Positions 1 to 64,000 of a stretch of 64,000 nt of DNA are shown here, one piece after another. Source of the stretch: an uncultured Actinomycetes bacterium (GTDB lineage Bacteria; Actinomycetota; CADDZG01; WHSQ01). The translations under genes were made by a program, and so were the position numbers. The stretch spans positions 248,001 to 312,000 of the forward strand of contig CALMBW010000020.1 in NCBI GenBank assembly GCA_937863385.1, read 5' to 3'. Below the pieces are notes generated by a model. The model was not told the DNA's origin and ran no database searches. It saw only the letters and a list, made by a program, of their open reading frames with translations. The first letter of the stretch is position 1. Every line of letters starts with the position of its first letter.

Positions 1-1122
1 TTGCTTGCTCCGTATTAGGTTCCGCGAGATGCGGTGAGAGAAGGCCGTTGTGCTCAGGACAAGGCCGCGGGCTATGGCTAATCCAACTGTCCCAATGTGC
101 CTTGATAACGCCTCCAATTGAAAGCTCCTTGAGCGATATGCACCTTGGAACCTTCTCCAGGATTGAGTTTGAGGTGTCCGACCGCCAAGTGTGGACTCGT
201 GGTCGAGCAAGTCGTGCTCGGTTGATCTCTTGCCAAACACTCCTATCGCTCGCGTGTCGGCAGATCTTCTCAGTTTCTCCCACAGCATTTCAGCGGTCGG
301 TCGTTGATGCGGATCAGTTCGAGTGCAAGCGAATATGGCCGCAGACAACCATTGCAGATCCGGATGAGTCTCCACGTGGATACCGTCACTGCTCCTTGTA
401 GGAAGTTGGCCAATGAGCAGCTCATAGAGAGTGATTCCAGCGGAGAAGATGTCTGAGGCTGGGTAGTAGTGACCTTGAAGGACCTCCGGAGCCATGTACG
501 CTCGCGTGCCCACCAAGACACCCGTTTCTGTAACCCGATCTGCTGACGGCGCAAGAGCGATTCCGAAATCGGAAATCTTCAGACGATTGCTTTCAACCAA
601 GGCGTTTGAAGGCTTGATGTCTCTGTGGATAATGCCAAGGCGGTGAACCTCGGCCAGTCCTGCAAGCAACTGTGGGACGAGTGGAACAAGTTCTGACGCG
701 GGAAGTGGACCCCTCTTGACCTTTGTGGCAAGGGTTTCTCCATCGATGAACTCCATGACAATGAAGGGCCGATGCCTTGCAGTGATTCCGATGTCATGGA
801 TTGCGACGATGTTCGGATGAGAAAGAAGCGCGAGAGATCTCGCTTCTTGGTTTACTCGCTGGCCGAAGTCAAGACTGCCCGAAGACTTAGCAACCTTTAC
901 GGCCACGGCCCTTTTCAATCGAATGTCTGTTGCCGCGTAGACAACCGACATCCCACCTTCACCTGCTATCCAATCAAGTCGATAACGGTTTCTTACCACC
1001 GTCCCAATGCCGAATCGACTTCTACTCGGGGTGGAGAGACCAAAGAGCCGTTCCGTCGTCGATTGAGATGCGGCCTCTTCCGTTGGATCGAGGTGAGCGA
1101 GATCAGCGAGCGCAGATTTCAT
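1..1122 (-). CDS. Hanks-type serine/threonine protein kinase, C-terminus outside window
   Basis: The reading frame opens at an ATG complementary to 1120-1122 and stays open to the left edge, so at least 374 residues are encoded and the stop is not seen. Kinase landmarks are in order: glycine-rich loop GEGGMS (about 54-59), VAVK with the ATP lysine at 76, HRDIKPSN with catalytic Asp168, DFG at 185-187 and MAPE at 210-213. A catalytically complete bacterial Ser/Thr kinase is therefore expected. Residues 290-374 follow the kinase core and show no recognisable sensor domain; a weakly hydrophobic stretch near 347-360 is not a convincing membrane helix. There is no Shine-Dalgarno sequence in front of the ATG. 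The gene is divergent from the NrdR-like gene and shares its promoter region. Substrate and signal are unknown. Confidence 0.9.
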   Translation of the reverse strand, partial: MKSALADLAHLDPTEEAASQSTTERLFGLSTPSRSRFGIGTVVRNRYRLDWIAGEGGMSVVYAATDIRLKRAVAVKVAKSSGSLDFGQRVNQEARSLALLSHPNIVAIHDIGITARHRPFIVMEFIDGETLATKVKRGPLPASELVPLVPQLLAGLAEVHRLGIIHRDIKPSNALVESNRLKISDFGIALAPSADRVTETGVLVGTRAYMAPEVLQGHYYPASDIFSAGITLYELLIGQLPTRSSDGIHVETHPDLQWLSAAIFACTRTDPHQRPTAEMLWEKLRRSADTRAIGVFGKRSTEHDLLDHESTLGGRTPQTQSWRRFQGAYRSRSFQLEALSRHIGTVGLAIARGLVLSTTAFSHRISRNLIRSKQ

Positions 1123-1155
1123 AGTAATGACTAGTGTGCAATTTCAGCATCTCCA

Positions 1156-1206
1156 TTGACAATATAGAAGGGATCGCTATATAGCGTAATTACCTCTCAC
1201 TGAAAA
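1156..1206. promoter_or_regulatory. Divergent promoter pair sharing one palindromic -10 region
   Basis: On the + strand TTGACA (1156-1161) and TATATA (1178-1183) are 16 bp apart and point at the NrdR-like gene. On the - strand TTTTCA (1206-1201) and the same TATATA (1183-1178) are 17 bp apart and point at the kinase. The shared -10 sits inside the perfect 12-bp palindrome CGCTATATAGCG (1175-1186), whose core resembles an NrdR box. A second, partial match, ACAATATAG, lies at 1159-1167. A regulator bound here would block both genes. The assignment rests on sequence pattern only. Confidence 0.5.
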
Positions 1207-1234
1207 TGAGCTCCTACATTTAGGGAACGAAACA

Positions 1235-2098
1235 ATGAAATGTCCGAATTGCGGCGGCTCTACCACAAGGGTTTTGGAAACACGCTCTGTTGGAATGAGC
1301 GAGATTCGGAGGAGGCGAGAGTGCGTCACCTGCCGACTGCGATTCACTACTTCTGAGCTTGTTTCCGAGGGCTCCATGCTTGTCCGCAAGAGCGACGGTC
1401 AGATCGAAACACTCAAGAGGAACAAACTAAGAACCTCCATGCTGAAGGCAGCCGTAAAGAGATGCAGCGACGCTGATCTGGATGACATGGTTCAGAGGGT
1501 CATCGAAGTCATCGCCTCGAATGAATTCGAGAATCCAATCGATTCTCATCTCATTGGAACGTCCGTTCTGAGAGAACTGCAAGATCATGACCCCGTTTGG
1601 CATGTGAGGTTCAGTCTGGTATTCGAAGGCCGCCAAGATCTAAAGGGGAAGCGTTCGGCCAGCTTCGCGACACCAGACGATTTCCTCGGTTGGCTTGAAA
1701 GCCAATACCCCAACATGGACCGATCTAGATACCGACCACCTCGAGAATTGCCGGTGGTGATCAAGAAGGATGGTCGACGCGTCCCCTTTGCTAAGAGCAA
1801 GCTTGAACGGAGCTTGGGATTGACTACGAAGGGTCGAGGTTTAGACGACGCTGAGGTAGCTGAGAAGGCTCGTCAACTAGCGGGGACGATCGTGGATACA
1901 TTCAAGAATCAGGCGTTAGTTACGACTGGGCAAATTGCCGCCGAGACCCTGAAACAACTCCTCGAGCAGGACCCCATAGCGTTTCTTCGAGCGGCCAGCT
2001 CCAGCAAGGAGTATCAGTCGGTAGAGGACTACGCAAGCGAGGCCGAGAAACTTCGCACGTTCTATGCCGAGCGTGCACCAAAGCATGAGGACCGGTAG
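1235..2098 (+). CDS. NrdR-like zinc-ribbon regulator with two ATP-cone domains
   Basis: The N-terminus is a clear NrdR zinc ribbon (Cys3, Cys6, Cys30, Cys33, with the RRRREC segment before the second Cys pair), followed by one ATP-cone at about 48-137. NrdR normally ends near 150-160 residues and represses ribonucleotide reductase genes when its cone is loaded with dATP/ATP. This protein has 287 residues and a second cone-like segment (about 173-265, beginning VVIKKDGRRVPFAKSKLERS). No ribonucleotide reductase gene is in the window, and the neighbours are defence-type genes, so a housekeeping role is unlikely. The start ATG follows a weak AGGGA. Its own promoter holds an NrdR-box-like palindrome, so autoregulation is a reasonable inference. 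Family membership is well supported; the target is unknown. Confidence 0.85.
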   Translation: MKCPNCGGSTTRVLETRSVGMSEIRRRRECVTCRLRFTTSELVSEGSMLVRKSDGQIETLKRNKLRTSMLKAAVKRCSDADLDDMVQRVIEVIASNEFENPIDSHLIGTSVLRELQDHDPVWHVRFSLVFEGRQDLKGKRSASFATPDDFLGWLESQYPNMDRSRYRPPRELPVVIKKDGRRVPFAKSKLERSLGLTTKGRGLDDAEVAEKARQLAGTIVDTFKNQALVTTGQIAAETLKQLLEQDPIAFLRAASSSKEYQSVEDYASEAEKLRTFYAERAPKHEDR

Positions 2099-2126
2099 CG
2101 CAAGCGCGTTCATGGCGGGATTTGCA

Positions 2127-2651
2127 CTACGAGGCAGATGCTTCAGCAAGATCCTTAAAGAACATTCCCAGGTGAGCCACGCTCTCTGAGTAGTCTTGGC
2201 CGGTCACATATTCGGCGGCGATGGAACGGGCGATCTCAAACAAGTCGATCAGAGAATCCGAAGGGATATCGAGCCCCGTGATCTCTGTCGTATCGGGGAG
2301 GCCGCGAGTGACAACCCTTGGGTCTCTTAGTTTCCCTAGGCTGATCTTCGAGTGCTCCGCGTTCAGGAAGTAACGTAGGTAGAGCAAAGCCATGTTTGAG
2401 TTGATCCCCAAGTGGCCGACACCCAGACCATCCCGGAACACATACACGTAGCTCTCATCCACTCCCTCGCCAAAATGAAGGCATTCGAGATAGTCGCCAT
2501 TCCAGACCCGAACCATTCTTCGAATGTCTTCGGCGGGTGTCGCAAGTTCCGTTAGCCAGAAAGTCCACGGAAGAAGGTCTTTAAGTCGACCGTCGTAGTA
2601 CCCGGCATCTTCCTCGGCGACCAACAGAATTGAGTCCACGACCTGATGCAT
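2127..2651 (-). CDS. Hypothetical protein, 174 residues
   Basis: I do not recognise this family. The protein is soluble and acidic, has no membrane segment, and contains helix-rich ends around a central stretch with aromatic residues. The start is placed at the ATG complementary to 2649-2651, because TAGGGT (2663-2658) lies exactly 6 nt upstream, the leaderless arrangement seen repeatedly in this window. A TTG two codons earlier (2657) is the alternative. It ends 28 bp from the convergent NrdR-like gene. Codon usage and length suggest a real gene. It sits between a regulator and a DUF262 nuclease-type protein, so an accessory or defence role is possible, but nothing in the sequence shows it. 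Confidence 0.65.
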   Translation of the reverse strand: MHQVVDSILLVAEEDAGYYDGRLKDLLPWTFWLTELATPAEDIRRMVRVWNGDYLECLHFGEGVDESYVYVFRDGLGVGHLGINSNMALLYLRYFLNAEHSKISLGKLRDPRVVTRGLPDTTEITGLDIPSDSLIDLFEIARSIAAEYVTGQDYSESVAHLGMFFKDLAEASAS

Positions 2652-2819
2652 TGACAAACCCTATCGATCCAAGTGGGACCAGCTCACAGCCGAGCCTGAG
2701 GTGGTGCGAAAAAAGGACCTGAGCCAGTGTTCTGAAGAACGGGATCGTCAGGGTGCCTAGTCAAGGCAAATCGAACTGCTCCATGAGTCAGCCACGGCGA
2801 CACGTGGCCGCGCAGGGCC

Positions 2820-4049
2820 CTAAGCTGCCCCCTTCCTTAGGTTGCATGTATTGCAGAGAACCTGACCATTCTCAACTGTAGTCTTTCCACCTCTTGAATG
2901 AGCCTTCTTATGGTCTGCATGGAACTCGGTCTCCTCGCAGAGGGCACCACAGATCTGACAGGTTCCTCGGTCTCTCCTATAAATTGCGGTCCGTTGCTCC
3001 TTACTAAAAGACCGCGTTGGGTCTTTTACAGCTAAGGTGACAATACGCCCCACCAGATACTCATGAAGGAATTCGTGCCTGTACCGCAAGTCCTGGATGC
3101 TGTCGGAACGGGCAGCGTTCGTGTAGGCAGCGAGAGCAGAGTTCTGCTTCTCCTCGGCGAGTTCTGAGTTCTCGACACGTTCTTGCTCGAAGTCGAGCAA
3201 AGCCTCAGCAAACTCACCGCCGTGCTGAGACAGGTCATACGTATCCAACATCTCAGCAACCAAGTACGGAAGTGTGATCAATGAATACTTCTTGAAAGCC
3301 GGGTTTTGCTTTCCCTTAAATGCTGCATACATGAAGTTGTAAGCAGTCTTTAGGCGTCGTACTTCTTTCGTTGTGAGTGCGATTGATTCGTTCTGCCGGT
3401 AGGTTCTTTTGATAGAAGAAGCCCGAATGTCGGTGATCGTCCCTGCGAGAAGAAGATGCAAGGCCTTCGCGACGGCATCTTCCCAAGCGAATCTCTTATT
3501 TGCGAACCCGCATAGCTCAAACACCCTGTGCCTCGACAGAGACTCGACAACATTTCGCATGTTGCCTGGGATCGCTCGACGCTTCTCTGGGGCGTTGAGA
3601 GGCGTACCATTTTGCATCCGTAAAAAAATCTCCTCAATATCGTCATCGCTGTACCCGGTCAGGACGACAACATCCAGAGCAACGTTGCGAAAGCGCATTT
3701 GGAGATCAGTGTCTAACTCAGAAAACACCCGCGAGCGAATGGGATTACCGTCAACATCATCTGCGTCTTGAGGCATCTTGAATTCATCATCAAAGAAGGC
3801 GGAAATGGCTCGGAGTCGCTGCTGGCCATCCACCACCTCGTACTCGAACGTCCCCCTATCTATCTCTCGGAAATAGATCTTAGGGATATCTATCTCGGCA
3901 AAAAGAGAATCAATGAGCAGTTGATTCTGAGATCGAGTCCACACGGCCTCCCGCTGATACTCTGGGTTCAGCCAGAGTTTCTTGGAATCCATTAACCACT
4001 TTAGATTCGCGACAGGAAATGGTTTGGTCGATTTCGATCGCTTGGACAA
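2820..4049 (-). CDS. DUF262 protein with C-terminal HNH nuclease domain
   Basis: Residues about 10-150 form a DUF262 (ParB/Srx-like NTPase) domain: the NPEYQRE motif near 28-34 and DGQQR at 74-78 are typical. A helical middle region follows. The last ~55 residues are an HNH nuclease: CQIC, then HADH, then a closing CNTC pair, which supplies the zinc and metal ligands. DUF262 proteins with nuclease domains include the GmrS/GmrD enzymes that restrict modified phage DNA, in which the partner domain is DUF1524. Here one 409-residue chain carries both parts. The start is TTG at 4049 with a strong AGGAGG just upstream. Context (HNH, NERD, SIR2-HerA nearby) supports a defence function by inference. 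A 6-bp hairpin (2791-2808) in the 160 bp beyond the stop could be a weak terminator. Confidence 0.85.
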   Translation of the reverse strand: MSKRSKSTKPFPVANLKWLMDSKKLWLNPEYQREAVWTRSQNQLLIDSLFAEIDIPKIYFREIDRGTFEYEVVDGQQRLRAISAFFDDEFKMPQDADDVDGNPIRSRVFSELDTDLQMRFRNVALDVVVLTGYSDDDIEEIFLRMQNGTPLNAPEKRRAIPGNMRNVVESLSRHRVFELCGFANKRFAWEDAVAKALHLLLAGTITDIRASSIKRTYRQNESIALTTKEVRRLKTAYNFMYAAFKGKQNPAFKKYSLITLPYLVAEMLDTYDLSQHGGEFAEALLDFEQERVENSELAEEKQNSALAAYTNAARSDSIQDLRYRHEFLHEYLVGRIVTLAVKDPTRSFSKEQRTAIYRRDRGTCQICGALCEETEFHADHKKAHSRGGKTTVENGQVLCNTCNLRKGAA

Positions 4050-4523
4050 CTACCCTCCTCTGAGAATACCGTCGCTGCGATCCTCCCTGATCACGACCAA
4101 CCGATCAACTCACCCAGATGCGATGATCCCAAATGTCGAAAGCAACCATAAATGGATGGTTCGCCTGATGACGTAGATCCTTCGAGGGGCATAGGTCCAC
4201 TCGGATGCGTGACCAATTCCGGCAACCGCTAAACGATCGCCATCGACACGACGAGAGCCTCAAATATACCTAGCGCCGCGCTCTTACCGACTGGCTCCAA
4301 TCTGGGCTCATTTGGTTAATGCAGCAGACTGGGTCATATGCCTGGCGCTGTGTAGAGCATTCTTTCTTCTCTCGATACTGGAGTGGAGCGGACTCCCACA
4401 TCCGCTAGTTGCCTCAACCACTCCAAGCGGGTTCAGAGCAACTCCACCCGTGGAACCTTCTCCAGGTCCTGCCTAGGGCAGTGCGGCCTCTCGATCCTTC
4501 GATGCCCGCTAGTGATGGGTGAG
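4050..4523. other. 474-bp stretch without a recognisable gene
   Basis: This region lies upstream of the DUF262-HNH gene and beyond the end of the small 70-residue gene. It contains the AGGAGG ribosome-binding site of the former (about 4053-4059). I see no tRNA, repeat array or convincing reading frame. Open frames on + that cross it have unlikely composition and run antisense to the small gene. Confidence 0.5.
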
Positions 4524-4736
4524 CTAACTAACCACCTGGTCACATCGATCCAACCAAGACCGGTAGGGCGCGCATCCTGGATGCATGCCACTAACAATCT
4601 GTTTCCACCCCTCGGCCGGCGAGTCGCTAACGACTCCAATACGTTCGATGAACCAGTCGAAGTGACAGCACTTGTCTTCCATCATGGGCCGGGCTTCCAG
4701 GAGAAGAGACTTCATTTCTTCGATCAGATCCTTCAT
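4524..4736 (-). CDS. Small hypothetical protein, 70 residues
   Basis: The ATG complementary to 4734-4736 is preceded by GGAGGG a few bases upstream, one of the better ribosome-binding sites in this region. The product (begins MKDLIEEMKSLLLEARPMM) has an amphipathic acidic N-terminal helix, then a segment with two adjacent Cys and aromatic residues, and no membrane helix. I do not recognise it. Size and position in a defence-type island would fit an immunity or antitoxin-like partner, but no cognate effector is identifiable. The overlapping + strand frame has an improbable composition and is probably not coding. Confidence 0.5.
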   Translation of the reverse strand: MKDLIEEMKSLLLEARPMMEDKCCHFDWFIERIGVVSDSPAEGWKQIVSGMHPGCAPYRSWLDRCDQVVS

Positions 4737-4844
4737 CAAACCCTCCTGCCCTATAGATCAATAAAGCTCACAGAAGCACGCGGGCAGTTCAGGCAAGCAC
4801 CACCGCTCCTTCCTAGGAAATCCAAGACGCAAAGCATCCCGTTC

Positions 4845-4873
4845 TTAGTGCTGGGCACGTCCGTGGGCACTAA
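4845..4873. repeat. Inverted repeat upstream of the HNH_2 gene
   Basis: TTAGTGC (4845-4851) and GCACTAA (4867-4873) are perfect 7-bp arms around a 15-bp spacer, and TGGGCAC is directly repeated inside (4852-4858 and 4864-4870). It lies about 30 bp upstream of a TANNNT -10 hexamer, the usual place for an operator. Function is inferred from position only. Confidence 0.4.
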
Positions 4874-4901
4874 CGCTCCCATTGGCCATTTGAGCTACCT
4901 C

Positions 4902-4907
4902 TAATGT
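4902..4907 (+). promoter_or_regulatory. -10 hexamer of a probable leaderless transcript
   Basis: TAATGT lies 8 nt before the ATG at 4916, and there is no Shine-Dalgarno sequence. Transcription would begin at or next to the start codon, as at many other genes in this window. Confidence 0.5.
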
Positions 4908-4915
4908 AAAACCTG

Positions 4916-5830
4916 ATGGTGGATCCAGATGTGGGAGTAAGAGCCGCTGCCTTCGAGTTCCTACGTAAACTCACGGAGCAGCACGGAGATGCGCTCCCCC
5001 ACAGAAAACTCAGGGAGGGATTCGAACACGACGGAGTGCGGGTTCCCCTTCTAGGTCCCCAGGGAATCTTCAAGCCTGCTGCGATGAGAGGTATGCCGCT
5101 AACGATCACCACTTCCCCCGTAGTCAAAGGCAAGCCTCGACCCTACGACGACGAGATCACTCCAGATGGGCTGATTGTTTACCGCTACAGGGGCACCGAT
5201 CCGAATCACCGCGAGAATGTGGGACTTAGAAGAGCGATGGAAACTCGCACACCACTCATCTACCTCTACGGGCTAGTACCAGGCCAGTATGCCGCGGCCT
5301 GGCCGGCCTACATCGTGGGCGATGATCCCGCATCTCTGACTTTCACCGTGGCTGTAGATGAACCTCATTCGCTGATGGCGACTCAGCCGGCAGATGAACT
5401 AGCCGAGGACATTCGGCGTCGATACGCCACCCGTATTCAGCTGCAACGGCTCCACCAAGTCGGGTTCCGACAGCGAGTCATCAGGGCCTACCAAGAAGCA
5501 TGCGCAGTATGTCACCTGCGTCATCTAGAGCTCCTGGACGCCGCACACATCCTTCCCGATTCTGATCCCATGGGTGAGCCCAGCGTCACCAATGGCCTTG
5601 CGCTATGCAAACTTCACCATGCTGCCTTCGATTGGAACATCATCGGCATCCGTCCTGACATGGTGGTGGAGGTCAGTTTCAAAGTGCTCGCCGAGGTCGA
5701 TGGCCCCATGCTAGTTCACGGTCTCCAAGGCTTCCACGAAACACCATTGCATCTACCTAGCAAGAAGGCAGAGAGGCCAAACGTGGAGTTCGTTGCAGCC
5801 CGTTATGAACGCTTCAAAGCGGCTGGTTAG
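4916..5830 (+). CDS. HNH_2-type endonuclease (predicted restriction nuclease)
   Basis: The C-terminal third (about residues 180-250) is an HNH_2 domain: a CAVC pair, the DAAHI motif holding the metal-proximal histidine, NGLAL, and LHHAAFD closing the fold. This matches predicted restriction endonucleases in which a variable N-terminal domain recognises DNA. Here the N-terminal ~170 residues are mixed alpha/beta and unassigned; a base-recognition role is inferred. Length is 304 residues. The gene appears leaderless (TAATGT 8 nt before ATG). It overlaps the convergent RadC-like gene by 4 bp at the stops. No methyltransferase is adjacent, so if it restricts DNA it may act on modified bases or depend on phage features. 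Confidence 0.8.
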   Translation: MVDPDVGVRAAAFEFLRKLTEQHGDALPHRKLREGFEHDGVRVPLLGPQGIFKPAAMRGMPLTITTSPVVKGKPRPYDDEITPDGLIVYRYRGTDPNHRENVGLRRAMETRTPLIYLYGLVPGQYAAAWPAYIVGDDPASLTFTVAVDEPHSLMATQPADELAEDIRRRYATRIQLQRLHQVGFRQRVIRAYQEACAVCHLRHLELLDAAHILPDSDPMGEPSVTNGLALCKLHHAAFDWNIIGIRPDMVVEVSFKVLAEVDGPMLVHGLQGFHETPLHLPSKKAERPNVEFVAARYERFKAAG

Positions 5831-6309
5831 TTCCACAGGTTTGTGGCCTCTCGCATTGAAATGAGACCTCCATCAGTCACGAGGTAGTGATCGACTAAGT
5901 CGACTCCCGCTCTACGAGCGTCTTCAAGAAACGACCTTGTGAATCGGGAGAGGTCCGAGCTTGGTTGTGCAACGTCTCCATTAACGCGGCTGGTCAATAG
6001 GACCCCCGAGGCGTTCGAATGCTTGATGAAGTCCAGCACGATCTCAGTCGGGACGTCATGCACCTCCTTGTCGCGCGAGACGAAGCACTCACTGTCACCG
6101 ACGAATCCTTCGTTCGATACGCCAGTGGCAAAGAGAACACTGCCGCTCACCCCGGCAAGAATCTCGATGAGATGACCTACTGCTTGCTCAGGTGTTACTC
6201 CGTTCACGCCAGCAACCTCCTTGGGTGGGGACTGACCTAGATCAAATCCGTTCCCCCCCGGGATTGACGTGACCTGGATCACATCAGGCACTCGATTGGG
6301 GATACGCAC
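5827..6309 (-). CDS. RadC-like JAB-domain protein with degenerate metal motif
   Basis: The last ~60 residues follow the RadC/JAB fold: a QPSSDL segment aligns with the usual PSxxDI, then a helix with RRAG, DHYLVTDGG and a closing SMREA, as in RadC. In active JAMM/RadC domains the segment before this is HNHPSGDP; here it reads SRVNGDVA, so both zinc-binding histidines are missing while the later Asp is kept. The domain is therefore unlikely to be a metalloprotease. Length is 160 residues. The start is GTG at 6309 with GGAG at good spacing. RadC-like proteins are common in mobile and defence islands, and their role is still unclear. Confidence 0.65.
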   Translation of the reverse strand: MRIPNRVPDVIQVTSIPGGNGFDLGQSPPKEVAGVNGVTPEQAVGHLIEILAGVSGSVLFATGVSNEGFVGDSECFVSRDKEVHDVPTEIVLDFIKHSNASGVLLTSRVNGDVAQPSSDLSRFTRSFLEDARRAGVDLVDHYLVTDGGLISMREATNLWN

Positions 6310-6364
6310 GACGCTCCGGAATCGACCAACTAAATAGATTCGGCAAAAGAGCCGATGTGAAGCT

Positions 6365-7108
6365 GTGGGGACAAGTCTTGGCGTTCTAGATCAGATACAC
6401 CGGGAGCGGGCTCTCGTTCGAGCCCGAATCGGCCCGACCATTCTGCTCTTTGGCCTCTTCATGGGGGCTCTTGCGGTCGCATCGATCGTCATCTTCAGCT
6501 TCCTTAGGATGGCTTGGCTAGGTTGGTTCCTTGCAGGTGCCATCGCAGGAACGGTCATCCTGTTTCGCAACTACCAAATCGACCTGCTCGCTGGGGTTTC
6601 AGAAAGAGTGGCGGGGCTGGCTTTTGAAGGGGACACCAAACGCTGCCTGCAACAGATCCCTGGAAGCGAAGTTCTCGAGGACTTTCCGCTTGAGTACGGC
6701 AACATCGATCAAGTCGTCATCAGCCCAGACGGTCTGCTGGCAGTGGAGACCAAGTGGACGACCAAACAGGTTGACTTCAACGCCACCTATGAGAGTGCTC
6801 AACTGCGAAAGGGCTTAGGTCAGGCGCGACAAGGTGCACGCGAGCTTGGGCTCCTTGTGCAAAAGAGTGTCGATTGGAAAATGGACATCGAGATTCAGCC
6901 GTGCCTTGTAATTGCTGGCATCAAGGTTCCTTCACTGCCCGGAGGAGTAAAGGTGATCGACAGGGTCTACGTCCTTGTCGTAAGACAGCACAAGGAGTGG
7001 ACGACTCTTTTCAGGACTCAGCGACTCAACGAATGGCAGGTACGCGCTCTCGCCGACGGTCTCGAGGAAACTCGGCGAATTCGTAGTCTCAGCGCATCCC
7101 ACTTGTAA
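6365..7108 (+). CDS. Membrane-anchored NERD-domain (nuclease-related) protein
   Basis: Two hydrophobic helices (about 24-46 and 49-67) are followed by a NERD-like domain. The expected core of a restriction-nuclease-like fold is visible: NIDQVVI with Asp115, a short loop, then AVETKW with Glu128 and Lys130 (the D...ExK arrangement). NERD domains are predicted nucleases and occur in defence and plasmid genes; activity here is inferred. The nuclease part should be cytoplasmic if the two helices form a hairpin. The start is GTG at 6365 with no good ribosome-binding site, so the exact N-terminus is uncertain. It follows the divergent RadC-like gene and precedes another membrane protein. Confidence 0.75.
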   Translation: MGTSLGVLDQIHRERALVRARIGPTILLFGLFMGALAVASIVIFSFLRMAWLGWFLAGAIAGTVILFRNYQIDLLAGVSERVAGLAFEGDTKRCLQQIPGSEVLEDFPLEYGNIDQVVISPDGLLAVETKWTTKQVDFNATYESAQLRKGLGQARQGARELGLLVQKSVDWKMDIEIQPCLVIAGIKVPSLPGGVKVIDRVYVLVVRQHKEWTTLFRTQRLNEWQVRALADGLEETRRIRSLSASHL

Positions 7109-7184
7109 ATGGGATTCGGTCCCCGAACATCGGCTCAGCAAGAAACCTGTTGATGTCACAGCAGCTCTCTAGGATGAGCCCATC

Positions 7185-7658
7185 ATGAACAGCAGCCAGG
7201 GATACGAGATCGCGTACCGGGAAGCTCTACGTGCTATCTCAGACCAACAGACAGCCGTGGACTCCGTTCAATCGAGGGTCGGATTCGTCGCCTCGGCGGG
7301 CGTGATCGAGTTATCGCTGATCGCACAGCGCATCCAGGACCCGGGTAGGACCAAGTTCTCGCTTTGGGTGGCCGTTGCACTGTTCCTTCTGCTTGTCATC
7401 TGCAGCGCCTACGCCCTCTGGCCCCGACGCGACTGGCGATTCCATTTCGGTGTCGACAGGCTCCACTCCGAGTACATAGAACACGCAGAACCACTATCGG
7501 CCAGCTTGATGATGAGAGATCTCGCAATCCATCTTGACCGATACTTTCGATCGAACGCCGTTCGAATCGACAAGATCTCGCTTGCCTTCGCCATCTCGCT
7601 GATAGCCCTCGCTGCCCAGACCGCCTTATTTGCCTATGATGTGACCGGAGGGCAATGA
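7185..7658 (+). CDS. Two-helix membrane protein of unknown function
   Basis: The 157-residue product has a helical N-terminal region, a long hydrophobic helix near 64-87, a soluble loop with several Arg/His/Asp residues, and a second helix near the C-terminus (about 129-152). This layout resembles SLATT-like and other small two-helix proteins found beside nuclease or nucleotide-signalling defence genes, but the sequence match is too weak to name a family. TAGGAT lies 9 nt before the ATG, so the mRNA is probably leaderless. Its stop overlaps the start of the next small ORF by 4 bp (ATGA). Confidence 0.7.
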   Translation: MNSSQGYEIAYREALRAISDQQTAVDSVQSRVGFVASAGVIELSLIAQRIQDPGRTKFSLWVAVALFLLLVICSAYALWPRRDWRFHFGVDRLHSEYIEHAEPLSASLMMRDLAIHLDRYFRSNAVRIDKISLAFAISLIALAAQTALFAYDVTGGQ

Positions 7659-7813
7659 TGGGACGAGAAGAGAAGCCGATGGAGCCACAGAAACCTCAGA
7701 TCGAACCCGGCAAACCGCTACGACCCGATCCCGGTTATCCGGAAACAAGAGGTGGCACGCGGCAAGTGGACCCGAAGAAGGCGCGGACCTCCGAGGAGAG
7801 GCTCTCCCGGTAG
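7655..7813 (+). CDS. 52-residue proline-rich ORF coupled to the upstream membrane gene
   Basis: The ATG at 7655 overlaps the preceding TGA (ATGATG), a classic translational-coupling junction, and the frame runs to TAG at 7811-7813. The product is highly charged, rich in Pro, Arg, Lys and Glu, without hydrophobic segments, and is probably disordered. It ends 11 bp from the convergent HerA gene. Coupling is the main evidence. It could be a linker-like partner of the membrane protein or simply an untranslated tail. Confidence 0.45.
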   Translation: MMGREEKPMEPQKPQIEPGKPLRPDPGYPETRGGTRQVDPKKARTSEERLSR

Positions 7814-7824
7814 TCCAATCGCAC

Positions 7825-9930
7825 TCATAGTGAAGTGCCCCCATCAGACTCGACGCTCGATTGCCACTTTGCCGCTACCTGTCGAATGACCGAGCCTGGC
7901 TCAGCATCCGGACCCGACCGCCACCTAGCAATGTAGTCAGGATCACTGCTGAAAGGCGGATCCACAACATGGGCGATTCGAGCTAAAGCGGGCGCACTGA
8001 CTGCTTCACCCAGCACGACCGCGTGCTGTCTTGCTAGACCCGGCAGTTGTCGAAGAACATCTCTCCCAGCAAGAGGAGTGGCGTGCCTAATTAGGTTTTG
8101 GTCCAATTCGTTTACGACTCGATGCGCGATTAGGGTGCCGCATTGCGAAACAACAGTGGTCGAAAGTTCTCCCGGCCTCTGAGAGGCAAGCATCAAGGAC
8201 ACCCCGAATTTGCGACCCTCTTTGGCTATGCGTTCAAAAGTGGCGGCCGCTCTGGAGTCTTTGCCCCCTGAGGTATTCGGAATGTACCGGTGTGCCTCCT
8301 CCAAGACAAGGAGCATCGGGAAGGAGGAACGGGGATCGACTCGTTGCGCGAAATCCATAATCAGGCGTGCTAGGAGAGCAGTCACATTTTCAAGTACATC
8401 GGCCGCGATTAGGCTCAGGTCGATTACGGTCACGGAATGCCTTAGGGCATCCTTCGAAGCGTCGGAGGGAGGCAATTCCCAAGGAGGCGCGCTACTGGCT
8501 TCCGACGCGACCCCTGCGTACCCCAATACGTGTCCAAGATATGCGGCAAGAGATTCGTCAAATTCGGGCACCCGAGTCAAGAAGTTGTACCTAGCGTCAG
8601 CTAGGAGTCGGCTCAGCCTCATCAACAACGTTGCTGCATAATTGACTATCCGCGGCTCATTGATCGACTCAAGTTCAATCCGGTCGGGAAGGTAAGTCCG
8701 GTACAACTCCTCCAATGAGTAATGCACCGGAGCATCGAAGTCTGCGGAGGCGACTGAAGCGCCCAAGCCGAGAGCGTCTATTGCATCATCAAGTTTTTTC
8801 TCAATTCCACGCACAATCGCGTCGAACAGTTCTCGCTGCTCAGCGGTGAGGTGAACGTCCCAAGCCTTCTTCGGATCCGTGACGAGATCGAGATCTTTCC
8901 ACTTAGCAACGAACTCGCCGATGCCAGTCCAAATTGATGCAGCCTCGTCCTGATTGGCCTCTTCCGCACTCTTGCGCAAGGATGATATTTCGGACTCCAA
9001 AGAAGAGAACTGGCCCGCAAGCGGTGGCTGCGGCGTGCGTGAGCCCGATTGATCAATCTCTCTTATCGTCCCTATCACCCGGCTCATGATGCGAACATTT
9101 GAGAGCAGATCTGATTCAACTCCTTCGCGGAGACGAGCATCCGCAATCGCTCTTTGGAGCAACGGGGCTTGGGCTAGCTCGCTGGCGCGGAGCAGGGATA
9201 GATGCTCTTCGTTGTTCATGAACCAGTGAGGTACGACTAAACCAGACTTCGCTCCGGGTTCGGGTCCAATGAGGAACGGATTTGCTTTCTTCGTTCGTTC
9301 AGACCCAGGTTGAAAACATTTGCTGTATTCCCCGTTCGAATCGAAAATGATGATGTTGGAATAGGGCACATCTAGCTCTAGCAACCCGTCAATGATTGCT
9401 GTCAATGTGCAGCTCTTGCCCGAACCGGTCGATCCCACGACAGCTGAATGACGGGCCAGGAGCACATTGGCGTCCAGGTATACGTCTTGGTCAGGCGCGA
9501 CGACCGCTTCCCCTAAGCGGATTGATGGTCCTTTACTCGGGCGAAATATCGTCTCCAGGTCAGCGCGCGTCGCTACTTCGACCGGCGCGAACAGTGAGGG
9601 GTAATTCGTGAGCCCAGAAAAAAACTCCGATCCCTCAATTCGACCGATCATCGTCGCGGAAAGCTCACGTCGGATAGCTGCCGGCAACCCGTACTCTCCC
9701 CGTCCACTCGGCTGCTGCTCTGCTACCTTGAGCCCTGTAATAACGGCTAACAGACGATGTGGACCGGCCGCCAAAGTGACGTAGGAGTTGATGGACCCTA
9801 GCGGCAGCACCCCAGAAGGTCCAGCCTTGACCATCCCAATCACCGACGGGTCAAGTTCGATGGAGATTCGTTCGCTCTCGATTGAGGACACCCAACCAAT
9901 AGCGTTGTTCTGCTCCCGGAGTGCCGTCAC
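7825..9930 (-). CDS. HerA-family ATPase of a SIR2-HerA defence pair
   Basis: This is a 701-residue HerA/FtsK-superfamily ATPase. An N-terminal beta-rich (HAS-barrel-like) domain precedes the Walker A motif GSTGSGKS at 166-173. FDSNGEY (about 197-203) matches the HerA strand after it, and a Walker B with LEEAH lies at 543-547. A C-terminal block with ASQRPGE and an arginine-containing VVNELDQN segment completes the core. HerA hexamers are DNA translocases; paired with SIR2 proteins they form an anti-phage complex. The GTG start overlaps the SIR2 stop (GTGA), so the two are translated in a fixed order. A helical insertion of about 250 residues separates the Walker motifs. The function assignment rests on the pair as much as on the protein. 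Confidence 0.9.
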   Translation of the reverse strand: MTALREQNNAIGWVSSIESERISIELDPSVIGMVKAGPSGVLPLGSINSYVTLAAGPHRLLAVITGLKVAEQQPSGRGEYGLPAAIRRELSATMIGRIEGSEFFSGLTNYPSLFAPVEVATRADLETIFRPSKGPSIRLGEAVVAPDQDVYLDANVLLARHSAVVGSTGSGKSCTLTAIIDGLLELDVPYSNIIIFDSNGEYSKCFQPGSERTKKANPFLIGPEPGAKSGLVVPHWFMNNEEHLSLLRASELAQAPLLQRAIADARLREGVESDLLSNVRIMSRVIGTIREIDQSGSRTPQPPLAGQFSSLESEISSLRKSAEEANQDEAASIWTGIGEFVAKWKDLDLVTDPKKAWDVHLTAEQRELFDAIVRGIEKKLDDAIDALGLGASVASADFDAPVHYSLEELYRTYLPDRIELESINEPRIVNYAATLLMRLSRLLADARYNFLTRVPEFDESLAAYLGHVLGYAGVASEASSAPPWELPPSDASKDALRHSVTVIDLSLIAADVLENVTALLARLIMDFAQRVDPRSSFPMLLVLEEAHRYIPNTSGGKDSRAAATFERIAKEGRKFGVSLMLASQRPGELSTTVVSQCGTLIAHRVVNELDQNLIRHATPLAGRDVLRQLPGLARQHAVVLGEAVSAPALARIAHVVDPPFSSDPDYIARWRSGPDAEPGSVIRQVAAKWQSSVESDGGTSL

Positions 9931-11216
9931 TGAACGTCCACTTTGTTGGCTTCAATAGAGCCCAACAAAGCTTCCTCCACTTGCTGGTCGCCCGGGTCGT
10001 TTTCCGAACCACTGGGGTCCGGGAGCATCGTTGAAGCCATCGCTTCAAATGTTGACGTTGATCCGGTCAACACCATGACGCGAGGATCTTCAAGTGCTGC
10101 GAGCCGCCCGAGACGAGTATCCGTCAACTGCGGTTCCGGCCGTCCTTCTTCGGGTGCTGCATCCTTTTCTATGACGTCTTTCGGATTCACTACCAATAGA
10201 GAGAAGGATGGATTGGCGCGGAGAGCCTGGTAAATGAGTCTGTTTATATGCTCATCAGCGAAGCTATAGCCGATGACGACTAGTGCCGATTGGCTCGCCG
10301 ACACCGTGGTGGAGAAAATTCTTAGCAGATCTGCGTACGGATAACCCAACGTATCTGACTCCTTGTATGGAGTCGGATAGATGAGGGCAAGATCTCCTCG
10401 CGATGGTGTCTCACCCGTTTGAACGACCTCCTGCGAGCCACTGATTGTTCCCCGGGCGGCCCAGTTGAGGCTCCCATGGATCTTGTACAACCGAAGTGCT
10501 CGTGGGACCCTATTGAGCTTTCGCTCGCCTTCTTCTGAGGAAAAATAAAGATCTAGGTCGTAACTTTCCAACCTCATCTGTCGCCGAAGGGAACCGACAA
10601 AACCATCAAAGAATGAAACCGATGACTCATCTAGGGCGCGCTCAATTGCTACATCGTAGTTAGTTGTAAACACCTTCATGCGTGGCAACTCGCCTCTCCG
10701 AGCAGCGAGCACCTTACGGAAGAACTCCTGATGGATTTCCCACGGTTTTGAGGCGTACGGTGACGTCCTTGGGATTCGGGCAGGTAGCTCACAGGCTTTG
10801 GCCAGTGCAAAGTTCAACTTCGCTCTCAACTCGTGAACAACTGAGATGGAAAGCGAAGAATCCTCACTAGTCACCGAGTCCAACTTCCAAGACCGCGCGT
10901 AGGACAAGGAACTGGATAGAGAAGCCAGAACCTCCTCAAGATTTCCTTCCTTAGCCTCCAGCAAGGAGGCTAAGAGACCTTCTTCACTACTCTCTAGCGA
11001 TTCCTCTGCCGCAGCAAACATTTCCATCGCAGCTTCCAGCGAGACCCGTCGGATAGCTGGCAGACCAAGATGGAACGAAGCCCCAGCTCCAATTAACAGA
11101 GAAAGATTGCGCACTTGGAGGATGTTTCCGATCGTCTCCCGAAGTCGTCGGAGACCGTCAGGATGTTCCGAATCAAGACGGCGGTGACCTCCGACCAATA
11201 AAGTCCAGTCCGCCAT
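9927..11216 (-). CDS. SIR2-domain protein of a SIR2-HerA defence pair
   Basis: The 429-residue product has the sirtuin-like NAD-binding landmarks: LIGAGAS (41-47), TTNYD (184-188) with the conserved Asn, and KIHGS with His247, the usual catalytic base. A GYSF segment near the C-terminal half of the fold is also typical of SIR2_2-type defence proteins. Such proteins usually degrade NAD+ when triggered by phage; some SIR2-HerA complexes also cut DNA. The start is ATG with GGGGAGG five bases upstream, and the gene leads the operon with HerA. This is an established class of system, so novelty lies only in its context. NADase activity is inferred from the intact motifs. Confidence 0.9.
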   Translation of the reverse strand: MADWTLLVGGHRRLDSEHPDGLRRLRETIGNILQVRNLSLLIGAGASFHLGLPAIRRVSLEAAMEMFAAAEESLESSEEGLLASLLEAKEGNLEEVLASLSSSLSYARSWKLDSVTSEDSSLSISVVHELRAKLNFALAKACELPARIPRTSPYASKPWEIHQEFFRKVLAARRGELPRMKVFTTNYDVAIERALDESSVSFFDGFVGSLRRQMRLESYDLDLYFSSEEGERKLNRVPRALRLYKIHGSLNWAARGTISGSQEVVQTGETPSRGDLALIYPTPYKESDTLGYPYADLLRIFSTTVSASQSALVVIGYSFADEHINRLIYQALRANPSFSLLVVNPKDVIEKDAAPEEGRPEPQLTDTRLGRLAALEDPRVMVLTGSTSTFEAMASTMLPDPSGSENDPGDQQVEEALLGSIEANKVDVQ

Positions 11217-11565
11217 TTGTGCCTCCCCGCTGTTAGAAGCTTGGTTCGATAGTAACGAAAGGCGAGTCCCGAGACTGGTCGGTCATTAGGTGCCGTTGGG
11301 TCCGTTACCGGCACCTCAATGTCAATGAAGTGACTCACAGATTGCGCCTCTTCGAAATGGGCATTGAGAAAACCCTGGGCTCAGACCAAAGGAATCCCAC
11401 CTGGGATACGCGCCGAACTCGCGCTGGCTTGAACCCCACGTCTATCTCGGTTTGGTCCCCTTGCGCTTTGTTCCGCCTTTGCGCCCGAACATCTCAACTC
11501 TCTTTCTGTCTCACGTCCTCTCTATCTTCCTACATGAGGGGTGAGACAAGAACAAGGAGCATCGG
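11217..11565. other. 349-bp divergent intergenic region
   Basis: It separates the SIR2 gene from the rightward membrane gene and holds both ribosome-binding sites (GGGGAGG for SIR2, AAGGAG for the gene at 11566). Two short frames cross it, one on each strand, but neither has convincing composition or a good start. I see no repeat or RNA gene. Confidence 0.45.
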
Positions 11566-12129
11566 TTGACTTGGATCGCACTGGGCGTCGCCGTCGGTGG
11601 GCTCGCTATCGGAGGGGCGATCGGTTTCGATGATCTTGAGCTAAGCCCTTACCAGCTTGATCTGCTCAAGACCCTGGGATCAACCCTCGGAGGGCTAGCC
11701 GTTCTGGGGGGCGGGGCGAGGTATCTCACCGAACGTCAACGAGAGCTGGCGTGGAACAAGACGCGTTTCATCATCGAACTGTTCCAGGTTTTCGATGACG
11801 ATGACGACTACCGAAGAGCACGACTGCTGATCGACCACGCCGTAGACAGCGGTGACGAGGTCTATCTAGAGAAACTGACGGGGCCACTAAGCGCTCCGGT
11901 CGGCCGAAATTCCACCTGGGTGCGCGCATGCGATCAGCGGGGTTACCGCTGCGGAGTCAGTGAAGTGCTTTCAGCGATGACAATGGGAAGGACAAGATCT
12001 GCTGAGATCCATCCGGTAGCTCGACCCTCACATCGGCCTGAGCCCTGGGACCAAACCCTCGGGTCTCGAGTATCCGGCCCTCCAGTTCCGCTTGTTCCCA
12101 AGAGACGAGCACTTGCTGACCAGGTCTAA
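11566..12129 (+). pseudogene. Membrane protein with an aberrant C-terminus, probably truncated
   Basis: TTG at 11566 follows AAGGAG at good spacing. The first ~105 residues look genuine: a glycine-rich hydrophobic helix (about 3-20), a second hydrophobic helix (about 36-54), then an acidic helical domain (WNKTRFIIELF, then YRRARLLIDHAV). From about residue 110 the composition changes to Ser/Arg/Pro-rich. The last 173 bp overlap the convergent nucleotidyltransferase gene antisense, so the tail is probably read-through rather than native sequence. A deletion or an insertion of the HTH-nucleotidyltransferase module next to it would explain this. The original family is not clear; small two-helix membrane proteins of this shape often accompany defence genes. 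Confidence 0.5.
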
Positions 12130-12640
12130 AGCTCTTGCGCTTCTCCTCCAGGATCATCCGAAGGGTGGGCAGCTGCTCCAGGTCTCGTTCTCTCGCTACG
12201 GCCTGCTTGGAGCGGATGATGTCTTCTAGGGCTGCGACCCTCAGTTCGAAGGTGCCGAGTTCTACGGTCTCGGCACCACGCGCGAGATCTTGATACCCGT
12301 TTGTGCCGCCCGGCCTATGGATGATGTCGAGGTCGCCGTACTTGGTTCGCAGATGCAGGAAACGGAACTCGACGATCCACTTCTGAAGCTGCCGGCCCGA
12401 GAACTCAACCCGCAAGACGCCCTCAGGAGCATCCTCAGACTTGAGTTCAGCACTCATCTCATTCAGGGCATCGGCAAGGGCATCGAGGTTCGAAAGTGTG
12501 AGGTCGGGCACGATGTCGACGTCATCAGTGCTCATCGGACTGCCGTGGATGATGCCTCCGGTTCCGCCTACGACAACATGCTCGACACCATGCTTGGCCA
12601 GGGTCTCGAGCAGGGGGATTGGATCGAACTCGGGAGTCAT
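11957..12640 (-). CDS. Nucleotidyltransferase, toxin-like partner of an HTH antitoxin
   Basis: The start is the ATG complementary to 12638-12640, which overlaps the stop of the upstream HTH gene (ATGA). The longer upstream frame would overlap that gene and is not needed. The 227-residue product has the polymerase-beta-type nucleotidyltransferase signature: VVVGGTGG near 22-29, then GSP followed by DVD at 40-42, and a third acidic position in YGDLDI. This is the minimal NTase layout seen in MNT, AbiEii and MenT-like toxins, which transfer nucleotides or pyrophosphate to tRNA or protein. The C-terminal third (from about 170) is a small beta-rich segment. The toxin role is inferred from gene order and coupling. 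Confidence 0.8.
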   Translation of the reverse strand: MTPEFDPIPLLETLAKHGVEHVVVGGTGGIIHGSPMSTDDVDIVPDLTLSNLDALADALNEMSAELKSEDAPEGVLRVEFSGRQLQKWIVEFRFLHLRTKYGDLDIIHRPGGTNGYQDLARGAETVELGTFELRVAALEDIIRSKQAVARERDLEQLPTLRMILEEKRKSFRPGQQVLVSWEQAELEGRILETRGFGPRAQADVRVELPDGSQQILSFPLSSLKALH

Positions 12641-12963
12641 CCCGCCGTCCTTCGGATGCTCTGTCTGAGGTTCTCGAAAGATGCTCGGCTCTTCGTCGCA
12701 CGTTCCAATCGCTCCCGCGGAGTCATCGCCAACCACTCTCTGACTAGTAGCGCATGCTGCTCGTCTCTTTGAACGATCCGGGTTGAGAGATCGAGCCCAC
12801 ACGCCCTAACGGCTTCGACCACGACCTCGAACGTGGGCGATCGCTTCCCCGTCTCCCACCGAGCGATCACGGACTGGGTCGTGCCCAGGAGCTCGGCCAA
12901 CTCGCGTTGAGTGAGACCACCTCTCTTGCGGGCCTCCTTGATCAGCTCTCCTCCGCGTCTCAT
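12637..12963 (-). CDS. XRE-family HTH protein, antitoxin-like
   Basis: A helix-turn-helix of the XRE/Cro type spans about residues 7-58 (KEARKRGGLTQRELAELLG, then SVIARWETGKRSPT). The C-terminal 50 residues are helical and charged and could wrap a partner. The gene is first in a two-gene operon with the nucleotidyltransferase, whose start overlaps its stop. TACGCT lies 6 nt before the ATG, so the message is probably leaderless. Repeats over the promoter suggest that it represses its own operon, as many antitoxins do. Confidence 0.85.
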   Translation of the reverse strand: MRRGGELIKEARKRGGLTQRELAELLGTTQSVIARWETGKRSPTFEVVVEAVRACGLDLSTRIVQRDEQHALLVREWLAMTPRERLERATKSRASFENLRQSIRRTAG

Positions 12964-12969
12964 AGGCCC

Positions 12970-13033
12970 AGCGTACAGGATTTCTATACCTATATAGCTA
13001 TCTTTTCTACACCCGTATGGATTTCTTCTATCC
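12970..13033 (-). promoter_or_regulatory. Promoter and repeat operator of the HTH-nucleotidyltransferase operon
   Basis: The -10 hexamer TACGCT is at 12975-12970. Upstream, read on +, three related blocks ending in CTA-(T/C/A)-CC lie at 12981-12990 (TTTCTATACC), 13003-13013 (TTTTCTACACC) and 13023-13033 (TTCTTCTATCC), about two helical turns apart. TATATAGCTATC between the first two adds dyad symmetry. This is the expected layout for a dimeric HTH repressor binding across its own promoter. Confidence 0.5.
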
Positions 13034-13044
13034 TGGCATGAGGC

Positions 13045-13431
13045 TCAGTAGCTGCGCTGGCGAAGGGGGCGGATCTTGAGGATGACCCGCTCGGTCTGGA
13101 TCGAGTCATCGGAGAAGTCGGTGCCGTTGTACTTCTGGCTTAGGGCGTCGATATGGGCCCGGGCCTGTGGCCCCCTCACCTCGTCGACGACCTCGCCCCG
13201 AACCTCGGCGTAGCTGTAAGGATCCGCTGCGTCCCAGACCGTAACGACGACCCTCGGGTCGCGCTTGACGTTGCGGTACTTCATGCGGCCGATCTCGGTA
13301 TTGATCAGAACGTACTCGTCGTCGGCATCGACCCACATCACGTGGGTGGACGGCGAGCCGTCTCGCATCAGCGTCGTGATGGTCCCGAAGTTGGCCGCAG
13401 TGGCGAGCTTCTTTACTTTCTCGTCGATCAT
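13045..13431 (-). CDS. PPOX-class F420-dependent oxidoreductase-like protein
   Basis: The 128-residue split-barrel protein starts with KKLATAANFGTITTLMRDGSP and continues with VMWVDADDEYVLINTE and RDPRVVVTVWD, the pattern of PPOX-family enzymes that bind F420 or a flavin. F420-dependent members are abundant in Actinomycetota and reduce small electrophilic substrates. The substrate here is unknown. The start ATG has GGAGG upstream. It stands alone between the HTH-nucleotidyltransferase operon and a 345-bp gap. Confidence 0.85.
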   Translation of the reverse strand: MIDEKVKKLATAANFGTITTLMRDGSPSTHVMWVDADDEYVLINTEIGRMKYRNVKRDPRVVVTVWDAADPYSYAEVRGEVVDEVRGPQARAHIDALSQKYNGTDFSDDSIQTERVILKIRPLRQRSY

Positions 13432-13776
13432 TGCTACCTCCGTAGTCGTTGACTGTTGGGTGCTTTACCCAGCGAGCTTCCTGCTATGGCTGGCTCGAAG
13501 TCGCCCAGCCCCATCTCGTCGCTCACGCTCACTCGCTTAGATCACACCATCAACGGCCTTTACAGGCTTGCAGGACAGCAACAAGCTGCGCATCTACAAA
13601 GCTGTGATCACCGAGCGCGTTACCCGGCGACAAGATCCTCCTAAGCGACGGAATCATGTACACGGGCGACTGCGCCCTAGCCTTCACCGGCGAAAAGCGA
13701 TAGCGAGAGCGGCGAACAACTCTTTCAGCCCGTGAGGTAACGCACAGTCCAAGCACCGCTCACAGAGACTGGATGG
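13432..13776. other. 345-bp gap, possibly with decayed coding sequence
   Basis: No intact gene is convincing. Two short in-frame + strand segments in different frames (around 13570-13630 and 13630-13701) have protein-like composition and could be remnants of one broken gene. I cannot assign a family, and chance is not excluded. Confidence 0.3.
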
Positions 13777-14763
13777 CTATGTGCCGCCGCGCGTGCCTCT
13801 TGGATCGCGCGTCGCGATGTAGTCATTGAGCCAAGCTCGAGAGCTCAGCCACAATCGGCCCTCCCTGATAGTTCTTAGTCTCCCGGCCAGCGCCAGTTGT
13901 CGAAGATATGCCGACGAATACGGACCTTGCGCGGCCAGCGAAGACAACGGCACAAGGCGGGCCTCCCCGGCAAGCCCAGGAATCAAGAATCGGTTGAGCG
14001 CCCCACTGACCGCTCGCGCCACGACCTCCGTTAGCGGTCGCCAGTTACCGCCATCAGCACTACGTAGGGCACGGAGATAACGCTGTCTCTGGTCGACCTG
14101 AATGACGGCCGGCGGATAACCGGCCTGCAACAGCATGAAGTTCAACACGAGTCGCCCCACCCGGCCATTACCGTCGACGAACGGATGTATCCGCTCGAGT
14201 TCAGCATGGTGGATCGCAGCGTGCTCCAGAGGGTGCTTTCCTCTCGGTTCCATCGTTGACTTCGACCACAGCTGAAGGTCGGGCACGATGGAGACCGGCA
14301 ACGCAACGTTCAGCCCGCGGACAGATACTCCAGACCGCCTCCATCGACCCGCCTGGTCGTTCGTTGGTGGAGGTTCAACAGCCCAAACGAGTTCCATCGC
14401 GCGTCGGTGAATCTCTGACAGGACATCCAGGGGAACGCCGTCGTAGTCCTTGGCCCGGCGATAAACCCAGTCCGCCGCTCTGGCATAACCTTCAACTTCA
14501 AGCACCTCGACAAGGGTTGCGGAGGCTTGGCGTTTCTCGACGAGATCCTCCACCTGGGCCCTCGTCATCGTGTTGCCCTCTATCGCGGTCGAATGATGAA
14601 CGTCATCGATCCAGATGGATCGGAGGATCTGATCGGCTTCCACGGCTCTCGGGAGACCCCCCAGACTCGCGCGAAGCAGTTCGACCTCCTCATCGAGGGT
14701 CTGAAGGATGTCTGAGAAGGTTGGCCTGCCGGGCCCAGTTTTCCTACGTTGGGCGTTGTTCAT
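13777..14763 (-). CDS. fic: Fic-family adenylyltransferase with C-terminal helix-turn-helix
   Basis: The catalytic Fic motif HPFVDGNGRVGR is complete at 193-204, so AMP transfer from ATP to a hydroxyl side chain is expected. An inhibitory helix motif (S/T)xxxE(G/N) is present near the N-terminus as STAIEG (58-63), which places the protein in the self-inhibited class II. After the Fic core, residues about 282-322 (SAYLRQLALAGRLRT, then WLSSRAWLNDYI) look like an excisionase-type winged helix-turn-helix. The protein could therefore bind DNA and control its own gene. TACTTT lies 6 nt before the ATG (leaderless). Length is 328 residues. Confidence 0.9.
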   Translation of the reverse strand: MNNAQRRKTGPGRPTFSDILQTLDEEVELLRASLGGLPRAVEADQILRSIWIDDVHHSTAIEGNTMTRAQVEDLVEKRQASATLVEVLEVEGYARAADWVYRRAKDYDGVPLDVLSEIHRRAMELVWAVEPPPTNDQAGRWRRSGVSVRGLNVALPVSIVPDLQLWSKSTMEPRGKHPLEHAAIHHAELERIHPFVDGNGRVGRLVLNFMLLQAGYPPAVIQVDQRQRYLRALRSADGGNWRPLTEVVARAVSGALNRFLIPGLAGEARLVPLSSLAAQGPYSSAYLRQLALAGRLRTIREGRLWLSSRAWLNDYIATRDPRGTRGGT

Positions 14764-14846
14764 ATCTCTAAAGTAGGAAAAATAGGGGTCGATTGCAACC
14801 CTTTTATTCCGCGTTCGAGCCTCAAGTAATCGTAGAAGTAGGAAAA
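14739..14846. repeat. Three copies of a GTAGGAAAA motif around the Fic start
   Basis: The 9-mer occurs inverted at 14739-14747 (inside the first Fic codons) and directly at 14773-14781 and 14838-14846; the two direct copies extend to the 11-mer AAGTAGGAAAA. The middle copy overlaps the Fic -10 hexamer TACTTT. The arrangement suits an operator for a DNA-binding protein, for which the HTH of Fic itself is a candidate. Confidence 0.45.
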
Positions 14847-14888
14847 GAGGCCGGCTGAGTCCGGGACCTCCGGTTCTAGACTTCGCCG

Positions 14889-15344
14889 ATGGCTGTGTTT
14901 GAGCTTGATCATGTGGCGATAGCAGTGCATTCCATCAAGGATGCGCTTCGGTTGTTCAAGGACACGCTCGGTGGTGAGTATCTGATGGGTGGAGAGATCG
15001 ATCCCATCTGGCGGTGGGTGCAACTTAGTTATCCGAACGGGCGCAAGTTGGAGTTGCTCGAGCCATTGGGCGACGGGTTCTTGACCAAGTTCCTGGACAA
15101 GCGCGGCGAGGGCCTTCATCACATCACTTTCAAGACCGACGACATCCACGCAGCGATCGAGAAGATCCAAGGCGATGGCTACGAGCTGGTGGACATCAAC
15201 ACCGACAACGAACATTGGAAGGAAGCGTTCCTGCGGCCCTCGAAGGCACACGGCACCCTCATCCAGATCGCGCAGTCATCCCAACCGGACGAAGTGGTTC
15301 GCCATCACTTGCGCCCCTCCAACTACGACGAGCTGTTCGGCTGA
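14889..15344 (+). CDS. VOC-family protein, methylmalonyl-CoA epimerase-like
   Basis: This 151-residue protein has the two beta-alpha-beta-beta-beta modules of the vicinal oxygen chelate fold. Likely metal ligands are His8 in LDHVAIAV and the histidine of GLHHITF. The overall pattern is closest to methylmalonyl-CoA epimerase, but the C-terminal ligand Glu of that family appears replaced by Gln (GTLIQIAQ), so another glyoxalase-type reaction is possible. It lies just upstream of the convergent acyl-CoA dehydrogenase pair, consistent with acyl-CoA metabolism. TAGACT 6 nt before ATG indicates a leaderless mRNA. Confidence 0.75.
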   Translation: MAVFELDHVAIAVHSIKDALRLFKDTLGGEYLMGGEIDPIWRWVQLSYPNGRKLELLEPLGDGFLTKFLDKRGEGLHHITFKTDDIHAAIEKIQGDGYELVDINTDNEHWKEAFLRPSKAHGTLIQIAQSSQPDEVVRHHLRPSNYDELFG

Positions 15345-15384
15345 GGCATCCCGAGCGCCCGCTCCTGGCATCGGAAGCGTTCGC

Positions 15385-16524
15385 TCAGAGGCCGTAGGTC
15401 TTGCCGATTATCTCTTTCATGATCTCGGACGTGCCGCCGCCGATGGGGCCGAGGCGGGTGTCGCGCCATGCCCTTTGGGCGGGGAACTCCATCATGTAGC
15501 CGTAGCCGCCGTGGATCTGGACGCACTCATCTGCGACCTGAAACGCCAGGTCGTTGGTGTAGAGCTTGGCCATGGCGACCTCACGGATGGGATCCTCACC
15601 TTCTACATACGCGCGCAGTGCTCGGTAGGTCAGGGCGCGAGCGGCTTCGATACGAGTGGCCATGTCGGCGAAACGGTGACGCCAAACCTGGAACTTGCCC
15701 ACCGGGCGGCCAAAGGCTTCGCGCTCGAGCGCGTAGTTTTTGGCCATCTCGTAAGTACGAGTGGCACCGGCTACTGCGCCAAGCGCCATGCACAAACGTT
15801 CCCAAGCGAAGTTACGCATGATGGCGTAGAAACCGCCGCCGATCTCGCCCAGGCGGTGCGAGTCGGGAACCCGCACGCCCGAGAAGGAAAGCTCGCCGGT
15901 CTGAGATGGACGCCAGCCAAGCATGCGGATACGGCGGGCTTCGAAGCCTGGGGTGTCCTTGTCCACCACGAACAACGTGAGGCCGGAATGACCGGCATCG
16001 GGGTCGGTTTTGGCAGCGACCACGACGTAGTCGGCCCAGGCTCCGTTGGTGATGAAGGTCTTGGAGCCATCGATGATCCAGTCGTTGCCGTCGGCGCGAG
16101 CCGTCGTGCGTAGACCGGCGACGTCCGAGCCCGCATCGGGTTCTGTGACGCCAAGAGCCCCGATGGCCTTGCCCTCGAGTGAGGGCCGGAGCCATCGTTC
16201 GTGCTGCTCGGGCGTCCCGAAGTTGTAGATGTAGAGACACGCAAGGTCCTTGTGCGCTCCCAGTGCAGCGGAGACTCCGCCGGAACCGATACGTGCGAAC
16301 TCTTCGATCACCACGACGTCGGCCAGGGCATCCGGCCCCGAACCGCCGATCTCCTCCGGGTACTTCATGCCGAAGTAGCCGAGTTCGCCAACCCGTTCGA
16401 AGATCTCGCGCGGGAAGGACTCATCGCGGTCCCACTGCTCGGCATGCGGAGCGAGTTCCTTGGTCACGAACGAGCGCACCGACGCGCGCAGCTGCTCGTG
16501 CTCGGGCGTGAAGAGGTCGCTCAC
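15385..16524 (-). CDS. Acyl-CoA dehydrogenase (second gene of pair)
   Basis: A full-length (379-residue) FAD-dependent acyl-CoA dehydrogenase: helical N-terminal domain, central ALGVTEPDAGSDV flavin/substrate segment, WIIDGSKTFITNG, and the C-terminal QIHGGYGYM and GGGTSEIM blocks. The C-terminal position that holds the catalytic Glu in medium-chain enzymes is Gly here. AWERL in the C-terminal domain carries a Glu at the position used by isovaleryl-CoA and long-chain dehydrogenases, so that residue is the probable base. The start overlaps the stop of the upstream paralogue by 4 bp, so the two are co-translated. Substrate chain length cannot be read from sequence. Confidence 0.9.
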   Translation of the reverse strand: MSDLFTPEHEQLRASVRSFVTKELAPHAEQWDRDESFPREIFERVGELGYFGMKYPEEIGGSGPDALADVVVIEEFARIGSGGVSAALGAHKDLACLYIYNFGTPEQHERWLRPSLEGKAIGALGVTEPDAGSDVAGLRTTARADGNDWIIDGSKTFITNGAWADYVVVAAKTDPDAGHSGLTLFVVDKDTPGFEARRIRMLGWRPSQTGELSFSGVRVPDSHRLGEIGGGFYAIMRNFAWERLCMALGAVAGATRTYEMAKNYALEREAFGRPVGKFQVWRHRFADMATRIEAARALTYRALRAYVEGEDPIREVAMAKLYTNDLAFQVADECVQIHGGYGYMMEFPAQRAWRDTRLGPIGGGTSEIMKEIIGKTYGL

Positions 16525-17666
16525 AGGCCCTCCATCCGGCCGATGATCTCGCGCATCACTTCATCGGTGCCGCCGCCGATCCGGATCAAGCGGGTATCGC
16601 GCCATGCACGCTGGATCGGCATCTCCATCGCGTAACCGTGACCACCGAAGATCTGCAGGGTGCGATCGGACACCTTCCAGGCAACCTCACCCGTCAGGAG
16701 CTTAGCCATGGATATCTCGCGCACGGGGTACTCACCGCGGTTCACCAACACCGCTGCGTGATAGACGAGCTGCTGTGCGGCTTCGATCTCGGTCGCCATG
16801 TCCGCCAGGTAGTGCCGGATCACCTGATGCTTACCGATCGGTTTCCCGAAGGTTTCGCGCTCTTTCGCATACGCCAGTGCCGCTTCGAATTGACGGCGAG
16901 CTCCGGCGATGGTTCCGGCCGCTCCGATCAGTCGCTCACCCTGGAGCTCCCACGAGATGTTGTAGAAACCCTCGCCCTCTTTACCCAGCAACGCTTCGTC
17001 GGGCACGAACATGTCGGTGAAGCTGATCTCGCCGGTGTCAGACGTTCGCATCCCGACCTTGTCGAGCACGCGCTCCACCTTGTAGCCCGGGGTGTCGGTA
17101 TCGACGACGAATAGAGAGATGCCTTGGTGACCGGCGTCGCGATCGGTTCGAGCCACCAACGTCATGGCATCGGCACGGCGGCCGTTGGTGATGAAGATCT
17201 TGCGGCCGTTGATGACCCACCCACCCTCGGTCTTGACCGCGGTGGTGCGCACGTTCTGAACGTCGCTGCCGGCGTCGGGCTCGGTGATGCCGAGACAGAA
17301 GATCTTCTCGCCCTTGATGGCGGGGATCAGATACCTCTTCTTCTGTTCCTCGGTCCCGAACTTGTACAGCGGCGGCACGGCCATATCCGTCTGGACCGCA
17401 ACCGCCATCGCCACCCCGCCCGAGAGACAACCGGCCATCTCTTCGGCCAGCACGATGTTGCAGAGATAGTCGCCCCCGCCGCCTCCGTACTCCTCAGGAT
17501 AGGAAAGGCCCAGGAACCCCAGCTCGCCCAGCCTCGTGAACACCAGATCGGGGAAGTCGCCCTGCTCCTCCCACTCCTCAGCGTGTGGCGCCAGTTCCTT
17601 GGAAACGAAAGCTCGGATCTGGGCACGGAGTTCCTCGTGCTCTGAAGAAAAGGGCCACGACGACAT
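16521..17666 (-). CDS. Acyl-CoA dehydrogenase (first gene of pair)
   Basis: A 381-residue paralogue of the next gene. It shows CLGITEPDAGSDV, WVINGRKIFITNG, a DxGEISF-type segment, and IFGGHGYAME with GGGTDEVM at the end. As in its partner, the base is probably the Glu in GERL rather than the C-terminal position, which is Gly. TAGTCT lies 6 nt before the ATG, so it opens a leaderless operon. Two different dehydrogenases translated together may form hetero-oligomers, as reported for alpha2beta2 acyl-CoA dehydrogenases of sterol degradation in mycobacteria. Here this is only a suggestion from gene order. Confidence 0.9.
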   Translation of the reverse strand: MSSWPFSSEHEELRAQIRAFVSKELAPHAEEWEEQGDFPDLVFTRLGELGFLGLSYPEEYGGGGGDYLCNIVLAEEMAGCLSGGVAMAVAVQTDMAVPPLYKFGTEEQKKRYLIPAIKGEKIFCLGITEPDAGSDVQNVRTTAVKTEGGWVINGRKIFITNGRRADAMTLVARTDRDAGHQGISLFVVDTDTPGYKVERVLDKVGMRTSDTGEISFTDMFVPDEALLGKEGEGFYNISWELQGERLIGAAGTIAGARRQFEAALAYAKERETFGKPIGKHQVIRHYLADMATEIEAAQQLVYHAAVLVNRGEYPVREISMAKLLTGEVAWKVSDRTLQIFGGHGYAMEMPIQRAWRDTRLIRIGGGTDEVMREIIGRMEGL

Positions 17667-17745
17667 CTGCGGAGACTAGTGCGCCGGTGACATCAGCGCG
17701 CATGACACACGTCGCATAACTTCCGTTCCGTTGCATGATTGGTGC

Positions 17746-18303
17746 ATGCGTCGATCGCTAGTGATGCTCATCGGCTTGGTAGCTGTGATGGCGGCATGCT
17801 CGTCCCAGACCACCACGACGACCGGATCATCCTCCCCGAGGAGCCCGGCCCCCACGGATGCACCTCCTCGGACGAGCCCCGAACCGAAAGACGAGATGGT
17901 TTGGGAAGGCCCGGAGTTCACCGTCGAGACCTTCGATGGCGAGCGGTTCGCTCTTGGCGAGCAACGGGGCACGCCGGTGGTGATCAACTTCTGGGAATCG
18001 TGGTGACCGCAGTGCCAGGGCGAACAGCCCGACCTCAACCAGTTGGCTGAGGAGTTCAGTGGCAAGGTCACCTTCGTCGGGGTTAGCAACAACGACACCG
18101 TCGAGGCCGGGAAGGAATATCGGGACGAGTTCGACGTCCCCTATCCACTTGCCCACGCCCCGGAGGTTTGGGATCTGTTCGACGTTCCCTATCAACCGGT
18201 AACGATCGTCCTGGGACCCACGGGAAAAGAAGAACTGAGGGTGGACGGGCCCATCACCTACGAAGAGTTGAGAGAAGTGCTCGAAGGTCTAACTTCGAGC
18301 TGA
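17746..18303 (+). CDS. TlpA/ResA-like thioredoxin lipoprotein with in-frame UGA (probable selenoprotein)
   Basis: The frame from ATG 17746 is interrupted only by TGA at 18004-18006 and continues to a stop at 18301-18303. Reading TGA as selenocysteine gives a 185-residue TlpA/ResA-type thioredoxin with active site W-U-P-Q-C (U87, C90), exactly where the family has WCPxC. The part after TGA (QGEQPDLNQLAEEF, then a cis-Pro segment near PYQPVTIV) continues the fold without a gap. The N-terminus is a lipoprotein signal ending in MAAC (Cys18), followed by a Ser/Thr/Pro linker, so the domain sits outside the membrane. A compact hairpin follows the UGA (18018-18030). Alternatives are a nonsense mutation or a base error. 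Confidence 0.8.
18018..18030 (+). promoter_or_regulatory. Candidate bacterial SECIS hairpin
   Basis: GGGC (18018-18021) and GCCC (18027-18030) pair around the loop GAACA, which begins 15 nt after the UGA. Bacterial SECIS elements sit just 3' of the UGA with a small loop that starts with G or GU, so size, distance and loop base fit. A second hairpin (CCTCA 18033-18037 with TGAGG 18048-18052, loop AGTT) lies behind it. No folding energy was computed. Confidence 0.5.
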
Positions 18304-18331
18304 GCCACGACGCTGCACTACGCTTGCGGGC

Positions 18332-18502
18332 ATGGAGCGACCCGATCCCACCCCGCAAGAGGTTCTCACCGAGCTCTATCGCTGCTGCGTCGAAGACTGT
18401 AAGGACTCGTGCCGGTTCGGGTGCATCGGCTGGTTGCATAACTTCGACCCTCCGCAACAGGAAGCATCCGGTGGACCAGAGCCAGCAACCAACGCCAGCT
18501 GA
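18332..18502 (+). CDS. Cys-rich 56-residue protein
   Basis: ATG at 18332 to TGA at 18500-18502. The product has five cysteines in a regular pattern, C-C-x3-C-x3-C-x3-C at positions 18-31 (CCVEDCKDSCRFGC), followed by IGWLHNF and a Pro/Ser/Gly tail. TACGCT 7 nt before the ATG gives the leaderless arrangement used by neighbouring genes. The cysteine ladder could bind a metal or an Fe-S cluster. I do not recognise a named family. It lies between the thioredoxin-like gene and a convergent acyl-CoA dehydrogenase. Confidence 0.55.
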   Translation: MERPDPTPQEVLTELYRCCVEDCKDSCRFGCIGWLHNFDPPQQEASGGPEPATNAS

Positions 18503-18525
18503 GCCCGTAGCCCAAGAACGCCCTG

Positions 18526-19677
18526 CTATGACAACAGGTTGCGGGCGATGATCATCTTTTGGATCTCGGAGGTCCCTCCGCCGATGGAGATGAGCTTCGC
18601 GTCGCGGATAGCACGCTCTACCGGGAACTCCTTGATATAGCCGTAGCCCCCATGGATCTGGACGGCCTCGAGAGCGTTTCGCATGCCGGCCTCGGCTACG
18701 AAGTACTTGGCGACACTCGCCTCGACCTCGTGCGGAAGCCCCTCTTGCTTGAGCCACGCAGCTCGGTAGAGCACGAGCCGGGCCGCGTCGTAGTACGCCT
18801 TCATCTCGGCGATCTTGTGTTGGATCGCTTGGTGCCTGGCGATGGGCTTGCCGAACGCGACACGCTCCTTCGCATACTTGATGGAGGCATCAAGGCTTGC
18901 CTTCATCGCGCCGACACTTCCCGCGATCATCACGGTCCGTTCCCAGTCGAAACACTCGAACGCGATCTTCCACAAGGCTGAACCTTCTTCACCCAGCATG
19001 TTCTCGGCCGGAACCCGGCAATCATCGAAGTGAAGCAGCGACAATGGCGAAGACCTAGTTCCCATCTTGTCGAGATCGCGGTCCACAACGAAACCCGGTG
19101 TGTTCTTCTCGACGATGAAGGCACTGACCCCGGCCCCCGCACCGGCGTCAGGATCGGTTACGGCGATGACTATGACGGTGTCCGCGATGGAGCCGTTGGT
19201 GATGAAGATCTTCGAGCCGTTGATCACCCACTCGTCGCCGTCACGCACCGCCCGGCACTTTATGGCGGCCGTGTCCGACCCAGCTTCAGGTTCGGTGATC
19301 GCCATGGCACCGATCCACTCACCACTGCACAGCTTCGGTAGGTACTTGCGCTTCTGCGCCTCGGTGCCGTGAAGAAAGATGGGGACGGTACCGATCGTCA
19401 CGTGCGCCCCTACCGACAGACCCAGCCCGGCGTCGTGTCCACCTTCGGCAAGAGCTTCGAGAGCCAAGCAGGTCGTGATGATGTCCGCACCCGAACCGCC
19501 GTACTCCTCGGGGATCGGAAGCCCCAGCAGCCCGAACCCGCCGAGCTGGTTCCACACGTCGCGGTCGAACCGGCTCTCGACGTCTCTTTCGTGGGCGCCG
19601 GGCTCGACCACCTTGGCAGCGAACTCCAGCACGGACGCATAGAACGCCCTTTGTTCTTGGTTGTGGGTGAAATCCAT
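18526..19677 (-). CDS. Acyl-CoA dehydrogenase
   Basis: A third 380-residue-class enzyme (383 residues) with MAITEPEAGSDTAA, WVINGSKIFITNG, QIHGGYGYI and GGGTSEIQ blocks. FDWERT supplies the Glu in the isovaleryl/long-chain position, while the medium-chain base position is Gly, as in the two other dehydrogenases. TAGGTT lies 6 nt before the ATG, so it is transcribed on its own as a leaderless mRNA. It is more distant in sequence from the upstream pair than these are from each other. Substrate unknown. Confidence 0.9.
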   Translation of the reverse strand: MDFTHNQEQRAFYASVLEFAAKVVEPGAHERDVESRFDRDVWNQLGGFGLLGLPIPEEYGGSGADIITTCLALEALAEGGHDAGLGLSVGAHVTIGTVPIFLHGTEAQKRKYLPKLCSGEWIGAMAITEPEAGSDTAAIKCRAVRDGDEWVINGSKIFITNGSIADTVIVIAVTDPDAGAGAGVSAFIVEKNTPGFVVDRDLDKMGTRSSPLSLLHFDDCRVPAENMLGEEGSALWKIAFECFDWERTVMIAGSVGAMKASLDASIKYAKERVAFGKPIARHQAIQHKIAEMKAYYDAARLVLYRAAWLKQEGLPHEVEASVAKYFVAEAGMRNALEAVQIHGGYGYIKEFPVERAIRDAKLISIGGGTSEIQKMIIARNLLS

Positions 19678-19843
19678 CGAGCAAACCTAGCCCGTGGTGG
19701 ACGAGGGGCCGTCCGGCCCGCATCTCGCCCCCAGCAGATCCCCGCCCCACGGCTGCGACGGGGTAAAACTTGCTTGTAATGCTTGAAATGCTGGGCGCGC
19801 GCAAGGGGGGCATGCGATTATCGGGGAGCACGAGCTAGGACGG

Positions 19844-21370
19844 ATGAGCATGACGGTTCGGAAATCAGAGAACGGTCGTCTGAACGCGGCCGGTTTGGAA
19901 GGCTTGATCTTCGGCAGCGAGGACCAGGACGCTCGCCGCTTCACTGCGCGCCTAGGCGGACTTCTCTATCTCGCCGGCGGCGGGGTTCTAGCCACCACGA
20001 TGTGGCTACCGCGATTCGACGATTCGAATCGCAGCATCCTCGGGGCGCTAGCCGTCTTGGCCGTCATCGTGGGGCTCCTAATCCCCAAGCTGCCGTGGCA
20101 TACATGGCCGGCTCGTGCCTACCTCGTCCCCGTGACGCTCTCATTCCTCATGATCGGAATGGGTAGTGTGGCCGTCCCAGGGGTCGAGAATCCCTACCAG
20201 AGCATGTACATGCTGGCGTTCATGTTCATCGGTCTAACCCAGACCCCAGGAACGGCACTCGTCATGGCACCGATCGCGGCGATGACGATGGTGGTTCCCG
20301 AGTGGGGCGAAGACTCTTCGAGCGTGCTCGTCGCGGTTCTCATACGTGCTCCTATCTGGGTGATCGTCGGCGAAGCGATGGCCCAGAGCACCACCCGGCT
20401 GAAGGAGTCCGAACGCTCCACCGGCAGATTGTTGGAAGCAAGCTCTTCGCTCGCGCAGGCAACAGACGAGGCTCAGGCCGCAGGCCTGACAGCCCAGTTC
20501 GCGTCAGAGCTCCTTGCCGCCGATTGGGTCATCGTGCTGACGGAATCTCACTCCGACGAACTCGTCCTAACGGTGACCGGCAGACAGGGAACGTCGATCC
20601 CCTTGGGCACGAGCTGGACGACCGACGAGTTAGGGGACCAGGACGGTGGCAGGCTGATCACACTTCCCAGCACCAACCGCCCCAAACTGGTCGACGATGC
20701 GATCGAGCACCATCCCGAACTCGGCTCGCTGCTGCAATCTCCACTAGGTGCGGGCGGGCATCGTTTCGGCCTGATCGTGATCGGATGGCGAGCCAAGAGG
20801 CAGCGCTTGCCGCGCGCAGAGAAAAGATCCTTACGGTTGTTGTCCCTCGAGTCTGCCCGGGCTCTGGCCAGGTTGCGAGAAACTCGCATGCTCGAGATCG
20901 ACGCCGAAACCGATCCGCTGACGGGTCTATACAACCGGCGCAGCTACAACAAGGCTCTGGAACAGCTTCTGCCCGGGGACGTAGTGGTGCTTGCCGATCT
21001 AGATCACTTCAAATCGGTCAACGACCGGTTCGGCCACGCGACCGGCGACGAGGTCCTCGTGGCTTTCGCCAAAGCCTTGAGCAAGATCGCCCGCAAGAGC
21101 GACTCGGTGGCACGCTATGGGGGCGAGGAGTTCGCTTGGATCTTGCCGGGTGCCGGAAAGAATGGAGCAGAGATCGCGCTGAAACGCCTCCAAGCTCTGT
21201 GGCTGGAATCAGACCCGGTTGCCACTTTCTCCGCGGGCTACGCCATCCACACGGCACATGACGTTCCCACTACGACCCTGGCACGCGCCGACCACGCGCT
21301 GTACCAAGCGAAGAACAACGGTCGCAACAGGATCGAGCTCGCTCCGGCCCCCACGCAAGAGCAGCTCTAG
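19844..21370 (+). CDS. Membrane-bound diguanylate cyclase (GGDEF)
   Basis: Five or six hydrophobic helices fill residues about 38-185, a GAF-like region follows (about 205-345), and the GGDEF domain is at about 355-500. The signature is GGEEF at 426-430, and the product-binding I-site RxxD (417-420) lies exactly five residues before it, so the enzyme should make c-di-GMP and be inhibited by it. Two HD-GYP proteins in the window could degrade the product. The first ATG (19844) is followed by a second in-frame ATG two codons later. The gene is divergent from an acyl-CoA dehydrogenase. Confidence 0.9.
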   Translation: MSMTVRKSENGRLNAAGLEGLIFGSEDQDARRFTARLGGLLYLAGGGVLATTMWLPRFDDSNRSILGALAVLAVIVGLLIPKLPWHTWPARAYLVPVTLSFLMIGMGSVAVPGVENPYQSMYMLAFMFIGLTQTPGTALVMAPIAAMTMVVPEWGEDSSSVLVAVLIRAPIWVIVGEAMAQSTTRLKESERSTGRLLEASSSLAQATDEAQAAGLTAQFASELLAADWVIVLTESHSDELVLTVTGRQGTSIPLGTSWTTDELGDQDGGRLITLPSTNRPKLVDDAIEHHPELGSLLQSPLGAGGHRFGLIVIGWRAKRQRLPRAEKRSLRLLSLESARALARLRETRMLEIDAETDPLTGLYNRRSYNKALEQLLPGDVVVLADLDHFKSVNDRFGHATGDEVLVAFAKALSKIARKSDSVARYGGEEFAWILPGAGKNGAEIALKRLQALWLESDPVATFSAGYAIHTAHDVPTTTLARADHALYQAKNNGRNRIELAPAPTQEQL

Positions 21371-21413
21371 CCCTCCCACCGGCAGTTCGCCAACCGAGGC
21401 GCCAGCGAAACGC

Positions 21414-21803
21414 CTACTCGATCTCGCCGGCGATCTTCACCCCCATGTAGCAAGCAGCGCCCGCGGTGAACAGGCTGATCCACCTTTTCAGTGGGGGTAG
21501 ATCACCGAAATTCGCCAAGGTCGAGAACGTGTCCGATGCGTCGGCCAAAGCTTGAGCTTCGATCCACCCCCGCACCGGCGCACCTGCCTCGAGAGCCATC
21601 AGGGTCCCCACGCCAAGAGCAACGTCGCGGGCGGCAAGGCCGCGGGTGGCCATGGACGACGCGACCTCTTCCGCGGTGTCGCCGGTCCAAGCTTTCGCGA
21701 ACTTGCGGGGTGCCACGAAACCTGCAACGCCGATAGCGATCCTGCCCAGAGACAGCACCCGGGCCATCTCCTTGGCGTCGAAATCAGTCTGGTTCTTGGT
21801 CAT
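21414..21803 (-). CDS. DUF4267-like small membrane protein
   Basis: A 129-residue protein with a hydrophobic N-terminal helix (LGRIAIGVAGFV), a GLAARDVALGVGTLMAL helix and a C-terminal hydrophobic segment near 104-123. The pattern is that of DUF4267-type membrane proteins of unknown function. Its start lies within the end of the upstream Nudix gene (20-bp overlap), with GGAGG upstream, so the two are co-transcribed. Confidence 0.65.
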   Translation of the reverse strand: MTKNQTDFDAKEMARVLSLGRIAIGVAGFVAPRKFAKAWTGDTAEEVASSMATRGLAARDVALGVGTLMALEAGAPVRGWIEAQALADASDTFSTLANFGDLPPLKRWISLFTAGAACYMGVKIAGEIE

Positions 21804-22299
21804 CTTCTAGGGCCCTCCTGAGCAGAGTCCGGTCATGTTCCCAAGCGAAATCGAGCCGATCTAGGTCCTCGATCCCTACCCACTCGATCGCCGCAACATC
21901 ATCCGCGGGCTGAGGTTCTCCAGATACCCACGTCGCCTTGAAGCCGATCGACAGCACCCACTGGCCGTCCTCGCCGTAGGGGTGCGGGACCATCTGCAAG
22001 ACCTGTTCCATCGAGCTGGTCACCTCGATCGAGAGCTCCTCCATCACCTCTCGCCGCAGTCCCTCGAGGGGTTCTTCGTGGGGCTTGAGGAACCCCCCCG
22101 GCACGTCGTGCTTGCCCTTCATCGGATCGAACGCTCTGATGGTGGCAAGAGCTTTGCCGTCCCGGATGATCGCGGCCCCCACGGTCGGGGCCATGTTCTG
22201 GTACCAGGTGCGTCCGCACGCCCCGCATCGAGCACCGCCCTCCTTGTCGGGCGTCTCTACCTTGGAGCCACACGCCTGGCAGAAGCGAAGCGGCCTCAC
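21784..22299 (-). CDS. Nudix hydrolase with N-terminal zinc ribbon
   Basis: Cys7, Cys10, Cys25 and Cys28 form a zinc ribbon, followed by a Nudix domain whose box is intact: GGFLKPHEEP then REVMEEL, with the metal-binding glutamates. Enzymes of this shape (NudC-like or ADP-sugar/NADH pyrophosphatases) cleave nucleoside diphosphates linked to another group. It has 171 residues and starts 8 bp after the adenosyltransferase gene ends, so it belongs to that operon. The physiological substrate is unclear. Confidence 0.85.
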   Translation of the reverse strand: MRPLRFCQACGSKVETPDKEGGARCGACGRTWYQNMAPTVGAAIIRDGKALATIRAFDPMKGKHDVPGGFLKPHEEPLEGLRREVMEELSIEVTSSMEQVLQMVPHPYGEDGQWVLSIGFKATWVSGEPQPADDVAAIEWVGIEDLDRLDFAWEHDRTLLRRALEDDQEPD

Positions 22300-22306
22300 G
22301 GGTTCC

Positions 22307-22864
22307 CTATCGCTCGCGCGACGGCTCGGCCCGCAGGCCGCGCTCAGCCTCTTCGTAGCGGGCGAGCGCGAACAGAAGGTCCGAGACCCGGTTGAGATAC
22401 TTGAGGACCTCCGGATCGGGCAAGAGGCCGGCCCGGTCGATGGCGACCGCCTGGCGCTCGGCGCGCCTCACCGTGGATCGGGCGACATCCAGCCCGGCAG
22501 ATCCACTGGTTGCACCCGGCAAGATGAATTCACCCGGCAAAGGATGCTCTGCCAGCAACTCATCGATGTCGGTTTCGCAACGTTTGGTCATGTCTTCGGT
22601 GACCTTCGAGACGCCGGGCTGTAACTTGTGCTGGTTTTCGGACGAAGTGGCCAACTGAGCACCCACCACGAACATCTCGCGCTGGATCCGCACAACGATC
22701 TCCTCGACCCGTTCGGTCAGCCCTCCGGCACGACCGAGGCCAAGGGCCGAAACCGTCTCATCCAGTGTCCCGTAAACCTCTGTGCGCGCATCGTCCTTGT
22801 CGATCCGGCCCCCGTAAAGCAGCCCGGTAGTGCCGTCGTCACCTTTTCGCGTATAGATCTTCAT
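22307..22864 (-). CDS. PduO-type cob(I)alamin adenosyltransferase
   Basis: The N-terminus MKIYTRKGDDGTTGLLYGG is the ATP-binding signature of PduO/MMAB-type adenosyltransferases. The helical bundle continues with YGTLDETVSALGL and ends with RVSDLLFALARY, all conserved. The enzyme transfers the adenosyl group of ATP to cob(I)alamin to make coenzyme B12, needed for example by methylmalonyl-CoA mutase; a VOC epimerase-like protein lies 7 kb away. It is first in an operon with the Nudix and DUF4267-like genes. TAGTCT lies 10 nt before ATG. Confidence 0.92.
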   Translation of the reverse strand: MKIYTRKGDDGTTGLLYGGRIDKDDARTEVYGTLDETVSALGLGRAGGLTERVEEIVVRIQREMFVVGAQLATSSENQHKLQPGVSKVTEDMTKRCETDIDELLAEHPLPGEFILPGATSGSAGLDVARSTVRRAERQAVAIDRAGLLPDPEVLKYLNRVSDLLFALARYEEAERGLRAEPSRER

Positions 22865-22989
22865 CCTGCGGGCCAGACTATCCGCATAAGTAAAAATGCC
22901 CCTACCGGAAAGCCCCTTCCCCCATTAGGCTGACCGGCTATATGTCCTTCTGATGTCAGAGGGCCGAATGTCGAGAGGGAGGGGAAGTT

Positions 22990-24099
22990 TTGAGAAACCG
23001 CGGGATGAAACCATGGCTCATCGCCATGTTCCTCGTGCTGGCGATGTTCGCTGCTGCCTGTGCCGAAGAATCCACCGATGGTGAGGACACGGGGGATGAC
23101 ACGGGAACCGAGGAAGAGGCACTACCCGGTGAAGGCATGACCGCCTGTCAGGTCACCGACACCGGTGGTATCGACGACAAGTCCTTCAACCAGACCGCCT
23201 ATGCGGGGCTGGAGCAGGCACAGGAAGAGCTCGGCGTAGAGGCGAAGTTCCTGGAGTCCTCTACTCCTAACGATTTCGAACCGAACATCAATGCCTTTAT
23301 CGAGCAAGGCTGCGACATCATCATCACGGTTGGGTTCTTGCTCGGTGACGCGACGGCGGCCGCCGCTGAAGCCAACCCCGACCAGAAATTCGCCATCGTC
23401 GACGTCGACTTCTTCGACTTCGAAAAGGGTGAAGACGTCGTTTACGACAACGCCAAGGAGCTGACCTTCCAGACCGACCAGGCCGCCTTCTTGGCCGGTT
23501 ACGTCGCGGCCGGGATGTCTGAGACCGGCAAGATCGGGACCTACGGCGGTATCAACATCCCACCCGTGTCGATCTTCATGAACGGCTGGCTGGCGGGTGC
23601 CAACTACTGGAACGAGACCAAGGGCGCTGCCGTCGAGGTTCTCGGATGGGACGGCAAAGACGGTCTCTTCACCGGTGACTTCGAAGACCAGGACAAGGGT
23701 CGCAACACGACCGAGTCTCTGCTCGACGAGGGTGCGGACGTGATCCTGCCGGTCGCCGGCCCCGTCGGTCTCGGCTCGGCAGCCGCACTGCAAGACGCAG
23801 GTGAAGGGTCACTCGTGTGGGTCGACACCGACGGTTGTGTCAGCGTCGAGGAGTACTGTGACCTCTTTCTCACCTCGGTGATGAAGAACATGAACATAGC
23901 CGTGTACGACGCGATCGCCTCGGTGGTCGATGGTTCGTTCGAAGGCGGTCTGTATTCGGGCACGCTCGAAAACGGTGGCGTCGGGATCGCCCCGTTCAAC
24001 GAATTCGACAGCCAGATCGACGACACCATCAAGACCGAGGTCGAAGAGCTTCAGCAGAAGATCATCTCGGGCGAGATCGTCGTAGCGGACTACCTCTAA
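22990..24099 (+). CDS. BMP-family nucleoside-binding lipoprotein of an ABC importer
   Basis: The start is TTG at 22990 with GGAGG eight bases upstream. The signal peptide ends in FAAAC (Cys24), so the protein is lipid-anchored. The mature part follows the BMP/Med family: DTGGIDDKSFNQ near the N-terminus, DVDFFD, and FLAGYVAAGMS, the usual ligand-cleft segments. BMP proteins bind nucleosides for uptake. It heads the row of transporter and salvage genes to 30.7 kb, which supports a nucleoside ligand. Length is 369 residues. Confidence 0.92.
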   Translation: MRNRGMKPWLIAMFLVLAMFAAACAEESTDGEDTGDDTGTEEEALPGEGMTACQVTDTGGIDDKSFNQTAYAGLEQAQEELGVEAKFLESSTPNDFEPNINAFIEQGCDIIITVGFLLGDATAAAAEANPDQKFAIVDVDFFDFEKGEDVVYDNAKELTFQTDQAAFLAGYVAAGMSETGKIGTYGGINIPPVSIFMNGWLAGANYWNETKGAAVEVLGWDGKDGLFTGDFEDQDKGRNTTESLLDEGADVILPVAGPVGLGSAAALQDAGEGSLVWVDTDGCVSVEEYCDLFLTSVMKNMNIAVYDAIASVVDGSFEGGLYSGTLENGGVGIAPFNEFDSQIDDTIKTEVEELQQKIISGEIVVADYL

Positions 24100-24116
24100 G
24101 ACGGGGCACGCCCTAG

Positions 24117-25637
24117 ATGAAGGTTGAGCTCCGAGGGATAACCAAGCGTTTCCCCGGAGTGATAGCGAATCGCAACGTGGACCTCACCCTCATTGAGGGT
24201 GAGGTCCATACGTTGTTGGGCGAGAACGGTGCCGGCAAGTCGACGTTGATGAACGTCTTGTTCGGGCTCTACTCGGCCACCGAGGGCGAGATCCTCATCG
24301 ACGACAGTCCCGTCAACTTCGACGGACCCAACGATGCCATCGCTGCAGGCATCGGCATGGTCCACCAGCACTTCATGCTCGTTCCCGTCTTCACGGTGAC
24401 CGAGAACGTGATGCTCGGCGTCGAACCCACCGGGCCCCTCGGTGTGCTCGACCGCGATCAAGCACGCAAACGCCTCCTGGATCTCAGCACCAAGTACGGG
24501 TTGGAGGTAGACCCGGACGCGTACGTGGAAGACCTGCCGGTCGGTGTGCAACAGCGCGTCGAGATCCTCAAGGCCTTGTACCGAGACGCCGATCTGCTGA
24601 TCCTCGACGAACCGACGGCGGTTCTCACCCCACAGGAGACCCGGGACCTTTTCGAGGTGATCAAGACCCTGAAAGCTTCGGGGCGCGCCATCGTCTTCAT
24701 CTCGCACAAGTTGAAAGAGGTGCTCACGATCTCCGATCGCATCACCGTTCTGCGCCGCGGTGAGGTCGTGGGCCAGACGACCCCGGCTGAATCGGACGAA
24801 CACGCGCTCGCAACGATGATGGTCGGAAGAGAGGTCTCCTTCGAGGTCGAAAAGACACCCGCTGCTCCGGCCAAAGCCATGCTGGAGGTCAATAAGCTGA
24901 GCGTGCTCGACGACCGTGGGCAACTCGCAGTAAGCGATGTGTCTCTCGATGTCCGAGCGGGTGAGATCGTTGCCATCGCGGGCGTACAAGGCAACGGACA
25001 AACCGAGTTGGTCGAGGCGATCACGGGTATGCGAAAGCTTGCCGGGGGGACGGTCCGACTGGATGGCAAGGACGTGACCGGCCAAGGCCCGGCAGACATG
25101 TTCCACCACGGGGCTGCGCACGTTCCAGAGGACCGTCAGAAGCACGGCATGGTAGGTGCCTTTCCCATCAAAGACAATCTCGTTCTCAACAGCTACGACG
25201 AGAAGCCCTTCGCCTCTGGGATCAAGGTAGAGCGCGCTGCGGTGACCGAGAACGCCCAGCGGCTGGTTAAGGACTTCGACATCCGCACACCATCGATCGA
25301 CGTGCACATCGGCAATCTTTCGGGAGGCAACCAGCAAAAGGCGATAGTCGCCAGAGAGTTCTCCCAGGCCGAGGTACTGCTGATCGCCGCACAGCCAACC
25401 AGGGGACTCGATGTTGGGTCCATCCAGTACATACACGAACAGATCGTCCGCAAGCGCGACGAAGGCTGCGCTGTTCTGATCGTTTCCTCAGAGCTGGACG
25501 AGGTCATGTCACTGGGAGATCGGATCGCTGTCATGTACCGGGGACAGATCCTCGATGTGGTCGACCGTGCCGACGCCACACGCGACAAGATCGGCTTGCT
25601 CATGGCCGGCTCCAGACAGAAAGATGCCACGGCATGA
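24117..25637 (+). CDS. Double ATP-binding protein of the nucleoside ABC importer
   Basis: Two ABC modules in 506 residues. The first has a perfect Walker A (GENGAGKST, 35-43) but a degenerate signature (VGVQQR). The second has a degenerate Walker A (GVQGNGQTE, lacking the Lys) but an intact LSGGNQQK. This complementary asymmetry is typical of the sugar/nucleoside CUT2-type ATPases such as RbsA and the BMP-system ATPases. It would power the two permeases encoded next. It begins 17 bp after the binding-protein gene and overlaps the next start by 4 bp. Confidence 0.93.
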   Translation: MKVELRGITKRFPGVIANRNVDLTLIEGEVHTLLGENGAGKSTLMNVLFGLYSATEGEILIDDSPVNFDGPNDAIAAGIGMVHQHFMLVPVFTVTENVMLGVEPTGPLGVLDRDQARKRLLDLSTKYGLEVDPDAYVEDLPVGVQQRVEILKALYRDADLLILDEPTAVLTPQETRDLFEVIKTLKASGRAIVFISHKLKEVLTISDRITVLRRGEVVGQTTPAESDEHALATMMVGREVSFEVEKTPAAPAKAMLEVNKLSVLDDRGQLAVSDVSLDVRAGEIVAIAGVQGNGQTELVEAITGMRKLAGGTVRLDGKDVTGQGPADMFHHGAAHVPEDRQKHGMVGAFPIKDNLVLNSYDEKPFASGIKVERAAVTENAQRLVKDFDIRTPSIDVHIGNLSGGNQQKAIVAREFSQAEVLLIAAQPTRGLDVGSIQYIHEQIVRKRDEGCAVLIVSSELDEVMSLGDRIAVMYRGQILDVVDRADATRDKIGLLMAGSRQKDATA

Positions 25638-26881
25638 ATGACCCGCAGAACCCGAAGGCCAAGGAACCGCCGAGCACGGATGTGCCGGTCGAGGAAGCGG
25701 TAGCGGAGCGCGCTCGAGCAGCGGGAGTAGCAACACAGGGACTCGACTGGCGCAACGTGATCCTCGTCCCAACGCTCGCCCTTCTTGCAGGGCTCTTCGT
25801 TGGAGCTCTGGTCATGGTTTTCTCAGACCCCGACACACTCCGATCCTGGGCATCGCTTGGGCGCAACCCAGGTAAGGCTCTGTCGGATTCCTGGACCTTG
25901 GTGTACGAGGCCTACTCGGCCTTGTTCAAGGGTTCTCTCGGCAGCCCGCGTGCCATCAGCGAAACCATCGTTTCGGCTACCCCCTTGATCTTCGCCGGTC
26001 TAGCGGTCGCGCTCGCATTCAAAGCCGGGTTGTTCAACATCGGGGCCGAAGGCCAGCTTCTCGTGGGTGCGATGACCAGCGTCTACGCTGGCTTCACTTT
26101 CGACTTCTTGCCAGGTCCCGTGCACGTCACGGCTGCTCTGATCGCCGGCTTCCTCGGTGGCGCGCTCTGGGGGTTCATCCCTGGCTTCCTCAAGGCCAGG
26201 ACTGGCGCCCATGAGGTGATCGTGACCATCATGCTCAACTACATCGGGCTGCTGTTCGTGAACTTCCTCCTCAAGTCAGAGATATTCATCCGCTCGGGCC
26301 GAACGGATCCGATCACCAAACCGGTTGCAGAGTCCGCCAAGCTCCCGCCCCTGCTGGGGGCCGAGTACAGGGTCAACGCGGGGTTCCTCGTAGCCCTTGC
26401 CGTTGCCGGCGCGATCTGGTGGTTGCTCTTCCGCTCTACCGTGGGTTTCCGGTTCCGCACCGTCGGAACGAACCCCAACGCTGCTCTCTACGCGGGGATG
26501 AGCGTGGGGGGGACCTACATCCTGGCGATGGTCCTGTCAGGGGGCCTCGCGGGCCTCGCGGGAGCCAGCCAACTGCTCGGGGTGCAATACAGCGTCTTTC
26601 CCGGCTTCTCTTCCGGGTACGGCTTCGACGCCATCGCGCTGGCGTTACTCGGCAGGACCCATCCAGGGGGCGTGGTCATGGCGGCGCTGTTGTTCGGCGT
26701 TCTGCGCTCTGGCGCAACCGGCATGCAAGCGGCGACCTCTATCCCGGTAGACATCATCGTAGTGATCCAGGCTTTGGTGATCGTCTTCATGGCTGCGCCC
26801 GAGCTGGTGCGACAGATCTTCCGCATCAGAGCCGACAAGCAGGCAGAACAAGACACCCTTAGCGCAAGTTGGGCCACATGA
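25634..26881 (+). CDS. Nucleoside ABC importer permease 1
   Basis: A 415-residue integral membrane protein of the BPD_transp_2 type, with about ten hydrophobic helices after a charged N-terminal ~40 residues. The FNIGAEGQLLVGA segment (about 134-146) is the conserved cytoplasmic motif of BMP-system permeases. It is translationally coupled to the ATPase gene upstream and to the second permease downstream. Confidence 0.92.
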   Translation: MNDPQNPKAKEPPSTDVPVEEAVAERARAAGVATQGLDWRNVILVPTLALLAGLFVGALVMVFSDPDTLRSWASLGRNPGKALSDSWTLVYEAYSALFKGSLGSPRAISETIVSATPLIFAGLAVALAFKAGLFNIGAEGQLLVGAMTSVYAGFTFDFLPGPVHVTAALIAGFLGGALWGFIPGFLKARTGAHEVIVTIMLNYIGLLFVNFLLKSEIFIRSGRTDPITKPVAESAKLPPLLGAEYRVNAGFLVALAVAGAIWWLLFRSTVGFRFRTVGTNPNAALYAGMSVGGTYILAMVLSGGLAGLAGASQLLGVQYSVFPGFSSGYGFDAIALALLGRTHPGGVVMAALLFGVLRSGATGMQAATSIPVDIIVVIQALVIVFMAAPELVRQIFRIRADKQAEQDTLSASWAT

Positions 26882-28140
26882 GCACAGCCGCTGCCGGACT
26901 TCCCGGCGGGATCAGCCAGAAGCGGGCACGGGTTCTCGGCCTCGTGTTCATCGCGCTGTCGCTGGGGATCTTCTGGTGGTTCGCGCTTGGATCCGAGAGT
27001 GGGCTCAGCTCGACGTTCAAGCTGAGCAGCGGAAACGAGTTCGTGACGGTCCCCGACCTGTCGCTTCCCGCTCGTTCCACAGCGCTCTTCCTTGGAACCA
27101 TCGCTGCCTTCCTGGGAGGGCTTCAGATCGCGCGAGGGTTCGGCAACAAGACCTACCTGGTCCTCGGGGCTGTAGTGCTCTGCTTCATCCTCGCCTTCTT
27201 GGTGTGGGCCGCACGAGACAGGTCGCTGAACATGCTCGGGATGCTCAGCAGCACTCTCCTGCGTGCCGTTCCACTGACGCTCGGAGCTCTGTCCGGCGTC
27301 TTATGCGAGCGAGCGGGAGTCATCAACATCGCCATCGAGGGGATGATGCTGACGGCCGCGTTCACCGGGGCCATCGCGGCCAGTGCCATCGGCAATCTGT
27401 GGATCGGGCTGTTGGCCGGTATCGCATCTGGCGCCTTGCTAGGGCTTCTGCTGGCCGTGCTTTCGATCCGATATCGAGTGGACCAGATCATCGGCGGCAC
27501 GGTGATCAACATCTTCGCTCTCGGATTGACCAGCTATCTATCCGCGCGCGTCTTCAGCTCGTATCAGAACCTGAATAGCCCTGGGCGCTTCTCGGTTATC
27601 GAGATCCCGTTGCTGAGCAAGATCCCGATCATCGGACCCATCTTCTTCAGCAACAACATCTTCATCTACCTGATGTACGCACTGGTAGCGGTGATCGCGT
27701 TCGCGATGTTCCGGACGCGATGGGGACTGCGCGTGCGGGCCGTCGGGGAACACCCCAAGGCAGCCGACACGGTTGGGATCAAGGTCCTTCGTGTTCGCTA
27801 CCAGAACGTCGTGCTCGGCGGCATGGTCGCGGGCCTTGCGGGTGCGTACTTCACGCTCGGCTCGGTGGGACGCTTCGACGAGAACATGACTGCGGGCCGG
27901 GGCTTCATCGCCCTGGCAGCGATGATCTTCGGACGATGGCATCCGGTCGGTGCTTTCGGTGCAGCGCTTCTGTTCGGGTTCGCCGACTCGCTTCAGAACA
28001 AGCTGGCCATCCTCAAAGTCCCGATCGCCTCAGAGTTCCTACTGATGGCGCCGTATCTCGTGACAATCTTCGTGGTGGCGGGAGTCGTTGGCAGGGCACG
28101 GCCTCCGGCGGCCGACGGGCAGCCGTACACCAAGGAATGA
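26878..28140 (+). CDS. Nucleoside ABC importer permease 2
   Basis: The start is the ATG at 26878, which overlaps the previous stop (ATGA); an in-frame start three codons earlier is less likely. The 420-residue protein has multiple hydrophobic helices and the VINIAIEGMMLTAAF motif, the counterpart of the NIGAEGQ motif in permease 1. The two would form a heterodimeric channel. The neighbouring deaminase and phosphorylases act on the imported nucleosides. Confidence 0.92.
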   Translation: MSTAAAGLPGGISQKRARVLGLVFIALSLGIFWWFALGSESGLSSTFKLSSGNEFVTVPDLSLPARSTALFLGTIAAFLGGLQIARGFGNKTYLVLGAVVLCFILAFLVWAARDRSLNMLGMLSSTLLRAVPLTLGALSGVLCERAGVINIAIEGMMLTAAFTGAIAASAIGNLWIGLLAGIASGALLGLLLAVLSIRYRVDQIIGGTVINIFALGLTSYLSARVFSSYQNLNSPGRFSVIEIPLLSKIPIIGPIFFSNNIFIYLMYALVAVIAFAMFRTRWGLRVRAVGEHPKAADTVGIKVLRVRYQNVVLGGMVAGLAGAYFTLGSVGRFDENMTAGRGFIALAAMIFGRWHPVGAFGAALLFGFADSLQNKLAILKVPIASEFLLMAPYLVTIFVVAGVVGRARPPAADGQPYTKE

Positions 28141-28221
28141 CCCCGGAAAGACTAGGCCGGGCGCAAGGAAGTAGTTAGCGCGACACTAGGGGTGCGGGCA
28201 CGCTAGAGGAGGGTGACGGAC

Positions 28222-28629
28222 ATGGGTCCAGCGGTCGATTGGGAGGAGCTTCGGGCCGAGGCTCAAGATGCAGCCGGCCGCGCCTACGCTCCCTACTCGC
28301 GCGTGCACGTTGGGGCAGCAGCGCTGGTAGAGGATGGCGGCATCGTCACCGGCTGCAACGTCGAGAATGCTTCCTACGGCCTCACCCTGTGCGCAGAGTG
28401 TGGGTTGATCTCGAACCTGTATGACTCGGGCGGTGGCCGTCTGCTCGCAGTTTCGGTGCTGGACGACCGCGGTAGCTACATGATGCCGTGCGGTCGATGC
28501 AGGCAGCTGTTGCTCGAGCACGGTGGACCCGAGATGCTGGTCGACTCACCGGACGGACCGCGCCGGCTGGACAGTCTCTTGCCGTTGGCTTTCACGCCCG
28601 CCGATCTCGGCACGCGCGAACCCGCCTAA
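28222..28629 (+). CDS. cdd: Cytidine deaminase
   Basis: The ATG at 28222 is 8 nt after GGAGGG; a GTG at 28213 overlaps that ribosome-binding site and is less likely. The 135-residue protein has AYAPYSRVHVGAA, the zinc/catalytic CAECG segment (Glu as proton shuttle) and MPCGRCRQLL, the other two zinc cysteines. This is the small tetrameric type. It converts cytidine or deoxycytidine to uridine or deoxyuridine, feeding the next enzyme. Confidence 0.95.
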   Translation: MGPAVDWEELRAEAQDAAGRAYAPYSRVHVGAAALVEDGGIVTGCNVENASYGLTLCAECGLISNLYDSGGGRLLAVSVLDDRGSYMMPCGRCRQLLLEHGGPEMLVDSPDGPRRLDSLLPLAFTPADLGTREPA

Positions 28630-28638
28630 GCGAGCTGC

Positions 28639-29913
28639 ATGGATACCGTCGACATCATCAGGTCCAAGCGCGACGGTGCAGCGCTAACGAAACAGCAGAT
28701 CCGCTTCTTCATCGAGAGTTACACCGCGGGCGATACCCCCGACTACCAAGCCAGCGCTCTGCTTATGGCGATCCTGTGGCGCGGGATGATCAAAGACGAG
28801 CTCGCCGAATGGACCGCCGCCATGATCGAGTCCGGCGAACGCATCGACCTGTCGACGATTACAGCACCGACGGTCGACAAACACTCCACCGGCGGGGTAG
28901 GTGACAAACTTTCGCTTCCTTTGGCTCCCATCGTCGCTGCTTGTGGGATCGTGGATCCGATGTTGTCAGGGCGTGGGCTCGGTCACACCGGCGGAACCTT
29001 GGACAAGCTCGAAGCGATCCCTGGGTTCGAAGTGAACATCGATAACGATCGGTTCCTGCAGATCCTTTCGGAGGTGGGTTGCGCGATCGTTTCTGCCGGC
29101 GAGAACCTGGCCCCAGCGGACCGCAAGCTCTACGCGCTCCGCGATGTGACGGCAACCGTCGAGTCCATCCCCCTCATTGCCTCTTCGATCATGAGCAAGA
29201 AGATCGCCGAGGGCACCGATGCATTGGTGCTGGACGTGAAGTTCGGCTCGGGGGCGTTCCTTCCAGATCCGGACATGGGTCGGCGGTTGGCCGAGACGAT
29301 GGTCGAACTGGGCGAAGCCCACGGAGTCAGGACCTCGGCTCTGCTGACCGACATGGATCAACCGCTCGGTATGGCTGCAGGCAACGGCGTGGAAGTAACC
29401 GAGTCGATCGAGACACTCAAAGGCAACGGTCCCGATGACATCGTCGAGCTGACGCTTGAGCTGGCACGGGAGATGTTGGCTCTCGCCGGCATCGACAAGG
29501 ATCCAGCTTCGGTGATCGCAGACGGTTCGGCGCTACAGAAGTGGAACGAGATGGTCATCGCCCAAGGTGGCGATCCCGACCCTGCCGCTATCCCTCGGGC
29601 CACGGACATCCGCACCTTCGACGCTCCTGGTTCGGGTTTCATCACCCGTGTCGATGCACGCAAGGTAGGCATAGCGGCATGGCGGTTGGGGGCCGGTCGG
29701 TCTCGCAAAGAAGACCCCGTCAGCCCGATCGCCGGAACCGTTCTGCTCAAGCGCGCCGGAGACGAGGTCCGAGCGGGTGAACCCATTTTGGAGTTGCACG
29801 TGGATGATCCTGGCCGCGTGGATCACGCACTTGATGCCCTCCAAGGGGCGTTCGAGATCGGTGACGCCGAACCCGGGCCGCGCAAGTTGGTGCTCGAAAG
29901 GATCGGTTCGTGA
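28639..29913 (+). CDS. deoA: Thymidine/pyrimidine-nucleoside phosphorylase
   Basis: The 424-residue protein carries the family signature SGRGLGHTGGTLDKLEAI, preceded by VDKHSTGGVGDK, the phosphate-binding loop, and ends with the C-terminal domain GAGRSRKEDPVSPIAG. It cleaves (deoxy)uridine or thymidine with phosphate to base and (deoxy)ribose-1-phosphate. It lies 9 bp after cdd, and its stop overlaps the next start. Confidence 0.95.
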   Translation: MDTVDIIRSKRDGAALTKQQIRFFIESYTAGDTPDYQASALLMAILWRGMIKDELAEWTAAMIESGERIDLSTITAPTVDKHSTGGVGDKLSLPLAPIVAACGIVDPMLSGRGLGHTGGTLDKLEAIPGFEVNIDNDRFLQILSEVGCAIVSAGENLAPADRKLYALRDVTATVESIPLIASSIMSKKIAEGTDALVLDVKFGSGAFLPDPDMGRRLAETMVELGEAHGVRTSALLTDMDQPLGMAAGNGVEVTESIETLKGNGPDDIVELTLELAREMLALAGIDKDPASVIADGSALQKWNEMVIAQGGDPDPAAIPRATDIRTFDAPGSGFITRVDARKVGIAAWRLGAGRSRKEDPVSPIAGTVLLKRAGDEVRAGEPILELHVDDPGRVDHALDALQGAFEIGDAEPGPRKLVLERIGS

Positions 29914-30713
29914 CATCTCCTCAAGCCCCCGTGCCGGCAGTGATCGAGAAGGCCACCGGCAGATCTGACTGGCGTGCAGCGGTCGTGCTGGGATCGGGGC
30001 TGTCGGAGGTCGCAGCCGGGCTTGTAGGCAGCGAGCCCATCTCGTTCACAGACATCGAAGGGATGCCGGGTTCGGGAGTCGTAGGTCATGCGGGCGCGCT
30101 CTATGCGGGCGATGTTGGCACCACTCCGACACTCATCTTCGCGGGGCGCGTGCACCTCTACGAGGGTCGTTCTCTCGAAGAGGTGACCTATCCGATTCGA
30201 GCAGCGATCGGGGCCGGGTGCGACACGATCGTGCTGACGAACGCCGCCGGTGGGATCAACGAGAGTCACCCCGTAGGTGAGCCCGTGTTGATAGCAGATC
30301 ACCTGAACCTCACCGGAAGAACGCCCCTGTTTGGTCCCAACGACGACGATGTGGGGCCGCGCTTCCTCGACCTTTCCGAGGTCTATGACCGCTCGCTGCG
30401 AGATCTGGCTCGTTCGGTCGATCCGGAACTCAAGGAAGGCGTTTACGCGGGGCTCTTGGGGCCCACCTACGAGACGCCGGCCGAGGTGAAGATGCTGAGA
30501 ACCTTGGGAGCAGACATGGTGGGCATGTCCACGGTCAACGAAGCCATAGCCGCTCGCTATCTGGGGGTGCGCGTCCTTGGATTCTCGATCATCTCCAACC
30601 AGGCCGCCGGCATCTCACCGACCCCCCTTGCTCACGACGAGGTAGCCGAGGCCGGCAAGAAAGCAGCCCTTCGGCTGCAAACGATCTTGAAAGGGGTCCT
30701 TGCCGGACTCTAG
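29910..30713 (+). CDS. punA: Purine nucleoside phosphorylase (trimeric type)
   Basis: The 267-residue product has VLGSGLS, GRVHLYEG, LTNAAGG, YAGLLGPTYETPAEV and VGMSTVNEAI, all typical of trimeric PNP with the conserved active-site Glu and Asn. It releases the purine base and (deoxy)ribose-1-phosphate. The GTG start overlaps the deoA stop (GTGA), so it is last in the coupled salvage operon. It converges with the pseudo-ALDH gene, only 18 bp apart. Confidence 0.93.
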   Translation: MTSPQAPVPAVIEKATGRSDWRAAVVLGSGLSEVAAGLVGSEPISFTDIEGMPGSGVVGHAGALYAGDVGTTPTLIFAGRVHLYEGRSLEEVTYPIRAAIGAGCDTIVLTNAAGGINESHPVGEPVLIADHLNLTGRTPLFGPNDDDVGPRFLDLSEVYDRSLRDLARSVDPELKEGVYAGLLGPTYETPAEVKMLRTLGADMVGMSTVNEAIAARYLGVRVLGFSIISNQAAGISPTPLAHDEVAEAGKKAALRLQTILKGVLAGL

Positions 30714-30731
30714 GCGGTCTTTGGAATGGGG

Positions 30732-31568
30732 CTAGGTGCCCTTGGGGTGCCAGACGGTCTTGAACTCCATGAAAGCGATGGCTTCGGTCGGTGACGGGCT
30801 GCCCTCGGCGCGGATCACTCGCTTGATGTTGCCTGCGGCTGCGATCTCGGTGTCCGCGATCGCTGAGTCTTCGACCCCGGTGATGTCGATCGCATCCACA
30901 TCGCCGTGCGAGGCAAGGATGGGGACCAGCTCATCCTTGTGTCCGGTCAGGATGTTGACCACTCCCCCCGGCACATCAGCGGTAGCCAAGCATTCCGCAA
31001 GCGCGATCGAAGGCAGGGGGTGCGCTTCGGACGCGAGCACGACCGTCGCGTTACCGCCGCACAGCGCAGGTGCGATGCGCGCAACCACACCGGCGAGCGA
31101 AGGCGACTCCGGTGCGACGATGCCAACAACGCCGGTCGGTTCCGGAACGGTGAGGTTGAAGTAAGGGCCGGCGACCGGGTTCAGCCCGCCTGCGATCTGC
31201 GAGAGTTTGTCTGCAAGCCCTGCGTACCAAACGAAGGTGTCGATCGCCGTATCGATCTGCTTATCGCTGCCTCGCTTGCCCTCGGCTGCAGCCACCTCGC
31301 TCGCAAGCTCCGGGCGACGGGTTTCCATCATCTCGGCGATCCGGTACAAGACCTGCCCGCGGTTGTACGCGGTCGCGCTCGCCCAGTTCGGCTGCGCTTT
31401 GCGGGCCGCGACCACCGCGTCTCGCACGTCTTTGCGTGACGCCCGAACCGCGTTCGCGAGGAAAGTCCCTTGGGGTTTGAGAACCTCGTAGGAGCGTCCG
31501 GACTCCGAGCGCGGGAAGTCGCCTCCCAGATAGAGCTTGTAGGTCTTACGAACTTCGACTCGACTCAC
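30732..31568 (-). CDS. Short aldehyde dehydrogenase-like protein lacking the catalytic domain
   Basis: The 278 residues align with the NAD-binding half of aldehyde dehydrogenases (KLYLGGDFPRSESGRSY, GVVGIVAPESP, GGVVNILTGH). The protein stops near where the LELGG segment and catalytic Cys region would begin. The catalytic Cys and Glu are absent. The start is GTG at 31568 with GAGG upstream, and no downstream remnant of the missing half is visible. Together with the full ALDH directly upstream it adds up to 757 residues. This matches the two-domain ALDH16 family, in which the second domain is a non-catalytic pseudo-domain, so a structural or oligomerisation role is the best inference. Confidence 0.75.
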   Translation of the reverse strand: MSRVEVRKTYKLYLGGDFPRSESGRSYEVLKPQGTFLANAVRASRKDVRDAVVAARKAQPNWASATAYNRGQVLYRIAEMMETRRPELASEVAAAEGKRGSDKQIDTAIDTFVWYAGLADKLSQIAGGLNPVAGPYFNLTVPEPTGVVGIVAPESPSLAGVVARIAPALCGGNATVVLASEAHPLPSIALAECLATADVPGGVVNILTGHKDELVPILASHGDVDAIDITGVEDSAIADTEIAAAGNIKRVIRAEGSPSPTEAIAFMEFKTVWHPKGT

Positions 31569-31628
31569 TTCTGCCTCATTTCCGCGCGCAATATCTGTTG
31601 AATAAGCGCGAGATTCTTCGGTAAAAAC

Positions 31629-33068
31629 TCATGGGGTTAGGGCTACGTAGGGTTCTAGGCCGTGAAGGCCGCCTTCGCGGCCGAAACCCGACTCTTTGAA
31701 TCCGCCGAACGGGGAGCTGGGGTCGAAGCGGTTGAAGGTATTGGCCCACACCACTCCCGCCTTGAGGTGGTCGGCCATCCACAGGATGCGCGATCCCTTC
31801 TCGGTCCACACGCCTGCCGACAATCCGTACGGGGTGTTGTTGGCCTTCTCGACCGCTTCCTCGGGGGTACGGAAAGTCATGATCGACAGCACCGGCCCGA
31901 AGATCTCCTCTTGGGCGATGCGATGTGACTGCGAAACGCCGGTGAAGATGGTCGGTGGGAACCAGTAGCCACGCTCGGGGATGTCACAGGGGGCCTGATA
32001 CATCTCGGCCCCCTCTTGCTCGCCGATACCTACCAGGCGCCTGATCTTGTCCAGTTGCTCGCGCGAGTTGATGGCGCCGATGTCGGTGTTCTTGTCTAAG
32101 GGATCGCCCAGTCGCAATGTTCCAAGACGACGCTTCAGCTTCTCCACGAACGCCTCCGCTATCGACTCTTGGATCAGCAACCGTGACCCGGCGCAACAGA
32201 CGTGGCCTTGATTGAAGAAGATGCCATTGACGACACCTTCGATCGCTTGGTCCATAGCTGCGTCCTCGAACACGATGTTCGCGGCCTTGCCGCCCAGTTC
32301 GAGCGACAACCGCTTGCCGCTACCTGCGATGGACTTCTGGATGGCACGTCCGACCTCGGTAGATCCGGTGAACGCGACCTTGTTCACATCTGGGTGTGCG
32401 ACTAGCGCCGCGCCGGTCTCACCCGCGCCGGTGATGATGTTCACGACGCCCGGGGGCAGATCGATCTGCTGACAGATCTCTGCGAACAGCAGCGCCGTGA
32501 GCGGAGTGGTCTCGGCCGGTTTCAGGATCACCGTGTTGCCGGTTGCCAGTGCGGGGGCGATCTTCCAGGCCAGCATCAACAGAGGGAAGTTCCACGGGAT
32601 GACCTGAGCCGCCACACCGAGTGGCTTCACCTTCATGCCCGGGAACGCGTACTGCAGCTTGTCGGCCCAACCGGCGTAATAGAAGAAGTGCGCCGCGCTG
32701 AGTGGAACGTCGATGTCGCGGCTCTCTTTGATGGGCTTGCCGCCATTCATCGATTCGAGCACCGCGATCTCGCGAGCGCGCTCCTGGATGACCCGGGCGA
32801 TCCGGAAGATGTACTTGGCGCGTTCGCTTCCATCCAGCCGCTGCCACGGCTTGGACGCTGCCCGCGCGGCCTTCACCGCCTCGTCGACGTCCTGCTCGCC
32901 TGCAACGGGGATGTCCGACAAGACCTCTTCGGTCGCCGGATTGATCGTCTTCATGTACTGCCCTGAGACCGGCGCGACCCACGTACCCCCGATGAACAGG
33001 TCATAGCTGCTCTTGACGTCGACGACGTCGGTCGACTCAGGTGCCGGCGAATACTCCCACTTGGCCAT
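31629..33068 (-). CDS. Aldehyde dehydrogenase, full length
   Basis: A 479-residue NAD(P)-dependent enzyme with intact motifs: PWNFPLLMLAWKIAPAL, FTGSTEVGR, LELGGKAANIVF with the general-base Glu, and FFNQGHVCCAGSR with the nucleophilic Cys. It follows deoC by 9 bp in the same operon. DeoC releases acetaldehyde from deoxyribose-5-phosphate, so oxidation of acetaldehyde to acetate is the likely role. The next gene encodes the pseudo-domain partner. AGGGAG precedes the ATG. Confidence 0.93.
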   Translation of the reverse strand: MAKWEYSPAPESTDVVDVKSSYDLFIGGTWVAPVSGQYMKTINPATEEVLSDIPVAGEQDVDEAVKAARAASKPWQRLDGSERAKYIFRIARVIQERAREIAVLESMNGGKPIKESRDIDVPLSAAHFFYYAGWADKLQYAFPGMKVKPLGVAAQVIPWNFPLLMLAWKIAPALATGNTVILKPAETTPLTALLFAEICQQIDLPPGVVNIITGAGETGAALVAHPDVNKVAFTGSTEVGRAIQKSIAGSGKRLSLELGGKAANIVFEDAAMDQAIEGVVNGIFFNQGHVCCAGSRLLIQESIAEAFVEKLKRRLGTLRLGDPLDKNTDIGAINSREQLDKIRRLVGIGEQEGAEMYQAPCDIPERGYWFPPTIFTGVSQSHRIAQEEIFGPVLSIMTFRTPEEAVEKANNTPYGLSAGVWTEKGSRILWMADHLKAGVVWANTFNRFDPSSPFGGFKESGFGREGGLHGLEPYVALTP

Positions 33069-33077
33069 GCTGGCTCC

Positions 33078-33998
33078 CTAATCCTGCGTGTAGCGGTCGG
33101 GGTCTGCATAGATCCCGGTTCGCTGCTTGTGGATCTGCATCAACAGGTCGTTGAGCAGCGACGAGGCACCGATCCGGAACATGTCCGGGTCGAGCCAGTC
33201 ATCACCCAACGTCTCGTTCACGATAACGAGGTATCGGATCGCATCCTTGGAACTGCGGATGCCTCCGGCTACCTTGAGGCCTACCTTCCTGCCCGTCTCG
33301 TGCTGGAAATCCCTGATCGCTTCGGCCATGACGAGACAGAACGGCAAGGTCGAGGCCGGGCTGATCTTGCCCGTCGAGGTCTTGATCACATCGGCCCCTG
33401 CGGCCATAGCGATGAGCGATGCCCGGCGCACGCGATCGTAGGTGGCAAGCTCGCCCGCCTCGATGATCACTTTCAGATGCACATCCCCGCAGGCCTCTTT
33501 CGCGACCACCACCTCGTCGAAGATGGCTTGCTCGTCGCCTGCGAGAAGGGCACCGCGGGAGATCACGTTGTCGATCTCGTCTGCTCCATCCGCTATAGCT
33601 CTGCGGATCTCCTCGACCCGCAGGTCTGCAGCCATCTGGCCGGAGGGGAACCCGGTCGCGACGCTCGCTACCTTCACCGAGCTTCCCTTCACGGCTTCCT
33701 TCGCCACTGACACCAGCCGGGGATAGACACAAACCGCTGCGACGCTAGGGATGGTCGGATCACCGGGATCGGGACGTATCGCCTTGCTCGCCATCTGGCG
33801 CACCTTGCCGGGAGTGTCTTGGCCCTCGAGCGTTGTTAGATCGATGCACCTGACCGCCAGGTCCAACGCCCACAACTTGGAGTCTTTCTTGATCGAGCGT
33901 TTGCTGAGGGCCGCAGCTCGCTCTTCAGCACCGACCTTGTCGACCGACCCACCGATACGTTCGACGAGCTCCATCGACAACGCTTCTGTCATCGCCAC
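33078..33998 (-). CDS. deoC: Deoxyribose-phosphate aldolase
   Basis: The 306-residue protein carries the class I aldolase core: VASVATGFPSG, DEIDNVISRGALL, LKVIIEAGEL, and VIKTSTGK with the Schiff-base Lys, then KVAGGIRSSKDA. It is longer than the ~220-260-residue enzymes because of N- and C-terminal extensions. It splits deoxyribose-5-phosphate into glyceraldehyde-3-phosphate and acetaldehyde. GTG at 33998 lies 7 nt after AGGAGGGG. It opens the operon with the two ALDH-type genes. A phosphopentomutase, needed to link the phosphorylases to this step, is not in the window. Confidence 0.93.
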   Translation of the reverse strand: MAMTEALSMELVERIGGSVDKVGAEERAAALSKRSIKKDSKLWALDLAVRCIDLTTLEGQDTPGKVRQMASKAIRPDPGDPTIPSVAAVCVYPRLVSVAKEAVKGSSVKVASVATGFPSGQMAADLRVEEIRRAIADGADEIDNVISRGALLAGDEQAIFDEVVVAKEACGDVHLKVIIEAGELATYDRVRRASLIAMAAGADVIKTSTGKISPASTLPFCLVMAEAIRDFQHETGRKVGLKVAGGIRSSKDAIRYLVIVNETLGDDWLDPDMFRIGASSLLNDLLMQIHKQRTGIYADPDRYTQD

Positions 33999-34039
33999 GC
34001 GGCGACCCCTCCTCTATCTACGACTGGTACTGCTGATGC

Positions 34040-35188
34040 TTAGTGGTGGTGTCCATGACCATGGTCGTGACCGCCACCCATCGTCATCAAGGGCAGCTCG
34101 ATGCGTTTGGACGCCTTGGGTCGGGGCGGGAGCAGGTTCGTGATCTCCTTGGCGGCTTCGTCGAGTGCTTGCGCCACCTCGGTATCGGAGTGCTGTAGCA
34201 CGATCGGCGCACCGACATCTGCGAGTTCGCGCAGCTTGGGATCGATGGGGATCTGACCCAGCAGAGGCACGTTCAGGTTGTCGGCCAAACTCTGTCCTCC
34301 GCCACTTCCGAAGATGTCGTAAGCCTTGCCATCATCGCCGCGGAAGAAACTCATGTTCTCGATGACACCAATGACCTTGAGTCCGGTCTTCTCGGCCATG
34401 AAGCCGGCACGCTGCGCGACCTTCTCGGCGGCCGCTTGCGGTGTCGTTACAACGACCATCGAAGCGCCGGGAAGGAACTGCGCGATCGATATCGCCACAT
34501 CGCCGGTTCCCGGAGGGAGATCGATCAGAAGATAGTCGGGTTCGTCCCAGTGAACGTCGTTGAGGAACTGCTGCAAAGCCTTGTGCAACATCGGCCCCCG
34601 CCACACGACCGGATTGTCCTCGGTGGTGAACAGACCGATCGACACGATCTTCACCCCGAACATCTCGGGCGGAATGATCATGTCCTCGACGACGGTAGGG
34701 CGTTCGTGTACCCCGAGCATGCGCGGGATCGAGAAGCCCCAAACGTCCGCGTCCAGGAGGCCAACCTTGTAACCCTGCTTGGCGAGACTGGCTGCGAGGT
34801 TAACGGTCGTCGTGGACTTGCCCACGCCACCCTTACCGGAACCAACCGCGATCACCTGAGTGGAAGAGTCGCTGCGGGCGAAGGGGGCCGGCGCTACTTG
34901 GCGGAGGTTTCCGACCAATGCCTGGCGCTCTTCCTCGGTCATCGAGGTGAGCTGCACATCGACCTCGGTGATCTCGGGATAGGTCTCTTTCAGCTTCGCC
35001 GGAATGACCTGATGGAAGTAGTCCTTGAGGGGGCAGCCCGGGATCGTGAGCGCCACCAACACCCCAACCCGGGTCCCCTCGATGGCGATATTGCGAACCA
35101 TGTTGAGCTCGTTGAGCCCGCGATGCAGCTCGGGGTCCTGGATCTCGCCCAGTACTTGAGAGACCTGCTCCTCGGTCGGCATCGGCAT
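34040..35188 (-). CDS. mrp: Mrp/NBP35-type P-loop ATPase with N-terminal MIP18 domain
   Basis: Residues 1-90 are a MIP18/DUF59 domain (QDPELHRGLNELNMV). The ATPase follows, with the deviant Walker A GSGKGGVGKSTT near 117-128. These proteins carry iron-sulfur clusters to apoproteins. The usual CxxC pair after ENMS is missing: the segment reads ENMSFFRGDDGKAYD, so cluster binding, if any, must use other ligands. The C-terminus ends in a Gly/His-rich tail (HDHGHGHHH) that could bind metal. Length is 382 residues. The gene appears monocistronic. Confidence 0.85.
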   Translation of the reverse strand: MPMPTEEQVSQVLGEIQDPELHRGLNELNMVRNIAIEGTRVGVLVALTIPGCPLKDYFHQVIPAKLKETYPEITEVDVQLTSMTEEERQALVGNLRQVAPAPFARSDSSTQVIAVGSGKGGVGKSTTTVNLAASLAKQGYKVGLLDADVWGFSIPRMLGVHERPTVVEDMIIPPEMFGVKIVSIGLFTTEDNPVVWRGPMLHKALQQFLNDVHWDEPDYLLIDLPPGTGDVAISIAQFLPGASMVVVTTPQAAAEKVAQRAGFMAEKTGLKVIGVIENMSFFRGDDGKAYDIFGSGGGQSLADNLNVPLLGQIPIDPKLRELADVGAPIVLQHSDTEVAQALDEAAKEITNLLPPRPKASKRIELPLMTMGGGHDHGHGHHH

Positions 35189-35311
35189 GGAAAGAACCTC
35201 TCCTATCGTGGTCTAGAGGATGGGCAGCCACCTCGCCTGCCACTTAGCCCCAAGCCTAAAGGAACCCCACCTATTCCCCCACCACACCTTGCGCCCGGGA
35301 TTCGGCCCAGG

Positions 35312-36220
35312 CTAGCTGAGTAGTTCTAGGGCGTGGGGGATGTGGGTGAGGCGGGCTTCGGTCCAGTTGCCTAGGTAGTCGCCGTCTACCTGGACGGGTT
35401 TGGGGATGGTGGCGGTCCAGGTGATGTCGCCGACGTCGTGCCAGTAACGGTTGTGCTTCCAGTGCGCGTGACCGGCCTTCTGGGTGAAGACCGAGCGAAC
35501 GACCCGCGGGATGGTCGCGGTGCGGATGCGTCCGAACACCAACATGTCGAGGCGCTTGTCGAGTCTGGCATCCGGGCATGCGTTGAAAGGCCACTTCTTG
35601 AAGTAGGTGAAGGGCCACGCGTTCTGACATATGCCAAGGACCCCTTTGAACTCCTCGTCACCGACCTTGACGGTCAGCCACGGCTCGCTACCCCGGTATT
35701 CGGTCGAGCCCGCAGCCAGCGCGTGCTTCAAGAACACCCAGTCGCTTTTGTGGCCGGTACGTGCTTGTTGTTCTTCGACCCGGCGCACGACTTCAGCATC
35801 CAAACCGATGCCCGCAGAGAACAAGAAGTAGCGCTCGTTGATCTGACCCACCCCGATGCGGCGCTGAGTGTCTCTTCTGAGATGTTGAGAGACGTACGAG
35901 GTGGCTTCAACCGGATCGGTGGGCATGCCCAGCGAGCGCGCCATCACGTTGGTGGAGCCTCCCGGCAGGATGCCCAGAGCGACATCCGTTCCCACCAGCG
36001 GCTGGGCTACCTCGTTGATGGTGCCGTCACCGCCGAAAGCCAGGACGGCATCGAAGCCGCGGTCAACGGCTTCGGCCGATAACTCGATGGCGTGATCGCG
36101 CCGGGTGGTTTCGTGAGCTTCGAGCTTGAAGTCGGCCTGGAGAGCACGAACGATCACGTCGCGGGTCCGAGACGAAACCGAACCGGCGCGGGGATTGGCT
36201 ATCAGCATGACGGTCTTCAC
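35312..36220 (-). CDS. Diacylglycerol kinase-family lipid kinase
   Basis: The 302-residue protein has the DAGK catalytic signature LAFGGDGTINEVAQPL and a preceding NPRAGSVSS nucleotide-binding segment. LGILPGGSTNVMARSLG is the second conserved block. Bacterial members phosphorylate diacylglycerol or related lipids; sphingosine-kinase-like substrates are also possible. TAGCAT lies 8 nt before the GTG start, consistent with a leaderless transcript. It is alone on its strand. Confidence 0.88.
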   Translation of the reverse strand: MKTVMLIANPRAGSVSSRTRDVIVRALQADFKLEAHETTRRDHAIELSAEAVDRGFDAVLAFGGDGTINEVAQPLVGTDVALGILPGGSTNVMARSLGMPTDPVEATSYVSQHLRRDTQRRIGVGQINERYFLFSAGIGLDAEVVRRVEEQQARTGHKSDWVFLKHALAAGSTEYRGSEPWLTVKVGDEEFKGVLGICQNAWPFTYFKKWPFNACPDARLDKRLDMLVFGRIRTATIPRVVRSVFTQKAGHAHWKHNRYWHDVGDITWTATIPKPVQVDGDYLGNWTEARLTHIPHALELLS

Positions 36221-36268
36221 GGCCGGTCATGCTACAGGCGCTGCAGGAGACTCGCAGGGGGGAAAGCG

Positions 36269-36874
36269 CTAGGCGACGAGAGCGATGAAAGCTGCAACCA
36301 CCCGAGCGTCGAAGCGGGCTCCGGCCTCGGTCGAGATGTAGCGGATGGCCGAATCCTTGGTGAGCGCCGCCCGGTAAGGGCGGTCGGTGGTCAGTGCGTC
36401 GTAGGTGTCGGCCACGGCGAAGACCCTTGCTGCGAGTGGGATGTCGGTGCCCTCGAGTCCCTCCGGGTACCCGGTGCCGTCCCATCGCTCGTGGTGATAC
36501 GAGATCACGTCGAGGGTGTTCTGGCTGAAGCCGATCGGTTCAACGATCTGCACGCCCATGCGGGGGTGCTCTTTCATCAATCCCCACTCGATCTCGGTGA
36601 GCTCGCCGGGCTTGGTCAGGATCGAATCGGGGACGCCGATCTTGCCGACGTCGTGAAGCAAGAAGCCATGGCCGACGTCATCGCATAGCGAGAGTTCGTA
36701 GTCGATCTGCTCGAGGCAAGCGCTTGCCAGCAGTGCCGAGCGGTAGAGATGCTGGCCGGTGTGGCTGTCCTTGATCTCGACGGCACAAGCAAGTGCCTCG
36801 ACGATGCGACCGAGATCCTTGACGTCATCGCGCTCGACGCGAAGTTCTCCCAGAAGTGCCCCGTTCATTGCCAT
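36269..36874 (-). CDS. HD-GYP domain protein (c-di-GMP phosphodiesterase-like)
   Basis: The 201 residues are almost entirely an HD-GYP domain: HTGQHLYRS supplies the first His, LHDVGKIGVP is the HD motif, then HHERWDGTGYPEGL contains the GYP signature, and ADTYDALTTDRPYR follows. All metal-binding residues expected for c-di-GMP hydrolysis are present. There is no sensor domain. The ATG has a G-rich sequence upstream (GGGGGCAAGCAG). The ~195-bp divergent region upstream holds short dyads but no riboswitch I can name. Confidence 0.85.
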   Translation of the reverse strand: MAMNGALLGELRVERDDVKDLGRIVEALACAVEIKDSHTGQHLYRSALLASACLEQIDYELSLCDDVGHGFLLHDVGKIGVPDSILTKPGELTEIEWGLMKEHPRMGVQIVEPIGFSQNTLDVISYHHERWDGTGYPEGLEGTDIPLAARVFAVADTYDALTTDRPYRAALTKDSAIRYISTEAGARFDARVVAAFIALVA

Positions 36875-37070
36875 CTGCTTGCCCCCAAGCCGGATGCCGT
36901 TGTGTGAAGGTCATGAAACATCTAAGCGAGCACCCTGTGACCCGGCAGACGTCGGGAACCTAAGGGACCGCTCCGGTTAGCCCGGATTGACTAGTCCTTG
37001 TGACCCACTTTCCACTCTAGCCTTTCAAGCACAACGGCACCGCGGGGCGCCGTTGGCTATCCTCCAGGCC

Positions 37071-37562
37071 ATGGAGTTCAAGGTGGCCCACGAGTTCGAT
37101 GCAGAGGTCGACGCGGTTGCTGCGGCGATGTTGGACCTGGACTTCCAGAAGACCCTCGATGGGGTGGGGCACCTTGCCGAACGGCGTGTGCTGGAGCAAA
37201 CCGACAAGGGCGGCAAGACCCTGCGCCGTTCTCGGTGTGTGCTGGACATCAAGATCGACGGCACGGCCAAGAAGTTCATCGGCGACGGAGACCCAGCCTG
37301 GGTCGAGGTTGCCGAGTGGGATCCCATCAAGCTCGCTTGGACCTGGCACATCGAGCCCGAGGTCGCCGGGGATCTCCTAGAAGCGGCAGGCCGCACGGAG
37401 TTGATCGCCACCGACCGGGGCACCACGATCCGAACCGTGGAAGGCAAGGTCAAGGTCAAGGTCCCCTTCTACGGGGGCAAGGTCGAAGGCTGGATCGTGG
37501 ACGGGCTGGAAAGCTCGTACGACGAAGAGGCCGAGTTGCTCGCCGACTGGCTGGCCTCCTAG
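37071..37562 (+). CDS. DUF2505-like SRPBCC-fold protein
   Basis: Start ATG at 37071 has TATCCT 7 nt upstream (leaderless); the longer upstream frame is not supported. The 163-residue product (KVAHEFDAEVDAVAAAMLD, then RRSRCVLDIKIDG and GGKVEGWIVDGL) matches DUF2505, a START/SRPBCC-type family frequent in Actinomycetota that likely binds a hydrophobic ligand. No ligand is known. Confidence 0.75.
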   Translation: MEFKVAHEFDAEVDAVAAAMLDLDFQKTLDGVGHLAERRVLEQTDKGGKTLRRSRCVLDIKIDGTAKKFIGDGDPAWVEVAEWDPIKLAWTWHIEPEVAGDLLEAAGRTELIATDRGTTIRTVEGKVKVKVPFYGGKVEGWIVDGLESSYDEEAELLADWLAS

Positions 37563-37643
37563 CGCCCCCGTCCCTGCTCCAGCATCCCCCGTTGTCCCGG
37601 CGGTTCGACAGGAGATGCGATCCGCACGGCGAAACCTAGGGCT

Positions 37644-38120
37644 ATGAGGAAACTGATCATCGCCACCACCATCGCTGCCCTCGCCGTTCTCCCTGCAGCA
37701 GAGGGATTCGCCAAGAAGAAGGCTGCCAAGCTTCAGACCGTCGAAGGCACCATCGAGGTGCCTCAGCCCTACGCCGCGGACGGGTCTTGCATCTACCGCA
37801 CCCACCGCACGGCCTACATCGCTGCGGGCGAGTCAAGCAACGGGGGCTTCGGTTGGGTATTCGAGGTCGATCCGGCCACCGTCAACAAGCCCTTCAAGCT
37901 CGAAGTGGCCGGCGGCGCCGGGATGGACATCAGCTTCTACATGGACATGGGCGATCCGACCGATCCGACCACTGCCCCTGCCAACACGGGCTTCGAAACA
38001 CCCGGGCCCGGTGGCGAATCGGGCATCGTGCCGGACGGGTACAAGTACGGCTTCGTGTGCATGACCGAGGGTGCCAACGCCGGTTTCACCTACACCGCCG
38101 GCAAGGGCGTCAAGCCCTAA
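37644..38120 (+). CDS. Secreted hypothetical protein
   Basis: The 158-residue product has a Sec signal ([19 protein letters not shown] then EGFAKKK) followed by a beta-rich domain with few charged clusters, several Gly/Pro turns and two cysteines far apart that could form a disulfide. I do not recognise a family; the composition suggests a beta-sandwich, perhaps of the PPC type. A strong hairpin follows the stop. Confidence 0.7.
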
Positions 38121-38131
38121 CCAACTCAACC

Positions 38132-38173
38132 GAACCTCACCGGCCTACGAGAACTACGTAGCCGGTGAGGTTC
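38132..38173 (+). terminator. Hairpin after the secreted-protein gene
   Basis: GAACCTCACCGGC (38132-38144) pairs perfectly with GCCGGTGAGGTTC (38161-38173), 13 bp around a 16-nt loop. No T-run follows directly, but the position between the stop and the glnA promoter fits a terminator or insulator. Confidence 0.55.
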
Positions 38174-38176
38174 CGC

Positions 38177-38230
38177 GTAACAAGCCTTTTACAAAGGGGA
38201 AACGGGAGGGAAACCCCTTAGCCATAGTCT
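38177..38230 (+). promoter_or_regulatory. GlnR box and promoter of glnA
   Basis: Four pentamers lie exactly 6 nt apart: GTAAC (38177-38181), TTTAC (38188-38192), GAAAC (38199-38203) and GAAAC (38210-38214). The published GlnR consensus is gTnAc-n6-GaAAc repeated twice with the same 11-bp period. The -10 hexamer TAGTCT (38225-38230) starts 10 nt after the last pentamer, so GlnR would sit over the -35 region. A glnR gene is present at 55.8 kb. Confidence 0.75.
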
Positions 38231-38286
38231 GTCCCCCATATGGGCACATCGACGTGCCCGCTCTTTCAACCCGAAGAGGAGGAGAC

Positions 38287-39711
38287 GTGGCAGCAAGTCC
38301 TTCCGACGTGCTCAAGCTGGGGCAACAGAACAATGCCCAGTTCGTCGACATCAGATTCTCGGATCTCCCCGGCCTCATGCAGCACTTCTCGATGCCGTTC
38401 GAAGAGTTCACCGAAGACGTATTCGAAGAGGGTCTTGGTTTCGACGGGTCATCGATCCGTGGTTTCCAGGAGATCCAAGAGTCGGACATGATCCTGGTTC
38501 CGGATCCCGAGACCGCAGTGATGGATCCGTTCCGTCAGCACCCCACGCTGATCATCCATGCGTACGTCAAAGACCCGATCACCGGCGAGTTCTACACGCG
38601 CGACCCGCGCTATATCGCTAGGAAAGCTCAGGACTACCTGCAGGGCACGGGCATCGCGGACGTCGCCTATTTCGGACCCGAGGCCGAGTTCTACATCTTC
38701 GACTCGATCCGGTTCGATCAGAATCAGCACTCGAGCTACCACTACATCGACGCCGTCGAGGGCGTGTGGAACTCGGGCCGCGATGAGGACGGTGGGAACA
38801 AGGGTTACAAGCCTCGCTACAAAGAAGGGTATTTCCCCGTTCCTCCGATGGATCACTATCAGGATCTCCGAAGCGAGATGGTTGTCACCTTGCGTGACCT
38901 AGGCATCCCGGTCGAGGTTCACCACCACGAGGTGGGTACGGCGGGTCAGAGCGAGATCGACATGGGCTTCGGTCCGTTGCTCGAGATGGCCGACCGTCTG
39001 ATGCTCTACAAGTACGTGGTCAAGAATGTCGCGCTCAAGTACAACAAGACGGTCACGTTCATGCCCAAGCCGATCTTCCAGGACAACGGTTCCGGCATGC
39101 ACGTTCACCAGAGCATCTGGAAAGACGGCGAGACCATGATGTGGGACGAGCTCGGCTATGCGCAGCTCTCCGACAACGCTCGCTACTACATCGGTGGACT
39201 TCTCGCCCACGCGAACTCACTGCTTGCGCTGACGAACCCGACGACCAACAGCTTCAAGCGACTGGTCCCGGGTTACGAAGCGCCGGTGAACCTCGTTTAC
39301 AGCCAGCGCAACCGGTCTGCCGCGGTCCGGATCCCGGCGTACTCGAAGTCGCCCAAGGCCAAGCGTGTCGAGTTCCGCTGTCCCGACCCAAGCTGCAACC
39401 CCTACCTCGCCTTCTCGGCGATGTTGATGGCGGGCCTGGACGGGATCAAGAACAAGATCGAGCCGCCCGAGCCCATGGACAAAGACCTTTACGAGCTTCC
39501 CGCAGAGGAGCTTGCCAACGTCCCGCAGGTGGTGGACTCACTCGACAAGGCGCTCGAAGCACTCGAGGCCGATCACGATTACCTGCTCGAAGGCGGGGTC
39601 TTCACCGAAGACGTGATCACGTCGTGGTGTGACTACAAGAGAGCTCACGAGGTGGACGCCCTCCGCCTGCGTCCCCACCCGTATGAGTTCTACCTCTACT
39701 ACGACATCTAG
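38287..39711 (+). CDS. glnA: Glutamine synthetase, adenylylation-controlled type
   Basis: The GTG at 38287 follows AGGAGGAG, giving 474 residues, the normal type I length; the longer frame into the upstream region is not coding. The beta-grasp region has [15 protein letters not shown]. Catalytic segments include [29 protein letters not shown] and NRSAAVRIP. Tyr402 in [11 protein letters not shown] is at the adenylylation site, the target of GlnE (48.5 kb). The enzyme makes glutamine from glutamate, ammonia and ATP. Transcription probably responds to nitrogen through the GlnR box upstream. Confidence 0.97.
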
Positions 39712-39758
39712 CGATTCTGCGTCGGAATACGGCTGCATAGCAACCACTCACCGACAAA

Positions 39759-39796
39759 GAAACAGGCCCCCGGATCCCCACCCGGGGGCCTGTTTC
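39759..39796 (+). terminator. Terminator of glnA
   Basis: 15-bp perfect arms, GAAACAGGCCCCCGG (39759-39773) and its complement at 39782-39796, enclose an 8-nt loop 48 bp after the glnA stop. It is a bidirectional-looking, very stable hairpin. Confidence 0.85.
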
Positions 39797-39855
39797 ACTC
39801 TGAAGTCCTAGCGCACGATCTCTTTGATGGACCTGTCGGCGATCTGAAAACCCTT

Positions 39856-39873
39856 CTGTCACCTAGGCGACAG
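39856..39873. repeat. 18-bp near-palindrome before the RTX-like gene
   Basis: CTGTCACCTAGGCGACAG has dyad symmetry with one mismatched pair and lies 74 bp upstream of the RTX-like start. It could be an operator. No known regulator consensus was recognised. Confidence 0.35.
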
Positions 39874-39946
39874 CCTCGCCAGCGCGATGGCGTCACCGTC
39901 ATCTCAGGAGATCGCAAAGGGCGATCGCCGAAACGGGAGGACGGTC

Positions 39947-41590
39947 ATGCAAGGGAAGGTTCGGGTACGGATCCGGCGACGAGGGTTGAGGTTTATCACG
40001 GCAGCTTGCCTCGTCATGAGTTTGCTAGCACCGAATGCGGTGGCAGAGGTCGGCGCTCAAAAGTGCTTCGGGAAGAAGGCGACGGTAGTTGCCAAAGCCG
40101 GACAGGAAACGAAGGGGACCAGGAAGACCGACGTAATCATTGGGACCAGGGGGTCGGACTCCATCGACGGCCGGGGTGGTAACGATCTGATCTGCGGCCG
40201 GGGTGGAGATGACGTTCTCTACGGGGGAAAGGGTAGTGACCGCCTGAATGGTGGAAGGGACTCGGGATATGGAGACACTTTCTATCCGGGACCTGGCGAT
40301 GACATCATCGATGGCGGTCCCGAAGGAAGCGGCATGGGCCTCTCGGACTTCGGCGATTGGGTGCTTTACGAGGACGCGACCGGACCCGTCCACGCCGATC
40401 TAGAAACGGGAGAAGCCACGGCGGTTGGCCTCGGATCGGACAGCCTCGCCGATATCGAGCAGGTGAGCGGGGGTCCTTACGACGACCTCTTGACCGGAAA
40501 TGAAGCTACCAACTGGCTCCTGGGTGGCAACGGGGATGACGTACTCGACGCCAATGGTGGAAACCTCGACTCGATGAATCCGGGGTTGGGGGACGACACC
40601 GTCATCGGCACACCCGGGTCACGTAACTGGGTGGGTTACGAAGACACCCCATCCGAGGGGGCAATCATCGATCTCACATCTCAAACCGTCACCGGTGTAG
40701 GCAACGACTCACTCAGTAACATCACCGATGCGGGCGGCACGCTTGGAGCCGACACCCTAATCGGCACGGACGGACCCAACTACTTGTTCGGTCAATCTGG
40801 GGACGACACGCTCAATGGCAACGGTAACGATGCGGATCTCTCCGATCCGGCCAGTTTCATCGGAGGATTCAACCTGGATGTGCTTGTTGGGGACTGCGGA
40901 TGTTTCGGGACCGGCGAAAACGAACTGGGCGACGATAGCTTCATCGGAGGGTCGGGAGTGACGATGGTCAGCTTCGTCAACTCCACCGCCCCTGCCATCA
41001 TCGACCTGTCCGAGGGCACTGCGAGCGGCGAAGGCTCGGACACGCTTACCGGTGTCAATGCAGTAGTGGGATCCGACCACGACGATCAGATCATCGGCAC
41101 CGATGGTTCCGATCTCTTCGAAGGCTCACCCGGTAATGACTCGATCAACGGTGGGGAGGGTACCGACGTAGTCATTGCCTTCCATGCCTTGGGCGGCACC
41201 GAGATCGATCTGGATGCGGGAACGATGACCGGAAAGTTCCCCGGTTTCGTTGGGGGGATGTTCGGTTTCTACGATTCCGATACAACCCTGACAAACATCG
41301 ACGATGCGTGGGGCAGCCTTGACTTCCCCGACGAAATCATCGGGGACGAGAACAACAACAAGCTCGTCGGGATGAGTGGAGACGATTCCCTCTCCGGCGC
41401 GGGAGGTGATGATCATCTCGATGGGATGGAAGGGACGGATACCGCTAATGGCGGATCCGGAACGGATACTTGCGTAGGCATCGAAGAAGCCGAGGCCTGC
41501 GAGGAAGAATCTCCATCCGTCAGCCGACAGGTAGGCAAGGCGCGGTGGATCCGTACGGCCCGAACGGGACCCCTCGTTCGCATGTACTGA
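39947..41590 (+). CDS. Secreted RTX-like calcium-binding repeat protein
   Basis: The ATG at 39947 follows GGGAGG; the frame extends 20 codons further up without a better start. The 547-residue product has a Sec signal (RRRGLRFITAACLVMSLLAPNAVA) and then hemolysin-type nonapeptide repeats: GTRGSDSIDGRGGNDLICGRGGDDVLYGG near 85-113, with further GGxGxDxL units around 195, 285 and 490-520. Between them lie longer repeats of about 75-100 residues containing a xIDLxxxxxxGxGxDxLxxI pattern. Such parallel beta-rolls bind calcium and occur in extracellular adhesins, proteases and toxins. No enzyme domain and no type I secretion genes are seen. Confidence 0.85.
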   Translation: MQGKVRVRIRRRGLRFITAACLVMSLLAPNAVAEVGAQKCFGKKATVVAKAGQETKGTRKTDVIIGTRGSDSIDGRGGNDLICGRGGDDVLYGGKGSDRLNGGRDSGYGDTFYPGPGDDIIDGGPEGSGMGLSDFGDWVLYEDATGPVHADLETGEATAVGLGSDSLADIEQVSGGPYDDLLTGNEATNWLLGGNGDDVLDANGGNLDSMNPGLGDDTVIGTPGSRNWVGYEDTPSEGAIIDLTSQTVTGVGNDSLSNITDAGGTLGADTLIGTDGPNYLFGQSGDDTLNGNGNDADLSDPASFIGGFNLDVLVGDCGCFGTGENELGDDSFIGGSGVTMVSFVNSTAPAIIDLSEGTASGEGSDTLTGVNAVVGSDHDDQIIGTDGSDLFEGSPGNDSINGGEGTDVVIAFHALGGTEIDLDAGTMTGKFPGFVGGMFGFYDSDTTLTNIDDAWGSLDFPDEIIGDENNNKLVGMSGDDSLSGAGGDDHLDGMEGTDTANGGSGTDTCVGIEEAEACEEESPSVSRQVGKARWIRTARTGPLVRMY

Positions 41591-41598
41591 TCCTCCCG

Positions 41599-41630
41599 GG
41601 AAAAGGGGGCCCTCGCAGGCCCCCTTTTCC
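41599..41630 (+). terminator. Terminator of the RTX-like gene
   Basis: Arms GGAAAAGGGGGCC (41599-41611) and GGCCCCCTTTTCC (41618-41630) form a 13-bp stem with a 6-nt loop, 8 bp after the stop, ending in TTTTCC. Confidence 0.85.
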
Positions 41631-41731
41631 AATCCACAACACGCCGATAACGGCACCCATCGGGCACTTCGCCCGAACGATTTGCCCACTACGTCCTAGA
41701 CGTCGTCCGAACAGCCTGTTTTCATCGATGC

Positions 41732-44700
41732 ATGTGGGGTGGGACGAAAGGATCGGCATCAAGGCACCGGCGGACCGTTACGGTCCTGTTCTGTGACCTC
41801 GTCGACTTCACATCTCTCACCGACCGACACGATCCGGAGCTGGTCCACAACGTCGTTTCTTCGCATTTCGAGAAGATGCACGAAGTGCTGTCCGCTTACG
41901 GAGGCACGATCGAAAAATTCATCGGCGACGCGATCATGGCGGTATTCGGCTACCCCAGATCATCCGGCAACGACGCGCTTCGCGCCATCCAGGCCGCCCG
42001 TGCGATGCTCGTAGCGATCGAGGCCCACAATGTGGAGCTCGAGTATCAGTGGGGAATCACCATCTCGGCATCCATCGGAATCGAGACTGGTGAAGTGGTT
42101 GCGAGTGCCGATCCTTCCTCAGAAGCCTTTGTGATGGGACATCCGGTCAACACCGCGGCTCGGCTCGAACAGCAGGCGGGAGCGGGCGAGGTCCTAGTGG
42201 GGCCGGTCACCCTGGAGATAGTCCGTGAGTGCGCCGTCATGGACGAACCGCGGAAACTCTCTTTGAAGGGGAAGAGCCAAGATTCACTCGCCTATCCATT
42301 GCTAGCAGTCAAAGGAACCCCTTCCGGCCACGGTCGCATCGTGGGGAGGGACCAGGAACTCAAACTTCTCCTGGACATGACGCGGGCATCGTCGGACTCG
42401 GGCGACATGGCGCGCGCCTTCATCCGCGGCGATGCAGGAGTTGGGAAATCATCGCTCCTAGCCAGATTCGCTCATCGGATCGAAGCCGATGTGACATTAG
42501 CCGGTGCATGCCGAATCTACCCAGCACCGTCTCCGTTGCAGCCACTGATCGAGATGCTGCACGGATTACTGGGTATCCGTGTCAGTGATCCGGATGAATC
42601 GATACGAGAAAGGATCGCTGCAGAGGTTCACAGCAGTGGGGAGGCAGACTATCTCACCTCGGTACTGGATTCACTGCTTCGAACGGCTGACGACCGCGAC
42701 AGCTCCAACGTGACGTTAGATGATGCATTCAACACCTTACGAGCTCTCCTATTGCCCAGGTTGCGCTCCGGAAACTCCGCGGTACTTCTATTCGAGGACC
42801 TCCATGCGGCAGAGCCTTCTTTCCTTCTTGCTCTCACCCGATTCGCACTGACTCCCACTGCGGGTGACATCGTGCTGGTGGCCACAACTAGGCCTTCCAA
42901 AGACCCGTTCTTGGAACAGCTCCTGGGCTGGGGGAAGATCGTCGACTTACGCCCCTTGGATGCAGCAGCAGCGGACGAACTTCTGACGGCCGCGCCTTTC
43001 CTCCTTCACAACAAGGCACTCAGGCAAAGGATCTTCGAGTCAAGCGGTGGAAACCCCCTCTTTATCCGAGAGTTCGTCAGGATGCTGAGGGACCGGGGTT
43101 CTACGTCATCTACGGGGATCGAAGCTCTGAACATCCCTCAGACCGTGGAATCGGTGATTCAAGCACGGCTAGACGAACTCAGTGTAGAAGCGCGTGAGAC
43201 CTTGCAACGCGCGTCGATACTTGGAAACGACCTTCCGGCAGATCTCCTCTCGGCGCTATTAGGGGAACGCCAGCGAGAACTCAAGGATCTCATCGCCCGT
43301 GGCTTTATCAGCGAAGGCACATCAGGTCTTGCGTTCAACCATGAATCCATCCGCGATGTTGCCTATGGATCCTTGATGCGTGAACAGCGTGTCCCCCTCC
43401 ATAAGGAGGCTGCTGCGGCCATCGCCTCGGCCCAGAGCTTCGAAGGATCCCGGGACGAAGCGATCGGATTCCACCTCGAGTCGGCCTTCAACAACCGCAA
43501 ACTTCTCGGACGGCTGGACGGAGAAGCTCACGATCTAGCAAGATCCGCCGGCGAGCGCCTCTACCGTGCCGGCATCCTCAGACGCGATCGCTTCCAAGAC
43601 ACAACAGGAGCGATGGACCTCTTGGAGCGGGCGATCGAACTACTCCCCGAGGGGCATATCGATCGACTCGACGCTCTCGTCCGCGCTGCAGCGTGCGCCG
43701 TCGAGACCGGGCATCAAGAGAAGGAGCAGGCCTGGTGGAAGGCAGCGACACACGAAGCAACGGACGACCAGCGGGTCCGGCTGGAGATCGAGAAACTCGA
43801 GATGGATCTTCAGAGGGTTTGGGCGGGAGCGCTGGACAGGGACTCGGAACTCGAAAGACGCGCCTTGGAGCTGATCGACCGATTCGCAAGAGAGCAACAC
43901 CTCGACTACCTGTACCGCGCCTGGAGTGCCCTTGCCGTGATTCACTCACTCGTAATCGGGGGACCAGATCCTTCAGCAGCGCTCGAGAACGCCATCTACG
44001 TCGCTCAACGTATGACGCAACACGACGACGAGGCTCTGGCCTCGTTCGTTAGCCTCGCCTCTGCGCTCGTTTGGGGCCCCGTCCCGGTCAGTCAGGCAAA
44101 GAAGCGCGTAGCGGATCTCCGAGAGCGCGTCGGGGATCGCCAACCCTACTCGGCAGCGATGGACTGCTACCTGGGATTACTTATCGGCTTCGGTGGGGAA
44201 ACCGAGGCTGGCAGAGATCTGATCGAGCGCGGGATGAGCTTCTATTCGAACCTTGGGATGCATGGATCCGTTGCGCGGGGGGCTCATTGTCGAGGGGCCT
44301 TGAGCATGTACGCAGGAGATTGGGACCGTGCCAAAGAGATCTACGTAGAGGCATCCGACCACCTGATCAAGACGGGCGATCCGTTCGGGGTTGTGCAGCA
44401 TCTCGCTCATGCAGGTCACATCCTGCTGTGGAAGGGGGACACAGAGGGGGCTCGGCACATGCTAGAGCGCGGAAAGCAACTGCCCGCGGCGCAAACACTT
44501 GAAAAGGTCTTTCTGAATCTGCTAGAGGCTCGATTGCTCGCTCTAGATGAGGACCCGCGGGCCGCCGGCCTCGCTGAAGAGAGCCTACGTGAGATGGCCA
44601 ATCACTCGTGGTGTGAATATGCCGATGCCTACTTGCTGCTGGCCGACCTCTATTGCTCGGTCGGACGATATCAAGAGGCGCGGCTCATGGCGCAGAAAGC

Positions 44701-44812
44701 TCATGAGATGTTCGTCTCAAAGGAAAGCTTGCTGCGGGTTGAAGCAGCTGAACGATTCCTCAAAGAGCTGCCTATCGATCAGCTCTATGACGAAGCTGGT
44801 CGATCTCTTTGA
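41732..44812 (+). CDS. Class III adenylate/guanylate cyclase with AAA ATPase and TPR-like region
   Basis: Residues about 14-180 form a class III nucleotide cyclase: FCDLVDFT with metal Asp22, EKFIGDAIMAVFG with Lys62 and Asp66, and HPVNTAARLE with the transition-state Asn and Arg. A P-loop follows (GDAGVGKSS, about 230) and a LuxR/MalT-like AAA domain. The last ~450 residues are helical repeats of TPR type. This cyclase-AAA-TPR layout is common in Actinomycetota and links nucleotide signalling to an unknown ligand sensed by the repeats. The gene ends overlapping by 41 bp with the convergent CRP-type regulator, a likely target of the product. The start lacks a clear ribosome-binding site. Confidence 0.9.
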   Translation: MWGGTKGSASRHRRTVTVLFCDLVDFTSLTDRHDPELVHNVVSSHFEKMHEVLSAYGGTIEKFIGDAIMAVFGYPRSSGNDALRAIQAARAMLVAIEAHNVELEYQWGITISASIGIETGEVVASADPSSEAFVMGHPVNTAARLEQQAGAGEVLVGPVTLEIVRECAVMDEPRKLSLKGKSQDSLAYPLLAVKGTPSGHGRIVGRDQELKLLLDMTRASSDSGDMARAFIRGDAGVGKSSLLARFAHRIEADVTLAGACRIYPAPSPLQPLIEMLHGLLGIRVSDPDESIRERIAAEVHSSGEADYLTSVLDSLLRTADDRDSSNVTLDDAFNTLRALLLPRLRSGNSAVLLFEDLHAAEPSFLLALTRFALTPTAGDIVLVATTRPSKDPFLEQLLGWGKIVDLRPLDAAAADELLTAAPFLLHNKALRQRIFESSGGNPLFIREFVRMLRDRGSTSSTGIEALNIPQTVESVIQARLDELSVEARETLQRASILGNDLPADLLSALLGERQRELKDLIARGFISEGTSGLAFNHESIRDVAYGSLMREQRVPLHKEAAAAIASAQSFEGSRDEAIGFHLESAFNNRKLLGRLDGEAHDLARSAGERLYRAGILRRDRFQDTTGAMDLLERAIELLPEGHIDRLDALVRAAACAVETGHQEKEQAWWKAATHEATDDQRVRLEIEKLEMDLQRVWAGALDRDSELERRALELIDRFAREQHLDYLYRAWSALAVIHSLVIGGPDPSAALENAIYVAQRMTQHDDEALASFVSLASALVWGPVPVSQAKKRVADLRERVGDRQPYSAAMDCYLGLLIGFGGETEAGRDLIERGMSFYSNLGMHGSVARGAHCRGALSMYAGDWDRAKEIYVEASDHLIKTGDPFGVVQHLAHAGHILLWKGDTEGARHMLERGKQLPAAQTLEKVFLNLLEARLLALDEDPRAAGLAEESLREMANHSWCEYADAYLLLADLYCSVGRYQEARLMAQKAHEMFVSKESLLRVEAAERFLKELPIDQLYDEAGRSL

Positions 44813-45464
44813 TCACGATAGTTCCACGTTCCATCTCTATGTAACGGCGGCTCTCGAAACTACGAAGGATCTGATTCACACTCTGCCGGGAACCTCCGAC
44901 CATGGAAGCGAGATCACCTTGAGTCAGCGATAGATCGAGGGTGAGGCCTTGCTCACTCTTGCTACCGTGCTGTTCAGCCATCTTGACCAGAAGCTTGGCG
45001 ACACGTGCGTGAAGATCCATGAACACAAGGTCGCTCGTCTGCTCGGTTAGGCGTCTGATCATTCCGCCCAATGACTTCAAGAGTGATTCGATCATGGTCG
45101 GTTCTTGCACCAGCATCTCCATCATCAGCGAACGCGTAATCATCAGGACGTCAGTAGGCTCAGCGGCCTCTGCAGTTGCTGAGCGCGGCATCCCATCGAT
45201 CATCGCCAACTCACCAAAGGTGTCGCCTTGCGTAAGAGTTGCTAACACCATCTCTTCACCGCTCGAAGAAACGACCGCGATCTTCACCAAACCCGCGACT
45301 ACAACGTAAGTCGAGTCCCCTAGGTCACCTTGGTGAAAGATGCGCTCACCTCGACGGTAAGAGCGCCTGATAGAGCGACCGAACAAATTCGCGAGGCTAC
45401 TTTCATCGAGGTGAGTAAAAAGGGGCGACCCCTTGAGGAGCTCCCTGACTTGCTCATCGTCCAT
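44772..45464 (-). CDS. CRP/FNR-family transcription regulator
   Basis: The 230-residue protein has a cyclic-nucleotide-binding domain: GERIFHQGDLGDSTYVVVAG, then GDTFGELAMIDGMPRSATAEA, in which the phosphate-binding Glu, Arg and Ser are kept. The C-terminal winged helix is LTQGDLASMVGGSRQSVNQILRSF. It lacks the iron-binding cysteines of FNR, so cAMP is the likely ligand. The adjacent cyclase gene supports this. ATG is preceded by GGAGG. Confidence 0.92.
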   Translation of the reverse strand: MDDEQVRELLKGSPLFTHLDESSLANLFGRSIRRSYRRGERIFHQGDLGDSTYVVVAGLVKIAVVSSSGEEMVLATLTQGDTFGELAMIDGMPRSATAEAAEPTDVLMITRSLMMEMLVQEPTMIESLLKSLGGMIRRLTEQTSDLVFMDLHARVAKLLVKMAEQHGSKSEQGLTLDLSLTQGDLASMVGGSRQSVNQILRSFESRRYIEMERGTIVIKEIDQLRHRADR

Positions 45465-45593
45465 TGCGCGCCTCCGTCTACGTCTATCGTCCCACTTTCG
45501 GCCGCAGCCATTCCACCTGCAAGAACAGATGTGGAGTCGGTGACACTTCTTTGGTAGGGGGATCAGGGGGCCGACCGCATAGCGACGTAGGAA

Positions 45594-46184
45594 CTAGATG
45601 GGTGGGGCGGGGTCGTATTGGATGCCTTTGCGAACGGCTCGGGCTCGGTCTTCGGAGTGCAGACGCTTGACGAGATGCAGGGCCATGTCGATGCCGGCGC
45701 TCACGCCTGCGGCGGTGATGACTTCGCCGCTGTCGACGAATCGGTCGTCGGGCCGCACTTCGACCGAGCTATCGAGATCCTTGAGCAGGTCGAGTTGCGC
45801 CCAGTAGGTGGTTGCGGGGCGGGCGGTCAACAAGCCTGCGTCTGCGAAAACCAGCGCGCCGGTGCAGACACTCGTCATCAAGGTGCCGCCAGATGCCAAG
45901 TCGCTCAGCCACTGTTTGATGCTCTCGTCGCCCAATTGCGCCCGGGTGCCGATGCCGCCCGGGAACACCAGAACATCTAGCTCGCCAACGTTTGATCGGG
46001 TGCGATCGGGCAGGACACGCAACCCCTTGGCACAGGTAACCGGACCCTCTTCATCGGCGAAAGTGAGAACTTCGACGTCGTCGTCGGGCCACTCCTTGGC
46101 CCAATGTGCCAGGACCTCCCACGGCCCGGCCCAGTCAAGCTCTTCGGCGTTGGGGAACAGATAGATGCCGATGCGGGTGGTCAA
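45594..46184 (-). CDS. DJ-1/PfpI-family protein
   Basis: The 196-residue protein has the class I glutamine amidotransferase-like fold with the nucleophile elbow SVCTGALVFADAG and an upstream VFPGGIGTR segment. YLFPNAEELDWAGPWEV is typical of the group that includes isonitrile hydratases and AraC-type N-terminal domains. There is no DNA-binding domain here. The exact reaction is not predictable. Its start overlaps the ftsH stop by 4 bp, so it is translated with ftsH. Confidence 0.85.
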   Translation of the reverse strand: MTTRIGIYLFPNAEELDWAGPWEVLAHWAKEWPDDDVEVLTFADEEGPVTCAKGLRVLPDRTRSNVGELDVLVFPGGIGTRAQLGDESIKQWLSDLASGGTLMTSVCTGALVFADAGLLTARPATTYWAQLDLLKDLDSSVEVRPDDRFVDSGEVITAAGVSAGIDMALHLVKRLHSEDRARAVRKGIQYDPAPPI

Positions 46185-48331
46185 GGGCGGATCTCGTTGG
46201 TCTCGTCGGCCACGATCTCTTGAGTGGCATGAGGATCGGAATCGGAGCTCTGGAAACCATCGTCGTTCGGTGAGCCTGGATCGGGGTCCGGATCCATCTC
46301 GCTTTCCGTTTTCTGTGTCGGAAACGTGGGCGGATCTACGGGGGAGTTCTTCGGTAAAAACAGGGTTTCTAGTTCGGCTTTGCCTATCGTTTCCTTCTCG
46401 AGCAGGAGCTCGGCCAGTTCGTCCATGCCATCTCGCTTCTCGCGCAGGATGGTCCGGGCTCGTTCTTGAGCGTCGACGAGGATCGCCATGGTCTCGCGAT
46501 CGATCGCCACCTCGGTCTCGTCCGACACGTTCTCGCCGCGACGGAATACCGGGTTAAGGAAGCGCGCTCCGGGCTCTGCGATGTTGATGGGGCCGACCTT
46601 GTCGGACATACCGAACTCCATCACCATCCTGCGTGCCAGCTCGGTCGCTCGCCTAAGGTCGTCTTGCGCTCCGGTCGTTGCGTAGCCGAAGACGACCTCT
46701 TCGGCTGCCCGGCCCCCAAGAAGCACGGCGATACGGTCACGGAGCTCTGGTTCGGTCATCAGGTAGCGCTCTTCTTCTGGGAGTTGCTCGGTGTAACCGA
46801 GTGCCCCGATGCTGCGAGGGATGATGGAGACACGGTGAACGGGATCGGCGTGCTCGACGAAGTGGGCTACCAGCGCGTGACCGAGCTCGTGATAGGCGAC
46901 GAGACGCCGCTCCTTCTCCGACAGAACCTGCGAGCGTCGCTCGAGACCCGCAACCACTCTGTCGACGGCCTCCTCCAATTCACGCATGCTCACGGCTTCA
47001 CTGCCTCGGCGTGCGGCCAGCAGGGCTGCCTCGTTGATGACGTTGGCAAGCTGCGCCCCGGAGAAGCCGGGCGTGCGCCGGGCAAGCACGGAAAGATCGG
47101 CCCCCGGTGCCATCTTTACCTCGCGCGCATGGATGCGCAGGATCTCCTCGCGGCCCCCGACATCCGGCAGGTTCACTACGATCTGCCGATCGAAGCGGCC
47201 GGGCCGCGTCAGAGCGGCGTCGAGAACCTCGGGCCGGTTCGATGCGGCCATGATGATGACGCCGGAGTTGGGGTCGAAGCCATCCATCTCGGTGAGCAAC
47301 TGCTGCAAGGTTTGTTCCTGCTCTTGATGCGCTCCGAGCTGGTTTCCGGCAGCACCGGAACGGGACATCCCGATCGAGTCGATCTCGTCGATGAACACGA
47401 TCGCAGGAGCCTTCTCACGCGCTTGGCGGAACAGGTCACGCACGCGAGCTGCACCCAGACCGACGAACATCTCGATGAACTCTGACGCAGAGATGTAGAA
47501 GAAAGGCACACCGGCCTCGCCGGCAACTGCACGCGCCAGCAGGGTCTTGCCCGTTCCCGGGGGGCCGACGAGGAGTACACCCTTAGGGATACGGGCGCCG
47601 ATCGTTAGGTACTTATCGGGTCGCTTCAGGTAGTCGACCAACTCCACAAGCTCTGCTTCGACCTCATCGACACCCGCAACGTCGTTGAAGGTGGTCTTCA
47701 TGTCGGCACGGTCGAACAACTTCGCCTTGTTGCGGCCGAACGACAGCGGGCCGCCCCCGCCGCCGCCCATCTGCTGGCGCATCCGGCGCGTCATGAACAT
47801 GTAGATGCCGATGATGACGATGAACGGAAGGAAGCTGATGAAGAGACCGGTCCACGGGCTGGGCTGCGAGGCTCCGATCTCGACGTCTTGCGCCCGAAGC
47901 TCCTCAACAAGAGCGTTCGACTCGTAGTTCGGGGGCAAGGTAGCGACGAAGTCCACCGGATCGCCGCCACGCTTGGGTTGGTAGGTCCCCGTGACGTTTC
48001 CGGTCCCGATGTTGGCTTCGGTCACGGCGCCTTCCTCTACGAGGGTGAGGAAGCGCGAGAACGAGATCGACTCTCGTTCGGTGCCCAAGAAGAAGGACTG
48101 CAGCAGAAGGAAACCCACTAGGACGGCAAGGGCCACGCCGAGGTTGTTCCACCACGGCTTCTGGGCGGGGGGCGGCTTGGATGAGCCGGCCGGCCCGGCT
48201 TCCTCGCCGGGGCCGTGCTTGGGTCTGGGGCGTCGCAAGCGTTCCTTCACGCTGCGAACCTTACCCATCAGGAGAAGTAACGGGTTCCGGCGTCCTGCGG
48301 GCAGCGAGATCCCTCCCGACACGCTAGACAT
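46181..48331 (-). CDS. ftsH: ATP-dependent zinc metalloprotease FtsH
   Basis: A membrane-anchored AAA protease. Two hydrophobic helices (about 66-86 and 159-180) flank an extracytoplasmic domain. The AAA core has [27 protein letters not shown] and the SRH arginines, and the protease domain has the zinc motif HELGH and a downstream Asp. It degrades misfolded and regulatory membrane proteins. The C-terminal ~70 residues are acidic and disordered. The longest frame starts at ATG 48331. A GTG at 48250 with TAAGGT 7 nt upstream would give a leaderless message of 689 residues and leave room for the divergent small gene, so the start is uncertain. Confidence 0.95.
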
Positions 48332-48336
48332 AGGGG

Positions 48337-48498
48337 ATGAGATATCTCGTGCCCCTCATAGTGCTCATCGGTGTCGTCCTGCTGATGGGCAGCTTCAACG
48401 GCGAGGGCTTCAGAGCCGTTCGGGGGGTGCTGTTCGGGATCGGATTGTTAGGACTGCTCGTGGTGATCTTCGGGATCATCGCTGCCCAAGCAACCTAG
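48337..48498 (+). CDS. 53-residue two-helix membrane protein
   Basis: ATG at 48337 to TAG at 48496-48498. The product is nearly all hydrophobic: helix 1 at about 3-18 (YLVPLIVLIGVVLLMG), a short polar turn with NGEGFRAVRG, and helix 2 at about 31-49. It starts head-to-head with ftsH. FtsH acts on small membrane proteins and is regulated by some, so proximity is suggestive only. It ends 6 bp before the convergent glnE stop. Confidence 0.5.
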   Translation: MRYLVPLIVLIGVVLLMGSFNGEGFRAVRGVLFGIGLLGLLVVIFGIIAAQAT

Positions 48499-48504
48499 CG
48501 CCGC

Positions 48505-51165
48505 CTAGCGGGAACGCTCGGTTCCCCCGTACACGACCCTCTCGCACACCAATCGAGCCCGGCGGGTCATCTTCAGGTAAGAATCCTCGAGCTCTTGGCG
48601 TGGCTGCTCCTCGAATCCCATGGCCTTGCCCAAAGCCTCCAGGTCCTCGGGTTTGGATGGCAGCGCATCGACAGGTTTGCCACTGATGAAGAACAGCCGG
48701 TTACGCAACCTACAGAGAAATAGGTACGCGTCGACGAGGTAGCGGGCCTCTTGTTCGGAGATCAACTCGGCCACCCGAGCGCCATCGATAGCGTCAAGGG
48801 TTCCCGGCACCTGAAGGAAGGGCAGATGGTGCGCGCTCTGTAGTTGGAACATCTGAGCCGCGAACTCGATGTCGGACATGCCGCCCGGTCCAAGCTTCAG
48901 ATGGCGACGGGGGTCGGTTCCCTTCGGGATGCGTTCCTTCTCCATCCGGGCTTTCAGGTGACGGATCTCGGCAACCGCAGCTTGGGTGAGCCGCTCCGGG
49001 AACGCCAGGTCACGCGTCTCGTCCACCAGACGCTGCCCCAGAGCGAGATCGCCGGCCACCGGGCGCGCCTTGATCAAAGCCTGATGCTCCCAGGGTTGTG
49101 ACCAACGCTTGTAGTACTCGGCGTAACCACCCAGCGAACGCGCCAGCAAAGAGGAGCGCCCTTCGGGCCGCAGGTCTGCGTCGATCTTGAAAGCCTGGCC
49201 TTCGGGAGTCACTTCCCCGATCGCGCGCATCAGGTCTTCGGCGATCCGCTCCGCCTCATGGGGATCGCCGTCGAAGACGAACATCACATCGATATCCGAG
49301 CTGTAGTTGAGCTCGCGCCCACCCAGCTTTCCCATCCCGATAACCGCGAACGGGATGCTCGCATCTTGAAGAGCAGCTTCCAGGCACGCCTCGGCGAGAT
49401 CGGCGAGGCTGCTGCCGACATCGCGCGCATCGATCTCTCCGCCGACGTCGGCTACGGCGATGCGCAACATCTCGCGCCGCTTGAACCGCCGCAGACCTTC
49501 GAGCCGCCGCTCCGGCCCCCGCCAGCCGAGCGAAGAGATCGCCCCCGCTACGAGCTGCCGGCGGTCCTTCGGTTCATTGGGACGCAACTCCGAGAACGAC
49601 GAGATCTCCTCGGGGACGTGGCCCAAGATCTCTCCCAAGAGCCGGCCGCTGCCCAGCACCTTGGCCAGTGCGGCAAGCCCCGGCGGGTTGTCTCGCAATG
49701 CTCCCAAGGTGTCCAAACGATGCTGGAGCGCCTCACCGAGCCGCAGGAAAGCGAACAGGCCTTGATCGGGCTGGGGCGAGGACGCCAGAAACCGCAACAT
49801 CGCGGGGGTCAGAACCCGCAGCAACTTCGCCCGGCGAGACGATCCTGCAACGAGTCCCTCGAGGGTCCGTGCGGCGCGCTGCACGTCACGGAACCCAAGG
49901 ACGTGGAGCCTCTCCTTGAGAGCGGCACTCGATAGCCGGGCACCGGTCGGGTCGGCAAGCGACTCGACCATCGGGCGGTAGAAGAGCTTCTCGAAACGGC
50001 CGCGCACATCGGCGAGGACACTGCGGTGCGCTTCGATGAACCTCGCGCCCGCACTCGCCGACGGGGTATCGCCGTATCCCATCGTCCTGCCCAGGCGCGC
50101 TATGGACTCTTCGTCATTTGGAAGATGGTGCGTCTGGCGCTCCTGCCACAGTTGTAGCCGGTGCTCCACGTTACGAAGCCATCCGTATGCAACCGCCATC
50201 CCGGCTGCGTCCTCTTCGGCGATGTAGCCACCGTCTGAAAGGGCTCGAAGCGACTGCAATGTGTTGCCCCCGTGCACGGTTGGGTCTGCACCACCATGGA
50301 CGAGCTGCAGAAGCTGCACCGAGAACTCGATGTCACGGATACCACCCGGTCCCAACTTCACGTCGTCGGACTCCGTGACACGCAACCGGCGCGATGTCGC
50401 CGCTGCATGCGATTCGACGCGCTCCTTCATCCGTCGAATCTCGGCGATGCGCTCCTCGGACACTTCGGCCGGATAGACGAATGCACGCGTTCGCTCGATG
50501 AAAGCCGTACCGACGGACTCATCACCCGCAGCGGGGCGCGCTTTCACCAGGGCTTGGAACTCCCAGGTCTTCGCCCACTTGCGGTAGTACTCGAGATATC
50601 CGTCGAGCGACCTGACGAGTGCTCCGCTTCGACCTTCTGGTCTGAGATTCAAGTCGATGCGGTAAGCCTGTCCCTGAGGTGTGAAATCGGAAAGGGCATG
50701 AACCAGCTTCGACGCATAGCGCGTGCCGGCATCGGCATCCTCTGCCACGAACATAAGGTCGATGTCCGAGCAGTAGTTCAGTTCACGGCCCCCAAGCTTG
50801 CCCATCGATATCACTGCGAATCCGTCAGGGACCGGCTCATCCAAGTGGCTCATCGCCACGCAGAGACAGGCGTCGGCCAGATCCGCCAAAGCGCGGCCCA
50901 CACGGGCGACGTCGATCTCTGCGGTTAGATCCCGGCCTGCGATCTCGGCCAGGCGGCGGCGCTTCTCGATCCGAAGCTCCTCCAGGCCGCCACGACTCGC
51001 GGCCGCCTGCATCTCTGGCCTGTAGTCATCGGGTAAGGGGCCGGTCTGCGAGAGCAATGCAACCAGCCGGTCGTCATCTCTCAGGTCTGTGAGCGAGCGG
51101 CTCGCGGCCTCGATCGCCGCCAGCCGGGCGGGCCCGGGGTCGACGACGGAGCTTGATTGCGACAT
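48505..51165 (-). CDS. glnE: Bifunctional glutamine synthetase adenylyltransferase/adenylyl-removing enzyme
   Basis: Two nucleotidyltransferase domains in tandem: SMGKLGGRELNYCSDIDLMFV in the first ~150 residues and GMGKLGGRELNYSSDIDVMFVF near residue 630, each with its acidic pair. Linker helices of the GlnE type follow both. The N-terminal domain removes and the C-terminal domain adds AMP on GlnA. The 886-residue protein is shorter at the N-terminus than many homologues (about 950-1000), so the first domain lacks part of the usual leader helices. TAGAGT lies 9 nt before ATG. The target Tyr is present in glnA at 38.3 kb. Confidence 0.95.
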   Translation of the reverse strand: MSQSSSVVDPGPARLAAIEAASRSLTDLRDDDRLVALLSQTGPLPDDYRPEMQAAASRGGLEELRIEKRRRLAEIAGRDLTAEIDVARVGRALADLADACLCVAMSHLDEPVPDGFAVISMGKLGGRELNYCSDIDLMFVAEDADAGTRYASKLVHALSDFTPQGQAYRIDLNLRPEGRSGALVRSLDGYLEYYRKWAKTWEFQALVKARPAAGDESVGTAFIERTRAFVYPAEVSEERIAEIRRMKERVESHAAATSRRLRVTESDDVKLGPGGIRDIEFSVQLLQLVHGGADPTVHGGNTLQSLRALSDGGYIAEEDAAGMAVAYGWLRNVEHRLQLWQERQTHHLPNDEESIARLGRTMGYGDTPSASAGARFIEAHRSVLADVRGRFEKLFYRPMVESLADPTGARLSSAALKERLHVLGFRDVQRAARTLEGLVAGSSRRAKLLRVLTPAMLRFLASSPQPDQGLFAFLRLGEALQHRLDTLGALRDNPPGLAALAKVLGSGRLLGEILGHVPEEISSFSELRPNEPKDRRQLVAGAISSLGWRGPERRLEGLRRFKRREMLRIAVADVGGEIDARDVGSSLADLAEACLEAALQDASIPFAVIGMGKLGGRELNYSSDIDVMFVFDGDPHEAERIAEDLMRAIGEVTPEGQAFKIDADLRPEGRSSLLARSLGGYAEYYKRWSQPWEHQALIKARPVAGDLALGQRLVDETRDLAFPERLTQAAVAEIRHLKARMEKERIPKGTDPRRHLKLGPGGMSDIEFAAQMFQLQSAHHLPFLQVPGTLDAIDGARVAELISEQEARYLVDAYLFLCRLRNRLFFISGKPVDALPSKPEDLEALGKAMGFEEQPRQELEDSYLKMTRRARLVCERVVYGGTERSR

Positions 51166-51310
51166 GTACTTAGAACTCTACCGTTGGGCCGCGAGGCCTA
51201 TCGGGGCGGGGATGTAGGCCTTCGGTTGTGGATGAGACACAAAAACGACCCCGATAGTTCTCTGTCAAGTCAGGTTTACCGCTCTCCGAAGCTTCACTAA
51301 GGTTCGCAAT
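51166..51310. other. Promoter-proximal gap between glnE and the NlpC/P60 leader
   Basis: It contains the glnE -10 hexamer (51180-51175) and, on +, presumably the promoter of the leader RNA. No gene is visible. Confidence 0.4.
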
Positions 51311-51439
51311 CTGATGCCCCCTTGAGGGGCGGAAGGATCTCCGCCAGAGGTTCTTCATCAGTCCGCGGCTCGCCTGGGGATCGCGGGTGCATCCATCGTG
51401 ATGCCCACCCCAGGAGCAAGCCGGAAGTCGGAGGACTTC
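51311..51439 (+). ncRNA. Structured 5' leader of the NlpC/P60 gene, candidate riboswitch
   Basis: Four stems follow in a row. CTGATG (51311-51316) pairs with CATCAG (51356-51361), enclosing CCCC/GGGG (51317-51329) or the overlapping GGCGGA/TCCGCC (51328-51345). A long hairpin pairs 51373-51379 with 51408-51414 and continues as 51385-51393 with 51400-51406. A final GAAGTC/GACTTC hairpin is at 51424-51439. In Actinomycetota, NlpC/P60 and rpf genes often follow c-di-AMP (ydaO) riboswitches. CGGAGGA at 51429-51435 resembles one ydaO segment, but the conserved 3' block of that class is not visible, so the class is open. Confidence 0.45.
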
Positions 51440-51504
51440 GCTGTCGTGGTCTAAGCACGCGCGCGCAGCAAGCAATACGAGGTCCTCATTGCAGGGAGGT
51501 GAGA

Positions 51505-52029
51505 ATGACGGGTAGCCCTACTTACCGCAGGCCGCTGCGGGCAGCCATGGCTACGGTCGTGGCACTTGCAGCACTCAGCACCACCGCAACACCGGTTCAA
51601 GCACACAGCCCCGACAACTGGCGCAAACAGCGCGATCACATCGAGAGCCGGGCACGAAGCGTGATCGGCTCTCCCTACCGCTATGGGGGAACGTCACCTA
51701 ACGGGTTCGACTGTTCGGGATTCACTCAGTGGGTCTACTCCGGACACGGCGCCTCGTTGCCGCACTCATCCGACGCCCAGTTCGCTCTCCCTAAGAACTC
51801 AAGCAAATACAAGCGCGTTTGGAAGCGCAGCAAGCTTGAGGTTGGCGACCTCGTCTTCCACGACACCGGTGCCGGTCGCATCGGTCACGCAGGCGTTTAC
51901 ATCGGAGGCGGACGGTTCATCTCGTCAACCTCGTCCGGTGGCGTTCGTATCCGCAGCTTGTACGACAGCTATTGGGGCCCGCGCTGGGAAGGCGCGACGC
52001 GCACCCCCGCAACCATCCGTTACAAGTAG
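51505..52029 (+). CDS. Secreted NlpC/P60 (C40) cell-wall hydrolase
   Basis: ATG at 51505 follows GGGAGGTGA. The 174-residue product has a Sec signal (RAAMATVVALAALSTTATPVQA) and a single NlpC/P60 domain: PYRYGGTSPNGFDCSGF with the catalytic Cys, then IGHAGVYIGGGRFI with the catalytic His. It would cleave peptidoglycan stem peptides (D-Glu to diamino acid). There is no separate cell-wall binding domain. Expression is probably controlled at the leader RNA upstream. Confidence 0.92.
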   Translation: MTGSPTYRRPLRAAMATVVALAALSTTATPVQAHSPDNWRKQRDHIESRARSVIGSPYRYGGTSPNGFDCSGFTQWVYSGHGASLPHSSDAQFALPKNSSKYKRVWKRSKLEVGDLVFHDTGAGRIGHAGVYIGGGRFISSTSSGGVRIRSLYDSYWGPRWEGATRTPATIRYK

Positions 52030-52053
52030 ATCCTCGGCAGGTCTTACCGCACA

Positions 52054-52079
52054 GGTTCTATAGAACCTTCTATAGAACC
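52054..52079. repeat. Tandem TTCTATAGAA palindromes between convergent genes
   Basis: The 10-bp palindrome TTCTATAGAA occurs at 52056-52065 and 52068-52077, joined by CC and flanked by GG and CC. The whole 26-bp unit has 12-bp inverted arms. It begins 25 bp after the NlpC/P60 stop and overlaps the end of glnA2. It may serve as a terminator or protein-binding site. Confidence 0.5.
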
Positions 52080-53413
52080 GGCAGGTAACGTTGGAGCTCG
52101 TACGGGGACACATAACTCTTGTACTCGTCCCATTCGGCGCGCTTGTTGCGAAGTAGGTACTCGAATACCTCTTCGCCAAGCGCGTCGGCTACGAGCTCAC
52201 TCTGTTCCATCTCGCGGAGCGCTTCGAGCAAGTCCTCGGGCAGGTTTGCGATGCCGCGAGCGCGACGCTCACTCGCATCCATCTCGTAGATGTTGTCGGT
52301 CTCCTCGGGCGGAAGCTCGTATCCCTCTTCGATCCCCTTGAGTCCGGCAGCCAGCATGACCGAAAAGGCGAGATAGGGGTTGCACGCGGGATCCGGTGAA
52401 CGGAACTCGATGCGCGTCGACTGATCCTTGCGCGGCTTGTACATCGGTACTCGGATCAGTGCGCTGCGGTTGTGGCGGCCCCAACACACGTAGGTCGGAG
52501 CCTCGGGGACCGGATAGCCACGCCCTGTTACGAGTCGCTTGTAGGAGTTGACCCACTGGTTGGTAACGGCGGTTATCTCCCGAGCGTGCACCAACATCCC
52601 TGCGAGGAAGGCCTTCGCAACCTTCGACAGGTGGTATTCGTCCGATGGGTCGTGGAACGCGTTCTGATCGCCTTCGAAGATGCTCATGTGGGTGTGCATA
52701 CCGTTACCCGGCAGATCGGTCAGAGGCTTTGGCATGAAAGTCGCATAGAGATCGCGCGCTGCCGCCAACTCTTTGATCACCAAGCGCGACGTCATCACCG
52801 AATCGGCCATCGTCAGAGCGTCGGCATGACGTAGGTCGATCTCGTGTTGCGACGGCGCTACCTCATGATGGCTGAACTCGACCGGGATACCCAACTTCTC
52901 GAGAACGCTGATCGCTTCGCGCCGAAGCTCGACGGTTACTGCAGTCGGCGTGTAGTCAAAGTAACCGCCCCAATCGAGCGGTGACGGATCGCTGGCACCT
53001 TTGAAAACGAAGAACTCGATCTCGGGGTGCACGTAGAAAGTGAAGCCACGCTCTGCAGCCTTCTCTAGGTTGCGGCGAAGGACGTAGCGGGGGTCCCCCC
53101 AGAAGGGACGGCCGTCGGGGGTGTAGATGTCGCAGAACATCCGCGCCGTAGCACCCTCGGGATTGTCACCGCGGGCCATGATCTGAAAAGTCGAAGCGTC
53201 GGGGCGCGCAAGCATGTCGGATTCCTGTGACCGAGCAAAACCTTCGATCGCAGATCCGTCGAACCCGATGCCTTCATCGAAAGCTTGCTCGAGCTCTTCC
53301 GAAGTGACTGCGAAAGATTTGAGGGTTCCCAACACGTCGGTGAACCACAGCCACACCAGCCGGATCCCTCGCTCCTCGACGGTGCGGAGCACGTAATCCT
53401 GTTGTCTTTCCAT
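52070..53413 (-). CDS. glnA2: Second glutamine synthetase (GSI-alpha-like)
   Basis: A 447-residue type I glutamine synthetase with FTDVLGTLKSF, GFDGSAIEGF, HPEIEFFVF, GNGMHTHMS and NRSALIRVP motifs. Instead of the DLYxLP adenylylation site it has DNIYEMDASER, as in the shorter GSI-alpha enzymes and actinobacterial GlnA2 that are not regulated by GlnE. It may be a biosynthetic isozyme or, as some homologues do, act on other amines such as polyamines. TAGAGT 7 nt before ATG makes it leaderless. A GlnR-like half-box sits just upstream. Confidence 0.93.
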   Translation of the reverse strand: MERQQDYVLRTVEERGIRLVWLWFTDVLGTLKSFAVTSEELEQAFDEGIGFDGSAIEGFARSQESDMLARPDASTFQIMARGDNPEGATARMFCDIYTPDGRPFWGDPRYVLRRNLEKAAERGFTFYVHPEIEFFVFKGASDPSPLDWGGYFDYTPTAVTVELRREAISVLEKLGIPVEFSHHEVAPSQHEIDLRHADALTMADSVMTSRLVIKELAAARDLYATFMPKPLTDLPGNGMHTHMSIFEGDQNAFHDPSDEYHLSKVAKAFLAGMLVHAREITAVTNQWVNSYKRLVTGRGYPVPEAPTYVCWGRHNRSALIRVPMYKPRKDQSTRIEFRSPDPACNPYLAFSVMLAAGLKGIEEGYELPPEETDNIYEMDASERRARGIANLPEDLLEALREMEQSELVADALGEEVFEYLLRNKRAEWDEYKSYVSPYELQRYLPVL

Positions 53414-53420
53414 GACCGAA

Positions 53421-53452
53421 ACTCTAGCCCCGCGGTGTTTCGGTCACGTAAA
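53421..53452 (-). promoter_or_regulatory. GlnR half-box and -10 of glnA2
   Basis: On the - strand TTTAC (53452-53448) is 6 nt from GAAAC (53441-53437), and the -10 TAGAGT (53426-53421) begins 10 nt later. That spacing equals the one at glnA, where GAAAC is also 10 nt from the -10. Only one a-b pair is present, so binding may be weaker. Confidence 0.5.
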
Positions 53453-53557
53453 CGACCCCCGGGCGCCGAGGCGCCGCCCTCCCGAGGCCCACTCCCGAAC
53501 GATCCGGCTCCAAGTGACCCGGCGCGGTCCACGCCTCAGACATGGTTGGCTTGGGTC

Positions 53558-53965
53558 ATGAAGCGACCCCCCAAGACGCCGCAACAGAAAATGGCAGGCC
53601 CCAACAGATTCATGAGCTATCTGTTGCGTTCGTCGCTCTTTCACCGAGTGGTCAGCCGGGGGATGCTGCTCGTGACCTACATCGGGCCCCGCTCCGGCCG
53701 CTCGATCTCTTTCCCCACCAGCTACGTCGAGAGGGACGGCGTGGTGATCGTCCCCGTGGGTTGGGCGGACCAGAAGAGGTGGTGGCGAAACTTCCGCCGC
53801 GGTTATGACGCCGAGCTCCGCATCCGGGGCCGCAACCACAAGATGCACGGAAAGGTTATGACCGATTCCGACCCGGGGTTCGAAGAGGCTCTGGAGATCC
53901 TGCGCAAGGGCCGCAAAGACCCCCGCCCCGACCCCGACACCCTCGTCCGCTTCACCCCCCTCTAG
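53558..53965 (+). CDS. Deazaflavin (F420)-dependent nitroreductase-like protein
   Basis: The 135-residue protein has the DDN/DUF385 core: LLVTYIGPRSGRSISFPTSYVERDG, then a WWRNF segment, in which the nearby residues would bind F420. Members reduce nitro compounds or quinones with F420H2 and are typical of Actinomycetota. ATG at 53558 gives a basic N-terminus; a longer frame upstream overlaps the glnA2 promoter and is not favoured. The start has no clear ribosome-binding site. Confidence 0.8.
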   Translation: MKRPPKTPQQKMAGPNRFMSYLLRSSLFHRVVSRGMLLVTYIGPRSGRSISFPTSYVERDGVVIVPVGWADQKRWWRNFRRGYDAELRIRGRNHKMHGKVMTDSDPGFEEALEILRKGRKDPRPDPDTLVRFTPL

Positions 53966-54003
53966 CCTCCTTAGGCACTTGGAGGACTAATAGAGTCGTG
54001 GGT

Positions 54004-55686
54004 ATGAAGGTGGCGTTGGCGCAGTGGGACATGGTGGTTGGAGACGTGTCCGGAAATGCGACTCGGATCATCGAGGCGATCGAGCGCGCCGACGGGGCCG
54101 GAGCGCAGGTCGTGGTGCTGCCCGAGCTTGCCGTTACCGGATACCCGCCGGAGGACCTTCTCCTCCGCAGGAGTTTCGTTGAAGCGAACGTCGAGGCAAC
54201 GTCCAAGATCGCAGCGCAGACCGGCGACCTCGTTGCCGTCTTCGGCTTCGTCCACCCAAGCGGCGGCGTGTTGCACAACGCGGCTGCCATATGTCAGAAC
54301 GGTGAGATCAAGGCCGTCTACAGCAAACACCTGCTGCCCAACTACGGCGTCTTCGACGAGGATCGATACTTCACGGCCGGGACCGACCATCATCTGTTCG
54401 TCGCGACAGAGGCGACGTTCGGCGTTTGCGTCTGCGAGGACGCTTGGTTCCCAGAGGGGCCGATAGCCGTTCAAGGCGACGCGGGGGCTCAGGTCATCTT
54501 CAACATCAACGCATCGCCCTTCCACAAGGGAAAGGTGGTCGAGAGAGAACAGATGCTGGCGGAACGCGCCCGCCGGGCCGGGACTTCGATCGTCTACCTC
54601 AACACGGTAGGTGGCCAGGACGAACTCGTCTTCGACGGTGCCTCTCTGGTACTGAACGCGCAGGGCGAAGTCTTCTCCCGACTGCCACAGTTCGAAGAAG
54701 CCTTCGAGGTGGTCGATGTTCCCCTCGGCCCCCGTTCTGTTAACAGATCCCGCCAACTGTTGGCGGGATCTGTTAACAGAACGGCGGTTGGGTTGCGGCG
54801 TGCTGAGGCTCCGGGCACATCCGTCGTTGCGCAACCTCTGGAAGGGGCGGCCGAGGTCTATGCAGCTCTCGTGCTGGCGCTGCGCGACTACGCACGAAAG
54901 AACGGATTCACCAAGATGGTGCTGGGCCTGTCTGGTGGGGTCGACTCCGCGCTGGTCGCAACGATCGGAGCAGATGCACTCGGTGCAGGAAACGTTCTCG
55001 GCCTTCTGATGCCGTCGAGTTTCTCGTCATCACATTCGGTTACCGACTCCGAAGAGTTGGCTCGCAATCTCGGCATCCAAACACACACGATCGCCATCGC
55101 CGGCGCATATGAGTCCTACCTGGAGATGCTGAAAGGCGCGTTCGGTGAAGTCGAGATGGGCATCGCCGAAGAGAACCTCCAGGCACGCATCCGCGGCAAT
55201 CTCAACATGGCGGTCAGCAACCGCTACGGTCACCTCGTTGTAGCTACCGGGAACAAATCAGAGATGGCGGTGGGCTACGCAACGTTGTACGGCGACATGG
55301 CCGGAGGGTTCGCCTTGCTGAAAGACGTCTTCAAGACCGAGGTCTACGAACTCTGCCGCTACCGCAACACGGTTTCCCAAGTGATCCCCGAGAACGTTCT
55401 GACCAAGCCTCCTTCTGCCGAGCTTCGCCCGGGCCAGAAGGATCAGGATTCCCTGCCCCCATACGACGTCTTGGACCAGGTCTTGGATCTCTACGTCGAG
55501 GAGGACCTCGGCCGTAAAGAGATCATCGCCTCCGGCTACGAGGAAGCGGTTGTGGACCAGGTGCTCCGACTGGTCGACAGGGCCGAGTACAAGCGGCGTC
55601 AGGCCCCTCCGGGCCCGAAAGTGACCACCAAGGCCTTCGGTCGAGACCGCCGACTGCCGATCACCAACCGCTGGCGAGAGGCATAG
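54004..55686 (+). CDS. nadE: Glutamine-dependent NAD+ synthetase
   Basis: The ATG at 54004 lies 7 nt after TAGAGT (leaderless); GTG 53998 is the alternative. The N-terminal ~240 residues are a nitrilase-type glutaminase with Glu in LPELAVTGYP, Lys in SKHLLPNYGVFDE and Cys in CVCEDAWF. The C-terminal synthetase has the PP-loop GLSGGVDSALVA. It makes NAD+ from deamido-NAD+, ATP and glutamine. The linker between the domains (residues 244-260) is encoded by a 53-bp perfect palindrome and reads RSVNRSRQLLAGSVNRT, which does not look like native family sequence. Despite this the frame is intact and both active sites are complete. Confidence 0.95.
   Translation: MKVALAQWDMVVGDVSGNATRIIEAIERADGAGAQVVVLPELAVTGYPPEDLLLRRSFVEANVEATSKIAAQTGDLVAVFGFVHPSGGVLHNAAAICQNGEIKAVYSKHLLPNYGVFDEDRYFTAGTDHHLFVATEATFGVCVCEDAWFPEGPIAVQGDAGAQVIFNINASPFHKGKVVEREQMLAERARRAGTSIVYLNTVGGQDELVFDGASLVLNAQGEVFSRLPQFEEAFEVVDVPLGPRSVNRSRQLLAGSVNRTAVGLRRAEAPGTSVVAQPLEGAAEVYAALVLALRDYARKNGFTKMVLGLSGGVDSALVATIGADALGAGNVLGLLMPSSFSSSHSVTDSEELARNLGIQTHTIAIAGAYESYLEMLKGAFGEVEMGIAEENLQARIRGNLNMAVSNRYGHLVVATGNKSEMAVGYATLYGDMAGGFALLKDVFKTEVYELCRYRNTVSQVIPENVLTKPPSAELRPGQKDQDSLPPYDVLDQVLDLYVEEDLGRKEIIASGYEEAVVDQVLRLVDRAEYKRRQAPPGPKVTTKAFGRDRRLPITNRWREA
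54732..54784. repeat. 53-bp perfect palindrome inserted in frame in nadE
   Basis: Arms 54732-54757 and 54759-54784 are exact reverse complements (26 bp each) around a single T at 54758. Each end contains the shorter palindrome GTTCTGTTAACAGA. The element keeps the nadE frame and falls in the linker between the two enzyme domains. In behaviour it resembles Rickettsia palindromic elements, which also insert in frame in genes. I see no second copy in this window. Confidence 0.9.
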
Positions 55687-55767
55687 GGCCTCCGGCCACG
55701 AGCCCTGCGTCAACGCCGCGTTACGTACGTGTTTGGCGCGGCGGGCTACCTGTAGGACGATAAAGCC

Positions 55768-56457
55768 ATGGCGTGGACCGTTTTACTGCTGACCGATGCC
55801 GCCCACGAGATCGGCGACATCCTTCCGGCGTTCCCGATGGGGCCGTGGCGGATCCAGCGCGCCCCCCTGAAGACGACCGAACCGCACAAGCTGATCCCGA
55901 TCCATCCGGACCTGCTCATCATCGATGCGACGGTGGATCTTGAAACCGCGGAGGAGACCACACGTAGCTTGGCGCTGGCTTGGGAGATCGGCTTGCCTCC
56001 GATAATGGTCGTCGTATCGCAAGATCACGTAACACGTTTCAGGTTCGAGCTGGGAGCAGACGACTTCGTTACGACTAACGCTTCGACCGGTGAGATAAAC
56101 GCACGGCTAGACCAACTAGCACGGCGGTCGGGTCGCGGCGACTCCCCCAGCGTCATCAAGATCGGGGACCTCACCGTCAATCCCGAGAATTATCAGGTCT
56201 ACGTACGCGGACGCCCGCTCGATCTCACCTACAAGGAATTCGAACTTCTGAAGTTCCTGGCGCAGAGACCGGGCCGGGTCTGCGATCGTGACCTGTTGTT
56301 ACGCGAGGTCTGGGGGTACGACTACTACGGTGGCACGCGCACGGTCGATGTGCACATCAGGCGGCTCCGCGCCAAACTTGGGGCCGAACATGAAGCTCTG
56401 ATCGAAACCATCCGTAACGTGGGCTATCGCCTGGTGCCCCGGCCCCGCGAGATCTGA
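55768..56457 (+). CDS. glnR: GlnR-type orphan response regulator of nitrogen metabolism
   Basis: The N-terminal ~120 residues are a degenerate receiver (LLLTDAAH, then HPDLLIIDA with one conserved Asp), and no sensor kinase is nearby. The C-terminal winged helix (LDLTYKEFELLKFLAQ, REVWGYDYYGGTRTVDVHIRRL) is very close to actinobacterial GlnR. GlnR activates or represses nitrogen genes without phosphorylation. Boxes matching its consensus precede glnA and, in shorter form, glnA2. Length is 229 residues. Its stop overlaps the next gene start. Confidence 0.88.
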   Translation: MAWTVLLLTDAAHEIGDILPAFPMGPWRIQRAPLKTTEPHKLIPIHPDLLIIDATVDLETAEETTRSLALAWEIGLPPIMVVVSQDHVTRFRFELGADDFVTTNASTGEINARLDQLARRSGRGDSPSVIKIGDLTVNPENYQVYVRGRPLDLTYKEFELLKFLAQRPGRVCDRDLLLREVWGYDYYGGTRTVDVHIRRLRAKLGAEHEALIETIRNVGYRLVPRPREI

Positions 56458-56774
56458 TGTCACTGGCGATCGGTGTTGTCGTCGCCTTCGCCTTCTTGGA
56501 GCCCCCCTGGAGTTGGCTGCTGATCATCTCGGCGCTGTTGTGGGAGGGCCTCGAGATATGGCTGTTCATCCGATGGCGCAAGATCAGGTCGATCACCGGC
56601 CATCACACGCTCGTCGGTATGAAAGGAAAGGCGATCACCGACCTACGGCCCGACGGACAGGCACGCGTCAAAGGTCAGATCTGGAAAGTGATCTGTCCCG
56701 AAGGCGCGCAGGCCGGCGACGCTGTTGAAGTGATCGAAGCCGAAGGGATGACCCTGCGGGTCACACGCCTCTAA
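56457..56774 (+). CDS. NfeD-like membrane protein
   Basis: The 105-residue protein has an N-terminal hydrophobic region (about 1-38), then a GMKGKAITDLRPDGQARVKGQIW segment and a short beta-barrel, the OB-fold of NfeD C-terminal domains. NfeD proteins work with membrane stomatins or proteases in lipid-domain quality control; no stomatin gene is adjacent. It starts within the glnR stop (TGATG) and overlaps the convergent epimerase-glycosyltransferase gene by 14 bp. Confidence 0.8.
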   Translation: MSLAIGVVVAFAFLEPPWSWLLIISALLWEGLEIWLFIRWRKIRSITGHHTLVGMKGKAITDLRPDGQARVKGQIWKVICPEGAQAGDAVEVIEAEGMTLRVTRL

Positions 56775-58824
56775 CGCCTGCAGAACCTTTGATCGATCGT
56801 GGGACCCCCAGCACCGGTGGCGCCATCTCGCCTCTGTGGCTTGGGGTGAATATCCGCTCTTGATTGAGGGGCACCCTTACCGGTGAGGTCACCAGCTCGG
56901 AAGCCGGCACGTCATCGACAGGTAGCAAGCTCGGCACCGCTAGGAACGGAGCGGCAGGAGCAACGGGGGCCGGTTCGTAGACCCTTTGAACCCATGCAGC
57001 CGGAGCGGCAACCGAGTTGGCGTCGAACACCCGATAGTCGGGCTTCCAGAAGCGGTACTTCACCAGCGTCGACAAAGCTTTCATGCCGCTTCCCGCCCAG
57101 TTCATCTTCTTGCCGTCCTGGCGGCGGCGGGGTCGGAACGAGATCGGGACCTCGATCACCCGGATGCTCATGCGGGCGAGCTTCGCCGTGATCTCTGGTT
57201 CGATCTCGAACCGATCGCCTTCGAGTTCCATACCCATCAAGACATCGTGCCGGAACGCCTTCGAAGCGGTCTCCATGTCGGAGATGCCGATGCCGTACAT
57301 CGCATTGGTCATGCGAGACAACTGGGCGTTCCCCTGCCATTGAAGTGCTCCCACGAACTTACGGTTGCCTTCGTGCAGACGATTGCCGAACACCGCGTCG
57401 GCACTGCCTTGAGCGATCGGGTCGATCAGGCTCGGAAGGTCGGCAGGGTCAAGCTCGAGGTCGGCATCTTGAAACACGACGATGTCACCGTCAGCATGTT
57501 GGATGCCTGCACGCAGGGCAGCACCTTTGCCTTGGTTATGTGGAAGGTGGATGAGCTTGTCGATCAGTTCCGATACGCCTTCAAGCTCATGCATCGTTCC
57601 GTCGGTAGAACCGTCGTTGACCACGATCAGCTGGTCTACCTCGGGTCGATGACGAAGCCTGCGGACGGTCTCGGCCGCGGATGGGGCCTCGTTGAAGATC
57701 GGAACGACAACCGACACTCGCGGCCCCGTCTTTGCTTCTAGGTCCACGACGGTGTTTGGCTGAGGCGCTGCAGCTCCATCGATGACTCGTTGCGCTTGCT
57801 GAAGAACCGGAGCCGGAAGAACGACTGTGCTCGGCCGCTTGACACCGGTTGGTTCCGGCAACGGTTGTCCAAGGATGTCGGCGGCAACCGCTCGGATCAC
57901 GTCATCCAGCGCCCACTTCGGCTGGAAACCAAGCATGCGTTGTGCCTTCGAGATGTCTGGGACCCGGCGCTCGGTGTCTTCGTAGCCGGGACCATACGCG
58001 TGCTCGTAAGGGATCAATTGGACCTGTGACGGCGAGCCGGTCAGCTCGAGGATGCGCGTTGCGAGATCGCGGATGCGCAGTTCCTCGTCGGACCCAAGGT
58101 TGAAGATCTGTCCCGAGGTTTCAGGGCGCTCCAAGATCGCGAGCAACCCATCGACGATGTCGGTCACGTACGAGAAGGAGCGCGTCTGGTTCCCGCTCCC
58201 GTAGACCGTCAGGGGTATCCCCGTCAGTGCCTGCCGTGTCAGCGTCGGCAGCACCATGCCGTAGGCGGGAGATTGACGGGGACCAACGGTATTGAAGAAG
58301 CGCACGCACGTCGCCGGCAAACCTCGTTCGAAGAAAGCGGCCATCGCCAGGGTTTCGTCGATCGCCTTGCCCGTCGAGTAGCTCCACCGGATCACGGATG
58401 TCGACGAGAGGACGCGATCGGATTCCTCGGTCAGAGGAACACCCGCATTCTTGCCGTAGACCTCTGAGGTCGAAGCGACGATGATGCGCTTGCCCCATCG
58501 CACGGCAGCGTTCACGACGTTCTCGGTGCCTTGAACGTTGGTGATCAGCGCCGAATAGGGGTGGTTCATGATGTTCTTCACACCCAGAGCGGCCGCGAGA
58601 TGCACGACCGCATCTGTTTCGCGCACTAGTCCCGCGACGAGATTGGGATCCATGATGGATCCCTCGACGAAAGTGAAGCCCACCCGGTCGGTCAGGTGTC
58701 TAAGGTTTTCCCGCCTACCGGTCGAAAGGTCATCTAGGACGATGACCTCGTCCCCTCGGCGAAACAGCTCTTCCGAGAGGTGTGAACCGATGAAGCCGGC
58801 GCCGCCTGTAACTAGTACCCGCAT
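56761..58824 (-). CDS. NAD-dependent sugar epimerase fused to a family 2 glycosyltransferase
   Basis: Residues 1-310 form an extended SDR: TGGAGFIGSH (7-16), then the catalytic YSTGK in WSYSTGKAIDE, as in UDP-sugar 4-epimerases or decarboxylases. After a linker, residues about 370-600 form a GT2 domain: VSVVVPIFNEAPSA, VNDGSTDGT and FQDADLELDP (the metal-binding DxD-like acid). The C-terminal ~70 residues are Pro/Ala-rich. Both active sites are complete, so the chain probably makes a nucleotide sugar and transfers it or a related sugar to a lipid carrier. AGGAGGGC precedes the ATG. It opens a surface-polysaccharide region. Confidence 0.9.
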   Translation of the reverse strand: MRVLVTGGAGFIGSHLSEELFRRGDEVIVLDDLSTGRRENLRHLTDRVGFTFVEGSIMDPNLVAGLVRETDAVVHLAAALGVKNIMNHPYSALITNVQGTENVVNAAVRWGKRIIVASTSEVYGKNAGVPLTEESDRVLSSTSVIRWSYSTGKAIDETLAMAAFFERGLPATCVRFFNTVGPRQSPAYGMVLPTLTRQALTGIPLTVYGSGNQTRSFSYVTDIVDGLLAILERPETSGQIFNLGSDEELRIRDLATRILELTGSPSQVQLIPYEHAYGPGYEDTERRVPDISKAQRMLGFQPKWALDDVIRAVAADILGQPLPEPTGVKRPSTVVLPAPVLQQAQRVIDGAAAPQPNTVVDLEAKTGPRVSVVVPIFNEAPSAAETVRRLRHRPEVDQLIVVNDGSTDGTMHELEGVSELIDKLIHLPHNQGKGAALRAGIQHADGDIVVFQDADLELDPADLPSLIDPIAQGSADAVFGNRLHEGNRKFVGALQWQGNAQLSRMTNAMYGIGISDMETASKAFRHDVLMGMELEGDRFEIEPEITAKLARMSIRVIEVPISFRPRRRQDGKKMNWAGSGMKALSTLVKYRFWKPDYRVFDANSVAAPAAWVQRVYEPAPVAPAAPFLAVPSLLPVDDVPASELVTSPVRVPLNQERIFTPSHRGEMAPPVLGVPRSIKGSAGVRGV

Positions 58825-58865
58825 GGTTGCCCTCCTAAGGCGATGCTAGGTGTGGTTGCCCGCTG

Positions 58866-60155
58866 GTGATAGGGGGTTTGTGGCATGACTTTCCAGTTCG
58901 TATCGGGAGAAAAGGGACATCTAACTTGGGGCGCAGCAAGCTGAACCGGGCTCTCGAGCCAGACGTCGACCGCATCGAGATCGTCGTTGCGGAGATGGTC
59001 CGCGAGTTGCGCGTTGCCGCCAACACCGAAGGCGCGGTGATCTACAGACCGCATCCAGAAGGTGGATACGCGATGTGGGCGGCCGACCGAGACCCCAAGG
59101 TTCCGCTCACCCTTCCCGAACCTCCGCGTGTGTGGTGGGAACGCAAGCGTGGATGGCAGCTTAGAGACAACGGCTGGTACTTCTTCGTTCCGCTCGGTAA
59201 GGATGGCAGTCTGGGGCTCGCCACCGTCGGACCGTGGCTGAATCCGCGCCTCGGCCCCCGTCGAGCCCTCTTGATCGGTACGTGCGCGTCGCGCACCGAG
59301 GAGTTGATCAACGAAGCTACGACACAGGACGCTGAGAGACGATCGGCCGAAGCCATCGCTGTCTCGCATGCCGTTCAGGATCTGATCCCCGAGCATCCCG
59401 ACGGGCTCAACGAGCTCCTCTTGCGGGCGATCAAGGGTGAGGTCGAGGCCGACTCCGTGCACTTCGACGGACGTGAACTGACGATCGTCGGAGCGAAACG
59501 AGAGAGTGACGCGCCGGTGAAGATCCTGGCCGATGCGCTGACCCGGCTGAATGATGGGGGCGACGTGCAGCTGTTGGCGCTCGAAGCCCTCGCCGACGCC
59601 GTGGACGCTCGAGCGGCTCACACCGTCGGTCACTCCGACAGGGTTCGATCCTGGGCCGTCGGTATCGCTGTCGAGATGAACCTCGCTCCGTACCAGGTCA
59701 GGAACATCGAGATCGCAGCCAAACTCCACGACCTCGCCACTGGATTCTGCGGGCGCCAGGCTCTGTACAAGGCCAAGCTCGACGAGTCCGAGCGGACGAT
59801 GGTCAGAAAGCACTCCGAGCTCGGCGGCGAGATCCTGCGCGGTGCCGGGTACGCCGACGAGGTCGCCTTCGCGGTCAGAGGTCACCACGAGAGGTGGGAC
59901 GGCGGGGGCTACCCCGACGGTCTCCAAGGTGAGGACATCCCGCTCGCCGCTCGCATCATCGCTCTGCCCGAGGTTTTCGACGCGTTCACTTCCGCTCGCC
60001 CCTGGCGTGAGCCCTTGCCCATGCCTCAGGCCGTCGAGAGGCTGCTCGAAGGGGCTGGGACACAGTTCGACCCAGATGTCGTTACTGCGTTCCTGGCCGC
60101 ATGGTGGAACTCGGCCCCCAAGAACAACCGGCGCTTCATCGTTTACGAGAACTAG
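58866..60155 (+). CDS. GAF-like and HD-GYP domain protein
   Basis: The 429-residue protein has a GAF-like N-terminal part (about 35-200) and an HD-GYP domain (about 240-405). His in HTVGHSDRVRSW, the HD pair in KLHDLATGF, His in VRGHHERWDGGGYPDG and the later metal residues are present, so c-di-GMP phosphodiesterase activity is plausible. The GYP motif reads GGYPDG. The start is uncertain: GTG at 58866 gives the longest form, TTG at 58926 is possible. It sits within the polysaccharide locus, which c-di-GMP often controls. Confidence 0.85.
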   Translation: MIGGLWHDFPVRIGRKGTSNLGRSKLNRALEPDVDRIEIVVAEMVRELRVAANTEGAVIYRPHPEGGYAMWAADRDPKVPLTLPEPPRVWWERKRGWQLRDNGWYFFVPLGKDGSLGLATVGPWLNPRLGPRRALLIGTCASRTEELINEATTQDAERRSAEAIAVSHAVQDLIPEHPDGLNELLLRAIKGEVEADSVHFDGRELTIVGAKRESDAPVKILADALTRLNDGGDVQLLALEALADAVDARAAHTVGHSDRVRSWAVGIAVEMNLAPYQVRNIEIAAKLHDLATGFCGRQALYKAKLDESERTMVRKHSELGGEILRGAGYADEVAFAVRGHHERWDGGGYPDGLQGEDIPLAARIIALPEVFDAFTSARPWREPLPMPQAVERLLEGAGTQFDPDVVTAFLAAWWNSAPKNNRRFIVYEN

Positions 60156-60171
60156 ATAGGAACGATCTCTC

Positions 60172-61296
60172 TTAGCGGGCATGGGCACCATCTCCCGCCA
60201 ACATCGAGGAATACAGCTCTACATATGCCCGCGCCGCGCGCTCGACCGAAAAAGGCTCTGTAGCCCCTCGAAGGATCGCGGTATCCCAATCGCGCGTCGA
60301 GGCTTCGAGGAGCGCTGCGGCTAGATCGCCGGGTGACTCAGAGGGAACCGTGATCCCCTTGTCGGTCCCCAGGAGCTCAGGCAGACCGCCGACGGCACTG
60401 GCCACCACGGGACGTCCGATCGCGAGCGCTTCGAGGGCGGCCGATGGCAAGCCTTCACGGCGCGACGGAAGAACGAGGACGCGAGCCTTGGCTATGGCGG
60501 CCGACACTTCAGCACGGCGCAGGGGGCCCGTGAAGGAGACGGCGTCGGCTATGCCAAGCGAACTCACTTGCGACGAAAGTGATGAACGTTCCGGTCCATC
60601 ACCCACGATCTCGAGCTTCAGATCCATACGTGAACGCCGGGCTACAGCTAGTGCCTCAAGAAGCACGTCCACACCCTTTTCCTTGGCGAGCCTTCCGACG
60701 TAGACGAAGCGAGGCTCGCGCGTCAGAGGTTTCACCGGGAAGTCGGCGAGCCGGATGGGGCTTGGGATGTGCTCGACACGCTTCGCTCCTAGCTGACGCA
60801 GGATGTCACGTCCCATCGGATCGACGGCCACGCATGCATCCATCGAGCGAACCGAACGACGGATCATCGCTCCAAGGACCGGGATCTTGGGAAACACGTG
60901 GATATCGGGGCCGGGCAGCGTCATCAGACGCGGCATCTTGAGATCGCGGATCGCCCATCCGCCCGGGAACACCCAGTAGGCGTGAGCAAGGTCATGGTTC
61001 GGAGCCAGCTCGCGAGCGGCTTGTCTGAGTGCGGATGCAGCACGATATACGCGGGGCCCGTCGGGCCCCAGGATCGCCTTGTGCAGCGCCGCTTCGGGAC
61101 GCTCGGGAGGGATACGCCGCACCTCGATGCCCCCAAGTTGCTCACGCTCAGGAGCACCGGGCCCAGCGTGCGTTAGCAGGGTGGCTTCGATGTGTTCACC
61201 GAGTTCGCGAGCGAGGTCATAGAGAGCGTTGCCATGGGCTGCTGTTGCGTCACCGGGGAACCGGGCGAAGCTAGATGTAAGGATCAGAACCTTCAC
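60172..61296 (-). CDS. Family 4 glycosyltransferase
   Basis: A 374-residue GT-B enzyme. The acceptor domain starts LTSSFARFPGDATAAHGNA. The donor site has FVYVGRLAKEKGVDVLLEAL and, later, VLPSRREGLPSAALEALAIGRPVVAS with the ExxxxxxxE pair that holds the nucleotide sugar. It transfers a sugar to a growing lipid-linked glycan. The start overlaps the stop of the HprK-like gene (ATGA), so both belong to one operon with the flippase. Confidence 0.92.
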   Translation of the reverse strand: MKVLILTSSFARFPGDATAAHGNALYDLARELGEHIEATLLTHAGPGAPEREQLGGIEVRRIPPERPEAALHKAILGPDGPRVYRAASALRQAARELAPNHDLAHAYWVFPGGWAIRDLKMPRLMTLPGPDIHVFPKIPVLGAMIRRSVRSMDACVAVDPMGRDILRQLGAKRVEHIPSPIRLADFPVKPLTREPRFVYVGRLAKEKGVDVLLEALAVARRSRMDLKLEIVGDGPERSSLSSQVSSLGIADAVSFTGPLRRAEVSAAIAKARVLVLPSRREGLPSAALEALAIGRPVVASAVGGLPELLGTDKGITVPSESPGDLAAALLEASTRDWDTAILRGATEPFSVERAARAYVELYSSMLAGDGAHAR

Positions 61297-62399
61297 GCGA
61301 CGGCCGTCCGACCATCGGTACTAACCGTCATCTCAACGATGCGGGATGCCAGATCTGAAACGCGCCTGGGGGTCTCGCCTTCGCCTGCGATCACCTTTGT
61401 CGTCGCGGACATCCCCGACGCGATGATCTCCATCTCTTCGCTGATACTTCCGAATAGTGGATCGGTCAGCAACCCCGGGTAGCTGAAACGGATGACCGAT
61501 TCGAGATCCTCGCAGTAGAGAAGCTCCGAGCGTCCGGAAGCAGCCAGGGCCTCGGGTAGGGCATCGATCGTGGGGATATTCGTGCCTTGCCTCGGAACGA
61601 AAACGAAGACGTCCAGCGGTCCGCTGGCTGCCACCTTCGCATCCGGAAAGACTTGATTGACCGGCACCTTGACCTTGCCGGCGGCCGAAGCCACGTCGGC
61701 GAGCCGAGCGAAGCCCATCGACACCTTGGGCCATTTCTTGGTCGACTTCGAAACTGCTTTGGCACCTTTACTGATCTTGTGGACCGCGGTGGACCTGGAT
61801 CCCGGCCAGCGCGCCGGATCGATGTAGCCCTGGTGGTGAGAGTTGAGGTTCAGCTGCGCGCTGATCGGGGACACAACGCCATCTGACGAGAACGCGCACC
61901 AATCGTCGGCGATGAACCCACTCCCGCGCTCGAGCAGCTCCAGAGCGACGGGAGACTTCCCCGCCCCCGTCCAACCAGAGATCGCAACACGCTTGTCGTT
62001 GACCGTCACACCAGCAGCATGGACCAAGCAGATGCGGTGCCGCCACAGAGAGGCTCTCAACAGCGGGAGATAGAGCCAGCGCTGGAAGAACCAGGGGTCG
62101 ATATCTCTCTCAACCAGTATCTCTGAATCATGAAGCGGAAAACGCATCAAGGCGCCACGGTCCAGATGGTCACCGAACCGCAGACCTTGATCTGTCTGTC
62201 CGGCGGGAACGGGCCACAGCCTGCCGGAGGGCTTTGCCACCTTGTCCACGAATCGGAATGTGATCTCGGTCGCCGCCTCGATGTGAGGCTCTGCCTTCAA
62301 AGGCCCGAAGACGGTGTCGATCCATGCTGCAACCGGACCATTCAGATCTTCGAAATTGAACCGGACCTTGCCTGCGATAAGGCGCGTCATGCCGATCAT
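61293..62399 (-). CDS. HprK-like kinase in a polysaccharide operon
   Basis: The start is the ATG complementary to 62397-62399, overlapping the flippase stop (ATGA). The 368-residue protein has a P-loop GWTGAGKSPVALELL and, after it, FIADDWCAF, the pattern of HPr-kinase/phosphorylase-related proteins. The classical HPr kinase signature for phosphorylase is not obvious, and no PTS genes are nearby. Proteins of this kind recur in sugar-nucleotide and exopolysaccharide clusters, where their target is unknown. Translational coupling with both neighbours argues for a role in the same pathway. Confidence 0.75.
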   Translation of the reverse strand: MIGMTRLIAGKVRFNFEDLNGPVAAWIDTVFGPLKAEPHIEAATEITFRFVDKVAKPSGRLWPVPAGQTDQGLRFGDHLDRGALMRFPLHDSEILVERDIDPWFFQRWLYLPLLRASLWRHRICLVHAAGVTVNDKRVAISGWTGAGKSPVALELLERGSGFIADDWCAFSSDGVVSPISAQLNLNSHHQGYIDPARWPGSRSTAVHKISKGAKAVSKSTKKWPKVSMGFARLADVASAAGKVKVPVNQVFPDAKVAASGPLDVFVFVPRQGTNIPTIDALPEALAASGRSELLYCEDLESVIRFSYPGLLTDPLFGSISEEMEIIASGMSATTKVIAGEGETPRRVSDLASRIVEMTVSTDGRTAVA

Positions 62400-63820
62400 G
62401 CTCTTGCCTCCTCGGCACGGGGCGTCGAGCCCACGACCTTGCCACTCCACACGATCAACCACGCGAGTACACCGAATGCGGCGGCACCCACCGATGTCCG
62501 AAGCAACACGTGGCCGGGTGTGACCATCACGACGAGAGCGAGTCCACCAGCAGCGACGGCACCTTGAGCCAGAGGCTTGAGCAACGAAGGCGCCAGATCG
62601 GCAAGGTGACGACGCATCACGATCGTGAGGATCGCTTCGGTCGCTAGGGTTGCAACGATGGCGCCCTTATAGCCCCAGAAAGGGATCAGAGCGAGATTCA
62701 AAGCGATGTTGGCGGATGCCCCGATAGCCGTGGCGACGGTTCGGGACCGTTGCCGGTCCGTTGCGTTCAGTGCCACCCCAGAGAGGCTGTTAACGAACCT
62801 GAAAGGCAGTATCGGAGCCAGGGCTACGATGACCGCAGCCGTGCCCACGAAGCTCGACCCGTAGAGAAGATCGGAGATCGGGCGCGCCAGCACCATCAAG
62901 CCGGCCGCAGCAGCAAGTCCAACGACCAGTTGCATCCGGTAGGTGGAAGCGAACAACGTCTTCAGCTCGGGATCGTCCGACGACCGAGCGCGCGATAGGA
63001 CCGGGTAAAGCGACGTGTTGAGTGCAGACGACACCATCGGGATGGTCATGATGATGATAGTTGCGGCGCTGTACAGACCGATCTCCTCAGGAGTTCGCAA
63101 CATCGCTAACAGCACGATGTCGAAACGAACGAGAAGTGAATTGAAGATGTAGCTGAAGCCCATCGGTACCGCAACGCGCAATAGACCCGGCCACTCATTG
63201 ACCTGAACCTTGAAACCGAGCTTGCCGTACTGGGATCTGTAGCACCTGATCGAAACGACCAGGTTCGCGACACGACCGGCCGCTAGACCAAGCATCGCAG
63301 CAGGAACCGACCCGCTGATGCTCAGAGCGATCGCCACTCCACCCAAACCAACCAGACCTTCGACGGCGAGGGCCAGGGTCTCGAGCTCCATACGCTCGCG
63401 GGCGTGAAACGCTGCACGCAGGATCAGCACCGGAGCGCTCAGTACAACGAAAAGGCCCCCCGCAGCCAATGCAAGTACCAGTTGGTGGCTGGCACCCGCT
63501 ATCCATGGGATGCCTGCTACCAGAACGCTTCCTACACAAGCAGAGAGCAGAGCCGGGGGCAGGGATACATCGACCTCGCGCGAGGTTCCATCACGGTTGA
63601 GTTCACGGACCAACCGATAGTCGAGACCGAGGGGAGCGAACAACGCCACCATCGATGCGATCGTCCACGCCAGCGTGAAGAGCCCGAAGCCCTGAGGACC
63701 GAGGGTGCGAGCCACGACCACCGCAACAACAGCTTTCGTCGCCCCGGAGATCCCGAAGGCGACGATCTGGCTGAAGGTGTTCTTGGCTACACGGCGGCGA
63801 TCCAAGGCGAGGGCGCTCAT
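62396..63820 (-). CDS. Polysaccharide flippase (MATE/MOP-type)
   Basis: The start is placed at the ATG complementary to 63818-63820, which overlaps the stop of the upstream dehydrogenase; a longer frame would run into that gene. The 474-residue protein has about 12-14 hydrophobic helices, beginning NTFSQIVAFGISGATKAVVAVVVARTLG, the usual N-terminal motif of Wzx-like oligosaccharide flippases. It would move lipid-linked glycan units across the membrane. Confidence 0.92.
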   Translation of the reverse strand: MSALALDRRRVAKNTFSQIVAFGISGATKAVVAVVVARTLGPQGFGLFTLAWTIASMVALFAPLGLDYRLVRELNRDGTSREVDVSLPPALLSACVGSVLVAGIPWIAGASHQLVLALAAGGLFVVLSAPVLILRAAFHARERMELETLALAVEGLVGLGGVAIALSISGSVPAAMLGLAAGRVANLVVSIRCYRSQYGKLGFKVQVNEWPGLLRVAVPMGFSYIFNSLLVRFDIVLLAMLRTPEEIGLYSAATIIIMTIPMVSSALNTSLYPVLSRARSSDDPELKTLFASTYRMQLVVGLAAAAGLMVLARPISDLLYGSSFVGTAAVIVALAPILPFRFVNSLSGVALNATDRQRSRTVATAIGASANIALNLALIPFWGYKGAIVATLATEAILTIVMRRHLADLAPSLLKPLAQGAVAAGGLALVVMVTPGHVLLRTSVGAAAFGVLAWLIVWSGKVVGSTPRAEEARA

Positions 63821-64000
63821 AGCTTGTAGATGTGCTCCGAGGTCATGCCGCCTAGTGCATTTCGGCAATCGAAAACCAATCGGGAACGCTGAGCGACCAC
63901 TGGCCACGAGTAGTCGGAGTGGTCGGTGAGGATCACAACACACTCAGCCAGCTCCAACTCCGTCTCGAGATCGGCCACGCTCTTGTGCAGCCGGTTGCCG
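63817..64000 (-). CDS. Nucleotide-sugar dehydrogenase, C-terminal 60 residues only
   Basis: An open frame enters from the right edge and stops at the TGA complementary to 63817-63819, overlapping the flippase start. Its last 60 residues include the VVILTDHSDY and LVFDCRNALGG segments, then SEHIYKL, which match the C-terminal UDP-binding domain of UDP-glucose/UDP-ManNAc-type 6-dehydrogenases. These make uronic acid nucleotides for polysaccharides. The catalytic part lies outside the window. Confidence 0.8.
   Translation of the reverse strand, partial: GNRLHKSVADLETELELAECVVILTDHSDYSWPVVAQRSRLVFDCRNALGGMTSEHIYKL

Follow-up and report, generated by a model that had tools for sequence, protein, structure and literature searches.

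A TGA codon inside a thioredoxin-like gene

The locus described here raises the question of whether a TGA codon lying inside an otherwise complete thioredoxin-like gene of an uncultured actinobacterium is read as selenocysteine (Sec) and, if so, which RNA hairpin directs its insertion and what kind of protein results. The gene occupies positions 17746-18303 of the plus strand of the window, by which we mean the whole stretch of 64,000 nucleotides that was analysed, and it comprises 185 residues with Sec at position 87 and a terminal TGA stop at 18301-18303. When we re-read the frame, which translates as MRRSLVMLIGLVAVMAAC...NFWESW-U-PQCQGEQPDLNQLAEE..., we found exactly one internal stop, the TGA at 18004-18006 (context ...NFWESW-U-PQCQGEQP...). 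An earlier note on this DNA had placed this sole interruption, with correct coordinates, at the first Cys of a W-U-P-Q-C motif, and it had also described the frame as continuing past the TGA; the frame is indeed intact up to the terminal stop, but 98 sense codons intervene and not the 99 counted before. The translated frame scored 59.6 bits against the Pfam AhpC-TSA profile (cut-off 26), was also above the cut-off of the Redoxin profile and matched the Thioredoxin profile. Among the seven AhpC-TSA-type frames of the host genome, it is the only one with an internal stop. Automatic annotation would miss such a protein or end it at residue 86. Three other UxxC-like TGA positions within the window had no family support when judged by eye.

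The first 54 nucleotides of the gene (17746-17799, plus strand) encode a hydrophobic leader, ...VAVMAAC, that by eye ends in a lipobox-like Cys18 (17797-17799). The residue at position -3 of this lipobox is Met, which is not the commonest residue there, and similar Cys-ending leaders were found in most homologues. Cys18 would be the lipidated residue, in keeping with the lipoprotein that had been proposed earlier.

The host genome (2.77 Mb in 27 contigs, 99.8% complete) was searched for the Sec machinery, as the earlier note had advised, and all four components were present above curated cut-offs: selA (535 bits, cut-off 268), selB (296 bits, cut-off 242), selD (390 bits, cut-off 125) and one tRNA-Sec with a UCA anticodon (81 bits, cut-off 47). 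The selA and selB genes are at most about 8 kb apart on contig 9, where two long secreted-hydrolase-like frames lie between them (35001-54000, L018), so that they are not adjacent; selD and the tRNA-Sec gene sit on other contigs. SelD itself is of the Cys form (GGGCACKL). We considered whether a Sec formate dehydrogenase might account for the sel genes and rejected this, because its UHxP motif is absent from all five molybdopterin-binding frames of the host genome. One molybdopterin oxidoreductase frame on contig 19 (L198) carries CHSP and is possibly the Cys counterpart of that enzyme.

Conservation of the UGA codon and of a downstream hairpin

The same codon is TGA in 11 genomes belonging to two bacterial families, f1, which is that of the host, and f15. 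The orthologues were found among 61 genomes, eight of them in f1 (G013, G008, G006, G012, G002, G010, G015 and G004) and two in f15 (G035 and G049). The homologue alignment suggested earlier as a check for Cys at position 87 revealed it in three homologues, G011 and G007 of f1 and G063 of f15, and position 87 (Sec or Cys), Cys90 (18013-18015) and Glu93 are invariant throughout. When 397 genomes of the phylum were searched with a profile, the subfamily turned up in f1 and f15 only, with at least 188 bits for full-length members compared with about 120 or less for other TlpA-like proteins, and a scan of genome contigs gave only three distant relatives. A complete selA or tRNA-Sec was missing from three genomes with Sec orthologues (G012, G013 and G015), all of them fragmented drafts. 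Single-base stops do occur in draft genomes, but a nonsense mutation or a miscalled TGC or TGT is an exceedingly improbable explanation of a TGA that recurs in 11 separate assemblies, in frames intact on both sides, with conserved residues past it and hyperconserved codons downstream.

This hyperconservation was apparent when we compared the codons of the seven full-length Sec orthologues of f1. In codons 10-15 after the TGA (CTC AAC CAG TTG GCT GAG, 18034-18051), all 126 of 126 synonymous pairs were identical, against a synonymous identity of 0.55-0.58 elsewhere, both before the TGA and beyond these codons, and none of 3000 codon-resampling simulations reached this level. Two of the fixed codons, TTG and GCT, are otherwise little used, encoding 1 of 34 Leu and 4 of 64 Ala residues outside the region, and the partial orthologues G015 and G004 agree with the fixed set. 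The stretch can form a hairpin, CCTCAACC-AGTT-GGCTGAGG (18033-18052, plus strand; loop 18041-18044), whose loop lies 34 nt after the UGA and which contains one A.C mismatch; within 18034-18051 six of seven positions pair, to which one outer C-G pair is added. Published limits for bacterial SECIS elements (bSECIS) are a loop of 3-9 nt with G in its first or second position, a stem of at least 4 bp, a distance of 16-37 nt from the UGA and a minimum free energy of at most -7.5 kcal/mol, as given in a 2026 review (PMC13188914). The 20-nt stretch, which is identical in relatives, lies within them, with an AGUU loop (G second), a distance of 34 nt and -7.9 kcal/mol. However, the 57-nt stretch from the UGA onwards folds no better than its shuffles (z -0.52), so that folding energy alone is no proof, and we set this z-score aside as uninformative.

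Since the hairpin is invariant in f1, evidence of covariation has to come from sister families. A hairpin of 6 bp with a five-base loop is found there at the same codons, the 3′ side of its pairing being shifted by one base relative to that of f1. Across 23 Sec sequences, picked for CAG at codon 12 or for a visible hairpin, it pairs in 97.8% of cells, 22 of which are double-changed, and its covariation of 0.59 compares with 0.22 after shuffling (0 of 500 shuffles as high) and with 0.19 or less when the pairing is slid. In the Sec sequences outside this selection we saw another hairpin or could identify none, so that the exact structure is not universal. Among the Cys homologues, the distal hairpin is lost in G007 and G063 and kept in G011.

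The earlier note had pointed to a hairpin starting 12 nt after the UGA. Such a hairpin exists (GGGC-GAACA-GCCC, 18018-18030, plus strand), it forms in the predicted fold, it has a G in its loop and it lies near the 16-nt minimum distance, so that the same selenoprotein could in principle be made with this proximal element as its SECIS. We rejected this candidate as quite unlikely, since the variation in its codons is no lower than background and its nearest equivalent in the sister families displays no compensatory change, while the distal hairpin has both signals. Judging from these comparisons, the functional SECIS is the hairpin at 18033-18052 rather than the one at 18018-18030.

UGA read-through occurs in bacteria, and a selenium-less protein could result here from ordinary read-through or from decoding as Cys or Trp with no need of a SECIS. 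This is very unlikely, given that the genome has the Sec machinery, that the same gene uses TGA as its terminal stop and that the hairpin is kept alongside the TGA but lost in two of the three Cys homologues. The in-frame TGA is thus almost certainly read as selenocysteine, as first proposed from the sequence, and the full machinery, the conservation of the TGA across genera, the Cys in some homologues and the conserved and covarying hairpin at an allowed distance all speak for it.

Within one genus, G011 (L022) has TGC where G015 (L031) has TGA, one base apart, and the SECIS hairpin is still intact in G011. As the hairpin has been kept and the genus is shared with the Sec-bearing G015, a recent change from Sec to Cys in G011 is probable. 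These two genomes offer a natural Sec/Cys pair with which to study the benefit of selenium to such an enzyme.

Predicted fold and possible redox role

The AlphaFold2 model of the protein has a mean pLDDT of 84, with values above 90 for most of the domain. It matches both ResA and Mycobacterium tuberculosis DsbF, with Foldseek TMt values of about 0.89 and 0.88, respectively, and DsbF is the most identical (34%) among the matches listed. In the model, Sec87 stands just before the active-site helix, at the site of the attacking Cys in ResA and DsbF. Among solved structures, the nearest in both sequence and fold are M. tuberculosis DsbF (3IOS) and DsbE/MPT53 (1LU4), both extracytoplasmic and with WCxxC in the same context; they differ in having Cys where the selenoprotein has Sec, and their identity to it is about 34% or less. 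Bacillus ResA has in common with it the fold, the membrane anchoring and an active-site context with a conserved Glu, but it has an active-site Cys instead of Sec and a role in cytochrome c maturation. With the NCBIfam ResA model the protein reached 68.3 bits, short of the cut-off of 170, and no NCBIfam model covers the gene or its subfamily above cut-off.

The fold match, the geometry of Sec87 and Cys90 and the activity of the mycobacterial enzymes lead us to infer an extracytoplasmic thiol-disulfide oxidoreductase. Our main reading, to which we give a probability of about 0.9, is that of an exported, probably lipid-anchored protein of the TlpA/ResA/DsbF group, in which Sec87, directed by the SECIS at 18033-18052, would be the nucleophile and Cys90 the resolving residue. 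SelB and Sec-tRNA(UCA) would insert selenocysteine at the UGA (18004-18006), guided by the hairpin; Sec87 would take the place of the first, nucleophilic Cys of a CxxC motif and Cys90 would resolve the selenenylsulfide. As to electron flow, substrates and partner, we infer that disulfide exchange with extracytoplasmic proteins or with small thiols is the most likely activity, as in mycobacterial DsbF and MPT53, and that a membrane partner would recycle the protein. DsbD-like membrane proteins are thought to serve Mt-DsbE and Mt-DsbF (PMC3853704). No redox partner gene was found in the neighbourhood of the selenoprotein gene, where acyl-CoA dehydrogenases, a NUDIX protein and a cobalamin adenosyltransferase are encoded; three minus-strand acyl-CoA dehydrogenase genes surround it (15385-19677).

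The protein could instead act as a ResA/CcmG-like reductant, for instance of apocytochrome c, rather than in DsbF-like disulfide formation. This is a serious possibility, though somewhat short of an even chance: both the profile and the fold comparisons place ResA among their best matches, and the invariant Glu93 follows the second active-site Cys at a distance of three residues, an arrangement shared with ResA, whose E80 mutants figure in the PDB matches. However, the best single-sequence PDB match is DsbF (63.5 bits, where ResA chains reach at most 55.6), and no cytochrome maturation gene adjoins the locus. Moreover, Mt-DsbE and Mt-DsbF are reported to fold hirudin oxidatively, even though both can reduce insulin in vitro as well (PMC3853704).

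Probable selenocysteine-containing relatives in the phylum

Selenoproteins of the UxxC TlpA-like kind have been known since 2005, when they appeared in a Sargasso Sea set (PMC1088965). Table 1 of the 2026 review lists four Sargasso Sea sequences under 'Thiol-disulfide isomerase-like protein, cd02966, UxxC', and the review also has a 'Prx-like thiol:disulfide oxidoreductase', a 'Redoxin family protein UxxC' and a UGC-type TlpA protein (PMC13188914). In view of these listings, the kind is already known. The Sargasso Sea cd02966 protein is alike in having Sec at the first UxxC position of a TlpA-like thioredoxin fold, but it is marine and metagenomic, and the likeness is drawn from the published listing. 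The ResA-like WAxxUGC motif selenoprotein of model NF041054 likewise combines Sec with a ResA-like fold, whereas its motif is UGC and not UPQC (UxxC), and our protein scored only 26.7 bits against its cut-off of 300. What is new is the clade of actinobacterial Sec proteins, together with its SECIS and its relation to DsbE/DsbF; we found no description of this clade in the open-access literature that we consulted in part, where absence is no proof of novelty.

We searched the DNA of 397 genomes of the phylum for the pattern [W/F]xxWUxxCxx[E/D]xP, with the reversed pattern as a control, and obtained 50 matches versus 2. Reading of the frames showed 42 of the 50 to be W-U-x-x-C thioredoxin-fold proteins, and the other 8, which were chance frames, were dropped. 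The 42 proteins, together with a second copy in G052, represent 14 families within the phylum, and most of them start with a leader that closes with a lipobox-like Cys. Thus the earlier remark that Sec is unusual in extracytoplasmic lipid-anchored thioredoxins was only partly right, given the reviewed UxxC proteins and the recurrence of Sec lipoproteins across many actinobacterial families. The carriers, 41 from the motif search plus G050 from the orthologue search, had a tRNA-Sec in 34 of 42 genomes, compared with 20 of 38 non-carriers, which were not a random sample (Fisher p 0.007). The conserved UGA and hairpin are the marks of a broad clade of actinobacterial selenoproteins, which would bring selenium into the chemistry of extracytoplasmic disulfide exchange, alongside the well-studied enzymes of the tuberculosis bacterium.

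In a rough tree, 40 of the 43 Sec rows grouped together, and the group also took in four Cys rows, those of G007, G011, G063 and the G058 protein (L049), an MPT53 relative with 224 bits to 1LU4. This G058 match, along with the large one-genus groups among the genomes, also points to Actinomycetota as the phylum searched. The resolution of the tree is weak, given its few columns, long branches and a base support of 86/62, and its Cys sampling is limited, so that the nesting of Cys forms within the Sec group is a lead and not a result. Tentatively, and with more doubt than confidence, we would see here an ancient, mostly vertical actinobacterial clade of extracytoplasmic Sec-DsbE/DsbF lipoproteins, of which the mycobacterial Cys enzymes MPT53 and DsbF might be selenium-losing descendants, and which, rather than formate dehydrogenase, might help to maintain the Sec trait in some lineages. 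For the lineage of the host, this last suggestion stems from a SelD with Cys and molybdopterin-binding oxidoreductases without Sec. Three Sec-TlpA proteins fall outside the main Sec group, L185 and L186 of family f29 and L183 of G320; they possibly represent separate origins of Sec, although their long branches make this unsure. The single-contig genome G052 encodes two different Sec-TlpA lipoproteins (L139 and L074), one of which has HUPAC in place of WUxxC.
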